From: Liolophura sinensis
Taxonomy: Eukaryota > Mollusca > Polyplacophora > Chitonida > Chitonidae
Direction: 5' to 3'
Length of the DNA stretch: 64,000 nucleotides
NCBI RefSeq assembly: GCF_032854445.1
Contig: NC_088295.1
Span: 40,785,385-40,849,384, forward strand
In this document: in pieces, positions 1-64,000 of the stretch
Numbering within the stretch: the first letter of the stretch is position 1
Layout: each line of letters begins with the position of its first letter
Made by a program: the position numbers and the translations under genes
Notes under the pieces: model-generated
The model's database searches: none
The model's input: the letters and a program-made list of their open reading frames with translations, nothing else
What the model was told of the DNA's origin: nothing

Positions 1-914
1 TCAAAGCTATGTGAAAATGTTTTGCCAAGACGTAATATATGCTATTTCTATCTTACACTCATTTCCGTTTTCAGCACTCCTCCCCACCCTCACCCCACCC
101 CCACCCCCATCCCCATACACGAATGCCCTGTTTTGAATCATTTATTTATTTTATTTGAAAGTATTTGTGCGTCGTACTCAAGAATACAGTGTGATACTTG
201 GCAACAGTCACGCATAATACGGCTTCTTATCAATTTACCGCAGTTAAGTTTTATTCTAAATGTTCATGCAAATGATTAAACAGTGGCCCGCTAACACCAT
301 GACTTAAGCAGAATTAGGTAAAAAAAATGCAGTGATTTTAATTGCACTTATTAGACGTCACTGCTCTAAAATTACTCAAAAACGCTGTCTTGTCATCACA
401 AATAATATACAAGACATTCGAATGATAAAGAGCATTTTGGACGCAGACTGTACAATTTTGTTGTAAGGCAAAATTAAACGATTCTTTATAACATTCCGAT
501 CGCTGGATGGTATCTACGTGAGAAGCAATGCTTACTAATGCAGATGTCGTCGCAACTTTAAAAATGCTCTTTGTGTTCCTAATGCATCATCTTTCATTTA
601 CCCGTCTGTTAGAGTCTCTTCGCTTTTTATGTGGTCAATTTATCACAGATATGGTAAGATAAAAAACCCTTAAGATCCACCAAATCAAAAACGAAAAGGG
701 ATTAGGGAATGTGTCCTGAATTTTTGGAACTTCTCAGTCATTCCGTATGTATTTTACGTCCAAAAACCCTAAGGGAGTACTAGTAATTGATTTTTGCTAT
801 TGATTTTACAGAATTGACATTTTCCTTTTGACACCATTCTCCTGTCTTTCCATAATGTCTTCACTGGCATAAGTGAAAATAAAAGGATTAAAAGTTAAAA
901 GAGGTGGGCAAACA

Positions 915-990
915 GAACTTGTGGATTCAAAGTTTTACACCCACTAATATTATTTGAACTTGTGGATTCAAAGTTTTACACCCACTAATA
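915..990. repeat. Tandem duplication, 35 bp x2
   Basis: A 35-bp block starting GAACTTGTGGATTC occurs at 915-949 and again at 956-990 with no mismatch seen, separated by 6 bp (period 41). It looks like a recent local duplication. Confidence 0.85.
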
Positions 991-1176
991 ACTGTTTTTT
1001 TAACCCTTACCTAAAAGCACAGGCACTGACCAAGAAAGAGAAAGTGACACTCGTTAAGGATCATGCCGCTGGCTATCTAAATTGTGGGCGTTAAAGGGCT
1101 TCTAGGATTTACAGCGAAGTCTGCAAAGCATGAGATCTCTCTATACCTGTCGACCCTGTGGATGCTGCAGTGAATT

Positions 1177-1368
1177 CTTGCTCAGCGTGAAGAGAGACCT
1201 GCCCCTGTCAGATTTGATGAACTCTCAGGCCGTTTCACAATGAGGGACGATTTTGCATCTATTATCGCTATTAGGTCACGCGACTGGTCAACATGGAGCC
1301 CCAACGCAGCCGGCTATAGGCCAATCTCGGATTGCCTGGAATGGAATCTAAATAATTACGTCTAAAAA
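1177..1368 (+). pseudogene. Possible coding remnant, unidentified
   Basis: About 62 codons are open from 1177 to a TAA near 1366, with a balanced composition (RFDELSGRFTMRDDFASI is typical) and higher GC than the surroundings. Just upstream (about 1005-1080) a stretch reads like the start of a transposase-type helix-turn-helix protein (ALTKKEKVTLVKDHAAGY), but stops lie between them. I cannot name a family. It could be a decayed transposon or a processed gene fragment. It is not an opsin exon: there is no transmembrane character. Confidence 0.25.
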
Positions 1369-2222
1369 ATCGCAAAAATTACATGCTGGCCAGCTTGGTG
1401 TCCCTGTTAGACCAATTTCCTCTCTCTACCCTTTAATGTCAAGACTAGAATAGAGAAATACGAAAATTGACGGAAAACCTTCATTCTGTTTAACGCGTGC
1501 GTACTAATATGTAGTCTTCGCTCTGCTTGCGCATTTGTATTAGTCGTCATCAGTTCGCCACCGTAGAGGCTTTTTCTGTGTAAAATCCAGGTATTCACAA
1601 AGCAGCTGTGAAGTATAACTATGTGCTTTAGGTATAGTTCTGCGGTATCCTGTTAAGTGGTGTATGGTTGCAGAAACATATACATGGAATTTCTTGGTAG
1701 CGTGGATACTGGTATTATAAACTAGCTATCGCTATATTAATATTATGGGTTTTGTTTTTTACATTACTAAGGCGTTCTTTGAAAATTATAAGGTTTTTGT
1801 GAAAATATTACTCAGGTAGGCCTTAAAATAGAGACACATGATTAAAGAACGAGAAAATTAAGGCAATGACGGAGAGCTCCATGAATGTTAAAAGATACAA
1901 TTCACGTTGATCAAATGCAGGTTTCTGCGTGACTTGTTAATCAGGGCAGCAACCCATTGAGTCCTCTGAACTCATCATGGCAAACGCTTCTTTGAAGCTG
2001 TTCGCAAAAGTATTTTAGTTTGTTTCTTTGTCCGCAGTCCAAGTGCAAGCCAATCCATTCCACTAAAAGTATCAAATATAAAGAGGCCAATCGTTCACCC
2101 ATCTTTATATCATGCTTGTGGTCTCTGCCACGCACTTATGTTGCCATAGCCAACATTTTTTGACTAGCATCCTATTCCTCTACGTGGAGATGTAGTTGTT
2201 TGTGATTTGATGTTGTGTAATG

Positions 2223-2372
2223 AGGGCTTCCGTAGCCAAGGTGGTCAGCGCAGCGCAATGGCACAGGACCTGATCTTCTCACCAGTGCGGTCGATTCAAA
2301 GTTCAGCTCATGCTGGCTTCCTCTCCGATGTGAAAGATTCCCGAGTACGCCGTAAAACACAAATAAATATAA
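2223..2372 (+). mobile_element. SINE-1 copy, internally deleted
   Basis: It has the tRNA-like head (CTTCCGTAGCCAAGGTGG), the GCTCATGCTGGCTTCCTCTC body block and the tail GTACGCCGTAAAACAC-AAATAAATA. The central third of the element, including the GGTTTCCCCCGGGC block, is missing. Confidence 0.8.
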
Positions 2373-2734
2373 CTAAGTATATAAAATGTAGAGTAAATGT
2401 TCTATTTGTGTCACGAAAAAAGCACTTGTATGAGACTCCATGAAACCCCATGAATCAAAAACCAGAGATTTGACATGTTACATACCTATTTTAAACTGGA
2501 CGTCTTGAATATAGAATAAGACACCGTTAAACGAAACAGTAAATGAAATGTTCATAGTATAGCGATCTGAAATGCTGTGTGGTAAGCTGCACATGGTTAT
2601 GATGTTGAACTAACATAAATCTGACTTATGGATCACGGTTTCATTTTATTGTACTCGTGAATTTTCGGTGTGATTGTTTGCACCTTTTATGTAGCAAACA
2701 GCACGTGAAGTAGCAGTGGGGAGTGGGCGGTTGG

Positions 2735-2850
2735 GGTTAGCTGGCTGGCTCAGATTTTTAAAGTGCTGGTTTACTGTGACTATCATGCCAATGCAGAGCA
2801 GCTCTTTGTCAATGAGGTCGCGTGTTCGAATCCAACTCTTGCTGTTTTAA
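2735..2850 (+). repeat. tRNA-like SINE head fragment
   Basis: A degenerate A-box-like stretch (CTGGCTGGCTCAG) is followed about 80 bp later by a good B box (GGTCGCGTGTTCGAATCC). No cloverleaf can be folded, so I read it as a retroposon head rather than a tRNA gene. A related B box (GCAGGTTCGAATC) lies near 8927. Confidence 0.4.
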
Positions 2851-3071
2851 CTGCGGCTTAGTCGATACATTTGTCAATTATATCTGGCGAAGATTGGTTC
2901 TTGAATCAGGTTTCACCTAGACAGTGGTCAAATAAATGAGAAATTTTTCGCCACTTCGCGCTTTCAGGCCTGTTCTTGTCTGGAACAATTGCTTCTTGGT
3001 AGCATTTTCCAATAAAAGCCACATATCCTTAAAGTTTCTATGAGGCAAGACGATATGAATAACGAAACCCA

Positions 3072-3420
3072 TTGTGAGTACTTAAGGTTTCATATGACTA
3101 CTAAGGAGAGTGCATGTACGTGTAATGCGTCTACTTTTTGCAGGACGGATTTCCACCGCTATTTTATCCAGTGGTGCTTCCCTAAGACGACTTACCGAAG
3201 GCAAGTAAGCTGCCCCGCCCGAGCCATTATACTGATACGGGTCAACCAGTCGTTGCACTATCCCCTTAATGCTGAACGCCAAACGAGGAAGCTACAACTT
3301 ACTCTTTTAAGGTCTTAGGTGTGACCCAACCCAGTACTGACCCTGGATCTACCGCCAACACCCCGCCCCCTCTACCGCCCACGCGAAGAGGACGCTTTAC
3401 CAACTGAACCATGGGTGCCA
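3072..3420 (-). mobile_element. SINE-2 family copy
   Basis: Read on the minus strand it opens with a tRNA-like head (ATGGTTCAGTTGGTAAAGCG) and continues with the SINE-2 body (GGTCAGTACTGGGTTGGGTC, then AACGACTGGTTGACCCG). It shares head and body with the copy at 16945-17205. Confidence 0.7.
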
Positions 3421-6400
3421 GTCGAACATGATTTACAGATTCTCCGTTACGTCGTATATATGTTATGAGGGATATGAGTAAATTATTTTAGAAAACTTTT
3501 TAGAAAATTTCTAAATTTTAGAAAACCTGCCTGAATACAGTCGACTCTCTTCATGGTTAGTGTCGCTAAAATTCCTTTAAATTGCTGCAAGCAGAAGTAT
3601 TTTTCTTTCTTATTTTTTGAAAGATTGAAAGTATTTTTTAAGACTTTTAGATATGTAGCTCATGTGTACATTGCGTGGGATAAAGGAATGGCTGAATTAA
3701 CAAAAAGAGGTCTGAGTGCTGCATAAGACACATTTTGCACAAATGAGATTTCTTTTTACGGCGAGTGTCCGTAAATTGCTTGAGGCGTAGAGATCTCCTG
3801 AACTATTCTACTGACTCCCTTCTAACCACTATCAGTCGCGTGGCACGTCATTTTTTTTGTGCAACCAATTCTTTGGCATCTTTCACGAACAACTGTTATT
3901 GCAGATTCTTTCAATTATTTTTTTCGTTGGTTAATAATAATTTTTTAAAGTTAAGACATGAGAAAAAAAAAAATTGAACACGTGACATGTTTTGGGTTTT
4001 TTTCGGTAACCGCCCGTGACATTTGTCATTGAGCTGCATGTGCACCCAGACAGTCGGATTTTCATTTTGTTTTTTGAAATTCCCACTCATGTAAACGCAA
4101 GCATTAGAAGAAATTAATTTGAAATGGTGTCAGAATCTGAGAAGTTTTGCCTAATTTCTCAAAACAGTTCACAGGTATTATCGATAATAATGTCGTTATT
4201 TATTAGTAATCTATTTTCTGAATCACCCATCCTGATGACTACGCATTTGCACTAGTCTCAATCCACGCGTCATAGCCAATTACAGAAGACCTAAAATCCT
4301 GGTACTTACCGATACTTATGATACCGATACTTATGACTTCTCAAGACATTTTATCAGTAAATAGTAAATGCCTTGATATGACACTCTGCAGCGTTATTTT
4401 AGGGATTATCAAGGGATTATCTGAGGTCGAATGTTATCCTCTTATCCTCTACAAGTAAGCCATTGAATGACGTAATTAGTTCTTGAAATGACTTTGAGTC
4501 GGATACAGATTTAATATCCAAACATTTTCTTATCATGGCTGTGTATATTATTTTGTTCCCGTAAATGGATGTACACAGAAAAAAACAGGTTGTGTTATAT
4601 GACTCGCCGTTCTGTGGAGTTCCGCCAACCTACAAACATTTCATTCTTCATTGCTCCGAATTAATTAACCCGTGGCATATTTTAAAATAACATGTGAAAT
4701 TAGCAACTATGGAGAGGTGTGTATACAGGTGACGGAGTATGAATATGTCTACTAATTATTTATTGCACCACATCTTTTGTTCTGAGACAACTCAAACAAA
4801 CCCAGCCCTAATCTGGTACGCTCACGACTCCCTTTAATTTAGAGCAGTTTACTCGACTCCCAAGGTCAGACGATTTCGTGAAACGGGATACTACAGGAGT
4901 CTGGTAATTGTTATAAGCACGAAGCTGCGGTGAAAAAAAATGTTTTCGCGAACAAGACGTTATATTCGGGAATAATACTCCACACAAACAGTGGCATTAG
5001 TTTATTAATCACCTCTTCTTTCATCTTTCACTATATATTCCTTTGTGTCTTTTTGTCGGCAACAAAATCACTCCGGTTACCTGTGACCATTTCCTAATTA
5101 TCACAATTTCGTCGCTGTTCTGGTTCTATACTCTATGTTGTAAGTCTTCTATTATATTATATAGTTTTCAAAGATGTATATATCTAATCTTAATATCTGA
5201 CTCACTGAGTTTGAGTCAGTAGTCAGCCACGTTACTATAAGTTATACGTCAATTTTTTTGTAAACTCACACTAAAAAGATTTAATCGAAACTATGACGAC
5301 ATCAATTTCACTCCTGTGGTCCAACACAAGTGATATAGTATTACATTGTGGTTATTCTTGTAAAACGAGATAAAATGACCAATGTCACAAGCTAGGATAC
5401 ATGCGCATTTCAAAAATGCACTCCACCATCACGAACAAGAAAATCGTCCTCCAGTAATGCTGCTCGATGAAGCTTTAAAAATATGAACAAGTGAAAATGG
5501 TTGAGTTACAAAGGTGTACATCCTGATGCACGATTGAACTCCCTTCGCTGGAATATTTAGACGATGTATTGTAAGAAAATGTTTGCTCTATCCAGGCAGA
5601 CATGGTATTATAGTGCTTTTAAAACCGTACTTATATTCCATAATGGTAACCTAACAAAAAATGCAAACATAATGCATGCATGAATATAGCCCTCTTCAAA
5701 TGTCACCGCAAATTGCTTCGATGGCTACGAGTAGCTCAAGGTAAAAGAAAATATTTATGCACAAAATAATGATAAGGTGTGTAATTATAAAGAAGGGGAT
5801 ATCATATAAACTAGACAAATGAGATGGAACTCCAAGTGTTGGAAAGTGACAAGAGACACCATTGGTATAAACCGGAACTCCCTAATGGACCAGCATAATC
5901 AAATTGGTTCGTCCCACATAATTATACATAAGATACGAAATGTTTGACTTCAGATGTGACTCGGAAGATTGCAAATTGACGCAATGTAATTGTTCAAAAT
6001 AACAATTACATGAGCCTGAACGTTTACTGCACTCATGAACATTATGTCTTCGCCATGAACAGGAAGTGGGTGGCTCTTCACATAACAAATTGGTTGTGAG
6101 TAAAACACTCAGAAGTAATGATGTCGAACGGAAGTATATACCTTTTTGGCTCTCGAGACTCCTGAAGAGGTTGACAGAGCTGATACAATATACGTTAAAC
6201 ATCACACATAAAAACAGCCGGTGTACGTAACAAGGATAGAAACATTAAAGAGATGATACAGAAATTAGTACGAAAAACTAAATACTGAATATTTAGAGTT
6301 AGCCAAAGGTGCACCAGTTTTACCAATACATACATATCGTCTCGAACATAAATTGTGACAATGTCTTTCGTCCATGACCCCTTTTTGAATATCATTCTTG

Positions 6401-6586
6401 AAATGTATGTACGTCGGCGAAACCATATAGTTATCTTCTTCCAGTATCTCAGGCGATTTTAGTCTGGAACTTTACTGTGTATTTCATGTCTGGGCACAAA
6501 GAACTCACACAAATGATATGAATTAGTTTTATGACAGAAGTTCATTTTAAGCACATGTGCGTTTGCATGTATGTGTATATGAGTGA
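3421..6586. other. Unassigned AT-rich sequence
   Basis: No supported gene. The minus-strand open frames near 5.9-6.4 kb have no recognisable domain and the base composition of the surrounding DNA, so they are treated as chance. Confidence 0.5.

Positions 6587-6587
<1 letters not shown>

Positions 6588-6641
<54 letters not shown>
6588..6641. repeat. (TG)n microsatellite
   Basis: About 26 TG dinucleotides, nearly pure, preceded by a degenerate GTATGTGTATATG stretch. Confidence 0.95.
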
Positions 6642-6643
<2 letters not shown>

Positions 6644-6664
6644 AATGTGTTCGTATATATGTAT

Positions 6665-6725
6665 GTTTTGGTTTTTACTTCGTACTTAACGTCGTGCTTA
6701 ACAACTTCAGTTTTTTTTTCAGTTT
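6665..6725 (-). mobile_element. SINE-2 3' fragment
   Basis: TACTTCGTACTTAACGTCG and the following TTAACAACTTCAG match the 3' end block of the SINE-2 copy at 16950 (CTTAACGTCGTACCTAACAA). Confidence 0.45.
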
Positions 6726-7029
6726 ATGCATTACACTATTAATAAAGTTAACTGTGTAACGTTATGGTTATTGTGCTTTCTTAAAGCCTACTACTGACAT
6801 TACAAAGCGAAAGATGATAAAATTTTCTAAACCCGTTTGTTAACTTAGAATATTTGAAAATCGTACATTTAATCACGCTTTTGTTGTCGATATGCAAAAC
6901 TTGACATGGACATGGATTACAAAGGGAAAGATGAAAAAATTTTCTAAACGCTTTTTTTACATTCGAATATTTGAAAATCACACATTTAATCACGCTTTTG
7001 TTGTCGATATGCAAAACTTGGAATGATCT

Positions 7030-7281
7030 GGGGCCTCTGTGGCTCATTTGGTTAGCGCAGTGGCGCAGCGTAATGACGCAAGAGCCTCTCACCAATGCGG
7101 TCGCTGTGAGTTCAAGTCCAGCTCATGTTGGCTTCCTCTCCGGCCATACGTGGGAAGATCTGGCAGCGACATGCGAATGGCCGTGGGTTTCCTCCAGGCT
7201 CTGCCCGGTTTCCTCCCATCATAATGCGGGCCGCCGTCGTATAAGTAAAATATTCTGGAATACGGCGTAAATCACCAATAG
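7030..7281 (+). mobile_element. SINE-1, near full length
   Basis: The whole element is present: tRNA-like head (GGGGCCTCTGTGGCTCATTT), B-box region (TGTGAGTTCAAGTCC), body (CTGGCTTCCTCTCCGGCC-type), the GGTTTCCTCC block, and a short tail (CGGCGTAAATCACCAATAG). Open frames across it on both strands are by-products of the SINE. Confidence 0.9.
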
Positions 7282-7339
7282 AAATAGAAAGAAGGATGGA
7301 ATGATTTAATCAAGGATTGAAGACGTAGAAGTGGTCTAC

Positions 7340-7710
7340 TTTATGGACCGGGTGGATTTAGAAAATAACTAATATTGATCCCACTGTATTGGTCAGATGA
7401 TTTTGGAATGTAACTAAAACTGACCCCACTGCAACGACTGGTTAAATTTAGAACGAAACCTGTGCTGACCCCACTGTATAGGCCGGTTAAGCTTAGAATG
7501 TTACTAAAATTGGTCCCACTGTATATAGGCGGGTTAAAGTTTTGCATGTACCAATAATGGCCCCACAACAGAGGTCGGTTAAACTTTTAATAGCAGATAA
7601 CTAATACTGACCCAAATGCTGAAGCCGGTCAAAACTTAGTAAGTAACCAATATATAGACCAACTAAGCTTAACTGATAACTAATATTGAACGCACTGCAA
7701 GCACCGCTTT
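7340..7710. repeat. Degenerate ~58-bp tandem repeat
   Basis: About six or seven diverged units share the core TAACTAATATTGA(C/T)CCCACTGTA followed by a GGTCGGTTAAACTTAGAA-like part. The 75-codon minus-strand open frame here is an artefact of the repeat. Confidence 0.75.
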
Positions 7711-8959
7711 AAAAAGTAGGTAATACCGTATGCAACAGTCCGCAACAGTTAATAAACCTCAAATTTCAGACATTCTCACTTGTGTAAATAAACGTAAGTT
7801 TTCATCAGTTAAGAGAGATTACTTATTCTGATGCGTTTGGTTGAAAATGTAAACAGAGATAATAACACTTTACCTCGGGGCCATTGATATTGTTGTTTAC
7901 ACGTTTCAATATGCATGTCATACCAGACATTGAAGTTCTTTGATATTTGATGATCACCATTTTCAACACACTTATCGCCATTTCGTGATATAAAAGCGAA
8001 AAGAATATGAAATAGAAAGAAACTGTGTCATTTTAACTAATAACCTGTAAGTAGACATACTCCTTACAGCGCATGATTCGCTCTCCACCATTCGCTTTAA
8101 GATCACTGCCACCGCCAGTAAATCTTGAACCTCGCCGAGGTCACTCAGATCACGGTTATGAGGCAGGCGGTGATGTCAGAAAACACAAGAAATCCACCTC
8201 AACCTTTGTCTTACAATACTGTATAAACATGCATTCTCTTTATCTAGAGTTCTTATCAAAACCTAAAACAATTTTATTGATAAATGCTGACTATATTGTT
8301 CCTCGGGAGGACACACGTGATGAGTTCAAATGTCCTTTATTTTGATAAAAGGCAAGTTAATGGATGCCTATCGTAGAAAGATGATGTGATGAAAGTAAGT
8401 GGAAAAGTAAGTTTTTGTTATATATGCAGCACACGTCTCCTGGTGCTCCGAGCTGAGGGACTATATAAAAAGGGGGAAATTTGTACCACAGACTAGTGTT
8501 TGCAGACATGAGGTCTTTAACGTCCAAACTATTGAGGAAATTTATAACATGTTGACAGTACTCTTGAGACTTTGACTACAGACGACAGCCAATTACTGGA
8601 AGCGCTTACAAGCGTCTCAATGACACATACGGGGTCAACTTCGAATTCACATCAACGTCCAGATAGAGCTTTAGCTTGAAATAGCATTAATCTTATCCCA
8701 TGCATCTATATGTTATTGTGTGCAAATATTTTCACGTCAGTTCAATACTTTTTTTTTCGTTTTTAACAAAAAAGGTATTCTTTATTGACTTCGGGTCCTA
8801 CTCTAAACGTTGATTTGTTTATCTTTTCTTTTATATGCCTATTTATTGCCACACTATGTATATATTGAAACTATGTTAATCAATTTACATTGTAAAATTT
8901 TGTGATCGGTCCCTGGTCAATGCAGTCGCAGGTTCGAATCTTGACCGCCGTTGTCAAAG

Positions 8960-9225
8960 TGAGCAATACTCTCCCAAAAGTAATCTTCTAAATTTCTTGT
9001 AAACAGAAAGTCTGTTGTCTAATTTTGCTAGAAAGTAATCTATTATTCCAACAGATTATTCTGCTCATATAGCACAAATATTTTATTAATTCAACAGTAA
9101 GATTCTATTGGAACAACAGGATGTTATGTTGAATATTACACACTATTATCTTGTAATAATAGAATAATTCTAGCATCACTTGGACAATTAAGTGACTTCA
9201 AATTATTTTGAGGTGTAACTACTAT
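8960..9225. mobile_element. MITE-like element, copy 1
   Basis: It has the same layout as the element at 27727-27971: AACAGAAAGTCTGTTGTCT near the left end, central CAACAGGATGTTATGTTGAA, and a right end (TCTAGCATCACTTGG...) that is the approximate reverse complement of the left. It is non-coding and AT-rich. The termini are diverged, so the boundaries are approximate. Confidence 0.6.
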
Positions 9226-10071
9226 TGTTAAGTTCATGTCTTAACTCTCTCTCACAGGTCACTCGTTAAGTTATTACAGATTTAAGATTTCTGGATAAAT
9301 GATAAAATTACAATTTGAAAGTGCAACACTTTTTGTCTTCATTTGTAGAAAAGATCATCAGTTGTCGTTGATCATTGCAACCGTGAAGCATTAGGCATTC
9401 CGTATTTATGTAATGCTTTTTATAATTTGATGTTATCTTGGAAAGAATTAACAGATTGTCGGATGAACGTCAAAACGGACGTTATTTTTTGTCCACAGTG
9501 TGTTTTTATTTAGGTCTTATACGACGAGCTCGTGTTCAAGTGGGCTTCTTCTTAACTGGTGAAATTGACAAGTAATTTGGTTAAGTCCGAGATCGAAATA
9601 GATACGAGGTGAAGATCGAATTCGGATGCAGTGTATGACAAAGAGGTTAATATCATTTGCGACCTAGTCAAGGTCGTATACCATCGAGTATAGGCCTATC
9701 GGTGTGATGATTAAAGCTTTCAACCAGCTGTACATTTTGAACAGAAACGGATAGCTTTATCAGCCGTATGGTATCAGTTAAGATTATATGCCATAAGGTT
9801 TCGTAGGTATACGATGGGGGCCTATACAATCTCACGCATGTACACAAATTGAATTTATAAAATATATATTATCAATTGTGCCGTGGATCGAAGAAGGACT
9901 ATACTGGAATAGCAAATTGTGTATAATTGCTGGCATTTTGGCCTAAAGTGCATTTTTCTGTAGATAAACAACAGCCTTAATCAATTCTAACTGTTAAATC
10001 GACAAGAACCGTGCAGTAAAGGTACAACATCGCCTCATGTGTGTGTTTCATAGATAGGTTGTGTCCTCTTG

Positions 10072-10230
10072 TGGCAGGGAATATTTCATTTATACGACGG
10101 CGGCCAGAATTATGGTGGGAGGAAACCAGGCAGAGCCCGGGGGGAAACACACGACCATCCGCGAGTTGCTGGAAGATCTTGCCACGTACGGCCGCAGAGG
10201 GAGCCGGCATGAGCTGGATTTGAACAGTAA
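10072..10230 (-). mobile_element. SINE-1, head-truncated
   Basis: Minus-oriented body and 3' half (TTTATACGACGGCGGCC ... GCATGAGCTGGATTTGAAC). The tRNA-like head is missing. It ends about 100 bp upstream of the helix-3 opsin exon acceptor. The overlapping open frames are by-products. Confidence 0.85.
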
Positions 10231-10328
10231 AAGTAATAAGAAAGAGTTCTAAGTCATGGAGTTATTGGTGGCATGTGTGATAAGTAGTATCATGAAGAAC
10301 GTACATGTATTGTGTTTTTTCTTTGTAG

Positions 10329-10426
10329 GTATGGTTTCACTAACTTGTTTTTCGGACTGGCCTCACTGAACACACTGTGCGGGATTGCCATCGCTAGGTA
10401 TTTCACGGTGGTGCCACAGAAAACGG
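10329..10426 (+). CDS. Opsin, exon for helix 3
   Basis: This exon encodes the end of extracellular loop 1, helix 3 and the start of intracellular loop 2 of a retinal-binding GPCR. The translated text YGFTNLFFGLASLNTLCG then AIARYFTVV is typical of group-4 opsins (peropsin, RGR, retinochrome, neuropsin). The acceptor is TTTCTTTGTAG; the exon begins with the third base of a codon and ends one base into the next, at a GTAACT donor. That base completes an Asp codon with the exon at 23092, giving VVPQKT-DFTFNIRK. The D/ERY motif at the cytoplasmic end of helix 3 reads ARY, with no acidic residue. The preceding exon (helices 1-2, ending two bases into a codon) was not found in the 10.3 kb to the left. 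The alternative, a fragment of another rhodopsin-class GPCR, is unlikely given the retinal lysine downstream. Confidence 0.88.
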
Positions 10427-12137
10427 GTAACTATTTCTTCCACTATAGCAGTATAATAGATTTTATTGGTGAGTTCATATTTGTACTTCACCTGTGATTT
10501 TTCACAGACTACAAATGTGAAATTTAACCTTTTTATGTCATGTCTATAACATGTCGACGGTCTTTCTTACATCACTGAAAAGTGCTTATCCCTTTCAAGT
10601 TGCTATCTTTATTCCGTATTTACATACTATTTCTTATTTATGGTGTTTAATTTTATTTTGGAGACCGGTGTTGCGATTATCGATTTGGAATACTCTTTCA
10701 TGATTTACGAGTGGTAATGTCTGACTTCACGCTTAAGCCTAGTGCACACGGAAAACATTAGTTCTCGAAAACGGAATTTCGTGATCCGTGTGTAGCGGGT
10801 GCAGCCCTCCAGTGCTTATACTAGCAGTACCTAGGGGGAATTTCCCTTTAGCTGAGTTGATAGAGCGCTGGATTTCGGCTGGTGTGACCCACTTAGTGAA
10901 AAACTTCAACCATTACAAATCCAACTCAAATCTTCAAAATTTTCTTCGACCGTGTTTCGAAAACGATGTCTTCAAAAACTAGGAACAAACATTGTCTTTG
11001 GGCGGGTGAATGATAATCTTTATCTTTGATACCGGGACCTTAAAATCGTATTTTCGGCAACAAATGTTGTTAGTCTGCGCTGGGCTTTGGATTATCAGAC
11101 TTATGTGTGGACAAAGCCACCGTACATGTCCAGATATGCCTGATTTAGATCCATATCATTCATCAAGTGCCCGAGATGAGGCACTTCATCAGGGAGGGAC
11201 CTACCGTTCTTGGTGAACTTAACTCTAAACATATCAGCACGCAATGTATTTAAGGAAGAAACTATCGATCTTCTTCTAACAAGCGCTGCTATCTTGCTGT
11301 GCAGTTTTTACGAGAGAGAAAAAAACACGTTGTTATAGAGCTCTTGGGGTATGAACCAGCTATAGCGGATCACAGCTGTTATATGTTTTACTCGCAAATG
11401 TCATGCAGTAATAAACATTCAAATCAATGTCAGAGGAGCATTTACCTGTCAGACTGAGATTAACAATTAGAATAGATAAACTCTAGGGACGAAATAATCC
11501 ACTGTGATAAAAGAATTTGATGTATTACAGTACTGCTTTATAACAAGTTCTTTATGGAGAGAAAAATCGATATTTGAATAATGCTCTTTGACTGATAAGC
11601 TGCATTTTTGGTTTAAATTATTTGATAATGAGGCATATTTAGACCCCCACATCATCACCACCCCATCCCCACCCCCTCCAAAGGAAATTTAAAAAATATT
11701 CTTTAGCCACAAGAAAGCTCTTTTTGTAATGGGAGGACTGAACACAAATCTGAAGCTAGATGCGACCAACACGTAAGACAGAACTAAGACATTTTTTCAT
11801 ATTATGAATGTATATCGTATACCAAAATAGCTGTGAAACACAATGGAATGGGGAGAATAAATGGGGTACAGTGGAGATATCATGACAAGATCCAGTAGTT
11901 TGCCAATAATGTTTTTTTTTTTGAAGAAACAGAAATAAATCAAACCATTTTGCACTCAGTTTTTCTAGCATTTCATTATGCCATAATCAGTAGTATTAAA
12001 TGGATAGCAATAACGTATGCTTATTTAACACTGAACCCTGGAATTAACACTCGAAATAACACGACTTCTGTTATAACACGACACGAAGTGTAGAAAGCAT
12101 TGTGTATGATGTACGCATGTTTGCACCGTCTGTACAG

Positions 12138-12195
12138 CACGAGCTAACCTGTGACGAGCATGCGCATTAGCAAAAAGGGTCATACAATGTATATA
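12138..12195 (+). repeat. Dispersed repeat, copy at left of YR element
   Basis: CACGAGCTAACCTGTGACGA and the following GCATGCGCATTAGCAAAAAG recur with few changes at 16812-16868, in the same orientation. The pair flanks the tyrosine-recombinase retroelement remains. Confidence 0.7.
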
Positions 12196-12767
12196 TATAT
12201 TTGATAATGGGAGACAACTGTGAAAACAGGGAAGATAACCTTTAAACCATATAAAAGTCAATGAGAAAATCTACATGCGTTAATTTAATAGTACACTGTC
12301 CCGGCAAAAAAAAAATCTATTACCGCTGTGCTATAATTGGTATTTATGCAAGGAACAGTGGTCAGAGACCTACAGGTGGCTAGTAACAGATAGACCACAA
12401 AATGGGCAGAATTGTGTTGTAAGGCCATTTAGTCAAAATGACAAATTTATTGAGATTAAGATATTAAACCCAAACTAAATTATCTTACGAATTCATTATT
12501 TGTAATGAATATATGTTAAAACAATCATAACCCGCAAAGGTGGGGGCAAAAAAAAGACCAGAGATAACAGTAGAACTGTTATCACCCTACCGAGAGTCTC
12601 TGATCAATTTACAGCATAAATAACCAACCCATGAAGAACACATATTCGTTAAAACGCATGGAAAAAATACAGAATAAATCCATAACCTTTTAACCATTTA
12701 AGTGCAATATCACAATGCAGGATAATAAACGCATTACAAATATTTGGAAAATATCGGGAGCAGTCAT

Positions 12768-12800
12768 GTACTGGCCATGTACTGGTCATGTACTGAAAAT
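12768..12800. repeat. Short tandem repeat, 11 bp x3
   Basis: CATGTACTGGC, CATGTACTGGT and CATGTACTGAA follow one another. This is a minor local expansion. Confidence 0.8.
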
Positions 12801-12929
12801 TCCTAACAGTAAGGGAGTACAGACTAATATACACTAGAATCTAGATTACCAATATTTTTCCAAATCGGTGAGCAGCAACATCAAAAAAATACGATATTTA
12901 CAGGTGTCAAAATAATGGAATCCATGAAT

Positions 12930-13285
12930 GAAATTTAGCCACTTTCCAAAACAATTCTGGCATCACACGTTATAAGGAGCACTCAAATGCTGGCCTCCTC
13001 ACACAGCTTGAGTGCAGACGGATGGACATTTTTACACATTATACAAAATTGATCAACAAAAGTAAGTTAACTTTTTCAAAACCATTTCTGACAGCACGAA
13101 TTATAGGCAGCAGTCATATGCCCTGCCCACACACATTTTACACATTATACAAAATTAACGGATCAATAAAAGTAAGTTAGCCTTTTTCAAAAATCAATCT
13201 TGACAACACACATTATACAGAGCAGTCAACTGTCAGCCTCCCGGCGTACCCTGAGCGCAGATGAGTGGACATTATTACAGGTTAA
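12930..13285. repeat. ~115-bp tandem repeat, about 3 units
   Basis: Units share ACACATTATACAAAATT, AAAAGTAAGTTA(A/G)C, CTTTTTCAAAA and CAGTCA-type blocks in the same order. The array ends about 280 bp from the tyrosine recombinase remnant, on its 3' side in minus-strand terms, and may be part of that element's termini. Confidence 0.7.
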
Positions 13286-13567
13286 AAAAATAATTGAAGT
13301 GTTCATGTTGACTAACTAAGTAAAAACAAAGACCAGAACTAGTCAAATACACAGATCAAGTGTAATAAATTGCAGCTGTGAAATACTGCTCATGTATACA
13401 AGCTTAATTTAACTTTGTAATAGTTCCATAGAAATTCAATCCTTGCCTCAAATAATTGAACAGCGATCCCAGACAATTAGTTGAATTTCCACAAGTATTT
13501 TAAGTTAACGAGAATATAATGATGCGAATGTATCATTTCAATGCGTCGGATTTCCATCGCCCAAGTT

Positions 13568-13798
13568 TTAGATGACCGATTCTGGAATACCTAGGGATGC
13601 AGCTGTGGTTGTGGCACCAATACGGAAACTATGCCCCTTGTAGTGTTTGGGATCCAGGTCATTGAACTGAAGGGCTGCTTTCAATATGTCACAAAAATGT
13701 TTATATGTTACAGGAGTCCCTGAGCTTAGTTGTAATAGACGTCCTTCGGAAGGACGTGGCGTTACCAAGTAGTTTCTCAAGGCCCGTGTCGGGCACAA
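13568..13798 (-). pseudogene. Tyrosine recombinase fragment of YR retroelement
   Basis: About 76 codons. PRPSEGRLLQLSSGTPVTY leads into HYKGHSFRIGATTTAASLG, the HxxR box of the tyrosine recombinase catalytic domain. This enzyme cuts and rejoins the circular DNA copy of DIRS-type retroelements, in place of an integrase. The frame stops right after LGIPESVI, where the last conserved segment with the nucleophilic Tyr would follow, so the active site is incomplete. It sits directly 3' of the RNase H remnant, as expected for this element class. Confidence 0.8.
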
Positions 13799-13953
13799 AC
13801 TAGTATTGTTGAGAGTGTTATACTGATTTTTTCAGGGTTTCACTGTTTTTGAAGTGACGGAGGGTTAAGGTCATGGGACTAAGTCCCCTACCATGGGAAT
13901 GGAAGGTTATGTCTTCAAGATGGAAAAACTGTCTTTTTTGGTGTTATCACTGG

Positions 13954-14202
13954 TCACAGTGATCTCACCAGTACGGAAAAAATGCATGAAACGCTAACAG
14001 AAACATTGCCTTGAAATGTGACAGTTAAACATTTCGAACATGTTTTGTTTATGATGTCTACAATGGAAGCATTGTCTGTCTTAAAGAGAACTTTAAGAAG
14101 ATTTTTTAGTTTGACACCCGCCATCTCAAGAGCGATGACAATTGATAATAGTTCCTGAGCAGCTATGCAAGCTGACAACATATCGGGTTGCCGTGATGGC
14201 AA
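13954..14202 (-). pseudogene. RNase H fragment of YR retroelement
   Basis: The text ACIAAQELLSIVIALEMAGV then LFKTDNASIVDIINK matches the RNase H fold of DIRS-type polyproteins: the Glu in the first block and the TDN motif are catalytic positions in this family. After NKTCSK the sequence degrades. The RT is separated from it by an inserted SINE. Confidence 0.75.
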
Positions 14203-14348
14203 ACCAGTGACTGCCTAGAATTAGAAGCAAAACCTCAAGAATCTACTTGTATTACGTACACTTTGATGATTTTTTTTAGAAACTATGGTTTTCTAATCTT
14301 TGATAGGAATTCCTAAACGGTTGAACAATTCATTAAAGTTGGAAATGG

Positions 14349-14571
14349 TGCTCAAGAATATGTCACTTATACGACGGCGGCCAATATTATGGTGGGAGGA
14401 AACCGGGCAATACCCACGACCATCCGCAGGTTGCTGTCTGATCTTTCCACGTACGGCGCGAGAGGAAGCCAGCATGAGCTGGACTTGAACTCACAGCGAC
14501 CACATTGATGAGGGGCTCCTAAGTAATTACGCTGCGCTAGCGCGCTAACAACTGAGACACGGAGGCCCCCT
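14349..14571 (-). mobile_element. SINE-1 inserted in the YR retroelement
   Basis: Minus-oriented SINE-1, lacking the A-rich tail and with a short deletion in the body (the ACCGGGCAATACCCACGACC junction). The head ends in ACGGAGGCCCC at 14571. Its position between RT and RNase H dates it after the retroelement. Confidence 0.9.
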
Positions 14572-14599
14572 CAACTTTTTAGACATCAGGTATGGACTG

Positions 14600-14800
14600 T
14601 TGGCCATGGAGTTGAACCAGGGAAATAACTTTTTCAACTGATTTGAACTGTTTGGTATAATGAATAAACTGATTGACCCTCAGGAAAGATAAATCGTGGA
14701 TAAGGCGAAATTCTGCGGCTTCTTTTTTTTATCGGAATGACGCCTAATGGAGAACAGATTAAGTTTGAAAATGGTTGTGCAGGATATGGACCGGAAATTC
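14600..14800 (-). pseudogene. Reverse transcriptase blocks of YR retroelement
   Basis: NLICSPLGVIPIKK is in one frame, EFRLIHDLSF in a second, and PEGQSVYSLYQT back in the first. In order they match the N-terminal RT fingers motif of DIRS elements (SPLG-VPKK ... FRLI-LSFP-G-SVN). Two compensating frameshifts are needed. The catalytic aspartate motif was not located. Confidence 0.7.
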
Positions 14801-15244
14801 GTCCGCGACATAACTCATCTTTAATTTATTTTCTACAAAACCAGATTGCTTAATGGTGGATTTGTGATTCTTAGAAAGTGTGTGTGAAGGACTGCCCTGC
14901 ATGCCCAAACGGAAAGCATTCGAAAGGCCGTTAATCAGATAGAGTTTTTGTGCCGTGGTAGAGCTCTAGGAAAGAAGCTAGAAGTGCTGCATTAATTGGT
15001 GTTGTTGAGAATCTGGCTGAGTAAGAGTTGAATTGATCTTGGCTTTTGCACACAGAAAGACTGTGTTTCCCTTGTCATGTGAAACAGATGTGCTTGTGTG
15101 GAAGGTTTGGTAGATCACACTTGCGAGATCGGTAGTAACGCCAGGAGAATAATGCTGGGAACGGATATTTCTTTTTACTTCGAAAGGAGGTTTGCATTGG
15201 GATTGAACGTGAGGCAGAGTGAGGTGGTGAAGATTTCATAATTT

Positions 15245-15710
15245 TTAAAGTTCATCTTGTATTTTGTCCCACGGCAATGGTTGAAAGACGCGCAGTTTCT
15301 TGAAATTTTCATCGTAATGCCTGGCAGCTAAAAAGCCATAATGCTGGTTCAGGAGTCTTATTGTGTTCCCGTGTTTAATCAGGTCTCGTATCTGGTCTAG
15401 ATATTTTACCGAGTAAATGGTAGCTGTCACACATCGAGAGATACGACCTTGTCCTGAGTGGATGCAGAGGGGTGAACTGGGGTTAGAGGCTCAGGATTGG
15501 ACACTAATGGTGTAGATTGGCGGCCTCAAGTAGTTGCACAATCTTCTGGGCAACTGCCTCGAAAGATGAGCAGGCACAATGGTTAGAGGGTGGGCGGCGG
15601 CTTTTGAACGTTTCGTCCTCATCGAGTCCAGGATAACAATGATGGGATGGATTTCCGACGTTTAGCAGGCATTCTGGCTGCATTAACACAAGCAATGATA
15701 AAAACAGCAA
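15245..15710 (-). pseudogene. Gag-like region of YR retroelement
   Basis: Two open stretches: 15710-15504 (SRRPPSNHCACSSFEAVAQK) and 15430-15245, ending FKKLRVFQPLPWDKIQDEL. The 'LPWD.I..EL' ending is what I recall from gag-type proteins of DIRS-order elements. Assignment rests mainly on its position between the hydrolase-like and RT parts. Confidence 0.45.
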
Positions 15711-16084
15711 TCGTGTTTAAGGTTAGCAAACTTACAGTACGTAATGGAAAAACCTTATGGTTGAATAATATTTAAGAATCTCATATAGTCATGGTCTATA
15801 CTTGTGATAAAATCAAGCCTCGTTAATATGCATTATGAAAATAACTGGCAAAAACGCAAAAAAAACAGGCTGGATCTCCCAGCAGATAAATGGCAATAAA
15901 AGAGGAATAATGTCCTCAAAAGCTCAAGACTTCACAATATATAAAGTCAATGGTACACCAAAATCGGGAGCACATCTCTCAAGAGGTGTAGCGACCTCAA
16001 AAAGCTCACCGGCTTCAAGTGAACAGCATGGCAAAGTAAAATGTCAGCTACTGGGATACGAGTTGTTACAGAGGTTGATTCACC

Positions 16085-16438
16085 TCAGTTGTTGTACTTG
16101 GATCGATGCGTAATGCAAATATATGTGACATTACAATTTACAGACTGAACGGTCCAATACGTTGCGAACGCGAACGGGTTAGACATAGGCCCACTCTTTG
16201 TCAGATCATTGCCGCCCTGTTGTAGGAAAACAGCATGATTATAAGGGGTTATTGGGATGTGAGATATCGTGGTCCGTAAGGACCCACGGCCTGTCCAAGA
16301 AGCGCCGCCTGAGACGCCAAATAAATCAACCTGAATGGAGGTCCCATCTAGAGCAAGGTTGTACCACACAATGTGTCGAAACGAAGGAGTAACCAACAAC
16401 CATGTGAAACCATAATTCAAACCACGATCAAATAACAT
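16085..16438 (-). pseudogene. SGNH-hydrolase-like frame of YR retroelement
   Basis: A 117-codon frame. TPSFRHIVWY stands where a GDSFxRH block I would be, so the catalytic Ser block is altered. VDLFGVSGGASW resembles the Gly-block region, and VFLQQGGNDLTKSG is a clear GGND block III. SGNH hydrolase-type frames are carried by some Ngaro-like retroelements, with an unknown role. It lies 5' of the gag-like region here. A host esterase fragment is less likely given the neighbouring retroelement parts. Confidence 0.55.
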
Positions 16439-16473
16439 ATAAATGGCCTACTAGATGAGCAAAATTATCAGTA

Positions 16474-16590
<117 letters not shown>

Positions 16591-16811
16591 TTAAAACAGG
16601 CGTGAAGTGAGAGGATGGGAATGATCTCAGATATAAAATAACATAAGATAAACAGATAGATAAGAAAGAACGCTTTTGCTATAGAAACATATTTTGGAAA
16701 TTAACCGTATCATGCAGCGTGCACATACGTCCTTTTTGGTTCACGTCCAAACCCTAAAAGACTATGACACCGCCACGAGGCTATCGTATATGTAAATATT
16801 AAGATGGCAAC

Positions 16812-16868
16812 ACGAACTAACCTGCGACGAGCATGCGCTTCAACAAATAGGGTCAAACAGTGTATATG
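16812..16868 (+). repeat. Dispersed repeat, copy at right of YR element
   Basis: CACGAACTAACCTGCGACGA plus GCATGCGCTTCAACAAATAG matches 12138-12195 in the same orientation. See that entry. Confidence 0.7.
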
Positions 16869-16944
16869 GTACTCTGCCAAGTGTGAAAATCCCTTTATGT
16901 TAATTTTCGTCACTGAGTAAAAACATGTAATTAGGAAGACTGTG

Positions 16945-17205
16945 TAATCGGGTGAGTGAGTGCTTAGAGCTTAACGTCGTACCTAACAATTTTTCAGTAA
17001 TATGACGACGGAGGAGTGCATGCAATCTGCCTCCTTTTTGCAGTAGGGATTTACGGGTCAGCCAGTCGTTGCACTAATGATGAACCACAAGCAAGGAACC
17101 TACAACGTTCTCTTTTAAGGCCTTAGATGTGACCCGACCCAGGATTGACCCTGGATCTACAGGCCCCGAAGTGGACGCTCTACCAGCTGAGCCATCGGAC
17201 TGATA
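16945..17205 (-). mobile_element. SINE-2, near full length
   Basis: On the minus strand: tRNA-like head with A box (GATGGCTCAGCTGGTAGAGC) and B-box-like GGGTCAATCCTGGGTC, then the SINE-2 body, ending TTAAGCTCTAAGCACTCAC. Best-preserved copy of the family here. Confidence 0.8.
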
Positions 17206-17244
17206 ATGTGTAAACGGATGTTAATTATAGTGACCTATATGGCT

Positions 17245-17372
17245 GCTAGCAGCCTGTGGACAATCCTTGGTTTCCACCAGGTTATATGAGGGTTTACCCC
17301 CATCATAATACTGGTCACCGTCGTATCAGTGAAGCATTCTTCAGTAAAACAGCAATCAAATAAATAAATAAA
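17245..17372 (+). mobile_element. SINE-1, 3' half
   Basis: TGGTTTCCACCAGG, CATCATAATACTGGTCACCG and the tail CAATCAAATAAATAAATAAA are recognisable. The head is missing. Confidence 0.75.
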
Positions 17373-17584
17373 TTTCAGTACACATGCACTTGATCTCGTT
17401 GGTGAGAAATGTCAGTCAAAAAGGTTTGAAAAAAGTTTCTCTGATAGTGTGATCGCCCACCGCCCATTTCATTTAAACTTATCGTGAGTCTAGGAAACAA
17501 ACCACTCCTGTAATTCTTTAAAAGTTCGTGATTAACTGCTAGTTGTTTCATCGCCTGGAACATTCTCGCGGTGCAGTTTTTCTC

Positions 17585-17895
17585 TTGGTACTTTCTCGTT
17601 TGATATTCCATACTTTATACTTCCTCTCTTGATACTTCCTCGTTTGATAATCCTGGTTTCTTACTTCCTCGCTTGTTACTTATCGATTGATACGTTCCCT
17701 TTTGTGCTTTTTCGCTTGCTACTTTGTCGCTTGGTACTTCCTCGCTTCATATACCTGATTCTCTACTTTTCGCTTCATATCTCTTCTTTTAGTCTTTTAT
17801 TACTTTGTATTACTTGTTACACCCTCGATTAGTAGTTTCCCGTTTGGTCCTCCCTCCTTTGGTCGTTCCTCACTTGGTACTTTATCACTTGTCCT
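17585..17895. repeat. Degenerate pyrimidine-rich tandem repeat
   Basis: A run of variants of TTGGTACTTCCTCGC, with about 15-20 bp spacing, T/C-rich on the plus strand. The two open frames seen here are compositional by-products. Confidence 0.65.
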
Positions 17896-18064
17896 GAGTT
17901 GTTAATTCTTCCACCAAGAGCCTTTGCTTTGCCATAGACATCATCACCAGAAAGAGAAATGCTTTGCCACATATTTCAAGGCCATAAAGCGAAAATACCG
18001 ATACTTACTTTGTACATTCTACTTAATCATAAATTTGTTGATGAGGCAAAACTGGCTTAGTCTG

Positions 18065-19277
18065 ATAGGAATAGCGATCGATCTCGTCAGGATAACTAGC
18101 CATCTCGTCAGAATAACTAGTCATCTGGTCAGGGTAACTAGTCGTCTCGCCAGGATAACTAGTCATCTCGTCAGGTTCACCTCAGGATAACTAGTCATCT
18201 CGTCCTGGTAAATAGCCATTTGGTTAGTATAACCAGCCATCTCGTCAGGATAGCTAGTCATCTAGTCAGGATAACTAGTCATCTCGTCACGATAATTAGT
18301 CATCTCGTCAGGATAACCAGCCATCTCGTCAGGATAACTAGCCATCTCGTCAGGATAGCTAGTCATCTAGTCAGGATAATTAGTCATCTCGTCGGGATAA
18401 CTAACCATCTCATCAGGATAACTAGTCATCTCGTCACGATAACTAACCATCTCATCAGGATAACTAGTCATCTCGTCAGGGTAACTAGCCGTCTCGTCAG
18501 GATAACTAGCCGTCTCGTCAGGATAACTAGCCATCTCGTCGGGATAACTAGCCGTCTCGTCGGGATAACTAGCCATCTGGTCAGGATAATTAGTCATCTC
18601 GTCAGAATAACTAGCCCTCTCATCAGGATAACTAGTCATCTCGTCAGAATAACTAGTCATCTCGTCAGAATAACTAGTCATCTCGTCAGAATAACTAGTC
18701 ATCTCGTCACGATAACTAGTCATCTCGTCACGATAACTAGTCATCTTGTCACGATAACTAGCCATTTCTTAGGGATGACTAACCGTCTCGTCAGGATAAC
18801 TAGCTGTCTCGTCGGGATAACCAGCCATCTCGTCAGGATAACCAGCCATCTCGTCAGGATAACTAGCCATCTCGTCAGGATAACCAGCCATCTCGTCAGG
18901 ATAACCAGCCATCTCGTCAGGATAACTAGTCATCTCGTCAGGATAGCTAGTCATCTAGTCAGGATAATTAGTCATCTCGTCAGAATAACTAGGCCTCTCA
19001 TCAGGATAACTAGTCATCTCGTCACGATAACTAACCATCTCGTCACGATAACTAGTCATCTCGTCACGATAACTAGCCATCTCATCAGGATAACTAGTCA
19101 TCTCGTCACGATAACTAGCCATCTCGTCAGGATAACTAGCCGTCTCGTCAGGATAACTAGCCATTTCGTCGGGATAACTAACCGTCTCGTCAGGATAACT
19201 AGCCGTCTTGTCAGGATAACTAGTCATCTGGTCAGGATAACCAGTCATCTCGTCAGGATAACCAGTCATCCCTTCAG
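18065..19277. repeat. 21-bp minisatellite, ~57 units
   Basis: The unit is CTAGTCATCTCGTCAGGATAA with point variants (CGT/CAT, CAGG/CACG/CAGA, CTAG/CCAG). Because 21 is a multiple of 3, frames stay open: 361 codons on the plus strand (18220-19305; heptad TSHLVRI) and up to 132 codons on the minus strand (heptad DEMTSYP). There is a higher-order structure: the block GATAGCTAGTCATCTAGTCA plus a GGATAATTAG variant recurs near 18353 and 18944 followed by similar variant strings. No start context, splice signal or known repeat-protein family supports a gene. Confidence 0.93.
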
Positions 19278-19310
19278 GCACGTAGGTTCACAGGGGACAT
19301 TTTAAATGAA

Positions 19311-19430
19311 TGCCATAGAGGAAGCCAGGATGAGCTGAACTTGAACTCACCGCATGCGATCGCATTTGTTGGAGACTCCTGGGTTATTCCACAGTGCTGG
19401 CGTGCTAACCCCCTCGCCCACGGAGGCCCT
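19311..19430 (-). mobile_element. SINE-1, head part only
   Basis: Minus-oriented head and first body block (GAGGAAGCCAGGATGAGCTG ... CCACGGAGGCCC). It directly abuts the 21-bp minisatellite. Confidence 0.85.
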
Positions 19431-20101
19431 TCTTGTGAATATAATATATAAACTGTTGTAGAATTGTGTTTAATTCCGCTTAACAAGCACGCTGTATATG
19501 GATATTTGAACAGTTGTGATTAAAACGCAGCTGCATGTAACAGACACTTTTGATTAAACGACATGTAAACCAACATGGTCGACGATTTAGATACAAATTA
19601 AATTGATGCCTCTAGAATATTTTCGGAATCTGTTAATTGTTTCTGTTTACATGACTCGTCATCCATTAAACTAAACATTGTCTTGGTTCTTTAGTGGCTG
19701 TGTTTTTTGGACATTTTTCTGGTTATTAATGACTTGGAACGTCCATTATGATGAACGATTGGTATGCGGTGCCTAGATTTAATGGGAATTTCCTGTCGTG
19801 AATCTAAGGTTTGTGTAAACAACCATAAAGGTTTGACGGCAGATCACACCCTTCTCCAGGCAAGTCGATAGTTATATTTACGCTCAGAAAAGCAGACGCT
19901 GTTGTGAGCGTGGTCGTACAAGCCTTTTCTACAGTGGGTCTATTTTCAGCCTCGTAATGTGTGGGCAATTCAAGTAGCCCACGCATCAGGAAATAATAGT
20001 ACAAGGATCGTGTTACTGTAGAACAATTTGTGTAGTAGTGAATGCATGTGACATTCCTCCATGTCTTGGGAGAGTATGACAGACGATTAAATAATGTTCT
20101 G

Positions 20102-20362
20102 TATTTATTTATTTATTTGATTGGTGTTTTACGGCGTAATATTTCACTTATACGACGACGGTCTGCATTATGGTGGGAGGAAACCGGGCAGAGCCCGGGG
20201 GAACCCATGACCATCCGCATGTTGCAGCCAGACCCTCCCACTTACGGCCGGAGAGGAAGCCAGCATGAGCTGGACTTGAACTCACAGCGACCGTATTGGT
20301 GAGAGACCCCCTGGGTCATTACGCTGCGCTAGCGCGCTAAACAACTGAGCCACGGAGGCCCC
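20102..20362 (-). mobile_element. SINE-1, full length with TSD
   Basis: Complete minus-oriented element from (TATTT)n tail to GGCCCC head. It is flanked by the 13-bp duplication AAATAATGTTCTG at 20089-20101 and 20363-20375, so it inserted by target-primed retroposition and has stayed intact. Confidence 0.96.
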
Positions 20363-22550
20363 AAATAATGTTCTGAAGGGAAGGGAGTCCGGAATTGTAT
20401 ATACAAGAAATATGACGCTTCAACTATTTTACTAATTCAGCTCTTCATGCATGATGATTCGTAAACAGCGGAATTCGTTTATTTACCCCAAGATATTTTT
20501 CTGATTGCTGAGAATGCTTGAATATTACACAACGCATACCTCAATTGTAGCATGATTTTCAGTGATTCATAGACACGTAATTGATGTTAAAGAGAAGTCT
20601 CCGAGTCAAAATGCAGGCGATTAGCCGGTAAGACCTTGTCCTAAGTCAAATGCCCATAGACTAGTTTCAATAAGAATTGTTCTGGCAACTTCTTAACATC
20701 ACATATATAATTCCCACAAAAGGCGGAAGTAATCAACAGCTTTCCATGATGCCAGAGAGATACACGTGTTTAGCAATCGAAGTGTCAAATCCAATGCGCA
20801 GGTCACAACATTTATAATTGTGTATTATACACGATGGCTTGCTTTGGAGAAAGAAAAGTTTTACAAGTATGCATTTATCACAACTGTATATGTAAACACA
20901 GAGATTCTATTAAAACTTCACTATGTTTATATAGCGCGAGTTACGCGGAAATAGGTTCATATAGATATCACTGCATGACTCTGACTGTGATTAGTAATTA
21001 GTAGTGGTTATGCTGGACAAAACATAAGTTAGAACAACTATGTTTTATCACGCAGATTGACAGCGTCGATGATAGGACACGCTCTAACATATTTAAAGAG
21101 GCGAGATATGTATGCATTCTATACAGGGACTTCTAGGATAATTCATGTTATCCTTAAATGAATAGATAACAAATCGCATATGCAACTAGGCGAGCTACGT
21201 ATACACAATATGCAGTGTCTTCTCCGATATCGCATGCCATCCATAAATGAATACATAACACAACAACAAATTCATCTCACTTAATTGTCATACAATCCAC
21301 GTATGAGGAATTCCTGGTCGTTTTATAAGTATACAAACTCAGATCAGATGAGTCATCTGGAGAATCTTTGTGTCCATTGGTTCAGTTGGATTCAGAAAAT
21401 GCTTTTTCTTAAATATACATGAAAGACATTTTATTTCTTAACACGGAGGTATATGGCGTATACAACACAGGAGCACTAAAAACCTTTTCGGCTTTTTTCT
21501 AGGGATGTAGAAGTGGCTGTAAACTACAATGTTCCTAAGGCCCAAACCGTCAATGCGGAATTTAAGTAGTCTGCTATGTTGACGTCAACGGTGATAGCTG
21601 TCAAAACAAATTTGTTGGGGAGAGAACCCGATTTTGGGGCGCTATAAGCTGATCCCGTATTCCCAATATGTCCATCGATGGCGTCATTTTTAAATATTTC
21701 TGATCATTGACGGCAAAATATGCATAAAATAGAATTTTTATTAAGAAATAAAAAATATACATCATAGATGAACTTTTCATTTCGAATTTTTAGGTATATT
21801 TTTCTACATCTTTGTTCAAATCATACTCTTAACTTCATAGTGCCATTTTAAGTATTTTTCAGCTTCCATAAATGAGTAAAACTGGAATGTGCTCCTTCAA
21901 AACGATACACAAAATCGAATATTAAAATAATTGCAGTATGGAATTCAACAAAATTCTCTAAAATTCTGAAGATAAAGTTCCACTTGAATGCAGCTGTAGC
22001 ATTTTATACCAGTTTAGTTGCCGGAGTGTAAATCCTCGTGTATACTGGCAATACAGTAAGAAGCTGACAACATCGATTTGAAGAACATTCATCTAGAGAA
22101 AACAGCGAAATATATAACCATATTCATAACTCCACACCTTTTAACTATCAGAATCAATAGCTTGCCCAATCCAGAAACATATTCGCCAGATCTTGTAAAA
22201 AAAAATCATGGACAAAGCAAGTCGCTGGCGCAGGCTTTTGTTCAAAGACGCTGTTGACTCTCATCCTCCCTCCCGACTTGCTTGTATGTATGTTTGATTT
22301 TCTTCTGTTTCTAGTTTTCATATCTCACGTTTTGCCTTCACAGATATCTTTTCGAAGGTATACTAAATACAATGTGAAAGTACGATTAATGGTATTCATG
22401 CATGTGTGACAAATCAGTATTTATCTTTGTGTCTATTTGACACAGCCCAACAACCCTTTAAAATAGAATCCTCAGAACACATGGAACATACAAAGCATAT
22501 TAAGACATTTCACTGATGAAGTCCCAATGCTGTCTATGTCCTCCATGTAT

Positions 22551-22749
22551 TAGAGTGCCAGCGTGACACAATGATGCGATCGCTGTGAGCTCAAATCCGG
22601 CTCATTCTCTGGACAAATCAGTCAGAAACCTGCGGATGGTCGTGGGATTCCCCCGGGCTCTGCCCGGTTTCCACCCACCATAATGCTGGCCGAAGCCATA
22701 TAAGTGAAATGTTCTTAAGCACGGCCTAAAACACCAATCAAACAAATAA
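22551..22749 (+). mobile_element. SINE-1, head-truncated
   Basis: From AGTGCCAGCGTGACACAATG through GGTTTCCACCCACCATAATG to the tail CACCAATCAAACAAATAAA. It is followed within 20 bp by another copy. Confidence 0.85.
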
Positions 22750-22768
22750 ATTCTGTCTTATCTTGTAG

Positions 22769-22951
22769 GACAATGGCAGGAGCTTCTCACCCATGCGGTC
22801 TCTCTAAGTTTAAGCTCAGCTTTTGGTTTCCCCCAGGCTCTGATGGGCTTTCTCGTATCATAATGCTGGCCACCGTTCTATAAGTGAAGTATTCTTGAGT
22901 GGGGGTAAAACACCATTTAGACAAATAAATAAACAATTAAATAAATAAATA
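22769..22951 (+). mobile_element. SINE-1, diverged, tandem to previous copy
   Basis: GGAGCTTCTCACCCATGCGG, GGTTTCCCCCAGGCTCTG and an A-rich tail ending AAATAAATAAAT. It is more diverged than the copy just upstream and ends about 140 bp before the helix-4/5 opsin exon. Confidence 0.8.
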
Positions 22952-23091
22952 CGAGGAGGCGTTGTTACATATGGCATATGTAGCAAATATGACATTCAAA
23001 GATGGCTTCTTTGTGATTGTGACCTATTTTAGGCCAACAGGTTACCAGGATTATCACAAATTAAACAATAGTTACTCTTCTGTCTTTTCAG

Positions 23092-23401
23092 ATTTTACAT
23101 TCAATATCAGGAAGTCTATCTGGTTGATTATCACAGGTTGGTTCTGGGCACTCTTGTGGTCTATTCTCCCAATCACAGGGTGGACAAAATACACGCTAGA
23201 GGGCGCTAAAACTTCATGCAGTATACAATGGCGCTCCGATGACAATAAGATTTTGTCCTACGTGATCTGCCTGTTCCTCTTCGGGTTTGTCCTTCCCACT
23301 GGCCTGATGGTCTATTGTTATGTGGGTATTTACCGTGCCATGAGAAGCAGGCCGGGAGGCTCAGTACTAAACTCTGCAGCTCAACGAAAAATTTATCTCA
23401 G
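23092..23401 (+). CDS. Opsin, exon for helices 4 and 5
   Basis: A 310-nt exon after acceptor TCTGTCTTTTCAG with donor GTAAGA. It starts at the second base of a codon and ends two bases into an Arg codon. It encodes the end of intracellular loop 2 (FNIRKS), helix 4 (WLIITGWFWALLWSILPITG), extracellular loop 2 with the conserved disulphide Cys (TSCSIQW), helix 5 (ICLFLFGFVLPTGLMVYCYV) and loop 3 (RAMRSRPGGS). A Glu lies six residues before that Cys, the position of the ancestral Schiff-base counterion (Glu181 in bovine rhodopsin numbering), expected in bistable and photoisomerase-type opsins. Reading frame upstream of 23092 is intronic. It joins in phase to either helix 6-7 exon, at 26892 or at 34868. 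Confidence 0.93.
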
Positions 23402-23539
23402 GTAAGATATCAGTCTCTAAGTCTGTGTGGGCGGTGACACAGAACAAAAAAAGTTAATTAAAAAAAAGTTATATTGTATCTATGGGTATATTGTACATTT
23501 GAATATATTGCATGTCCCAGTAAAGTATCATGCCGAAAA

Positions 23540-23700
23540 CACCAGACGTTACACCCCACCACTCACATTATACTGGCACCGGGCCAGTCAAAGATGGTTT
23601 TTTTTTTGGTCAGTAATAAGTAACATTTTATAAGTTCGGTATCACCCGCTACCGATTTCGAGGAGGGCGCTCTAGCCATTAGGCCACCGAAGCTGTCCGA
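23540..23700 (-). mobile_element. SINE-2 related fragment
   Basis: On the minus strand the head reads AGCTTCGGTGGCCTAATGGC-TAGAGCGCCC. The body matches the copy at 44690-44880 (GCCAGTATAATGTGAGTGG-type). Confidence 0.65.
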
Positions 23701-23975
23701 GTACATTGTGTCGATGCGTATATTGTGTATATGAGTATATTGTGCCAATGGATATATTATGCCTATGGATATATTGTGAATATGGACATATTGTACCCAT
23801 GAATATATTGTGTCTATGGACATATTGTGTCTGTGGACATATTGTGAATATGGATATATTGATGGGTATAATGTGAATATGGGCATATTGTACATATGAG
23901 CATATTGTACCTATGGGTATATTGTGCCTACGGGTATACTGTGCCTATGGGTATACAATACATATGGGTATAGTT
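23700..23975. repeat. ~17-bp tandem repeat
   Basis: About 16 units of the type ATATTGTG(C/T)CTATGG(A/G)(C/T). The minus-strand open frame across it is a by-product. Confidence 0.85.
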
Positions 23976-24484
23976 TCTTGGTTTGTCATGAAGAAAGTTA
24001 TCTCCACGATCGTCCAAATCTTCGCATCGAGAAACAGTAACTGAATACTCGAGTGTAATTTTCTGTATTCTGAATTTTCCTTTTTTATGGATTTGTTACT
24101 GTTTGTTTCACGGTGAAGCTATCTTAAGATTACCGAGATTAGTAAATAAGTGAAATATTGCTGTGGTTTTTGAGGTGTGTTCTAACTGTTTGTCACAATG
24201 TCTTCACAGCAGTATTGTCATAACTCTGCAGAAATTAGGAAGGGAATTGTTGTCAACTAAGTCAGCAAAATTTAAACCACTGCATTGATTATTCACCGAT
24301 GAACTTCAATTATATCTCCACGCATTCTTCCTTTACTACCGATTGAAATCAAAAGCAGTGATTTTGGGTGCAACTCAAATGTCCGAACCCATAACATAGT
24401 GTGTATAGATCGGCATCTGTCAAAGTTTTAAAGTGAAAGACAGCATCTGATCTACTGTCTATGTCCACTGAAAGACTACAATTC

Positions 24485-24532
24485 AAAATATCTTAGTGCG
24501 ACGTTAAACCAAAAGCATTCACTCACTCCCTC
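24485..24532 (+). mobile_element. SINE-2 3' tail fragment
   Basis: TAGTGCGACGTTAAACCAAA followed by CATTCACTCACTC is the plus-strand counterpart of the 3' end seen at 16945. Confidence 0.5.
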
Positions 24533-26891
24533 AAAATATCTTAAACCGGCATTAAATAGTTTTTTAGATTGTTTTCAACCCGGTAAATTTTAGTGAAACT
24601 TCGTCTCGACACAGCTTCAGCACGTCTCCCTTATCGAGAGCAAGGTGACGTCACGTTTACTATAGCTTTCTAGAATCGAAGTTATTTTCCGAATGCTAGT
24701 CTAAGCAGTAGGCCTAGCGTATGGCAGATAAGTTATGACTTAGGAGATGAGGGTCCAAGTGATAGATATAGTTTTCTGGGAAATTTGACATACATGGAGA
24801 ATATTTCTTCCACTGCTTGAGCTGTTGATACAGAAGGGCTACTATATCATTTACATGAAACTCCAGCGACCCTGTTTAAATAGCTTAGCTACAGATGAAC
24901 GACCATGGTATTCCTGGTTCAGGCCCTAGCCTCCGGGGAAGTCGGGGAGGGCGTGCTGATGATTTTGACCCGTATTACAGGTTTACAAAATTACAATAGG
25001 ATTGCTATACACCTCATGTCATGCTGAACAATTCTGACACAAATGGAAATAAATCTAAGCACCACTGAGGCTGATCAACGCATTTGACTGTCGCTGGATT
25101 TTATGCTTCAATTTTGCAACGGTAGCTCCTAAGATGAAAGCAGTGCTGACCTTGTTATCTCGGACATCAGAGAATGCATCTCGACTTGAATACAGCATTT
25201 CAATAATTTTATTGCATTTTATAAAAGAAACCAGAAAAACATCTCTTGTATGCGAGAAAGACGAAGGAGCAAAATTTAACAACATGTTCGATTGGATAAA
25301 ATTCACAAGATGGTTGCCTCGACTCACATCAGCAATTTGTGCAGGATTGTCATTTTGTTTTACAAATTATTCGGTAAATTCTCATTAAAACAATAAAGTA
25401 TGATGCTTTCTAGAAAGTTTAGTTTGTTTAAAGTCAATGTATAACAGCAGTAGACTTATAGTTCATATTTAATATACTGTTACGCAATATTATTTTTGGG
25501 CTGAGTACAAAATTGAAGACTTGGCTTCAAGTGAAATGTGGTATTAAGTATTAAAGCAGTTTTGAACAACTGGCCCTAGAACAACATAGCACAGGGTCAC
25601 ATGAGGCAAAGAAAAGGTTACCTTCATGTGATTATGTGAGTTTTATTCTGCATGAGGGTAAAACCTCAGCAGCTTTAAAAGGTTCTCTCCATTCTGCTGG
25701 TAAATAAATATGTGTTCATATTCACGATTTACCAGAAAAGGCTGACATTTGGTATTTCCCCTGTAAATTTAGAACACACGTGTAGTTTGTTTATCCTTTA
25801 CAGATAAACAAAACAACATACTTAATTTGTCTACCAAAGACAGGTACTTAACTGTTTATCTGACAAAGCGTCCGCCACTGATGAGCTGTTAGTTGTGTTC
25901 CTGTTGTGAATGGGAACCATCCAACTATAACGTGGCCGTTTGGCAACTAATGGCTGTCTCACTAGTTGGAGTAACCTCCTCATGAACGTTCCCATTCAAT
26001 GCACTTTAGACGAAAATGCGTTGGATGAATGCAATGGTATAAAATCCTACTTTATATTCTGAAATTCCGTATAAGTGGATTTTTTTAACCTGGCTCTGTG
26101 CCGTACAGATAAAGTACATGAATTTTTCAACGCGGGATGGAACGGTTGACCGATGTCGCTGCCTAACGAGTTTAAACGAATACGGCCCTCACCAGTGAAG
26201 ACCTTTCGTCCGATGTCGCGGCACGCAAACTCTTAAACTTAATCTAAGTAAGAAAAAAAATGGCAGTATTTTCCAGGACAGTTCAATGTAATCTCATTGT
26301 TGCATCGAATTTTTTTTTACATCTGACTTCCATTAAATACACGAGGTTTTCTTAAAATGGCAGTAGCTACCTTCCTAGCCTTACAGGAAGACTCCTTTCC
26401 GTTTTGGATTTGGTATGCTAATGCCATTCTCTGCGCGATCGCGCAGGAAGATTTTGTGCAAAAAGCTGTAAAAAATCACTTCTGCATGTACATAAATTGT
26501 AAGGGTGACTGTCAACTTTTGCAGTTGTCACAAAACGATATAGTTCACTAATTTATTCCATGCTGAATTTCCATCACTTTGACTTCTTCGCCTATTCTTA
26601 AATAAATCATTTTCGCTCTTTGCATTGGCGTCCTTTGCTTTGATTGCTTTAAACACGGACAATGGAACGATTCTCTATGGTAATAAGAGCAACGCCCTTT
26701 ACGAATTTAAGTTTAACCAAAGTGGCCGTGGTTTAGCACCATGTGATTTACTAGTGGAAAATGCAGACTACGCCGCGGGGTAGAAAACTGTATTTTGCAG
26801 TTTTTATACATTTGGTATTGTGATAGTAGGCCTAATCACTAGGGTAGAGGAAGCCAAAGTGCCAAGACAAGTTTTTTTTTTTCTATTCTAG

Positions 26892-27111
26892 ACAAACAAA
26901 AGTTCTGCGACTGATAGTGGGACTGACGCTGACGTATTTCATCACTTGGTTGCCATACACCATCGTAGCCATTATCTGCACGATAGGCAATTACAGCTAC
27001 CTGTCCACCGAGAGCGTCGTGGTGCCCTCCATGTTCGCCAAGTCCAGTACTGTGTGGAATCCAATCGTCTACGTTTTACTCAACTCAAGATTCAGGAAAT
27101 CTTACCGTGAG
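26892..27111 (+). CDS. Opsin, exon for helices 6-7 (copy 1)
   Basis: A 220-nt exon with acceptor TTTTTTTTCTATTCTAG and donor GTATGT. Its first base completes an Arg codon with the exon ending at 23401; it ends in phase 0. It encodes helix 6 (TLTYFITWLPYTIVAI, with the canonical Trp and Pro of the CWxP switch), extracellular loop 3, helix 7 with the retinal Schiff-base Lys (VPSMFAKSSTVW), an intact NPxxY (NPIVY), and the start of helix 8 (LNSRFRKSYRE). All landmarks of a functional chromophore-binding opsin are present. The next exon, in phase, is at 29184. A paralogous exon of the same length lies 8 kb downstream. Confidence 0.96.
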
Positions 27112-27372
27112 GTATGTGTGTCTTTCTTCTTAAGCCGTGGTGCTATGGAAGCGGTTAGTTCACAGCATTAAAGGCTATGACATCTAAAGTAAAACCTGAG
27201 AAGCGACCAGTGTGATAGCTGGCAAATGATGGTTTTTTTGAAGCACTGAAAGTTGACATTTTGACACATTAGATTTATGACAGTACGTAGGAGGTGGTTA
27301 AATTTCAATTTCTAGGGCGTCTAAACTTGAAGGTCAAATTTTTACGTATGTGAGAAAAAATGGCTTTGTAAA

Positions 27373-27400
27373 TTCGGCCTCATATTCATATGAGGCCGAA
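27373..27400. repeat. Perfect 13-bp inverted repeat (hairpin)
   Basis: TTCGGCCTCATAT and ATATGAGGCCGAA are exact reverse complements around a 2-base loop. A third partial copy (AGGCCTCATATCATATG) follows at 27405. It lies 260 bp into the intron after the helix 6-7 exon. No poly-T run follows. Confidence 0.85.
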
Positions 27401-27726
27401 AACTAGGCCTCATATCATATGCTTCTCTTTGCATGAATCCGCCCTAATTTTAACTTTATATACTTTCTTACTTCTTTGGTGGCTTGTGTTGAAAGCTGTT
27501 TTGTAAAATGGCGATTCTGCGATTATAGACCCGGAACGCCCATTTTGGTTAAAGGCTGGTACACGGACGTCCGTTTCTTGAGACATATACCCATATTTAC
27601 AAAGATTCCAAAATTGTAAGCGCATGTTTCGGATATGATTCTGTTCACAAATATAGCATGGAACGTAATTAACAGTATCATGGTGATGACCAGCATCATG
27701 ATGATGACCATTATCACTCATTACAC

Positions 27727-27971
27727 TCAAAAAAATTAATCAGTTCATTTTAACAGAAAGCCTGTTGTCTGAGCGATGTTAGAATATATTCTGTATTGCA
27801 GTAGATTATTCTGTTAAATATGACACACAAATTCAACATAGGAGTCTATTAAACTAACAGGATATTATGTTGAATATGAAAATATATTATGTTATAATAA
27901 CAGCATACATTCCAGTATCACTCAGATAACAAACTTTCTGTTAAAATTAACAGGTTAACTTTTGGAGTGTG
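27727..27971. mobile_element. MITE-like element, copy 2
   Basis: About 245 bp with terminal inverted repeats of about 60 bp: ATTTTAACAGAAAGCCTGTT at the left faces AACAAACTTTCTGTTAAAAT at the right, with CTGAGCGAT/ATCACTCAG inside. There is no coding capacity. It is the same family as 8960-9225. Confidence 0.75.
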
Positions 27972-29183
27972 TTGTCACACCCTTCGACATTTTCATTTTA
28001 GTTTTCATTTAGTTGTCATAACTTCACAAAGGCTGACCATAATAATAACTCCTCTATTTATTTATGTATTTATGTATTTATTTATTTATTTGATTAGCGG
28101 TTTGCGAAGTACTTAGTTTTACTTTTTCACTAATGCTATGCAGCGGTCAATTTTATGGGTGGGGGAAAACTGTCAGACATAGAAGTACAATACCTAACGT
28201 CTTCATTTAGAACCTGTATAAGCGGGCGTGTTTATTTCAACAACGGATATTATCGGTTAGGAGCAACTCGTCTTCCCAGAGAACCTTTTAAGCGGAACGG
28301 AGTGCCAAGATATATTAGCGTTGCCAAGGGATCAAGAGCTCTCGCCTATGTCACAAAAAATTCTTTTGCCTCGGTCCCGTATAAAAGAAACAGAAATTGA
28401 CCTTTAGAATTATATTTATTAGACATAAAAGGCTCCAGAAAGTATACAGTTCCATAAAAACTACTGGCTAATTCAGTGGAATCAGCGAACTCTGAAGCAT
28501 ATCATTCAGCCTGAAAGCTTTGTGAATTAGCATCTTTTCTTTTACCATCTTTCCTTAGTATTTGAGAAACTGGGTTAACTTTTATTCTATAAAATAATTC
28601 TTTGTTTCCTGTTAACGTTGCAACTATGATGTAGTCATAGACTGACTCATGCCGTGAAAAGTTGATTTAAAACATATTTATTTTATTACTGGTAGAAAGA
28701 TAAACGGGGTTAAAACAAACGTTAAGGTGGGTGTGTGAAATGTACATGCAGGATCTAGTCGTAAACTGTTAAAATTGTTCCCGTTGCGAAACTACCATCA
28801 TCACCATTTAATAACCATGATGTTTTTTTGCTTCACGATTAACATGTTTTGTCTAAAATCTAATGGACACATCAGTTTTCACCTGTGTATTGGGAAGGTT
28901 TGGGAAAATTGGTGGAACAGCGGGAAGCGGTTGAGGCTAGGGCCTGGCCAATAATCATCTATGTTGTCCACGATTACGGTCGTGTTGCGGCAGTAACAGA
29001 ATCTCTTCAGTGTGACATAAATCACAAGCCATATTATAACAAAGTTACATATATATTTAAAAATTAGTGACACTCTTGCATTGCAATGGTTACTGTAATT
29101 TGTTACTTTTGGTTTGACAAGTGTACCATCTTTGACTCACTTACAATGCGTTGGTTAGTCTAAAGTATTGTTTTCTTTGACAG

Positions 29184-29294
29184 ATGTTCGGAGAGTTTGG
29201 ATTTTGCAGGGGATCTAACATGAAGATGAGGGAGCATGAAATGGACACGCTCACAACAGCGCAGAATCAGTGCCTTAGCATTCACACTGCCTAG
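29184..29294 (+). CDS. Opsin, C-terminal exon with stop
   Basis: After acceptor TTTTCTTTGACAG a phase-0 exon of 36 codons ends in TAG at 29292-29294. It encodes the cytoplasmic tail (FGEFGFCRGSNMK ... LSIHTA). A Cys about 15 residues past the FRKS of helix 8 could be palmitoylated, as in many opsins. No PDZ-type ending was recognised. A possible polyadenylation signal AATAAA lies at 30428-30433, which would give a 3' UTR of about 1.1 kb; this is inference. Confidence 0.85.
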   Translation: MFGEFGFCRGSNMKMREHEMDTLTTAQNQCLSIHTA

Positions 29295-29984
29295 TGTCCA
29301 AACAGATCGAGGAGAACGGAAAAGGAGTGCTGCAAACTAGGAGTTACCGATTTCCCTCACGTATTCAGTTTGTGCAACGAAACGAGACGGAGTAAGGGCT
29401 ATGTGAAATGTTCGAGGAAGAGGATTTTTCGGCCTTAGACTATATACAGTTGTTATAGTGATCTTATAACAATAATCATGACCATGCTTCGTGAAACGTC
29501 AAAGAAAAACCCTTTTAACCTGGGACTTAATTCACATAAGTGCCTAGTTTCCATCACAGAATACGTTGAGACTTCGCTTGTGCCGAGCTAAAAGTGCTTC
29601 TTCTCTAACCGGAAGCCATGTTTGCACGGATGGTGTGTGGGAATGGTCGGTTACAGATGGTACCGTCTTACAAAAGAGGCTGTCGTGGATTTTACAGTAG
29701 AAAGACGATGATCTTACAGTCCCATTATGACTGCTGTCTCTGGGAAAACCTGTGATAATCTCTCACTGTATATATAAGAAATATATCTCTTCTACTGTGA
29801 TTTTTTGGGGATATCCGATAAAGAATGCTTTTCACCCCAGTGAACAATGTGTCATAACGCGAAAAACGCGTACATCCTGCATTAGTGTGTTGTTCTTTGT
29901 ATTGGCGTGAGTCGCTTACCCCGCAACCCTGTGATAAATATTTATGCGCATTGTACCCGCAGAAAATGTTTACCTGTGTAAGGG

Positions 29985-30190
29985 CTTGCACCAGCATGGC
30001 TGAACTGCTTATTGCCCTACACATGCATGACTCAACTGTGCCATATGGATACATCGCCCTGCACCTACATGGCTGAACAACGTATTGCCTTACATCTATA
30101 TGGCTGAACAATGTATTGCAAGACATCTGTATGACATAACAACGTGTGACGTTACATCTATGTAGCTGAACTGCGTATTTCACGACATTT
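29985..30190. repeat. ~33-bp tandem repeat, about 6 units
   Basis: Diverged units of the type ACATCTATATGGCTGAACAA plus (C/T)GTATTGC. They lie in the presumed opsin 3' UTR. The minus-strand open frame of 152 codons across it is a by-product of the repeat. Confidence 0.75.
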
Positions 30191-30824
30191 GTTTGCCTGA
30201 TTTACTTCCTGACCGACACTTTCTTGGCTGAAATGAAAACCTGACCCTTTTATTTCGTCTTTACCTCATTGTGTATTCTAACTGCATTTTAACCTCAAAT
30301 CTTAACACACAAGAATTTTGTTGGGCAGTATCCAAAAACTTTGGTCTATAACTAATTAAGGTTTTTGTTAAATTGTTATTGTAATTTTCTGGATACATAG
30401 TTACCTGTAATGACCATAGCTGTATATAATAAATAGATTTTATACTCGTAAGACAACGCAAACGGAGAATTTAGTAATACACCCATTCTAATGTATTGCA
30501 CATATTTTTATGAAATGTATTGCTCAACAATTGTGGAAATTTGATATTTACATGTATTAAGATAAGGGTTTTTTTGTGTAAAGGAGTTCAGGTCCAAGGT
30601 GTGCATTCTACAGTTCATTTCTCATTTCTAGTTTCTACACATAACTTAGTTTGTTGGTTAAGTGTTTAACCAAAAGAAAAATTCATAGCTTGTACCTGAA
30701 TCCCTTTGAGGTAGGAAGACCGTATTGCATGTCGTGTATGTCATGTCCAGTGCGTAACCATCGATGAATGCCTTTCATTAAATTATTCCCATTCCTATTT
30801 CAGTACGTATTTGTTTTCTGTTTC

Positions 30825-30910
30825 TTTTGGTTTTCTGTTGTTGTTTTTTTTTGTTATTGTTGTTGTTTTTTGGATGCTTGTTTTGTTTTGTTTTGTTGTT
30901 GTTGTTTTTA
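30825..30910. repeat. T/G low-complexity stretch
   Basis: Runs of TTTTG and TTG. The open frames on both strands here are compositional. Confidence 0.9.
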
Positions 30911-32587
30911 CATTCTAATGGAATACAAACACATTTTAACCTGTCATTGCGGTATATATTTAATGGCCATATTACAGAATACATTCTGCAAGTTTCGCCG
31001 TTGTAAACTGACCATATCAATATAACCGTTTTACAAATTTGTCATAAATGCATTAAAAGGATTAAAGGTACGTTACTATCAATGACTTGGGCAGCTGGCG
31101 CCGATTTCACAATTTCAAACTTCAGTTATAATATTTTGCACAATTTTAGACTTTTAATATCTACTTGCCCTAAAATAGTACTTATTTCTATATGTACGGC
31201 GTTCAGAAACAATCAAATAAAAAAATAAATGCCGTACTAAATAAAATAACACTTGTTTACGTCAAAGCCGGTTTTGTAGAATAAACCCTTCACACTTACC
31301 AACATGAGAAGTGTGAGCCATGAGACATCTAACATTATAACTGGTGACCCTGGTGCCCTTCCATTTGTGTAGGCTTAGATGTGAGATCTGTTTTATTTTT
31401 TCCATCTTAACTTTAAAAAATGTAGATATGTTCTCTTCCATTCATTAACCTGGAACCCAAACTTTTCGGGTGTGCTGTCCTCGATATGTCAAAGCTGGAC
31501 GCTGCAAAAACATGTTTTCTCTAACCCTGCCATAATCTTAATCATTCGGGAAAGATAAAACCATAACCTTTTATCACAGCTGTACCGGTTACATCAGTAG
31601 TAAACAAAACTTCATTAACCGCCATTTTCTATTCGAAAATGTCGTCCGGAAAAGAACTCGTGGAATGATTGGATTGAAACCAGTGATCTTTCTGTATCAT
31701 TCTGTAACGTTGAATTCAACGATCCGTCTGATCTCCATAATTCAACATAGATTTGGTGTAACATATACTGAAAGGCAAGTGTTGATATTTTGCTTCAAGC
31801 ATGCACTGTCTGCGATATTTCAATCACTTCATATAAAAATACTTCATTGTATGAGAAATTGTATTTCGAACCAAGAATGTGTCTCATGTTATATTATGTC
31901 TTGTGCTGTTTACTTGGCTACTGTTTGACTATTACTTCGCCAGTACAACGTAGGCTTTTACCTTGTGTTATGATATGGAGATTGTATCACATTAGATGAT
32001 AAATCTGACGCAAGCTGTTTAGGCCTACACATTTTGTCTATTCTTCTACCATGTAATGTATTAGTATTATTGAGTGTTACAACTAGATCATAAAGTAGAA
32101 CACATTTTGTCGGATTTGCTCAACAAACATTGAACCTATTCGCAAACGATCGTCCATATTATACACAACGTACAATCTTTTCACTACGAAACAAGGAGAA
32201 TTTACTCTCAACTCAATTTTCACTTGAATCATATTAAAATCAACGAGTGTCATAATTAACTATTTTAAACTACTTTGGGGGTGTTTCCTTATGGTACATG
32301 TTCTGTACAGTTTCATACAATATATCAAGAGAATGCTTTAACGTTGTTTTAGACTTATTTTTATCGTGCATATGTCAGGACATCCGGGTTTATAAGCTGT
32401 TCGAACATTTTACAACACGCTTTGCCCTTTAAAACATATAATATTATCATAACGATGTTTTTGTCATGTCTTTAGTTTTTGATCTGGAGTTTAGAATAAT
32501 GATTCTTCAACTTTTCAGACACCTGTCATGTGGTCAGAGTGTAAAAGACCCAGATGACACACTGTATAACGTTCACATGGCTTTATT

Positions 32588-32670
32588 CTGAAGAAGAATG
32601 AAAAGGGAATTTCGTTAGGACATAATCAAAACGTGGCGATCGTCTCAAGCATGGTAAATGAGTGCACGAT
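32588..32670 (+). repeat. 83-bp direct repeat, copy 1
   Basis: Starts CTGAAGAAGAATGAAAAGGG and ends AATGAGTGCACGAT. It matches 33310-33392 with two mismatches by eye. Confidence 0.9.
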
Positions 32671-33309
32671 TTAAATAACAACAAATCATAATTAATTTTC
32701 ATGGAACACTGTAAATTAAGTGAAATAAAGTAATACAGTGTGTTTAAATGAATTGTGACATGAGTTTGCTTTACACCAATATGAACTAAATGAAATAAAT
32801 CTATATATACTTATACAAGTTCACTCTACAAAACCCCTATACAACAAAAATATAGAAAGTTACAATATATTACACTTTCCAGACACATATTGTCCTTTGA
32901 CATTAAGAGTTAAGCCCCTTATTTCCATTATTCCAAAAGTAGTCACCCCTGTTGAAAGTATTCCATCAGGAGTTATCCCCCTTGTTTACATACTTTTGAC
33001 GTCGTACACATTCGTGGATTTCTACTACGAAATATGTAAAGAAATATTCCTCTAAGCCACTCAGGCTTTCTATCTAGCTTTACTGGAGTTACAAACTATT
33101 AAAAGACACAACTATCGTTAAATATATTGAACTAAAACTACTGTTATTTCAATCCGAAATCTAGCGAATGCGAAGCGTAACATTACGTAATGTTAATTAA
33201 ATGGAAACAACAACGACGTCTGAAGGTGACCGATAGACAACTATTTTTTAAGTTTATCTTCTAATTAATACAACGATGTGCTCATACAGGAATCTGCATG
33301 ATTACATAC

Positions 33310-33392
33310 CTGAAGAAGAATAAAAAGGGAATTTCGTTAGGACATAATCAAAACGTGGCGATCGTCTCAAGGATGGTAAATGAGTGCACGAT
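33310..33392 (+). repeat. 83-bp direct repeat, copy 2
   Basis: Starts CTGAAGAAGAATAAAAAGGG. The offset from copy 1 is 722 bp. The flanks do not match, so this is either a dispersed repeat end or a pair of short terminal repeats around about 640 bp of AT-rich DNA. Confidence 0.9.
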
Positions 33393-34867
33393 CCCACAAT
33401 CCTTTGCGTCTGAAGTCACGCTGTCCTAAACACACGAACACTCATTCCTTATGTTATTCATTACAGGTTATGAAAAATGCTAACAGAAAATTGTGCCACA
33501 ATGATAGTTAACAAAAAATGTTACAAAAGATGGTTACTTCACTGTGGTGAGATTGCACATGTATATGGGGCCTCACAAGAGCACATTGGCAGTTTCAGAA
33601 CACGGTGTGGAGACGTCTCCTGGAAAAATTGTCAGTGATTTGCTCCTTAACGTTCTTCAGACCTTATTCATACCCTTCTGACCAGCCTTAATGATTGTAC
33701 TCAGTGGTAGTTTGCACAGCATCAGAGTAATAGTCCGGAAATAATACATCTTGTAGTGGCAATTTTACCTAATACTTAGCCTGACCAATTACGCTAAAAA
33801 AACGACCAACGTTGTGGTTTGCTCCTGGACAAAATGAATGTGTCTGGGCCCAGTTATCAGTGAATTCCGGTTCAATTAGATAAAAGATGTCATACCAATA
33901 AAAAAAAAAACGCACTGGGCCGCCTGATTTATCTAATGCTCATTCAATTATAAGGAGAGTATATGGATAACTGTACCACTCAAGTGGTTAATCATCTAAT
34001 CCTAACATAAGCTGCCAAACTTCACAGAATTCATATCACATTTCACAAGAAAATGTGATCCATTTGAGGTAACAAGCTGCGGGGAATGCAGATTTCAAAA
34101 ACGCACCCCCACAATCAAGAACAATGACAACAACAGCAGCGTGTCTTATCGTCAAACAACAAATTTATCATGCTTAAACGCTTGTTGTGACGTCACTCTA
34201 TTCAGAAACTGTACTCTCTCTCTCAGCCATACTTGTCTAAATTCATCTGGCAGATTAGGTAATACATGTCGCCATACATAAAGAATAACAACTACAACTT
34301 ATAGGTCACGAACTATCTGCGCACTTCGTATTTCCACTCCCATCGCTAAACAAAGGAACTGTTTTTATGTAGCACTTATGCAATTGGTTAATGCGCCTCT
34401 TACTTATCCAGGATTGTACACTTACTCGGCCTTTCTCCACGCCAGAATTACCTATAATTTACGCAGTTATTCCACTTCATTATAGCCTAGCTATCCTCTA
34501 GTGTATTTAACAAGACAAAGGCAAAGGGTTTTAAAAATATCTTACCACAAGATACCACCAGATGAAGTTGTCCTGACCAATTCTCCTGTATCTTCAGCAT
34601 AGGTGTGTGCTTATATATAGATAACATGTAACTTATCTAAGGGTAAAGTTCCTATTCAGCATCAGGCATATACATAGACAAATTCATCATCGGCAGTGTT
34701 TCCATAATATTGGAATTATATACACTAATTTTCTCATATTATTATTATTAATAATATTATTTTTCTCATATTATTATTAATAAGTTGTAGTAACACAAAT
34801 GCAACCAAGGACAAAGTGAGACAAAAAGATTATCGATTACATTTACAATTGTTCTTTTTTTTCCCAG

Positions 34868-35087
34868 GCAGAGGAAAGTTCTGCTGGGAATCGTCGCCCT
34901 GACATTCACGTATTTCATTAGTATGGCGCCCTACACTGTTGTGGCGTTGTTGTGCACCGCTGGATTCTCTGACCCCCAAGGCTCGCTCACGGTGGAGATC
35001 CCATCGACATTCGCTAAAACTGGCGTCTTCTGGAACCGGATTATATACATCGTCGTCAACTCTACATTCAGGAAGAAAGTCAAAAAG
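34868..35087 (+). CDS. Opsin, second helix 6-7 exon (copy 2)
   Basis: A second exon of 220 nt after acceptor TTCTTTTTTTTCCCAG, in the same phase as copy 1, so the helix 4-5 exon can splice to it (AG+G gives Arg). By my alignment about 35 of 73 residues are identical to copy 1, with no gaps. It keeps the helix-7 retinal Lys (PSTFAKTGVFW). Two activation switches differ: the helix-6 Trp is Met (YFISMAPYT in place of YFITWLPYT) and NPxxY is NRIIY. The 3' boundary is a weak GT donor (AAG/GTTGAG); read-through instead adds 20 codons to a TAG at 35148-35150. It may be a mutually exclusive terminal exon, part of a partial tandem copy, or a relic. The intact frame and gap-free alignment argue against long neutral decay. 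Confidence 0.85.
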
Positions 35088-35426
35088 GTTGAGATTTCCA
35101 CAGTAAAATGCTGGTTTGAGTTGTTTAATTTTAAATGTACATGTAGATAAATCGCGCTTGTGCTCTCCATGTGGACAGTGCCGTTATTATGATAATCACA
35201 GTTAATGATATCTAAAGCATTAGGTGAGACAAGACCAGGAACTGAATTGAGGCCTGAATAGCTAGAAGCGGACGATTTGAGTATTTTTCAACGTTATGGT
35301 GATTAAAAAGAAGTTCTGAGTCTCGGGCCCACATGCTACAAAGCTGATTGTGCCGTCTTAGGCAAATCTTTGTACAAAGTCCATGATGACAACCTGTTTA
35401 TATGCAGGGCTAATACAATATTCATA

Positions 35427-35443
35427 AGTAAGTAAGTAAGTAA

Positions 35444-35483
<40 letters not shown>

Positions 35484-35521
35484 GCGTGTGCGCGTGCGCG
35501 TGCGGGTGCGTGTGTGTGTGT
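35427..35521. repeat. (TAAG)n and (TG)n/(CG) microsatellite
   Basis: Five TAAG units followed by about 75 bp of TGTG/TGCG repeats. The open frames of Cys-Val or Thr-His repeats are artefacts. Confidence 0.95.
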
Positions 35522-37574
35522 GAAAGGCCGAGTGAAAATCTGACTTTGCAGAAGTATTCTTTGCAATTTTTTACACCTAGTTATTTAAATCCAAACGCAC
35601 AGCACTCGACACGTTATGGCTGCACTAAAGTTGAAGTGGCACTAAGCCATAATCGTGCACTGAATCCCATCCCTTTGCCATCAGGGATTCTAACGGAACA
35701 GATAATTTCGTCCAAGCAGAACAATCCAAGTTTCTACCAATTGTAGTTTTCTATGGACATGACGTGAAAAGGTCTTAGAATTCTATATAGTTCCCACTGA
35801 GTGACAAATGTGATCTTGTTTTACAGTGTTGATATGAGTGCAAATATTGCTGCCATAACGTGGCTATAATTTCCTTGAATTGTTAATTAAACAGCGCAGA
35901 GGTCAGACTACAGCAGAAAACCCTATGCATACTCCTTATAGCACCACGGCCGCTCGTTCTACATCACTGCCACCAATTGACAAGCATGACCTTTGGAGCC
36001 GGTGGCGGGCTTGTTTAAACTTAACCTCATCACTGGTGTCATCAGCATTCATTAATAAAATTGTTCAGAAGTTGATTTGAATCATGTTGTACACACTTTA
36101 GATAGAGAGAATACATGTGTATATTGTATTATCTTATTATATTACCTAAGGCTGAGACAGAGTTTTTATGTTTTCTGACATAATTTGCTGCCAATATCCC
36201 TGTGACCCCATGCAGTGACCTCGGCGTTGTTCAAGATTTCAGTACAAAATTTGCTTTTGGTGGGAGTGTTGTAAAATGAACGTAGAAAGCAACGCATGCA
36301 CTGTAAAAAGTATGAACCCTATGCTTGTGGTGGTCCATTTCACGTTAAAGGATTAGCGTCCAGATTATTTATTCATACTAAACTACCACTGTATATATTG
36401 TTAAATTGAGTGCAAAAATATACTGGAACAAAATAGAGTAATCTGAGCAATATGGCATTAAAATCATTAGATAATGAGGCTGGGTTTATGCATTTTTCCG
36501 CCAACACTCGGTAATCTCCTCCGAATGACGTCATACAAGTCCAACCTTAACGAGATGTCAGAGCTTCGTTCACTGTTAAAAAGCCATGCACGTGACAACA
36601 AGTATGTCTAATTTCTCCACTAAATGGTTTGCCGTTCGCCAAAGAACCTTAGAGATAGTTTTTCCAAGTTTCCAGACGATTTGACCCTCAGGAAAGAGTG
36701 GACTCACGGCACAAGAAGGGTTTTATACCCACCAAACACAGCCAAGTCTTTGCCAAATCTTTTAACAGCATGGGCGGGGGTGGGGGGATTAGGCTGTAAA
36801 TATATGTATATAAACTCTGGTGACAGGGCTTGGTAGGTCTAAAGCAAAGCAGGAGCGCATTTTTCATTAGTTTGATCAATCTTGGGTGTACCGGTAAAGT
36901 GAAAGAAAAGTAAACACAACTAAGCGATGGCTTCCAATAAATGTTGCTTTGATACACGCTATCCCATTGGATGTGTCTCTTCTGTGAACCAGTGAGTGAG
37001 CTTCTAAAAAAAAATTGTGGACTGGGTACAATAACGCAATGGTCGTTTGACAGCTACGTCACTGATAGCAGTTTCCGACCGGCTACAGACGACGATTAAA
37101 ACCGAAAACAATGCAAAACTGATCATGTTGCTGGACTGCGTTAATCAAGAGTCAATGGCTAGGGTTGAAAAACTGGTTGTTGATAAATTATTCATGAATG
37201 GTGTTTTAATCTCTGATGCAGAATACAAATATTAACCACACTGCATGAAACAAAAAAGGATTAAAGCTACCTTTCATAATTCCTGTTTGACGTGCTTGAG
37301 TAAATCTGGCCATAATATGACTAGGAAAATTAAACAGTTGTAAGAATTTGTTTTCAGTATTGCCTTGATTAAATGTATGAAATTTATACCAGCAGACCCA
37401 TTTTCGAAGTAAATCCACTCCCTGAATAGAATGATATTTATTGCGAAGCGGACAGAAGTAAACAAAAGCAAATATTAAATCTGATATACACAAGAAATGT
37501 AGACATACAGTGTAACACCGGATAAGCTATAGCTTACCAGTCCGCATTGCCAGTGTGGTTGGACAAAAATCAAA
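35522..37574. other. Unassigned sequence
   Basis: No supported gene. A 62-codon plus-strand frame ending at 37235 (DRLQTTIKTENNAKLIMLLD) has a protein-like composition but no neighbour, splice signal or family I recognise. An AATAAA at 36054-36059 could serve a transcript ending in the second helix 6-7 exon. Confidence 0.45.
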
Positions 37575-37760
37575 TTAAACTTCTGAAAAGTCTGATGAGA
37601 TGTCAGTGTTATAAATCGGAACTTCAAAGTCATCCACTATGGGCTCAGATTGATACGGCAGTATATTTGCTTCTATGTAACTAGAATCCAATTCGAAAAT
37701 GACATCATTTTGATACGAATTCAGAGGTTATAAAGGTCAGCTAGACTTGGGTTGGCCATC
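37575..37760 (-). repeat. Dispersed repeat with coding-like frame, copy 1
   Basis: The minus-strand frame 37727-37575 ends in TAA and contains VIFELDSSY and SEPIVDDFEVPIY. The copy at 55502-55690 has VIFEMDSSY and NEPLVDDYAVSIY in the same spacing. The DNA is diverged but alignable on both sides of the frame. The family is unknown; it may be a decayed mobile element or a duplicated last exon. Confidence 0.6.
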
Positions 37761-38580
37761 TTTGACTTCACCCGTTCAGTTTTACCTGGGGGTCGGCTGG
37801 AGTCTAGGGTAGTAATTATTTGAAGATTTAAAAGCTTGAATCCATCGCATGTTCACCTTGCTTAGGTTTCTATACTTGTCTGCACATCTCCTTTAAATGT
37901 TGTAAGCATTAGAACATTCAAGAGCCACTTGCCTTCATCTAGCTTCTGAAGCTGGGAAATAGTTCCATTGAGGTGACTTTATCCGTTAATGTATAAAATA
38001 CTTTGTCATCATTGTGTATACATTCCATTTATTTTAATTAAATCAAAATGTGTAGTTTCTTTGGTTGATAGTTGTACTAATACATACACTGAAATGCTTG
38101 AATACCTGCATTAAATGAATGCTTTCGTTTTGTATTAAACAATGCTTTTCCCAATACATCGTATGAGGGCGGCCAGATTTAAGGTGTGAAAACGGAACAA
38201 ATAGCAGTACCTGAAGAAGTACCTGACAATTGTTCCGACATAAAATTTTCATTTATTGTTTACATAAAGTGATTGTAAATGTAAGATAATATTTATTGAC
38301 GTTTCTCTTTGAAATGATTAATAAATAAAGTTTGACTTGCCTGTTAAAATGCATTCTTATTATCATTTCAGTCCACACTTCTTGCCACACTTGAAACACC
38401 ATGACTATATTTCTGTATAACACCGCCCATCTCAGCCAAATTTTGATGACGAGATTCTTTATGACATCTGATTAAATCCAGTTTAGCTGAATGACATTGA
38501 CAAGTACTCAAAAACTATCGATAACGAATAGAAAATGTCGCAGTTAGATACAAGCTTTCATCGGGATAATTATTACTCCT

Positions 38581-38752
38581 TTTATTTATTTATTTGATAA
38601 ATGTTTACTCCGTACTCAAGAGTATTGCACTGGACGGCGGTCGGCATTAATGTGGGAGGAAACCGAGCAAAGCCGGGGGAAAATCCACGACCGACCACAG
38701 GTTACAGGCAGGACCTTCCCACATATGACCTGACAGGAAGACAGCCCTAGCT
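38581..38752 (-). mobile_element. SINE-1, head-truncated
   Basis: (TTTAT)n tail, GTACTCAAGAGTATTGCACT, GTGGGAGGAAACCGAGCAAA and GACCTTCCCACATATGACC are visible. The head is lost. Confidence 0.85.
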
Positions 38753-38830
38753 CTAAAACTATATATACTGCACAAGCAAAGAAACGAGACTTGGTAAGGT
38801 TTCTTGACCTTTAAGTGTTTGTGACAGAGA

Positions 38831-38900
38831 TTATTTATTTATTTATTTATTTATTTGGAGTTCACCCACGACCATCCACAGGCAGACCTTCCCACGTACT
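38831..38900 (-). mobile_element. SINE-1 fragment
   Basis: A TTATT tail is joined directly to CACCCACGACCATCCACAGG and CAGACCTTCCCACGTAC, so the middle of the element is deleted. Confidence 0.75.
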
Positions 38901-39027
38901 ATGATACAGATGATCATTGTATACTAACAGAAATTTTAAATATTATGGCATGCATCGTATAGTTAACGACTGGTTACAGAGTTATCTCACTAACTTAGCG
39001 CAATGTATCTCCTTTAATAATTAATAA

Positions 39028-39654
39028 TTTTTAGATGAACTTACTAGTATTAACAACAAAGTAAATGACTCGGAGAACGCTGTGAAATCCACTTGCGAAT
39101 TTGCGGATAAAGTTGGCTCAATAGGTGAAAGTTTGAAGGTTATGGCCTCCCAGTTGACTGAAGTCCGTGCCGAAAACAATCCCCTTCGTGATAACCTCGA
39201 TGACATAACAATTCATTCCATGAGGGAGAACCTGCTGTTTCATCGCATCGTCGAACAGTCGGAGGAAAACTGTGAAACCCTCGTGCAGGAGTTTATTACA
39301 AAACATCTTGAAATACCAAATGCATGTTACATCAGTGTTGACAGAGACCATCGCATAGATATAAAGAGAAATGACAGATTTAGGCCAGTTGTTACAAAAT
39401 TCACCTATCATAAAGACAAAGAAGCTGTCAAAAATAAGTCCTTTGCTCGGAGATTTTATTTGAAAGAAGATAAACTTGGGGTTAGCGATCAACTTCCTGG
39501 CGAAGTTCACTTCGACGTAAAATGCTCATGCCGGAGTACATCAAGGCCAAGGAACGTAATCTGCATGTACGGTAGCAAGGGAGAAGACTATTCGTACAAA
39601 GTCTCGAGATACAACTACCTGGTACGGCAAACAACGGTGGAGAGCGTCATATGA
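39028..39654 (+). pseudogene. LINE ORF1 (RNA-binding, L1 transposase-22 type)
   Basis: The frame is open from a TAA at 39025 and reads LDELTSINNKVNDSEN onward: an N-terminal coiled-coil-like part, then SMRENLLFHRIVEQSEENCE, an RRM-like part (YISVDRDHRIDIKRNDRFRP) and VVTKFTYHKDKEAVK, ending in TGA. This is the trimeric RNA chaperone of L1-type elements. The start codon and any 5' extension are missing or lost, so it is truncated at the N-terminus relative to typical ORF1p. The frame itself is intact for 209 codons. Confidence 0.85.
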
Positions 39655-40026
39655 ATATGGGGCGAGATCGGAACAGAACAGAGGGACTGTGGGAATAGAC
39701 TGAAAATTCGTAACTGGAATGTAGATGGACTGACACAAAGAGTTAAAAGGGAATATTGAGTTTTGTGATTTTATAACAGATAATGATGTGTTGTTTTTTT
39801 TTTCTAGAAACATGGACAGCTAAAAATAGCAAAGTTGAACTTCAAGGTTACAAACATTTCCATTCGTACCATTAAATATGTACACAAGTGTGCAAAAAGT
39901 CACAGTGGTGGCATTGTGGCATACGGTAGAAACGAAATAGCAAGTGGGGTAAAACGTGCGAAGAAACAGGACTGGTGTATCTGGCTGAAGTTTGACAGAA
40001 TCTCCTAGTTTAAGAATGACGTATAT

Positions 40027-40533
40027 ATGTGTGCTTTATATATATCCCCGGAGAATTCAGCTGATTATAATATAGATTGTAATAATCTGTTCGACCTTTT
40101 ACAAACTGATATAGATCATTTCTCATGTCTAGGTGTGCTAATAGCCGGAGGCCTCAATGCAAGGACAGGTGGTTGCGCGGATCATGTAAACGACGATTGT
40201 GTAACATTATTTGATGACATCACCTTGTTGCATAACACGTGTTATCCACCGTCATCTCAAGACCACAAAGTTAACTCATTTGGGACGCAATTAACTGACT
40301 TGTGTGAGGCAACCGGTTTTCACATTTCTAGTGGCCGTTTTGGCAGTGATAAAGATATAAATATGTTTACATTTGTGAACTCGTCAGGTCGAAGTGTTAT
40401 CGACTATTTATCATTTAATCCGAACATTTTTTTCTATGGCGAGTCAATTCAAAATATGCGAAATAACAGAATTGTCACCACAAGCTCCTCTTCATTTTTT
40501 CGAATTGCCAGTGGAAGGCCGTATCAATTATAA
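40027..40533 (+). pseudogene. LINE ORF2 endonuclease fragment
   Basis: Apurinic-type endonuclease region. CALYISPENSADYN precedes LIAGGLNARTGGCADHV, where the family has GDFN/GDLNART; the catalytic Asp of this motif is Gly. VNSSGRSVIDYLSFNP is the S-x-x-DY block. The endonuclease start (RNWNVDGL) lies about 320 bp upstream in a broken frame. It nicked target DNA in the ancestral element. It is inactive here. Confidence 0.85.
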
Positions 40534-41377
40534 TGATAATGCTGATCATTTAGAAAAAAATTATTTGGAATGATGACCTGCGTGATGGATTTATTTTAAA
40601 ATTAGGGTCTGTCAGTGATGAGCTTTTGACATATGTAAACTTTACTAACGAAACTGTTACTCTGGACAGTGCAAAACTTAACTTCGCTCTTGTAACATGT
40701 TGCAACGCCTCTGTTTAAGAAACGGTTTACCATACGATCCAGTCAAGTAAGTTTCCATAGTTGTGTTTCGACGGACAGTCGCTGGTTTCATTTGAAGTGT
40801 AAAATTTGTAAGCCTGATTTTAAAAATGCTCTCCAATAGTATACCAGATCACACACGGATATCGACAGAATTTTGATGTATGGGAAGAAAAGAATATACT
40901 GATTAATATGAATGGTTATTTGTCAGGAGATTGTATAGTGGAAGAATTAGTCTTGCCCTGTAACGTACGCTGAGACTGAAATAAGTATACACAACCTTAA
41001 GTGTAACAAATCACATGGAAGCGATTTGCTTTTGAATCTGTTTTTCAAGACCAACTCCAATATACTTATATCCGTGTCTGAAAATCTATTTAATAATATT
41101 TTTGACACAGGGCAATTTCCCAGTTTATGGCCCGAGGGTATTATTCTCCCGATACATAAGAAAGGTGATACTGAAAACGTAAGTAATTATCGGGCAATAA
41201 CTCTTACAAGTTGCCTATCTAAACTGTTCACAAATTTTTTGAATACGAGACTAATTAAATGCTCAAATGAGTATAACATTATATCCGATGCACAGTTTGG
41301 TTTTATAAAAGGTGCAGGCACAATAGATGCAATATTTGCTCCCCGTGTATTATTGTCATCCTATATTCAACACAATA

Positions 41378-41647
41378 TTTATTTATTTATTTATTTGATT
41401 GGTGTTTTACGCCGTACTCAAGAATATTTCACTTATACGACGGCGGCCAGCATTATGGTGGGTGGAAACCGGGCACAGCCCGGGGGAAACCCACGACCGT
41501 CCGCAGGTTGCTGCCAGACCTTCCCACATACGGCCGAAGAGGAAGCCAGCATGAGCTGGACTTGAACTCACATCGACCGCATTTGTGAGAGGCTTCTGGG
41601 TCATTACGCTGCGCTAGCGCGCTAACCGACTGAGCCACGGAGGCCCC
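41378..41647 (-). mobile_element. SINE-1, full length, inserted in LINE RT
   Basis: Complete minus-oriented element. The 12-bp target duplication TTCAACACAATA lies at 41366-41377 and 41648-41659. The protein-like frames across it on both strands are by-products. Confidence 0.97.
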
Positions 41648-41903
41648 TTCAACACAATAAGCGTGCTTACTGTGCCTTCATCGATTAAAAAAAAGCCTTT
41701 GATTCGATTATTAGACAAAAGTTATAGTACAAACTGTTTAAAAGTGGTGCCAGAGGTACATTATCAAATATAATGAAGTCATTGTATAATGACGTAAAGT
41801 CTTGTGTTCAACACAATGATATAGTTACAAGCAGCTTTATCTGTGATACAGAGCTAAGACAGGGAGAAGTTCAGTCTCCCATTTTATTTACACTATTTAT
41901 AGA

Positions 41904-42163
41904 TTTATTTATTTATTTATTTGATTGGTGTTTTACGCCGTACTCAAGAATATTTCACTTACACGACGGTGGCCAGCATTATTTTGAGTGGAAACCGGGC
42001 ACAGCCCGGGGAAACCCACGACCATCCGCAGGTTGCTGGCTGACCTTCCCACGTGCGGTCAGAGAGGAAGACAGCATGAGCTGGACTTGAACTCACAGCG
42101 ACCGCTTGGTGAGAGACTCCTGGGTCATTACGCTGCGCTAGCGCGCTAACCAACTGAGCCACT
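41904..42163 (-). mobile_element. SINE-1, full length, second insertion in LINE RT
   Basis: Minus-oriented, with target duplication ACTATTTATAGA at 41892-41903 and 42164-42175. It is 256 bp from the first insertion and in the same orientation. Confidence 0.96.
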
Positions 42164-42502
42164 ACTATTTATAGACGACTTAGAATTGTATTTACTAGAT
42201 GGATACAACAGCTACATTGAACTCAGTGAATTGTCTACTTTTCTACGTTTGTGTGCAGATGATTTGATTTTATTTTCTGATTCAGTAGCTGGCCTTCAAA
42301 GTTCCTTGAATTATCCACATACTGCAAAGACTGGATAAAAGTAAGGTCATGGTGTTTCGCAAAAGAGGTGGGCTCAGATCTGATGAAAAGTGGACATTTA
42401 AAGAATAAAGATTCTAGATTTGCATACTTAGGGTTGATATTTACACCGAATTGTAAGTTCTGTTCTGCACTGTAAACACTAGCAGACAAGGGCATACGAG
42501 CA

Positions 42503-42874
42503 TTGTATGTACTTACAAATCAAGTGTGTAGGTTAAAATTAGATTGTAACATTAAATGTGATTTATTCGTTTTACACATTTGTAGGATCCAATTTGAATT
42601 ACTCTGTGACCTTTGGGGCTTCCATTCAGCTTCTTCTATTAAACGTATATATCGTAAGTTCTGCAAAAGTACTTCAGGAGTAAATGTGTCCACACCAAAG
42701 GCCGCAGTGTTCGGGGAATTGGGTAGAATACCACTATCTTATTCGCGAATTTATAGAATTGTGAAGTATTGGTTTAAATTGCTAGCAACATATAATGGTA
42801 TATTGGCTAATGTGTACAAAAAATTACATTATTTATCGGTTAATGGGTTTGATAATCTTAATGCGAAATGTTGA
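42503..42874 (+). pseudogene. LINE ORF2 C-terminal fragment
   Basis: A 123-codon frame after the RT. LKLDCNIKCDLFVLHICR and FELLCDLWGFHSASSIKRI look like the post-RT region of mollusc LINE ORF2s that I recall; the later part (YCNLNDIEDQFHFILVCPIY-like, about 43150-43215) continues in another frame with the FHFILVCP zinc-knuckle-like ending. Confidence 0.65.
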
Positions 42875-43735
42875 ACAGGTTGGGTTTTACCCAGATATTT
42901 TTGTTCCCGCATTCTGTTTGTGTTAACGCTTTTTCTTCCAAAGCTCAAACAGAAACTGATAGATACATACAATGCCGAATGGCACGTACAAATACAAATA
43001 CCTCAAAAATGATTTTGTCTTTGAACCTTGTTTGAAGAATATATATCAAACTCTAATCACAAAAAGCGCTAACTAGAATCAGAACTTCATCGTACAAGTT
43101 AAAAGTAGAGCCTGGGAGACATGGTAGAAATAGAGTTGAGCGTAAGGTAACAAAATATGAGAAATGCAATTTAAATGACATTGAGGATCAATTTCATTTT
43201 ATATTAGTATGTCCGATCTACACCGATCTCCGGAGATGTTATATCCCGAAGTATGATCTAAAAGCCTCAAGTGTGTTCAAATGTACTGAATTCCTATCGT
43301 GTAGTTCCAAACGGGTTCAAAATAACCTTGCAAAGTATATTTATCTTTCAGTTGCATTAAGGGGCGAGTTGTGTTGAGTGAAAAAATATTTCATGTTCAT
43401 TTAAGTTGTTATACAACAGTCAATCCTCACTTTTGTGTTTAAATAGTTTGCTGTCATTTCTAATGTATCCTGTTCCGCACTAATATTGCTGAAGATGTTT
43501 TGGCGAGAAGGATGTCTGCCTAAGCCTGAATAAAATCTATCTATATAATAAAATGCTTTCTATAATCCGGCTTTGGTTCACTGTGGTGTGCTTCAAGGGT
43601 ACGTATACAGACCTTGTTACCGAGGAATGTAATCGAAGAGGTAAAATAAATTCTAGACTTATGTTTGACAAGATCTCTCATATTATTGTGAAAATACCTC
43701 ACACAATATTGGTATTCTAAATAATCGTATCACTA

Positions 43736-43796
43736 CATTGTATAAGTGAAATATTCTTGAGTACGACGTAAAACACCAATCAAATAAATAAATATA
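43736..43796 (+). mobile_element. SINE-1 3' fragment
   Basis: GTATAAGTGAAATATTCTTG, ACGACGTAAAACACCAATC and AAATAAATAAATA: the last 60 bp only. Confidence 0.85.
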
Positions 43797-44680
43797 TCAA
43801 AACGCTTAAATCACGCGTCGAAAATTTCGCTGTCTGGCGGTCCTGCCACCATACACTCGAAGTTTTCCATTGTCCTCGTTACACATATCTTCATTATGCA
43901 TATTTTCGTAAGTCTTCTCTTAGTATGTGTTGCTGTGTATGACGTTCCTGATTACCTGAACGGCGTTATTTCTGAAAACAGTTAAACAGGAAATTAGGTT
44001 TACAAAATGTTAGGACAGTATGCCCTGATCCTTTACCCGATTACTTGGCCGCAACTGTAAAGTAAGTAGTCACTTTCGTAAAAAAAATCTTGCAGTCATG
44101 CAAGCACCTAAAGTTCTGAAGAACATAACACAACAGTGGGGGAAAAATTTCCAAAAGTATTACTTGTAATAAAGAGAGAATTGCACAACTCACATCTCGC
44201 ACCGCCATTTAAAATGCTGAATTGTCACCATTAACTGTCATATCGAGTGATAGTGAAGTTTCATGTCTGTATTTCTCTTGGATGATCCTCACTTTTTAAA
44301 AAGTATGGTAGATTGTCGCATGTAAGTTACACCCTCCGTCTGTATGAATCTTAACAGAAATAGCAAAGGGATGGACACCTGGAATCACTAATTGTCACGT
44401 TGTGTGCCCGGTGATGTGACTAATCAGCCTTCAGTAAGGTTCAGGTTTCGAGGTTACTAGAATGATTGACATGTCTATCGTTTGTTACAAAACATGTACC
44501 ATCATCAGGTGTGGCACAAGCCAAGGCATCTCTAAACAAACACTCCCATTGAAGAGCCTTTGGAACTGTCAAGTTCGGTTTTCTATGTAACGGGCTTTAA
44601 GCCGGTAGTTTGGGTATATATATATATATATATGACGCCAATTCTGCCTTGATCGTTTGTCAGTGTGCTACTGCCACTGA
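43797..44680. other. Unassigned sequence
   Basis: No gene supported. It contains a short (TA)n run at 44613-44634. Confidence 0.5.
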
Positions 44681-44882
44681 AGTAACATGCCGAAGACACC
44701 ACATTACACTGACACCAGGCCAACCAGTTCTCTTCCCTTGCTCTAACCTTTCATTGTAGAGCGCCACGCGAGGCAGCAAAAAGTACCATTTTTAAAGTTT
44801 TTGGTATGACCGAACCCGATTTGATCCAATGTCTCCCGACTTCGAGGCGGACTGTCTAATAATTAGGCCACCGAAGCGGTAT
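44680..44882 (-). mobile_element. SINE-2 related element
   Basis: On the minus strand: head CTTCGGTGGCCTAATTATTA, B-box-like GGATCAAATCGGGTTCGG, body GCTGCCTCGCGTGGCGCTC and GGTTGGCCTGGTGTCAGTG. The nearest relatives in the window are 47870-48075 and, inverted, 62095-62345. Confidence 0.75.
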
Positions 44883-45534
44883 TACTCCAATGTCTCTTGT
44901 AACATTTGCAAAGGAGATACGATCACTTCTGGTTTTGATGACGCAAATTTCGGTGCAAAAATTAGTTTCGCGACGTAAGTCTATCGCATATTGCAAATTG
45001 CAGGTCATTTCATTGTGTGATCGAATATATAACGGAATGACTCTTGTGAAATAAATGACTGTTGAACTTGTATTAAAGCAATGGACTTTTAGTCTACGAA
45101 TTTAAGTTAGCATCATTCAAAAATCTGTAAAAAAAAAAAAAAAAACCTAAAGACCAAATCAAGGGCAATAATTTGGTTGAGACACCATCATTTTACCTTT
45201 TATAGTTTTCATTCGACAAGGCAAAATGTGGCGTCTTCAAAATGGCGGATATCCGGAAATAGATTGAAAACTATGTATTTTAGAGACAATTACATATAAA
45301 AGGCTTTTCTATCTGTAAGTTTCGTCCATCTTTCATTTTCTTTTCACTTCAGGTGAAATTCTGATACTTCCGGTAAAAAATACAAACACATGTGGACGAA
45401 ATTACATTTTATCCAAAGATCAAATTTGGAGCATTTTAGGATAAAGCTGCGGAAATAATTACAAGTGATGCTGCTGACTGCAAAGACCATGAAAATAACT
45501 TCATTACACATGCATCACACCCTATTTTACAACA

Positions 45535-45720
45535 TTGTGATGCCAAGACGATATATACCAAGAGGTGGTGCCAAATACCAACCATACGAAATATTTCCAA
45601 TGGCCTTTCTCCTAAAAGAAAAAATCGACAAAATTTTGAGGACCATATTTGCAATTAAGTTTTCACTTTCTTTCATCTGGTTTTGACGTCATTTTTGTGT
45701 TCTTCTCCTTTGAGGTAACG
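45535..45720 (+). repeat. Dispersed repeat of unknown family, copy 1
   Basis: GACGATATATACCAAGAGG, CCAAATACCAACCATACGAA and TTTCATCTGGTTTTG recur at 51025-51215 in the same order. Open frames across it are not supported as genes. Confidence 0.65.
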
Positions 45721-46563
45721 AGTTTATATTGGTACCAGCGTATTCCAAGTTCACACCAAATGAAGGATTATTTTCTACACGGTAACATGCACTAAGGGAA
45801 ATAACTTACCAATAAATGGAAATAGCCTACTCCGATATCAAGAAAGTGCACGGATCACGTAAATTTCTAGGGCTCATCGCGTCACAATATAGCTAATTCA
45901 GATACAGCTAGGTCAAAGCCACATCATGAGATTGTATATTATTTCATGTGCAAGTTTGTTTTTATAATATCGAGACGTCCCTCTCAATGTCGAAGGTACC
46001 GGCACCGTAGCCTGTGAAGACTGGGAATGAAAGGTCAACATGCACTCCATGCAACATAGACAATATTTATATATATTGTAGCATTTATTTTTGCGCATTT
46101 GCACATTGTCAGATAGAGAATTAATTTACAAGGCTTTATGATAAAGAGGGAAATAATCATGCCTGTGATGTCAGGTGACTGGCTTACGACCTTTCCAACT
46201 GGAACAATTTTAAAGCTATACTCGAGCCAAAGTGCTTAGCTCAGAGAAATACAGCAATCATATATGTGACCTGACCGAGATTCAAGATGTTCACTAATAA
46301 AAGACTTATACATATCTCCACAAAATACCTCAGGTGCTTCTCTTCTCTTTAATACTAATAACCTAATGTTACCATCAATTGCAAAAGATTGGGAGGAAAG
46401 TCAATCCGCCTTCTCCACGGAAATGACAGTCACTTTCAAGAAAATCAAGAAACTGTACTGCTTGACAGTAATTGGCTTATGGCCTTTGCAAACGGCTTTT
46501 AGTTGGGTTATACCTTTCTTCTGTGACCTACATCTCGACCTTGAGATACTAACACATCAACGT

Positions 46564-46725
46564 GATTTATTTATTTGATGGGTGTGTTACGGCCGAAGTC
46601 AAGAATATTTCACCTATATGACGGTGGCAAGCATTATGATGGGTGGAAACCAGGCAGAGACCGCGTGGAGAGGGGGGGGGGGGAGCGCTAAACGAGCGTC
46701 CACGTCAGGGTGCTGGCAGACTTTC
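46564..46725 (-). mobile_element. SINE-1, diverged and truncated
   Basis: TTTATTTATTTGATGGGTG, GTCAAGAATATTTCACCTAT and GGTGGAAACCAGGCAGAG, followed by a 10-bp G run. The head is lost. Confidence 0.8.
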
Positions 46726-47488
46726 TGCGCGGTGCCCAGAAGATTTTATCATTTACATCCTACGCAGCCACTTAGACGCCTTGTAAGATAAGCGCCTGTA
46801 GCTTGTAATGCCTTAGTTTTTACGTTCCCTCAAATGGCTACAGGGTTGTAGTTCTGAAGTTTAATTCAGAAATGGGAGTGAGAAATCAAGTAATGCGAAT
46901 ATTCTCTGAACACATATGAGCCTGCATCATCACATTGTAGAACATCCCTCATGTGATGTTGTTTGTATCAAAATAAATCAGATGGACATGAGCTTTTTTT
47001 AGTAGAACCACTTCCAAGCTATAATTTGGGCCAGATTGAAAAGTCATCTCTACCATGTAGTAAATCTTTTATAAGAGGCATAAAATTCATTAAAAGATGT
47101 TGTTGAATATTTCCGTTTCTCACAGTTCTGTGACGCACTATTACCCTTTGTCATGGTAGGAGCAAAACAGGAAATGGAACCTAATAATACCCAGTGAGAA
47201 AATATCCCATTGAAATTCCACGCGCTTTTTTTGCTTTTAAAACATATCATCGGAAATTTTTGTATTAGCATCCTTTTGAAAATACTTAAGTCAACAGAGG
47301 TCGGAAAAAAATAAATGTAGTCTTGCAGGATTCTATTTAAAATTCAATGCACTCATCAAAATCCTCTGAAGTCTAATTTCAGTTTTTCGCTGTCCTGCCT
47401 ACTTTACTAATGAACCAAAGTCTACAAAACATCAGGGTGTAGTTGATATGAAGGCCTAAGAAATTTCCAATGTCTAAGACAAGATTAT

Positions 47489-47563
47489 TTATTCTTCCAT
47501 CCAGTTGTCCAGGTCTCCATGGGAATCATTATACCACTCTTGACTGGATGACTCTCTGTCCTC
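47489..47563 (-). CDS. Unidentified minus-strand gene, last coding exon
   Basis: Acceptor GTTTTGGGGTTTAG on the minus strand, then 24 codons (EDRESSSQEWYNDSHG, ending DNWMEE) and TAA at 47491-47489. An AATAAA overlaps the stop and could be the polyadenylation signal. Phase 0 matches the exon ending at 48449. The product ends in a strongly acidic, Trp-containing tail. Confidence 0.75.
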   Translation of the reverse strand, partial: EDRESSSQEWYNDSHGDLDNWMEE

Positions 47564-47869
47564 CTAAACCCCAAAACAGATGAAGCGTTAGAAAAAATAT
47601 GTTCACAAAGTTTTCACATCAGTATTATTGAGATACATTTCGTGCAAGTCCGAATAAGTCAATCGGGAATATTGTCACCAAAGTATGATACACACAACTG
47701 TCAAAAAGTGAGAGGGTACCGTTTCAGTGATTTTGGCCTACAATTTTAGTCCAGCAGTCAGTTCAGAAATTATTAACATACACCCTGCAGTCGTGACGTA
47801 GCATGTATGCATGAATTTAGGTATACATGCTTGGGGTTATACACCGTATTTAACAATTTTTCAGTCATA

Positions 47870-48075
47870 TCACGAGTCGTTTGATGAGTGTACAAATACT
47901 GTGTCTTCTTGTGGCAGGGTGAGTCCATTCTGCCAAATTCATGCCAAAGGCACCACCCAGTAGCATTACGCTGACACCCGACCAATATAATCATTGAACG
48001 CTAGGCGAGGCAGCTTATTCTTAAAGTCTTTGATATGAGCCGACCCGGGGCTTCATCCCAGGTCTCCAGACTAGT
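47870..48075 (-). mobile_element. SINE-2 related element, partial
   Basis: Lies in the last intron of the minus-strand gene. On the minus strand: GGAGACCTGGGATGAAGCCC, GGGTCGGCTCATATCAAAG, GCTGCCTCGCCTAGCG and GTGTCAGCGTAATGC match the body of the family. Confidence 0.7.
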
Positions 48076-48448
48076 GGTCGAAATAACTTTATACCAGTAA
48101 GAGTGTGAATGGAGAGCGCTAAGCTTATTTCTGTTGACGTCATTTCGAAAATTCTCGACATATGACCGAAAATGTGTATAAAATATAGGGGTAATTTTGA
48201 TACATAAATTATACCATAATTATTGAACATTTTTGACGGTACAACTGTCTGAATTCTCCAAGCAACCATAAATTTCGTTATAGAACAAATAAAACACAAT
48301 TATAAAGGAAGAGGACTATGGGTTATAGAGGACAGAAACAAATCATTACCTTGCCTGTAACCTACAAGAATTACACTCACAAGTCTTTAAAACTGACATC
48401 AACAATCAAAACTGTGACGTTAAAGAGAATGCAGTTTAGAACATTTAC

Positions 48449-48652
48449 CTTCGCATTTGTGTCTTTTGTATCCAGGTTATTATGCTGCTCAGTGTACAAT
48501 AGATAGTCTGTCCACGGTTCAGGTTCCACACTACCTGTGCAGTCAGAATTTCCATAAAATTCAATGTTAGAAGATTCCCAGTTCGTATCGGCCTTTGTCT
48601 CGATCCCTTCCTCATGAACGCCAAGATCATCAAAACTGTCTTGATCATGGCT
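48449..48652 (-). CDS. Unidentified minus-strand gene, acidic exon
   Basis: A 204-nt phase-0 exon after the polypyrimidine acceptor ATTTTGTTTCGCCAG, with donor GTAAAT. The text SHDQDSFDDLGVHEEGIETK and NWESSNIEFYGNSDCTG, then VEPEPWTDYLLY, is acidic and probably disordered, with Trp/Tyr-acid motifs. An alternative in-frame acceptor 51 or more bases upstream (ATGAATATAG) would lengthen it. No domain recognised. Confidence 0.75.
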
Positions 48653-48874
48653 CTGGCGAAACAAAATGTCAGAATAGCCCTTGTAGTTCGTCCTTAAACC
48701 CATGTAGGTCTATATTCATGAAATTGTCACATTTAGTAAACATCCAATTGAGTTTGTAGCACATTTGGGAAAAGGAACTGACAGGATTTTTAGATCCTAA
48801 AACTGGCAATCAAATACAATAATTTTATAAATCTTTAATACTTTGAACATCTAATGAACTGTATATGTAGTTAC

Positions 48875-48994
48875 CTTTTGTGACGGACTGTCCTGGCAGT
48901 GGGGCTCGGAGTCTGCATTACATTGATATTTATCAGTGGCTAACGTAAACAGTTTTTCGGAGAGTAACCTGCGCAAGTCACGGGCATTGTTAAC
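48875..48994 (-). CDS. Unidentified minus-strand gene, internal exon
   Basis: 120 nt, phase 0 at both ends, acceptor TTTTGTTTTTCAG, donor GTAACT. NNARDLRRLLSEKLFTLATD looks helical; the rest (DSEPHCQDSPSQK) is polar. It joins in frame to the exons on both sides (…ASLQ-VNNARD and SPSQK-SHDQD). Confidence 0.8.
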
Positions 48995-49184
48995 CTGAAA
49001 AACAAAACAACAAAGTTTTTACATGTGTTCATACGCAAACACTAAGACGAGGATACGGCTGTCGGTACAGAAATTAGCCCGTGCCTGTAAACGACAATGG
49101 CGTTTCCGTACACAGTATGTTGTACTAGCAAGCCATTTGTTTCATTTGTGATAACAATCTAAGAGAGTGGTTGCGATTTACTGA

Positions 49185-49225
49185 TTTATTTGACTGCTGT
49201 TTAACGTCATATTTGAAAGGACAAG
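49185..49225 (-). mobile_element. SINE-1 tail fragment
   Basis: TGATTTATTTGACTGCTGTT then TAACGTCATATTTGAAAGG, a diverged SINE-1 3' end. Confidence 0.4.
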
Positions 49226-50151
49226 AAAACTCAGGGATTTAGCCTTGTACTATTAAGTCAAAGACATACTGTTTCCTGTTGATCGACAACAGTGTCTTCA
49301 AGGGAGTCACATGTAGACGGCCATATCTCAGTTCGCTTTTTATTTTAGGCCAATCATATTTCTTCAGTGTTCAATCTTCCAACTTATAGCTCGTATGTTT
49401 CTTGTTTTTACTACTTGGGCCACAAGTAAATGAATTATAAATTTCTTGGACCTCATCAGTTTTTACCTTCAAAATTAGGTAGATTGCAATTTTCATTTAG
49501 AGGACCCTTTTTTACCAGATTTTCAAGACTAGATCGATGTTGTTTTTCTTTTCACAAATTTTTCTCTCGTATTCCTTCACATGATCCTCGGCATGCAGTC
49601 TATGTCCTTCGGCGACGTCGAAAGCAGACGATATTCCGCTAGCTGGATGAAAAAAAAAACCCATCATCTTCGTAACAACACGCCATCGCAAGCGTAAATC
49701 GTCCTCCTATAGTGTACTGGAACACTCGTAGTTCATGGGTAACCCCCTCGCTCAGCACGGCTATCAAATGCACCTATCAAAACAGACTGATTTTCCTTCC
49801 AGGGTGACTGGAATGAAAACTTTTGATAAAGGCGTAGAAAACTTTTTAAAAAAGCTCAGATCAAGAGGAGCGAAAAGTCAATGTTTTCTTCAATCTTACT
49901 TTAATTGAAAAAAAAAAGAGACTTGAAAATAATGTTTGTACGGTGGATATTTGGTAATAATTAATACCTCTTGGTACTTGTGATCGTAAAGGTATCACGA
50001 CAATACTGTCTGCGTGTTCACCCAGTTTTTTTTTGCACTCCGTTGAGTACCAGTATTAATGGTTTGCATCGCTTAGACAGATTGATTGTAACATACAAAG
50101 AAATAGTGTTGCATCAGTGACATAGTCATACAGGAAATAATAACACGGATT

Positions 50152-50276
50152 GAGGTCTGCCAGCAACCTGCGGATGGTCGTGGGTTTCCCCCGGGCTCTG
50201 CCCGGTTTCCACCCACCATAATGCTGGCCGCCGTCGTATAAGTGAAATATTCTTGAGTACGGCGTAAAACACCAAT

Positions 50277-50309
<33 letters not shown>
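50152..50309 (+). mobile_element. SINE-1, 5'-truncated, long poly(A)
   Basis: Begins GAGGTCTGCCAGCAACCTGC and is close to the family consensus to the end (ACGGCGTAAAACACCAATC). It then has 31 A residues (50279-50309) instead of the usual AAATA repeats. The minus-strand frame starting with poly-Phe is this element. Confidence 0.95.
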
Positions 50310-50310
<1 letters not shown>

Positions 50311-51024
50311 ACGGATTGATTGATGTACTTTCAGAACATATTCTAGAGCGTTACATGATATTGCTTTACTATTTATATGACTAGAACATCAAATTACCCG
50401 TTCTATGTACCGTGAACTGTGAACTTATGAACTGTGGCACATCTCGCTAATATAGATTCACTATCTGTTTACATTACAAAAGGATGCGGGCCACGTGGCT
50501 TTGCTTCATGTACCGAAATAACACAAATATCGAAACTAAACGAAGCAATAGAAAACAGATATGCAGATTTCTGCTTACTGTTTATAATGACAATAAACAC
50601 ATTATACAACGTACCGATTGATATTTTTCCCACGATCGCTAACAGAGAGTAGAGGAATGATGAACTCGTTATCGCATGGAGGCCGCCATATTGTGAAAAA
50701 GGTAGATAACTGTGCGTTAACACTAGAAGCTCAGAACGGAGTTACCTTTCATTCGAGTGCATAAAGTACATAACACTACTTGCTTACGTTTGGCCGTTAC
50801 AGTAATAATGTTATAAATGAAGATGCATATGTTTAATGAATATATATGCATTAGAATTTGGTATTTTCAGCTAGTAAATGTGTTCAACCTGGATTTGTAT
50901 CATATTTATATTTGTAATATGTTCATAAATATTATCATAATTCAGATTAAATTCTTGTTTGGAACAACAAACTTTCATTCAAATAAATTTATTAGATATG
51001 CATCACATGCTTATTTAGAGCATT

Positions 51025-51215
51025 GTTATGCTTAGACCATATATACCAACAGGTGATTCCAAATACCGACCATACAAAATTATTTCCCTTTTTCTCCTGA
51101 AAGAAAAAAATCCAAAAAAAAAAAAAAAAATTGCCATTAAATTTTCACACTCTTTCATCTGATTTTGGCATGGTTTTTCATCACCTTTAAACAAACGTTT
51201 GACACATATACCAGG
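51025..51215 (+). repeat. Dispersed repeat of unknown family, copy 2
   Basis: Matches 45535-45720 (GACCATATATACCAACAGG, CCAAATACCGACCATACAAA, TTTCATCTGATTTTG). It includes an A-run at about 51113-51130. Confidence 0.65.
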
Positions 51216-51598
51216 TTGCATTGTGAAGAAATTACTGGCACGTATTTTCTGTAGCGACATTTTCTGGCAAGTTATCTTTTAAGTATAAATCTGAGCCTGA
51301 TTTTTATCCCTGAAGGCTTCCGCAATTAGGAAAATGAAGAGAGCGTCCATTTGGATCAAGCTCAGGTAGCAAGTCTCATAGAGAACGCCAACTCCTCCAG
51401 ACAATGGCGAGAAACTCAGTCAAGCACAGGCTGAAGAAAAGACGGAATATAAGACAGTTAATAAACACGTTATTTGAGAATGTCAATTTCTCAAAGGGTC
51501 GCAATGTATATAGCACTGATTAATAGACCACTAGTTCTGAAGGAACCTGACTAAGGTTATGCTTTTGCGTGTCTATGATGGCCCAGCCCTCTTTCAGT

Positions 51599-52146
51599 AG
51601 TTCAAAAAGTGGCTTCAGAAATATGTATCTCGCGATGTTAAGAAGGATTTGTTCTTTCTGTGCAAATTTGACAATATTCTGAAATCCACCCTCAGCTCGG
51701 CTTTGTGCTCTATAGGGACAGATGAATATATTGCATGTCTCACATCATGTGATATTCGACGTCCTTCGAAAATTGAATTTATCAACAGAAATTTGAGAAT
51801 GAGTGTACCGAGAATGATGAATGGTAACAGATCTGTAGTCACTGCCAAGTTACAAGAATTAGAACGAAAACTCATCTCACTATCACTATCATCCTCACTA
51901 TCTTGCGTGCAACGACGCCACCACACAAGTGAAAGTTGTCAAAGACTCTCTAAGAAGTACCCACCCAGATGTGAACCAATGTTTTACAATTTTAAACCTA
52001 CAGTACACGTATATAGACTGATAAACCCGGAGGCTTTTGTCCAAACATGTTGCACTGTGAGAAATCTCTCAAGCATACTCGATAACAATGAGCCTCTGAT
52101 TAATCTTTGGGAAAAGACACCACGGTGTGTCAAACAACATGTATGA
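51599..52146 (+). pseudogene. Unidentified intronless frame, part 1
   Basis: The frame is open from a TAG at about 51598 to TGA at 52144-52146, about 180 codons. FKKWLQKYVSRDVKKDLFFL and CKFDNILKSTLSSALCS look like a structured N-terminal part; SCDIRRPSKIEFINRNLRM and FNFKPTVHVYRLINPEAFVQ follow. It has no stop for 548 nt in AT-rich DNA and its composition is unlike its surroundings. It lies inside an intron of the opposite-strand gene. I recognise no family. It could be a retrocopy or a mobile-element protein. Confidence 0.4.
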
Positions 52147-52207
52147 ATACATGTTTGGGGATTGACATTGTACTCCGAGAAACTGATGCCAAGCATCCAT
52201 TACAAGT

Positions 52208-52450
52208 GTGCACAAATATTCCCCTCTCCCCCAGGGAATATCATTCTCACATCTCGTTCTGAAACATGGCCCTCGGCTTAATCTCAGTAAAACACTCTGT
52301 GGTCGAAATTTGCCAGCATCAGAGCAAGAAATCGCCGTTTTAAAAGTTAAAACCCTTCTGAAAATTTCTTCTGACGAAGATTTTCTGTCTGTATTTAGAA
52401 AAAACCATGCCACAACACTCGATGCGGATGAAACCGGGCTCCGACACTAA
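52208..52450 (+). pseudogene. Unidentified intronless frame, part 2
   Basis: 80 codons in another frame, 62 bp after part 1, ending in TAA at 52448-52450. KYSPLPQGISFSHLVLKHGP, LNLSKTLCGRNLPASEQE and ISSDEDFLSVFRKNHATTLD are protein-like. If the two parts belong together, one frameshift separates them. Family unknown. Confidence 0.35.
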
Positions 52451-53681
52451 AGAGCGCTCATGAGCTGTTTGTAACTGTTTGTAACAGTAAAGACTAATTC
52501 CAACAACTTGAGACCGTCACGTTCTTTATCGATTGGGGGTCGATTCCACAGGGGTGCATTTTTTTACACCACATGTTACATATGTCAACACTCAACAAGT
52601 GCTATGTTAAATCAAATATACCAAAATTTTACACTCTGAGGCCATAAACTCGAAATTTTAAGCTTTGACTTCAAAGATACATAAATAGGTACTATAAAAC
52701 GATGAGTGTGGTTTTAATTAAAGAAATATATGGCCAAAAAATATTCATTTTTGAGGCATACTTTTTTATTTCTTAATAACCTAAAAATCGGTTGGTATAA
52801 TCGGTCCCTGACAATTATAGACGGCTGAGAATACAGTGAGATACACTTTCTGATAACTTGGCAGAAAGCCCAAACTCGCCTGTCGAGGTATAGTGTCTGA
52901 TTTCCATCTTTTCCTATATGTCACTGATACTTGAGAATGTTGGTGGGTTTTTTTCTGAGCTCATGCAGATGTACGGTATTCTTGTAATGTAATCCACTTT
53001 TCCTACCAGCAAAAGGTCATCATCGGCTATTCCAAGTCTCAAGACATACCTGCGGTCCATCACGACCAGCCAAACTAAATGACCTGATGATATTATATTT
53101 CCGCACATATTAAGCTACCAGCTTTGCTATCAAGTTCGGATAGACAATAACTCTTTGACAAAGGACCTGTTATCACAAGGCAGGGAATTGGTCTCGGCGC
53201 AAAAAAAACTGTCCACTTTAAGGAACGAAGTTGAGTATGGATGTGAATCACAGCTACTAACATACTCACAAGGCCACTACATTTTTGAGTTCTGTTTTAC
53301 TCCTCTTTTTCTGTTATATAAAAAGCTCCACAGCTCAAAGCTCCAAACATATACTGAAGGGGTGAAACATTTGTGTCAGCGCTGAATAAATGTAAGTCAT
53401 AAATCGAAAATGGGAAGCCTTTTCCAAAACAATATATATTTTCCAAATATATCTTTGTCTGTGTGGGGTGAAAAAATCTCTGTACCACAAACTTCTTGCG
53501 CACGGCGTTTTACAACAATCAAGTAAACAAATAAATAAGAAACATAACTTTCCGCCTATATATTTCCACTACGTATCAGCAGTTAGTGATAAACGATTGC
53601 GCGTACTCTCGAACTCATTCGCGCCTAATTTGCCGCGTGTTACATATTAGCATACCTTTAAAATTATCGATTCTAATTCAT

Positions 53682-53902
53682 ATGGGGGCCTCTGTGGTTA
53701 GCGTGCCAGCACGGAGCAATGACCCAGTGGCCTCTCACAAACGCGGGCGTTGTGAGACTTCCTCTCTGGTCGTACGTAGGAAGGTCTAACAGCAACATTC
53801 AGATGGTCGCGGGATTCCCGGGGTTCTGCCGGTTTTCCTCCCACCATCATGCTGGGAAATATTTTCGTGGGTGGCGTAAAATACCAATCAAATCAATAAA
53901 TA
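53682..53902 (+). mobile_element. SINE-1 with internal deletions
   Basis: Head GGGGGCCTCTGTGGTTAGCG, B box and part of the body deleted after GGGCGTTGTGAG, then GTACGTAGGAAGGTC, GTTTTCCTCCCACCATCATG and tail GGCGTAAAATACCAATCAAA. Confidence 0.88.
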
Positions 53903-54371
53903 GAACTAATTCATAGTAACAATTATTTAATACAATTAGGCTTATATCTTTACTCATACAAAAGTATGTTTCAATGATGCAAAAGCAGAGCCACCAAGAT
54001 TTGAAATCTTTCTCAAAGTGCTACTTGTTTTGCACGGTGACTCACTGAATACTATCAAGGGAGTCTTCCCAACTCAAAATAGTTAAAAAATACTTACCTA
54101 AAACTTGCCAGAATATGAGAAATCTGTTCACCTTATAATGTTTATGTTTTGCATCGTTCAGTGAAATACTCGTTTCAGCCGAAAAATATCTTTTTAGATC
54201 AAGAGTGCATTTTTGGTGGGTTATTACCAAGCAACTATCTCTTCTATGATCACGAGCCATGGGCGCTTCCTTTTATACTTCTGAAATTTACAGAATTGTG
54301 CTGTGATTTGTTAAATTTGCACTTTCTTTAATATCTTGCGTAACACAAGACATCTCTGAGTGGCATTTTAC

Positions 54372-54482
54372 CTGCAAAGAAGCAAAACAAGCTTGCCTGA
54401 AGTTCTCGTCAGTGCTGGATGTGACAATGGAGAGGATGGAGTCTGTGGTGACTGGAACAGCCTGAGACAAGGTCCGCTCAAA
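54372..54482 (-). CDS. Unidentified minus-strand gene, internal exon
   Basis: 111 nt, phase 0 at both ends, acceptor ending ACACATTTTTAG, donor GTAAAA. It reads FERTLSQAVPVTTDSILSI then VTSSTDENFRQACFASLQ. It joins in phase to 54855 upstream and 48994 downstream. A faint resemblance to the C-terminal part of FAAP100 (Fanconi core-complex) crossed my mind here, but it rests on memory and I do not claim it. Confidence 0.82.
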
Positions 54483-54854
54483 CTAAAAATGTGTAGAAAA
54501 CACGATTTACTGGACAGATTGATTCTCTATTTTAACCACATATCATTCTCATAACCGGTATAAGATTAAACTGAATATCACGGCATTTGCGTAATAATAA
54601 AAGTATATGCGAGTGGGTGCTTTCGTTGACTGCGTCCTTTAATTGTTAGATTAAATTCATAGATTAACAAGAAAGAATGTCCTCTTCACAGTTAAGTCGA
54701 CCATTATACATAAGGTTTAGTTCAAGAGATATAGTATTGGCAGTCCTAAACTATCAATACAGTTCAACTAGCCCAGCATAGAAGACCAGCCCCACGTAAC
54801 TGTACGTATTATTTACCCACAGAAACTGATCCTTGGGTATTTAGTTTTGCTTAC

Positions 54855-54985
54855 AGGTATCTTGTTTCTGACCATGAACTGTGGACACCAAATGGATTTC
54901 ACAGCAGAGTCAATTGCCAGCTGAAGCTCATCCTTCCAGAATCTGAACAAGTCAAACAACAAGGCTCTGTGCCCGTTCAGTAAAT
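54855..54985 (-). CDS. Unidentified minus-strand gene, internal exon
   Basis: 131 nt after acceptor TGATACTCTCTTGTAG, donor GTAAGC. It begins with two bases of a split codon and ends in phase 0. It reads LLNGHRALLFDLFRFWKDEL then QLAIDSAVKSIWCPQFMV, an amphipathic helical stretch. Only one frame is open. The upstream exon must end one base into a codon. The visible upstream candidate (56048-56206) ends in phase 0, so at least one exon between 55.0 and 56.0 kb is missing from this model. Confidence 0.82.
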
Positions 54986-55409
54986 CTACAAGAGAGTATC
55001 ATACTAGACACCAAAGATAGCCAAAAAACAGTAACAGATGGTATGTTAATCTGCCCGAATACATTTATCTGTTCCAGTTTTCCAATATTGCATCCTTCCA
55101 ACCACATCCGGATGCTAGTGTGTTACGAAGTGGAAAATACAAAAAGACAGCAATGCCATAAAGAATTTAACAAATTAAGATCCTTCAATCCAGTGGTAAT
55201 GAGAACAAATTGTGATACACCAACTTGGTGGTAAGTTTACCCTATCTACACTATCTTTTCTAAGGATTGGTGTCATGATTTATTATTTATTCATAATTAG
55301 ATACCCTAGTATATATTGTCAATTTGAGGTACGAAGACAAGGTGTATTAACTTGAACAAAATGATATTTAAAATCACTTGATAATTTTATAGTTACATAC
55401 ATGTATATT

Positions 55410-55700
55410 ATACCAATCCGTATTGCCCCTTCAGCTGGAAATGCCTAAACAAAGGTCAAATTCATCGTCCTAACCCAGAACTTGAAATCTGGCCAGGGAT
55501 GTCATGCGATATCATAAATCGAAACTGCATAGTCGTCCACTAATGGCTCATTTGATACATGTAGATTTCTATCTGCATAGCTAGAATCCATCTCGAAAAT
55601 GACCGTTTTCATGCAAATATGATGCTCTATAGCCCGGCCAGCCTTGGCTTGGTCAGCTGTGACGTCACCTCTGAGCCCTACTAGGCGGCGGGCTGAAGAT
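55410..55700 (-). repeat. Dispersed repeat with coding-like frame, copy 2
   Basis: The minus-strand frame, open from about 55690 to TGA at 55504-55502, contains ADQAKAGRAIEHHICMK, VIFEMDSSYADRN and NEPLVDDYAVSIYDIA. The other copy is at 37575-37760. It lies in an intron of the minus-strand gene and in its orientation, but its stop means it is not an internal exon. Confidence 0.6.
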
Positions 55701-56047
55701 CGGCTATGGCAGTAAATATATTTTGAGTGGATTTAAAATCAATTTTTGGTTTTCTCAGATGCCCTATCAGACATATACTGTTTAAACTGGTTACAATCTT
55801 TGTAATTACGACAAATACTTAAATATAGACACTAAATTAATCCTTAATGGTAAAAAAACATAAACATCCCAAACTCCACGACTTGCCAAGATCATTTCAT
55901 AATAACTGAAGGAGTGGAAGTATTTGAATTTTTGAACGTTTATCCGATTAACCTACAAGTAAAAAATGCAAAACCACGTCCACAATATTACCACAGATTA
56001 ATAATGACGTGAGTTTCCCAGAAACGTTGAAACCATGTATAATCTAC

Positions 56048-56206
56048 CTCATAACTCAGAACAATTTTTGGCTCACATAGTTTGTTTATGCTTTCTTGGG
56101 ATATGTGTTCATCATTCTTTATATCCAAGACAACGTATATCACGTATGAGTTGCGCTGCATGATGAAGTTGTGTTCTGTGCAAACTACATGAAGCTGTAT
56201 TGGAGA
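56048..56206 (-). CDS. Unidentified minus-strand gene, internal exon
   Basis: 159 nt, phase 0 both ends if the second of two closely spaced acceptors is used (TTTCCAG at 56218 or CATTCCAG at 56207, 11 nt apart); donor GTAGAT. It reads SPIQLHVVCTEHNFIMQ, RNSYVIYVVLDIKNDEHI and LCEPKIVLSYE, a beta-rich pattern. With the second acceptor it joins in phase to 56831. Link to the exon at 54985 is not resolved. Confidence 0.7.
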
Positions 56207-56830
56207 CTGGAATGGACCTGGAAAAATAAAAAAAATGAAAGCTAATAAAGGTTGTTTGACTACAATTTCCATCTCAGATATGCTGTAACTTCTTTGGTCA
56301 ATTCTATAATTCTCAGAAATTACGTCATCTTATTCCAGTGAACTTGTTATGCATATTTTCCAACAAAGCACTCAGCTTGAATTTACCTAACTTGAAACAA
56401 ACATGGAAACCAAGTTGTTGCTAATCTTTACAAACATTATTCGGGCTGCCATATACCGCCATATAGGGTGAAGTTTTCTACATGTCGACACTTAAAAGAT
56501 GACAAATTTTAATATCCTAGGTTGCCGAAATTAGTTAACCATATTATAAATTTTAATGAATAAACATTACATTATAGTTTCCAAATTTTACAATGAAATT
56601 AGAACAGAATTTTGTCCATGCACATATGAATAAACAAGGTACAGCTTGTTTCTGGTATCCAGTCGGGTCATAGGTTTAGATGAGGCCATTAGGTAAAGAC
56701 TATGAACATATGTTCAGACAGCTTTTTCAAAACACATGTATATTGAGACGGGTTCTATAGCAATCAGTTCAGCAACACATTTGACCAACAGAACAATGCT
56801 GATTATTAAGCAATATCTGGGTCGACTTAC

Positions 56831-56998
56831 AACCTGCACGTCTCTTCGGCTAAACCCTACTGAGTCTAACCACAAAGATGTGAACAGTCTACAACTAACC
56901 CGGATTTTCACAGTTTTGACATTCACAAGAGTGGAAAATGTCTCCCACAACATCAGGCTTCCAGGAGGGTATTGATGTACTGCCAACAGGGATATATC
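56831..56998 (-). CDS. Unidentified minus-strand gene, internal exon
   Basis: 168 nt, phase 0 both ends, acceptor GTTTACCTATTCAG, donor GTAAGT (an alternative donor 3 nt earlier). It reads DISLLAVHQYPPGSLMLWE, FSTLVNVKTVKIRVSCRLF and SVGFSRRDVQV, suggesting a beta-sandwich-like segment. A plus-strand frame over the same bases is a shadow. Confidence 0.68.
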
Positions 56999-57349
56999 CT
57001 GAATAGGTAAACATCAGGTTCAAACAGTCAAGGCCAACAATCACTGACCAGAACGCGTTTCGTATGATTTTTCCAATTTTTAAAGCAGATAAATATCACT
57101 TGTGCTGAAGGCCAAAAAATACATTTCTCTCTCAGAAATGTAAAGATGTAAATACGTTTTTCTATAAATGGATTAACCATGTGAGAAAAGAGAAACTGTG
57201 TATACATGTTAGAATTACATGTATATTAGCTGAAAAGAGCAGATCAGATGTCCCACATCTTTACCAACATGTTGTTACATATACGGTATGAAATTCTGCT
57301 AGACCGCAATCATGATAAAAATAAATGACGGGATAATAAAATTTTTGAT

Positions 57350-57422
57350 TATTTATTTACTATTTATTTACTTATTAATTACACACTTATAGGACGGCGG
57401 TTCTTGGCCGAGGAAACCGCGC
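57350..57422 (-). mobile_element. SINE-1 tail and partial body
   Basis: TTATTTATTTACTATTTATT tail and CACTTATAGGACGGCGG then GAGGAAACCGCGC. The rest is lost. Confidence 0.6.
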
Positions 57423-57585
57423 TAAACTTTCATGTAATGTGCACACAGATTTTCATCCAGAGACATATTTCCATGCAAGAAAACTGCGCAAACAAATACA
57501 TGGTGTGATATCTGTACTTCTAGCATCAAGACAAGATGTAAACTGTAAAGATCAAGAATGAAGAGCTCTTTGAGTAATGCTCTAC

Positions 57586-57804
57586 CTAAGAATCAAAGGG
57601 TGCAATGCTTTTAAAGGAAGGGGCGGTTTAGGAAAGGATATGTTGATGAATCCATGGCTTTGGTCCTGAGCCCGCTGTCTGTGGGGCACCAAAATAGCTG
57701 TGGCCTGCAGTTTTGGTGAGGCAAAATCTGTTTGGGCTAGATGCTTCAGTGGTACACAGACACCATGCTTCACATGTACAGGGGAACATGGAACTTCTTT
57801 ATTC
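57586..57804 (-). CDS. Unidentified minus-strand gene, probable exon
   Basis: The frame contains SPVHVKHGVCVPLKHLAQTD, KLQATAILVPHRQRAQD and FINISFPKPPLPLKALHP and ends at a GTAGAG donor after two bases of a codon. The best acceptor is a weak CATGTTGATATCAG; the upstream boundary is therefore approximate. Neither end matches the phase of the neighbouring exons I could define, so further small exons are needed or this is not part of the same transcript. Confidence 0.5.
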
Positions 57805-58439
57805 CTGATATCAACATGATGCACAACAAATGATTTACGCATTAGTATCAGCCAAATACTTCACTATATGTGCCACTCTGGAAACGGAATTCATACACAC
57901 CCTAATGTTAATGGTTTTAAAAGTCTAATGTATGTATCTCGAAAAACATTTACACTGTATTAGAACAATAGTTGAAGTGTACTTCTTTCATTTTATTTTC
58001 AATGTTTCAAGCATATAACTGAAAACTAGTATTGGAAATATACAATTTTTCTTTCTTCCTTTCTGTTTTTTTTTTTTTGGTGTGTTGGGGGGAGGTATTA
58101 AATTATATAACTCATCATACTGGGCTACTGACATGTACAACTTCAAAGATCACCTTAAAAAATATGATGGTGTGATGACAAGAGCAGGTGGCATCTCCTT
58201 CTCGCAGACAGGATCTGTCAAATATTCCACATCTGAACTATATGGGGATAAAAAAAAAGAGGACTTAATGCTTTATGTCGTGTGAACAATTACAGTAATG
58301 ACAGTATTAAATTCAAAATTTTGGGGTGATTTACTTATTTATTTCATTGTTATTTGTTGTCACATTCAAGAATTTTCCCCTTACATTACGGTCAGTTTTA
58401 TTGGTACAAAATGGTCGTACGCCGCAGCGGCAAGTAGCT

Positions 58440-59225
58440 CGTGGGGTGAAATATAACATGGACAGCTCGGTAGGGCAGTGATTACGTATACTATCACAGC
58501 CCTGTCTTGTTCCATAAGCTTACCTTGAACACCTCTGTATTTCCCTTGCTGGCTTCATTATACTACTGCTGGGCACCAAAAAATGTATCTGTCCGTAGTG
58601 AGTCGTCTGAGCTATCAATTCCAGACAGGTGTTCCCATATGTCATCACTGGTAACAGCACACAAGCATGAAACTATAGTGGAAACAGGATAAATTCAAAC
58701 GGCCATGTTTGAAAACATACTACTCGCAGTGCGGGGAATCATGAATACAATTATCACTGCTACTACAATTACACAAGACTGACTTTTTCACACATATGGC
58801 TAATTCACTAGTAATGACCTAGAGGGAAGCCATAATGAACAGTGATCACTAAAGAGATTTCTCAAATAAATGAAATAAAACTGAAGAAAAGATAAAACAA
58901 GTACAAAAAATGCTAGAACTGTCAGTAGTTATTTCCCTTGTGTGGGCTGTGAGGCGTATGTGTTGGAACATGGCGGTTGGAGTTGAAATTTATCCAGTTT
59001 CCACTATAATTTCCTGCCTGTGTGGACTTGCTAGTGATGACACATGAGAACACCTATTTGGAATTTATGGCTGAGACGACTGTGGCTAAGTACAGACAAA
59101 TTATTAGGTGCCCAGCAGTGGTATACTGAAGCCAGCAAGGAAAGTACAGAGGTGTGCAAGTTAATCTTACGGAATAAGACACGGCTGTGATAGTATACGT
59201 AATCATGGCCCTACAGAGCTAAGGG
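58440..59225. repeat. Foldback inverted repeat, ~270-bp arms
   Basis: The left arm (about 58467-58735) and right arm (about 58937-59223) are diverged reverse complements around about 200 bp. Shared blocks include CTGTGATAGTATACGTAATC, GTGCCCAGCAGT, AAGCCAGCAAGG and TTTCCACTATA. The minus-strand transcript of the gene would contain it in an intron and could fold into a long hairpin. It is a foldback transposon or an inverted duplication. Confidence 0.8.
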
Positions 59226-59980
59226 GGAAATGCAGCTTGAAAACGCGGTCTAAGAATGGATTATATTTACTGATCCTTAGCCCCGACGGTGTGTGCAACC
59301 TTTTATGACGTATCTGTATTCAGCTACCCCATCGGCAATGCTGAGTGGTTACGCAATACTTACTCCCAAATCCACTTAATACATGGTCTGTCCGCAAGCT
59401 AAAACATTTACGCGCCCCACCACTGACCCTGACCTTTATCGGATATTTCCTCAGAAAATCTCAATCGAACTCGAAAATAAGGTCTGTGTTGAGCTACTCA
59501 CCGCGTGATGCCGTCTATCCGATTGACCTAAATGGAGACCTGTCACACGCATGGCAGCGGGGGACCTTGACGTTATTTTATTGACGTTAAATGTTCCTTT
59601 CCCATGTAATCATGATGACGTCATATTAATGACAGTACGAAGTCACAACAGAAACCGATACACTGCAACGGCCTACACGTTAAGCTACAATCCATTTTTG
59701 ACATAACAATGGCTCCACGCCCCTCTTCACACTAGTCACTTAAGATTTAAAAAATAACAAGAACGTTGTTTAAGTATTCCAATCCATGGAACAAAAAAAT
59801 AGACAACGATGTTGTTTTGAAAGCTTATTGTATGGTCACGTATGATACGCTAAATGCTTTCAAAAAAGATTTTTTTGTCAATAGCTGCACGTGTTATATG
59901 ACGACGTGGTAAGATTTGTTAGTAGGACTCAAAAAGCGAGATATTATGGAATTACCACTCGGATATGCCACGGAATGAGA

Positions 59981-60058
59981 AAAAATTGTCAAGAAGACCA
60001 CGACGCCGTCGGCGATTTTAAAAAATTGTCAAGAAGGCCATGAAGCCTTCGGGGAATT
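59981..60058. repeat. Tandem duplication, ~39 bp x2
   Basis: AAAAATTGTCAAGAAGACCA and AAAAATTGTCAAGAAGGCCA start the two units; a few differences in the second half (CCGTCGGCG against CCTTCGGGG). Confidence 0.8.
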
Positions 60059-60143
60059 TAATTCATTAGACTATTGTCGATGACATGTGAGTGTTTTGTC
60101 GTAACGCGGAAGGCTCTTTTCCCATATACATATTTTATTATGG

Positions 60144-60206
60144 ATAGCCTCTGCGAACTAGACCTTACCCAAAACCTTATAGCTTCTGCGAACTAGACCT
60201 TACCCA
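60144..60206. repeat. Tandem duplication, 28 bp x2
   Basis: CTGCGAACTAGACCTTACCC occurs in both units, spaced 35 bp apart. Confidence 0.85.
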
Positions 60207-62094
60207 CTTTTAAAATTTCACAGCCGATTTCTTGGCTTTAAAGGGAAATGAAATGTAAACCTTCATGTGCTGAGAAGCCGTGGACAACAATGACACTGTT
60301 CAGTTAGCCAGCACAGCCGCGTGCGCATGCTGTATGCTTGGAAGCACGTGACAAATACTAGTCACTCTGCATAATATTTATCAGAAATGTTAAGTCTAAA
60401 ATTAATTTCCGAAAAAGTCAGGGCTGAATCCAAATGGAGAGACTGTGGTAATCCTCTTCGCGTAGGAAACACAACGCTCACACCAGGAGGTCTCACATGA
60501 GTAAACGCTCATGTGCTGAGAGATTTATCAGAACTAATAAACCCAAAATTAACACAGGCAAAAGGTAGTGATCGCGTTCAAATATCGATATGACAGTAAT
60601 CGTATTCTCGCGACAGCATTACGGCGGCTCTCGTGAGCTAGCAAGGCCTAAAGGCATTTTTGTGTTGATCGCCGCCAAAGTTTGCACCAGCATATATCTT
60701 TAAGTGTTAGGCAATTATTCCTTGTTTCATACAGCGGATATGTTTAAAATTACCTTAGATGTATGACTGAACTGCCATGCAGTTGAATGGACGGAATAAT
60801 CAAAAGAGTGGCTGGGAAGTCGAAAGGTTTAGACAACGGACGAAAGCGAAACTCCAGTCTTCCTAGAAGTGTAATTCATTTACATTTTGAAACACTTTAT
60901 AAATAAATTATTTGACACCAATACTGTAGCACCCGCAGATGATGCACACCATGCGGTAAAGTGTATAGATATAGATAAATGCGAGATTGTTGTCATACTA
61001 CATGCATTGCAAATTATGGTTTCCTATGGAAATAATTAGAATTTCTGGAACTTGACCTGGAATAAAGGAAAGCTTTTTAATCTCACTGTCTGATAACAAT
61101 CCAGTTTTGCTCAACAAAAATATTTAATTTGCTAAGATTTGACTAAGCCATAAACATATGGTATTGATTAAACAACCCATAGCTACATATGCAACTAAAA
61201 GCTAAGAAGCATGCAAAGAAACCATTTTTAAAACAATGATTTATGGGATAACACCAATGCAATAATAATGCCAAATGGACCATCAATCAATAATTATAAT
61301 CCCCTTTAAAAATAACTGTGAGTGAGCTGTCCACCAATAGACAACAGATATGAAGTCCCTTGCCTGTCAACCATCCACAGCCATAATAATGCTGGGTGCG
61401 CTACCTTCCAGCATTAGAAATCACTGAATGTTTTCACTGGATGGGCTTCATAATAACCACCCACAATACTGGGTTTGCTGTTAGATGTGGTGTCCATGAA
61501 CAGTGCTTAGCTACTATGTTCGTGGGCTGCCCATTAACCTTGTACATTTCTTCTGAGGGATTGTTATCTAACAATCAGTTGTACTAAAGATGATGGATAG
61601 GCTTTCCATCAACCATTTCCAGCTAAGATGATCATGATACCAATGTTGGTGAGCTGCTTATGGATCATACAATCTATACTAACTCTGACTGGGCTGCAAT
61701 GTGAGATATCTAGATCTATCAACAATCCATAACTGTGATATTTTGTGAGCTGTCCCATAATGCATTGCTATATAATCATGTTTGTGGCATTAGTTCTCAT
61801 GAATTACTGACTGCTGGTAGATTATAACTCAGCAATCTGCAACTGATAGTTACTAGGGTAATGTTACTGATAATATTGACTGAAAGATGAACAGTATAAC
61901 TCTGACGATACCTGGTGGGATACATTGTTACTGATGTAGGAAAAAACAACAAAATAGTCCAAACTTTATACTCATTCTATGAACATATATGTTTTCATTC
62001 AGTTCCAAGACAACAGTAATGGTGTTACAAATGAACACTGTGCCTTCCTCGAAGTTGGGAAGCCCTGTGATCAAACCTCGTTCAGGTTATACCA

Positions 62095-62345
62095 AAGACT
62101 TTTAAAATGGTACTTGCTGCTGCTTGCTTGGCGCTCAGTACTCAGGGGTTAGAGAAAGCAAACATGGCTGGTTGCCCCGGTGTCAGTATAATGTGACTGG
62201 GTGGGTGTCATGTCTGGTGTCTTCGGCAATGGCAGCAGCACTTTGGCGGCATGGACTCGCCCTGCCACAAGAAGACACTATATATGTAAACACACCGAAT
62301 GACTCCTTGCCATCATATAACTGAAAAATTGTTAAGTATCACATT
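62095..62345 (+). mobile_element. SINE-2 related element, near full length
   Basis: AGACTTTTAAAATGGTACTT, GTTGCCCCGGTGTCAGTATA, GTCTGGTGTCTTCGGCAATG and the tail AATTGTTAAGTATCACATTAA followed by CATA repeats. Plus orientation, opposite to the copies at 44.7 and 47.9 kb. The 66-codon frame across it is a by-product. Confidence 0.75.
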
Positions 62346-62801
62346 AAACCCCCAGCATACATACATACATACAAAACAACATTACACCGTAGCTCATAAA
62401 AACATCCCTGACTGGCTATATATTTGAAATTAACAAACTATTCGAAAGTACATTTAAAACATTTCCCCATAAAGCACATGGAACATACCAAACTCTTTGT
62501 CCTCCATTACTCATATCACTTACCAAATATCAGTATGATCACAGTATATACCAAATAGATGTAGATGAAATGAAATGTTGTCCTGAAACAATCAAAATAC
62601 AGTTGGATGTCAGTTACTTATTGTAGCCTTGTGAGTTGTAACAGCAAACAGACCATTGAAACGTGACCTTATTACAGATCATACACAATGGTTAACATTC
62701 ATACACTGTGCTATGTGATGATGACCTGTTGTTGCAGTTAACAGTTTGAGACTGAGTTTTGCTTCAATAAAATGCAATAAATTCACTATAGTTAACCCTA
62801 C

Positions 62802-62885
62802 CTGTGGATTGAACATTTTTACTCTGAGAAGAAAAGAATGAAGCTTTTGGCACTCTCTAGCCATTTGTTCTTTTCCTTGCACAAC
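62802..62885 (-). CDS. Unidentified minus-strand gene, internal exon
   Basis: 84 nt, phase 0 both ends, acceptor CTCTTCAACAG, donor GTAGGG. It reads VVQGKEQMARECQKLHSFLL then RVKMFNPQ, a probable coiled-coil or helical segment. It joins in phase to the exon ending at 63223. Confidence 0.78.
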
Positions 62886-63222
62886 CTGTTGAAGAGCAAT
62901 AAAGAATTATCATATCCTGTTGGATACTTCTTCCTTTGGGAAGAATGATAAAAATAAAACAGAAATATTTTGAAAGTTAAGTAAACATGCTTATTTCAAA
63001 AATTAAAATTCCACTATACTGCATAACACATTATTCTTGGTAGAAACCCATTATTTTTAGACAACAATGTCAAAGAACTTAAGAGTATAAGTATTTTTCA
63101 TTGTAAAAATTAAAAGTAAATCTGGAACAGTTTGCAATGGGCCTTACCAACTCGTAAAAATTTCTCTTACTGTCTCTTAAAGTAAACATTTTCATATATC
63201 ATTTTAAAATGCATTCACATAC

Positions 63223-63422
63223 TTGAAAGCAAATCTTCAAGTAAGCTGAAGGTTTCGTTGGTAGCACTTTAGATTCAAAACACTGTAAATTGCCACTTTC
63301 ATGAACTTGGAACATCTCCTTTGTCCTATTATGGCTGCCAACTTGGCTCACAACACACAAACAACCATCACCAAACTGTTTCTGATTCTCCTTTATAACA
63401 GCGGTCAGGTTTTTGAAGTATC
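63223..63422 (-). CDS. Unidentified minus-strand gene, internal exon
   Basis: 200 nt after acceptor ATTATTTTTATAG, donor GTATGT. It starts two bases into use of a Gly codon and ends in phase 0. It reads YFKNLTAVIKENQKQFGDGC, LCVVSQVGSHNRTKEMFQVH and CFESKVLPTKPSAYLKICFQ. No domain recognised; predicted mixed alpha/beta. Confidence 0.8.
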
Positions 63423-63694
63423 CTATAAAAATAATTTCACAAAACATATAGTAGCTAACATTGTTTGTTAATAAGCCAAACTGAACTTGCAATATATTTA
63501 GGCTTTTTCAGCCATAAACAAATACAACAGCTAAAACTCATGTTTAATAATGATTATTAAATATTGCTGGTGAAATCAAAGCAACTACATGTACATCAAG
63601 ATGACTTCATTGAAAGGTATATAACAAAATGACATAAGAAATCAAGATTAGCATCATTAAAGCCAGAGAGCAAATGATTTTTAATAACAAATAC

Positions 63695-63736
63695 CTTCTG
63701 TAAGTTCCTTAAAATCCAAGCCTCTGTTACCAGTAA
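63695..63736 (-). CDS. Unidentified minus-strand gene, short exon
   Basis: 42 nt between acceptor TTTCTCTTTATAG and donor GTATTT. In the frame TGNRGLDFKELTE it ends one base into a Gly codon that the exon at 63422 completes. This phase agreement is the main support. The gene continues to the right of the window. Confidence 0.6.
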
Positions 63737-64000
63737 CTATAAAGAGAAACAAGCTAGAAACTGATCAGATGATTAATGTTTTGCTGGAATGAAATTATAC
63801 AAAAGTATGGGTCTGTCAGCACATATTTTTTTTCCTCTTATCAGTTAATAAATAGGCACTAGTTATGTTAAAATTAAAGGGAATCAAATTTTCATACAAT
63901 ACAATTTATTTTTTAATAAAAAGATGAAATTTTACCTACATTAACACTAGATGTACATGTACATTAATTTTTGCATCTTTATACTGGGATAATATGAATT

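Follow-up and report, generated by a model that had tools for sequence, protein, structure and literature searches.

A probable bathyopsin-like gene of the chiton Liolophura sinensis with two candidate alternative exons for the retinal-lysine helices

Exon anatomy of the locus

The window analysed here is a stretch of 64,000 nucleotides of the Liolophura sinensis genome (contig NC_088295.1; C1:40785385-40849384). The sequence examined comprised the window and 100 kb on each side of it, 264 kb that contain no N. The following exons and candidate exons of an opsin were found, the segment for TM6, TM7 and helix 8 being present twice:

Exon 1, -5269 to -4956 (L018:4731-5044; C1:40780115-40780428): TM1-2 with the start codon, placed by a weak match to bovine rhodopsin
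Exon 2, 10329..10426, plus strand: 98 nt, TM3 with ARY, placed by a scan for TM3
Exon 3, 23092..23401, plus strand: 310 nt, TM4-5, common to both forms, placed by a rhodopsin match and splice sites
Exon 4A, 26892..27111, plus strand: TM6-TM7-helix 8, with K296, NPIVY and the tripeptide NSR
Exon 4B, 34868..35087, plus strand: TM6-TM7-helix 8, with K296, NRIIY, W265M and the tripeptide NST
Candidate shared C-terminal exon, 52235..52450, plus strand: phase 0, 71 codons and a stop, beyond exon 4B

Exons 4A and 4B (hereafter A and B) are each 220 nt long, are preceded by AG and followed by GT, and are open in the same frame, although the equal length and exit phase of B follow in part from taking its GT as the donor, and that donor is weak. 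They align without a gap, with 35 of 73 residues identical (47.9%; E ~2e-19 in a search of the window), so that the pair of 220-nt exons in one phase and at about 48% identity described in the sequence-only reading of this DNA is real. One base completes the entering codon in both, and both are left in phase 0, which in B rests on the weak donor. Exon 3 ends two bases into a codon and joins either exon in frame, the junction codon being AGA with A and AGG with B, both of which encode Arg; the same reading was thus correct in holding that the single exon for helices 4-5 can be joined to A or to B. The two exons differ by 0.76 at synonymous sites, which is saturated, and by 0.34 at nonsynonymous sites. 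An assembly or haplotype duplicate is excluded by the protein identity of 48% together with the saturated synonymous sites. Duplication of a whole block was also rejected, as the sequences 3' of A and of B gave just short, weak or repeat-like matches.

Exon 1 lies 5.3 kb upstream of the window, with its start codon at -5269, and was recognised by a weak match to bovine rhodopsin (E 0.038). Exon 2 was the top of the 266 phase-compatible pieces in the TM3 scan, with a score of 27 against 14 for the runner-up place; ends at 10426 and 10450 score equally from the same start, and the former gives the 98 nt of the bovine exon. When joined, the four exons amount to 314+98+310+220 = 942 nt, that is, 314 residues without a stop, with A or with B. 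The joined protein scores 152.8 bits against the Pfam family 7tm_1 with A and 138.0 bits with B (cut-off 30.5), which by sequence gives it the class A seven-helix fold of animal opsins; in the B form, the 7tm_1 match extends no further than residue 276 and does not reach TM7. Of the two exons searched singly, A hits 7tm_1 with an E of 1.2e-5, which does not reach the curated cut-off, and B hits no Pfam family even at E 1, while a PDB search with B recovered rhodopsins at 2.2e-5.

Given this anatomy, we believe that the locus is likely to be one bathyopsin-like gene with two alternative, mutually exclusive TM6-7 exons. Exon 3 leaves two bases and A and B each take one and leave none, so that either A or B, but not both, can be present in a full-length product: joining A to B shifts the frame and leads to a stop at codon 332, and the frame also shifts if neither is used. 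Against this reading stand the weak donor of B, its faster change, its truncated Pfam match and its loss of two conserved residues.

Several other features lie in and near the window. A tandem array of 52 copies of a 21-bp unit (18182-19278) occupies part of the intron between exons 2 and 3 and is open in some frames of both strands. Open pieces at 39028-43374 resemble a non-LTR retrotransposon; one of them (40951-41562) weakly matches a reverse transcriptase (E 1.4e-5, which falls short of the cut-off), and the other four pieces tested have no such match. A short dispersed repeat with the recurring translation TTAASIMVGGNRAEPGG... occurs on both strands at 7118-7240, 10094-10228, 14371-14490, 20154-20303, 41437-41559 and 41986-42084, and also in the flanks. 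Downstream of exon A there is an inverted repeat of 64 nt (27731-27794 with 27900-27963, 80% complementary). Finally, two near-identical open, coding-like stretches of 553 codons lie on the minus strand 91-97 kb upstream of the window, about 4.2 kb apart (L009:2888-4546 and L009:7065-8723).

Splice signals and the 3' end of the gene

Splice sites were ranked across the scored stretch, with an acceptor matrix composed by hand. The donor of exon 3 ranks 1 of 4090 and its acceptor 12 of 3708; for exon A, the acceptor ranks 8 of 3708 and the donor 28 of 4090. Exon B combines the top acceptor of the stretch (1 of 3708) with a weak donor (1504 of 4090). Among repeats of at least 24 nt, none links A or B as a base-pairing element for exon choice, and RNA family models gave no match at the gathering threshold at 22000-40000.

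It had been claimed that A leads to a C-terminal exon with a stop. We could not confirm this, as no phase-0 terminal exon stood out between A and B by acceptor score or codon usage. Beyond B, the acceptor of 52235-52450 ranks second in the scored stretch, and at least 71 open codons follow just 93 of 3704 AG sites. The codon usage of this candidate is not coding-like, since 361 of 991 null windows equal or exceed its score, and it has no Pfam or PDB match. A and B may be spliced to a shared last exon, for which 52235-52450 is the candidate, and would then be internal mutually exclusive exons. The earlier proposal of mutually exclusive terminal exons therefore stands in part: alternative use is favoured by the single visible upstream set, the equal entry phase and the frame rule, whereas the description of the exons as terminal is unproven.

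The rival explanations overlap in part with the reading of one gene with alternative TM6-7 exons, and the first of them is one form of it. In this explanation, A and B would serve as alternative last exons, with each running on to its own stop (27169-27171 and 35148-35150, respectively) and having its own polyadenylation. Beyond A and B, the frame is open for 19 and 20 codons to a TAA, the hexamer ATTAAA is present at 27848 and 35302, and the poor donor of B also speaks for this explanation. However, open runs of 19 codons follow 1439 of 4050 GT sites, and the run-ons themselves are not coding-like, given that 3801 of 12861 null windows score as high as that of A and 8978 of 12154 as high as that of B. 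In addition, the donor of A is a good one, and the GT of A and that of B stand at the equivalent place when aligned by eye. On balance, we consider it unlikely that A and B each end the protein in this way.

Residues and constraint in exon B, and the search for a second gene

In bovine numbering, K296, P267, Y268, N302 and Y306 are kept in both A and B, so that the retinal-binding lysine of animal opsins is found in either form. The shared exons carry the equivalent of E181 (in LEG) and a Tyr at the position of E113, as judged by eye from alignments. Motifs of the E/DRY and NPxxY type, taken together, are usual in animal opsins, if not universal, and are found together in neither form: ARY is common to both, followed by NPIVY in A and NRIIY in B. 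With ARY in place of E/DRY in the shared TM3 exon (10329-10426), the acidic residue of that motif is absent from both forms. The substitutions in B are W265 to M, P303 to R (NRIIY), R252 to L and S298 to G, and the tripeptide is NST where A has NSR. Two residues that rank among the most conserved in the region, W265 and the proline of NPxxY, are thereby lost from B. The toggle residue is W265, and the shape of TM7 depends on P303. From W265M and P303R, we infer that the B form probably still binds retinal, with its G-protein coupling altered or lost.

These losses also bear on the possibility that B is a relic, either of a duplicated exon or of a tandem gene copy of which the rest has been lost, and that it is unspliced or decaying. 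The weak donor and the failure to find a C-terminal exon adjoining B would suit a relic, as would its rate of change. In a small tree (11 rows and 62 columns, with three of the nine own-genome paralogues, L033, L035 and L036, left out), A and B pair at 90/95, and the branch of A has a length of 0 and that of B 2.04; the tool flags the long branch of B, and no branch attained its 95/80 mark. On the other side, exon B has no stop or frameshift, its acceptor is the best of the stretch, and, under a codon usage model trained on eight of this genome's GPCR genes, A and B each outscore every one of 2432 open intronic windows, which overlap one another. Exon B has a GC3 of 0.67, whereas its 1-kb flanks have 35% and 41% GC. 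Simulated neutral drift at 0.2 changes per site leaves the exon free of stops in 23% of runs, which taken alone would allow for a relic, but leaves it intact in just 0.7% when indels are assumed to make up 10% of changes. Since B also appears to be present in a second chiton, as discussed below from parts of a published survey, we think a relic quite improbable.

Across the window and its two 100-kb flanks, the queries detected one TM1-2 exon and one TM4-5 exon, which bears out, over a larger stretch, the earlier observation of no second helix 4-5 exon between A and B. The genome searches score just the best candidates. With exon 1 as the query, 143 matches were obtained at E up to 10, of which the top one after itself has 35% identity (4.9e-14), and weaker ones reach 39-41% over shorter, partial stretches. 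With the TM3-7 query (150 of 219 first-look candidates scored), no match besides itself that covers TM4-5 exceeded 35% identity among the 130 matches listed at E up to 1. Exon B gave 11 matches, namely itself, A at 49% (9.0e-16) and nine weaker ones from 6.9e-6. By eye, other opsins of the same genome, such as L031 and L032, have their TM6 intron elsewhere and no intron after helix 8.

As no second nearby TM1-2 or TM4-5 exon was found and A is the sole close relative of B, there is no other visible gene to which B could belong. That B is part of a second opsin gene, with TM1-5 exons too diverged to be seen or lost in an assembly gap, is in our view very improbable: the limited candidate scoring and the partial exon 1 matches of up to 41% speak for it, but the TM1-5 exons of a sister gene would be expected near the TM6-7 level of 49%, the top other matches reach 35% for exon 1 and, among the matches listed, 35% for TM4-5, and the 264 kb hold no N. 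A separate upstream set of opsin exons feeding 34868, which the sequence-only reading had raised against its own proposal, was thus found neither nearby nor, at the expected similarity, genome-wide.

Chiton bathyopsins and a proposed model

McElroy et al., 2023 described, in Acanthopleura granulata, the one chiton of their survey, two opsins that fall outside the seven molluscan types and group with bathyopsins, and the tripeptides of the pair are NSR and NST (PMC10733189). In the part of that survey concerned with them, the sequences derive from automatic gene prediction followed by a screen for K296, and the same sequences are said to have been called c-opsin by De Vivo et al., 2023. The two tripeptides are identical to those of A and B, and neither is carried by any of the nine other TM6-7 matches in the Liolophura genome. 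Through this link of two tripeptides, we believe that the A/B pair probably exists in Acanthopleura too, where it was counted as two opsins. The main text of the survey contains neither 'splic' nor 'isoform', and its parts on these sequences mention no shared locus. The Acanthopleura sequences thus resemble A and B in coming from a chiton, in number, in tripeptides and in having K296, and differ in being listed as two predicted opsins, with the comparison made by tripeptides alone. By the same match, the gene described here is probably of the bathyopsin kind, a class borrowed from that survey. A peropsin- or neuropsin-like class, our first guess from human sequences, was dropped in favour of the bathyopsin match.

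Among other systems, the bathyopsins of sea urchin (opsin2) and Lingula (peropsin-like A) belong to the same small and ancient opsin group and share introns among themselves; in contrast to the present gene, and comparing by description only, no duplicated exon is mentioned in the passages on them (PMC5648526). The ecdysis triggering hormone receptor of insects is a class A receptor that likewise has two homologous alternative late exons in one gene, giving ETHR-A and ETHR-B, but it is a peptide receptor whose alternative exons, according to the section describing them, account for 74-77% of the coding length and run to the end of the protein (PMC8291126). Opsin splicing that touches TM6 is known from the RGR-d variant of human RGR opsin; however, that variant is described as lacking most of TM6, as inactive and as arising without a duplicated exon (PMC9368030). 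In the literature that we searched, by titles and abstract openings, no opsin with mutually exclusive exons or such splice variants is reported. This agrees with the earlier remark that no such opsin arrangement was known, with the qualification that, going by what the survey says of Acanthopleura, its products have very probably been predicted there already, as two bathyopsins.

Based on these observations, we propose the following model for the gene with two alternative TM6-7 exons. Exons 1-3, encoding TM1-5, would be common to both products. The exon for TM6, TM7 and helix 8, with the retinal-binding lysine, would have been duplicated long ago within the gene, and its copies A and B would be used singly. 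Splicing of exon 3 to A would give an opsin with the ordinary W265 and NPxxY. Splicing of exon 3 to B would leave the first five helices unchanged, place a Met at the toggle position and an Arg within NPxxY, and exchange helix 8 for another. Both splices would be expected to occur, differing by tissue or by stage. One gene might in this way yield two receptors that sense light alike and signal differently. Tentatively, and with more doubt than conviction, we suggest that the choice of TM6-7 exon could produce a signalling bathyopsin with A and, with B, a retinal-binding form that is silent towards G proteins or differently coupled to them, for example a photoisomerase or a decoy.

Counts of opsin diversity are counts of genes. 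If the proposed arrangement is true, splicing of the retinal-lysine helix could alter the function of an opsin while its front half is held constant, which would amount to a natural domain swap within one pigment gene, and the published count of two chiton bathyopsins would become one gene. The group concerned is one of small, ancient and little-studied opsins, here in animals with light organs borne in their shells. Furthermore, A and B represent a ready pair with which to probe the roles of W265 and NPxxY.
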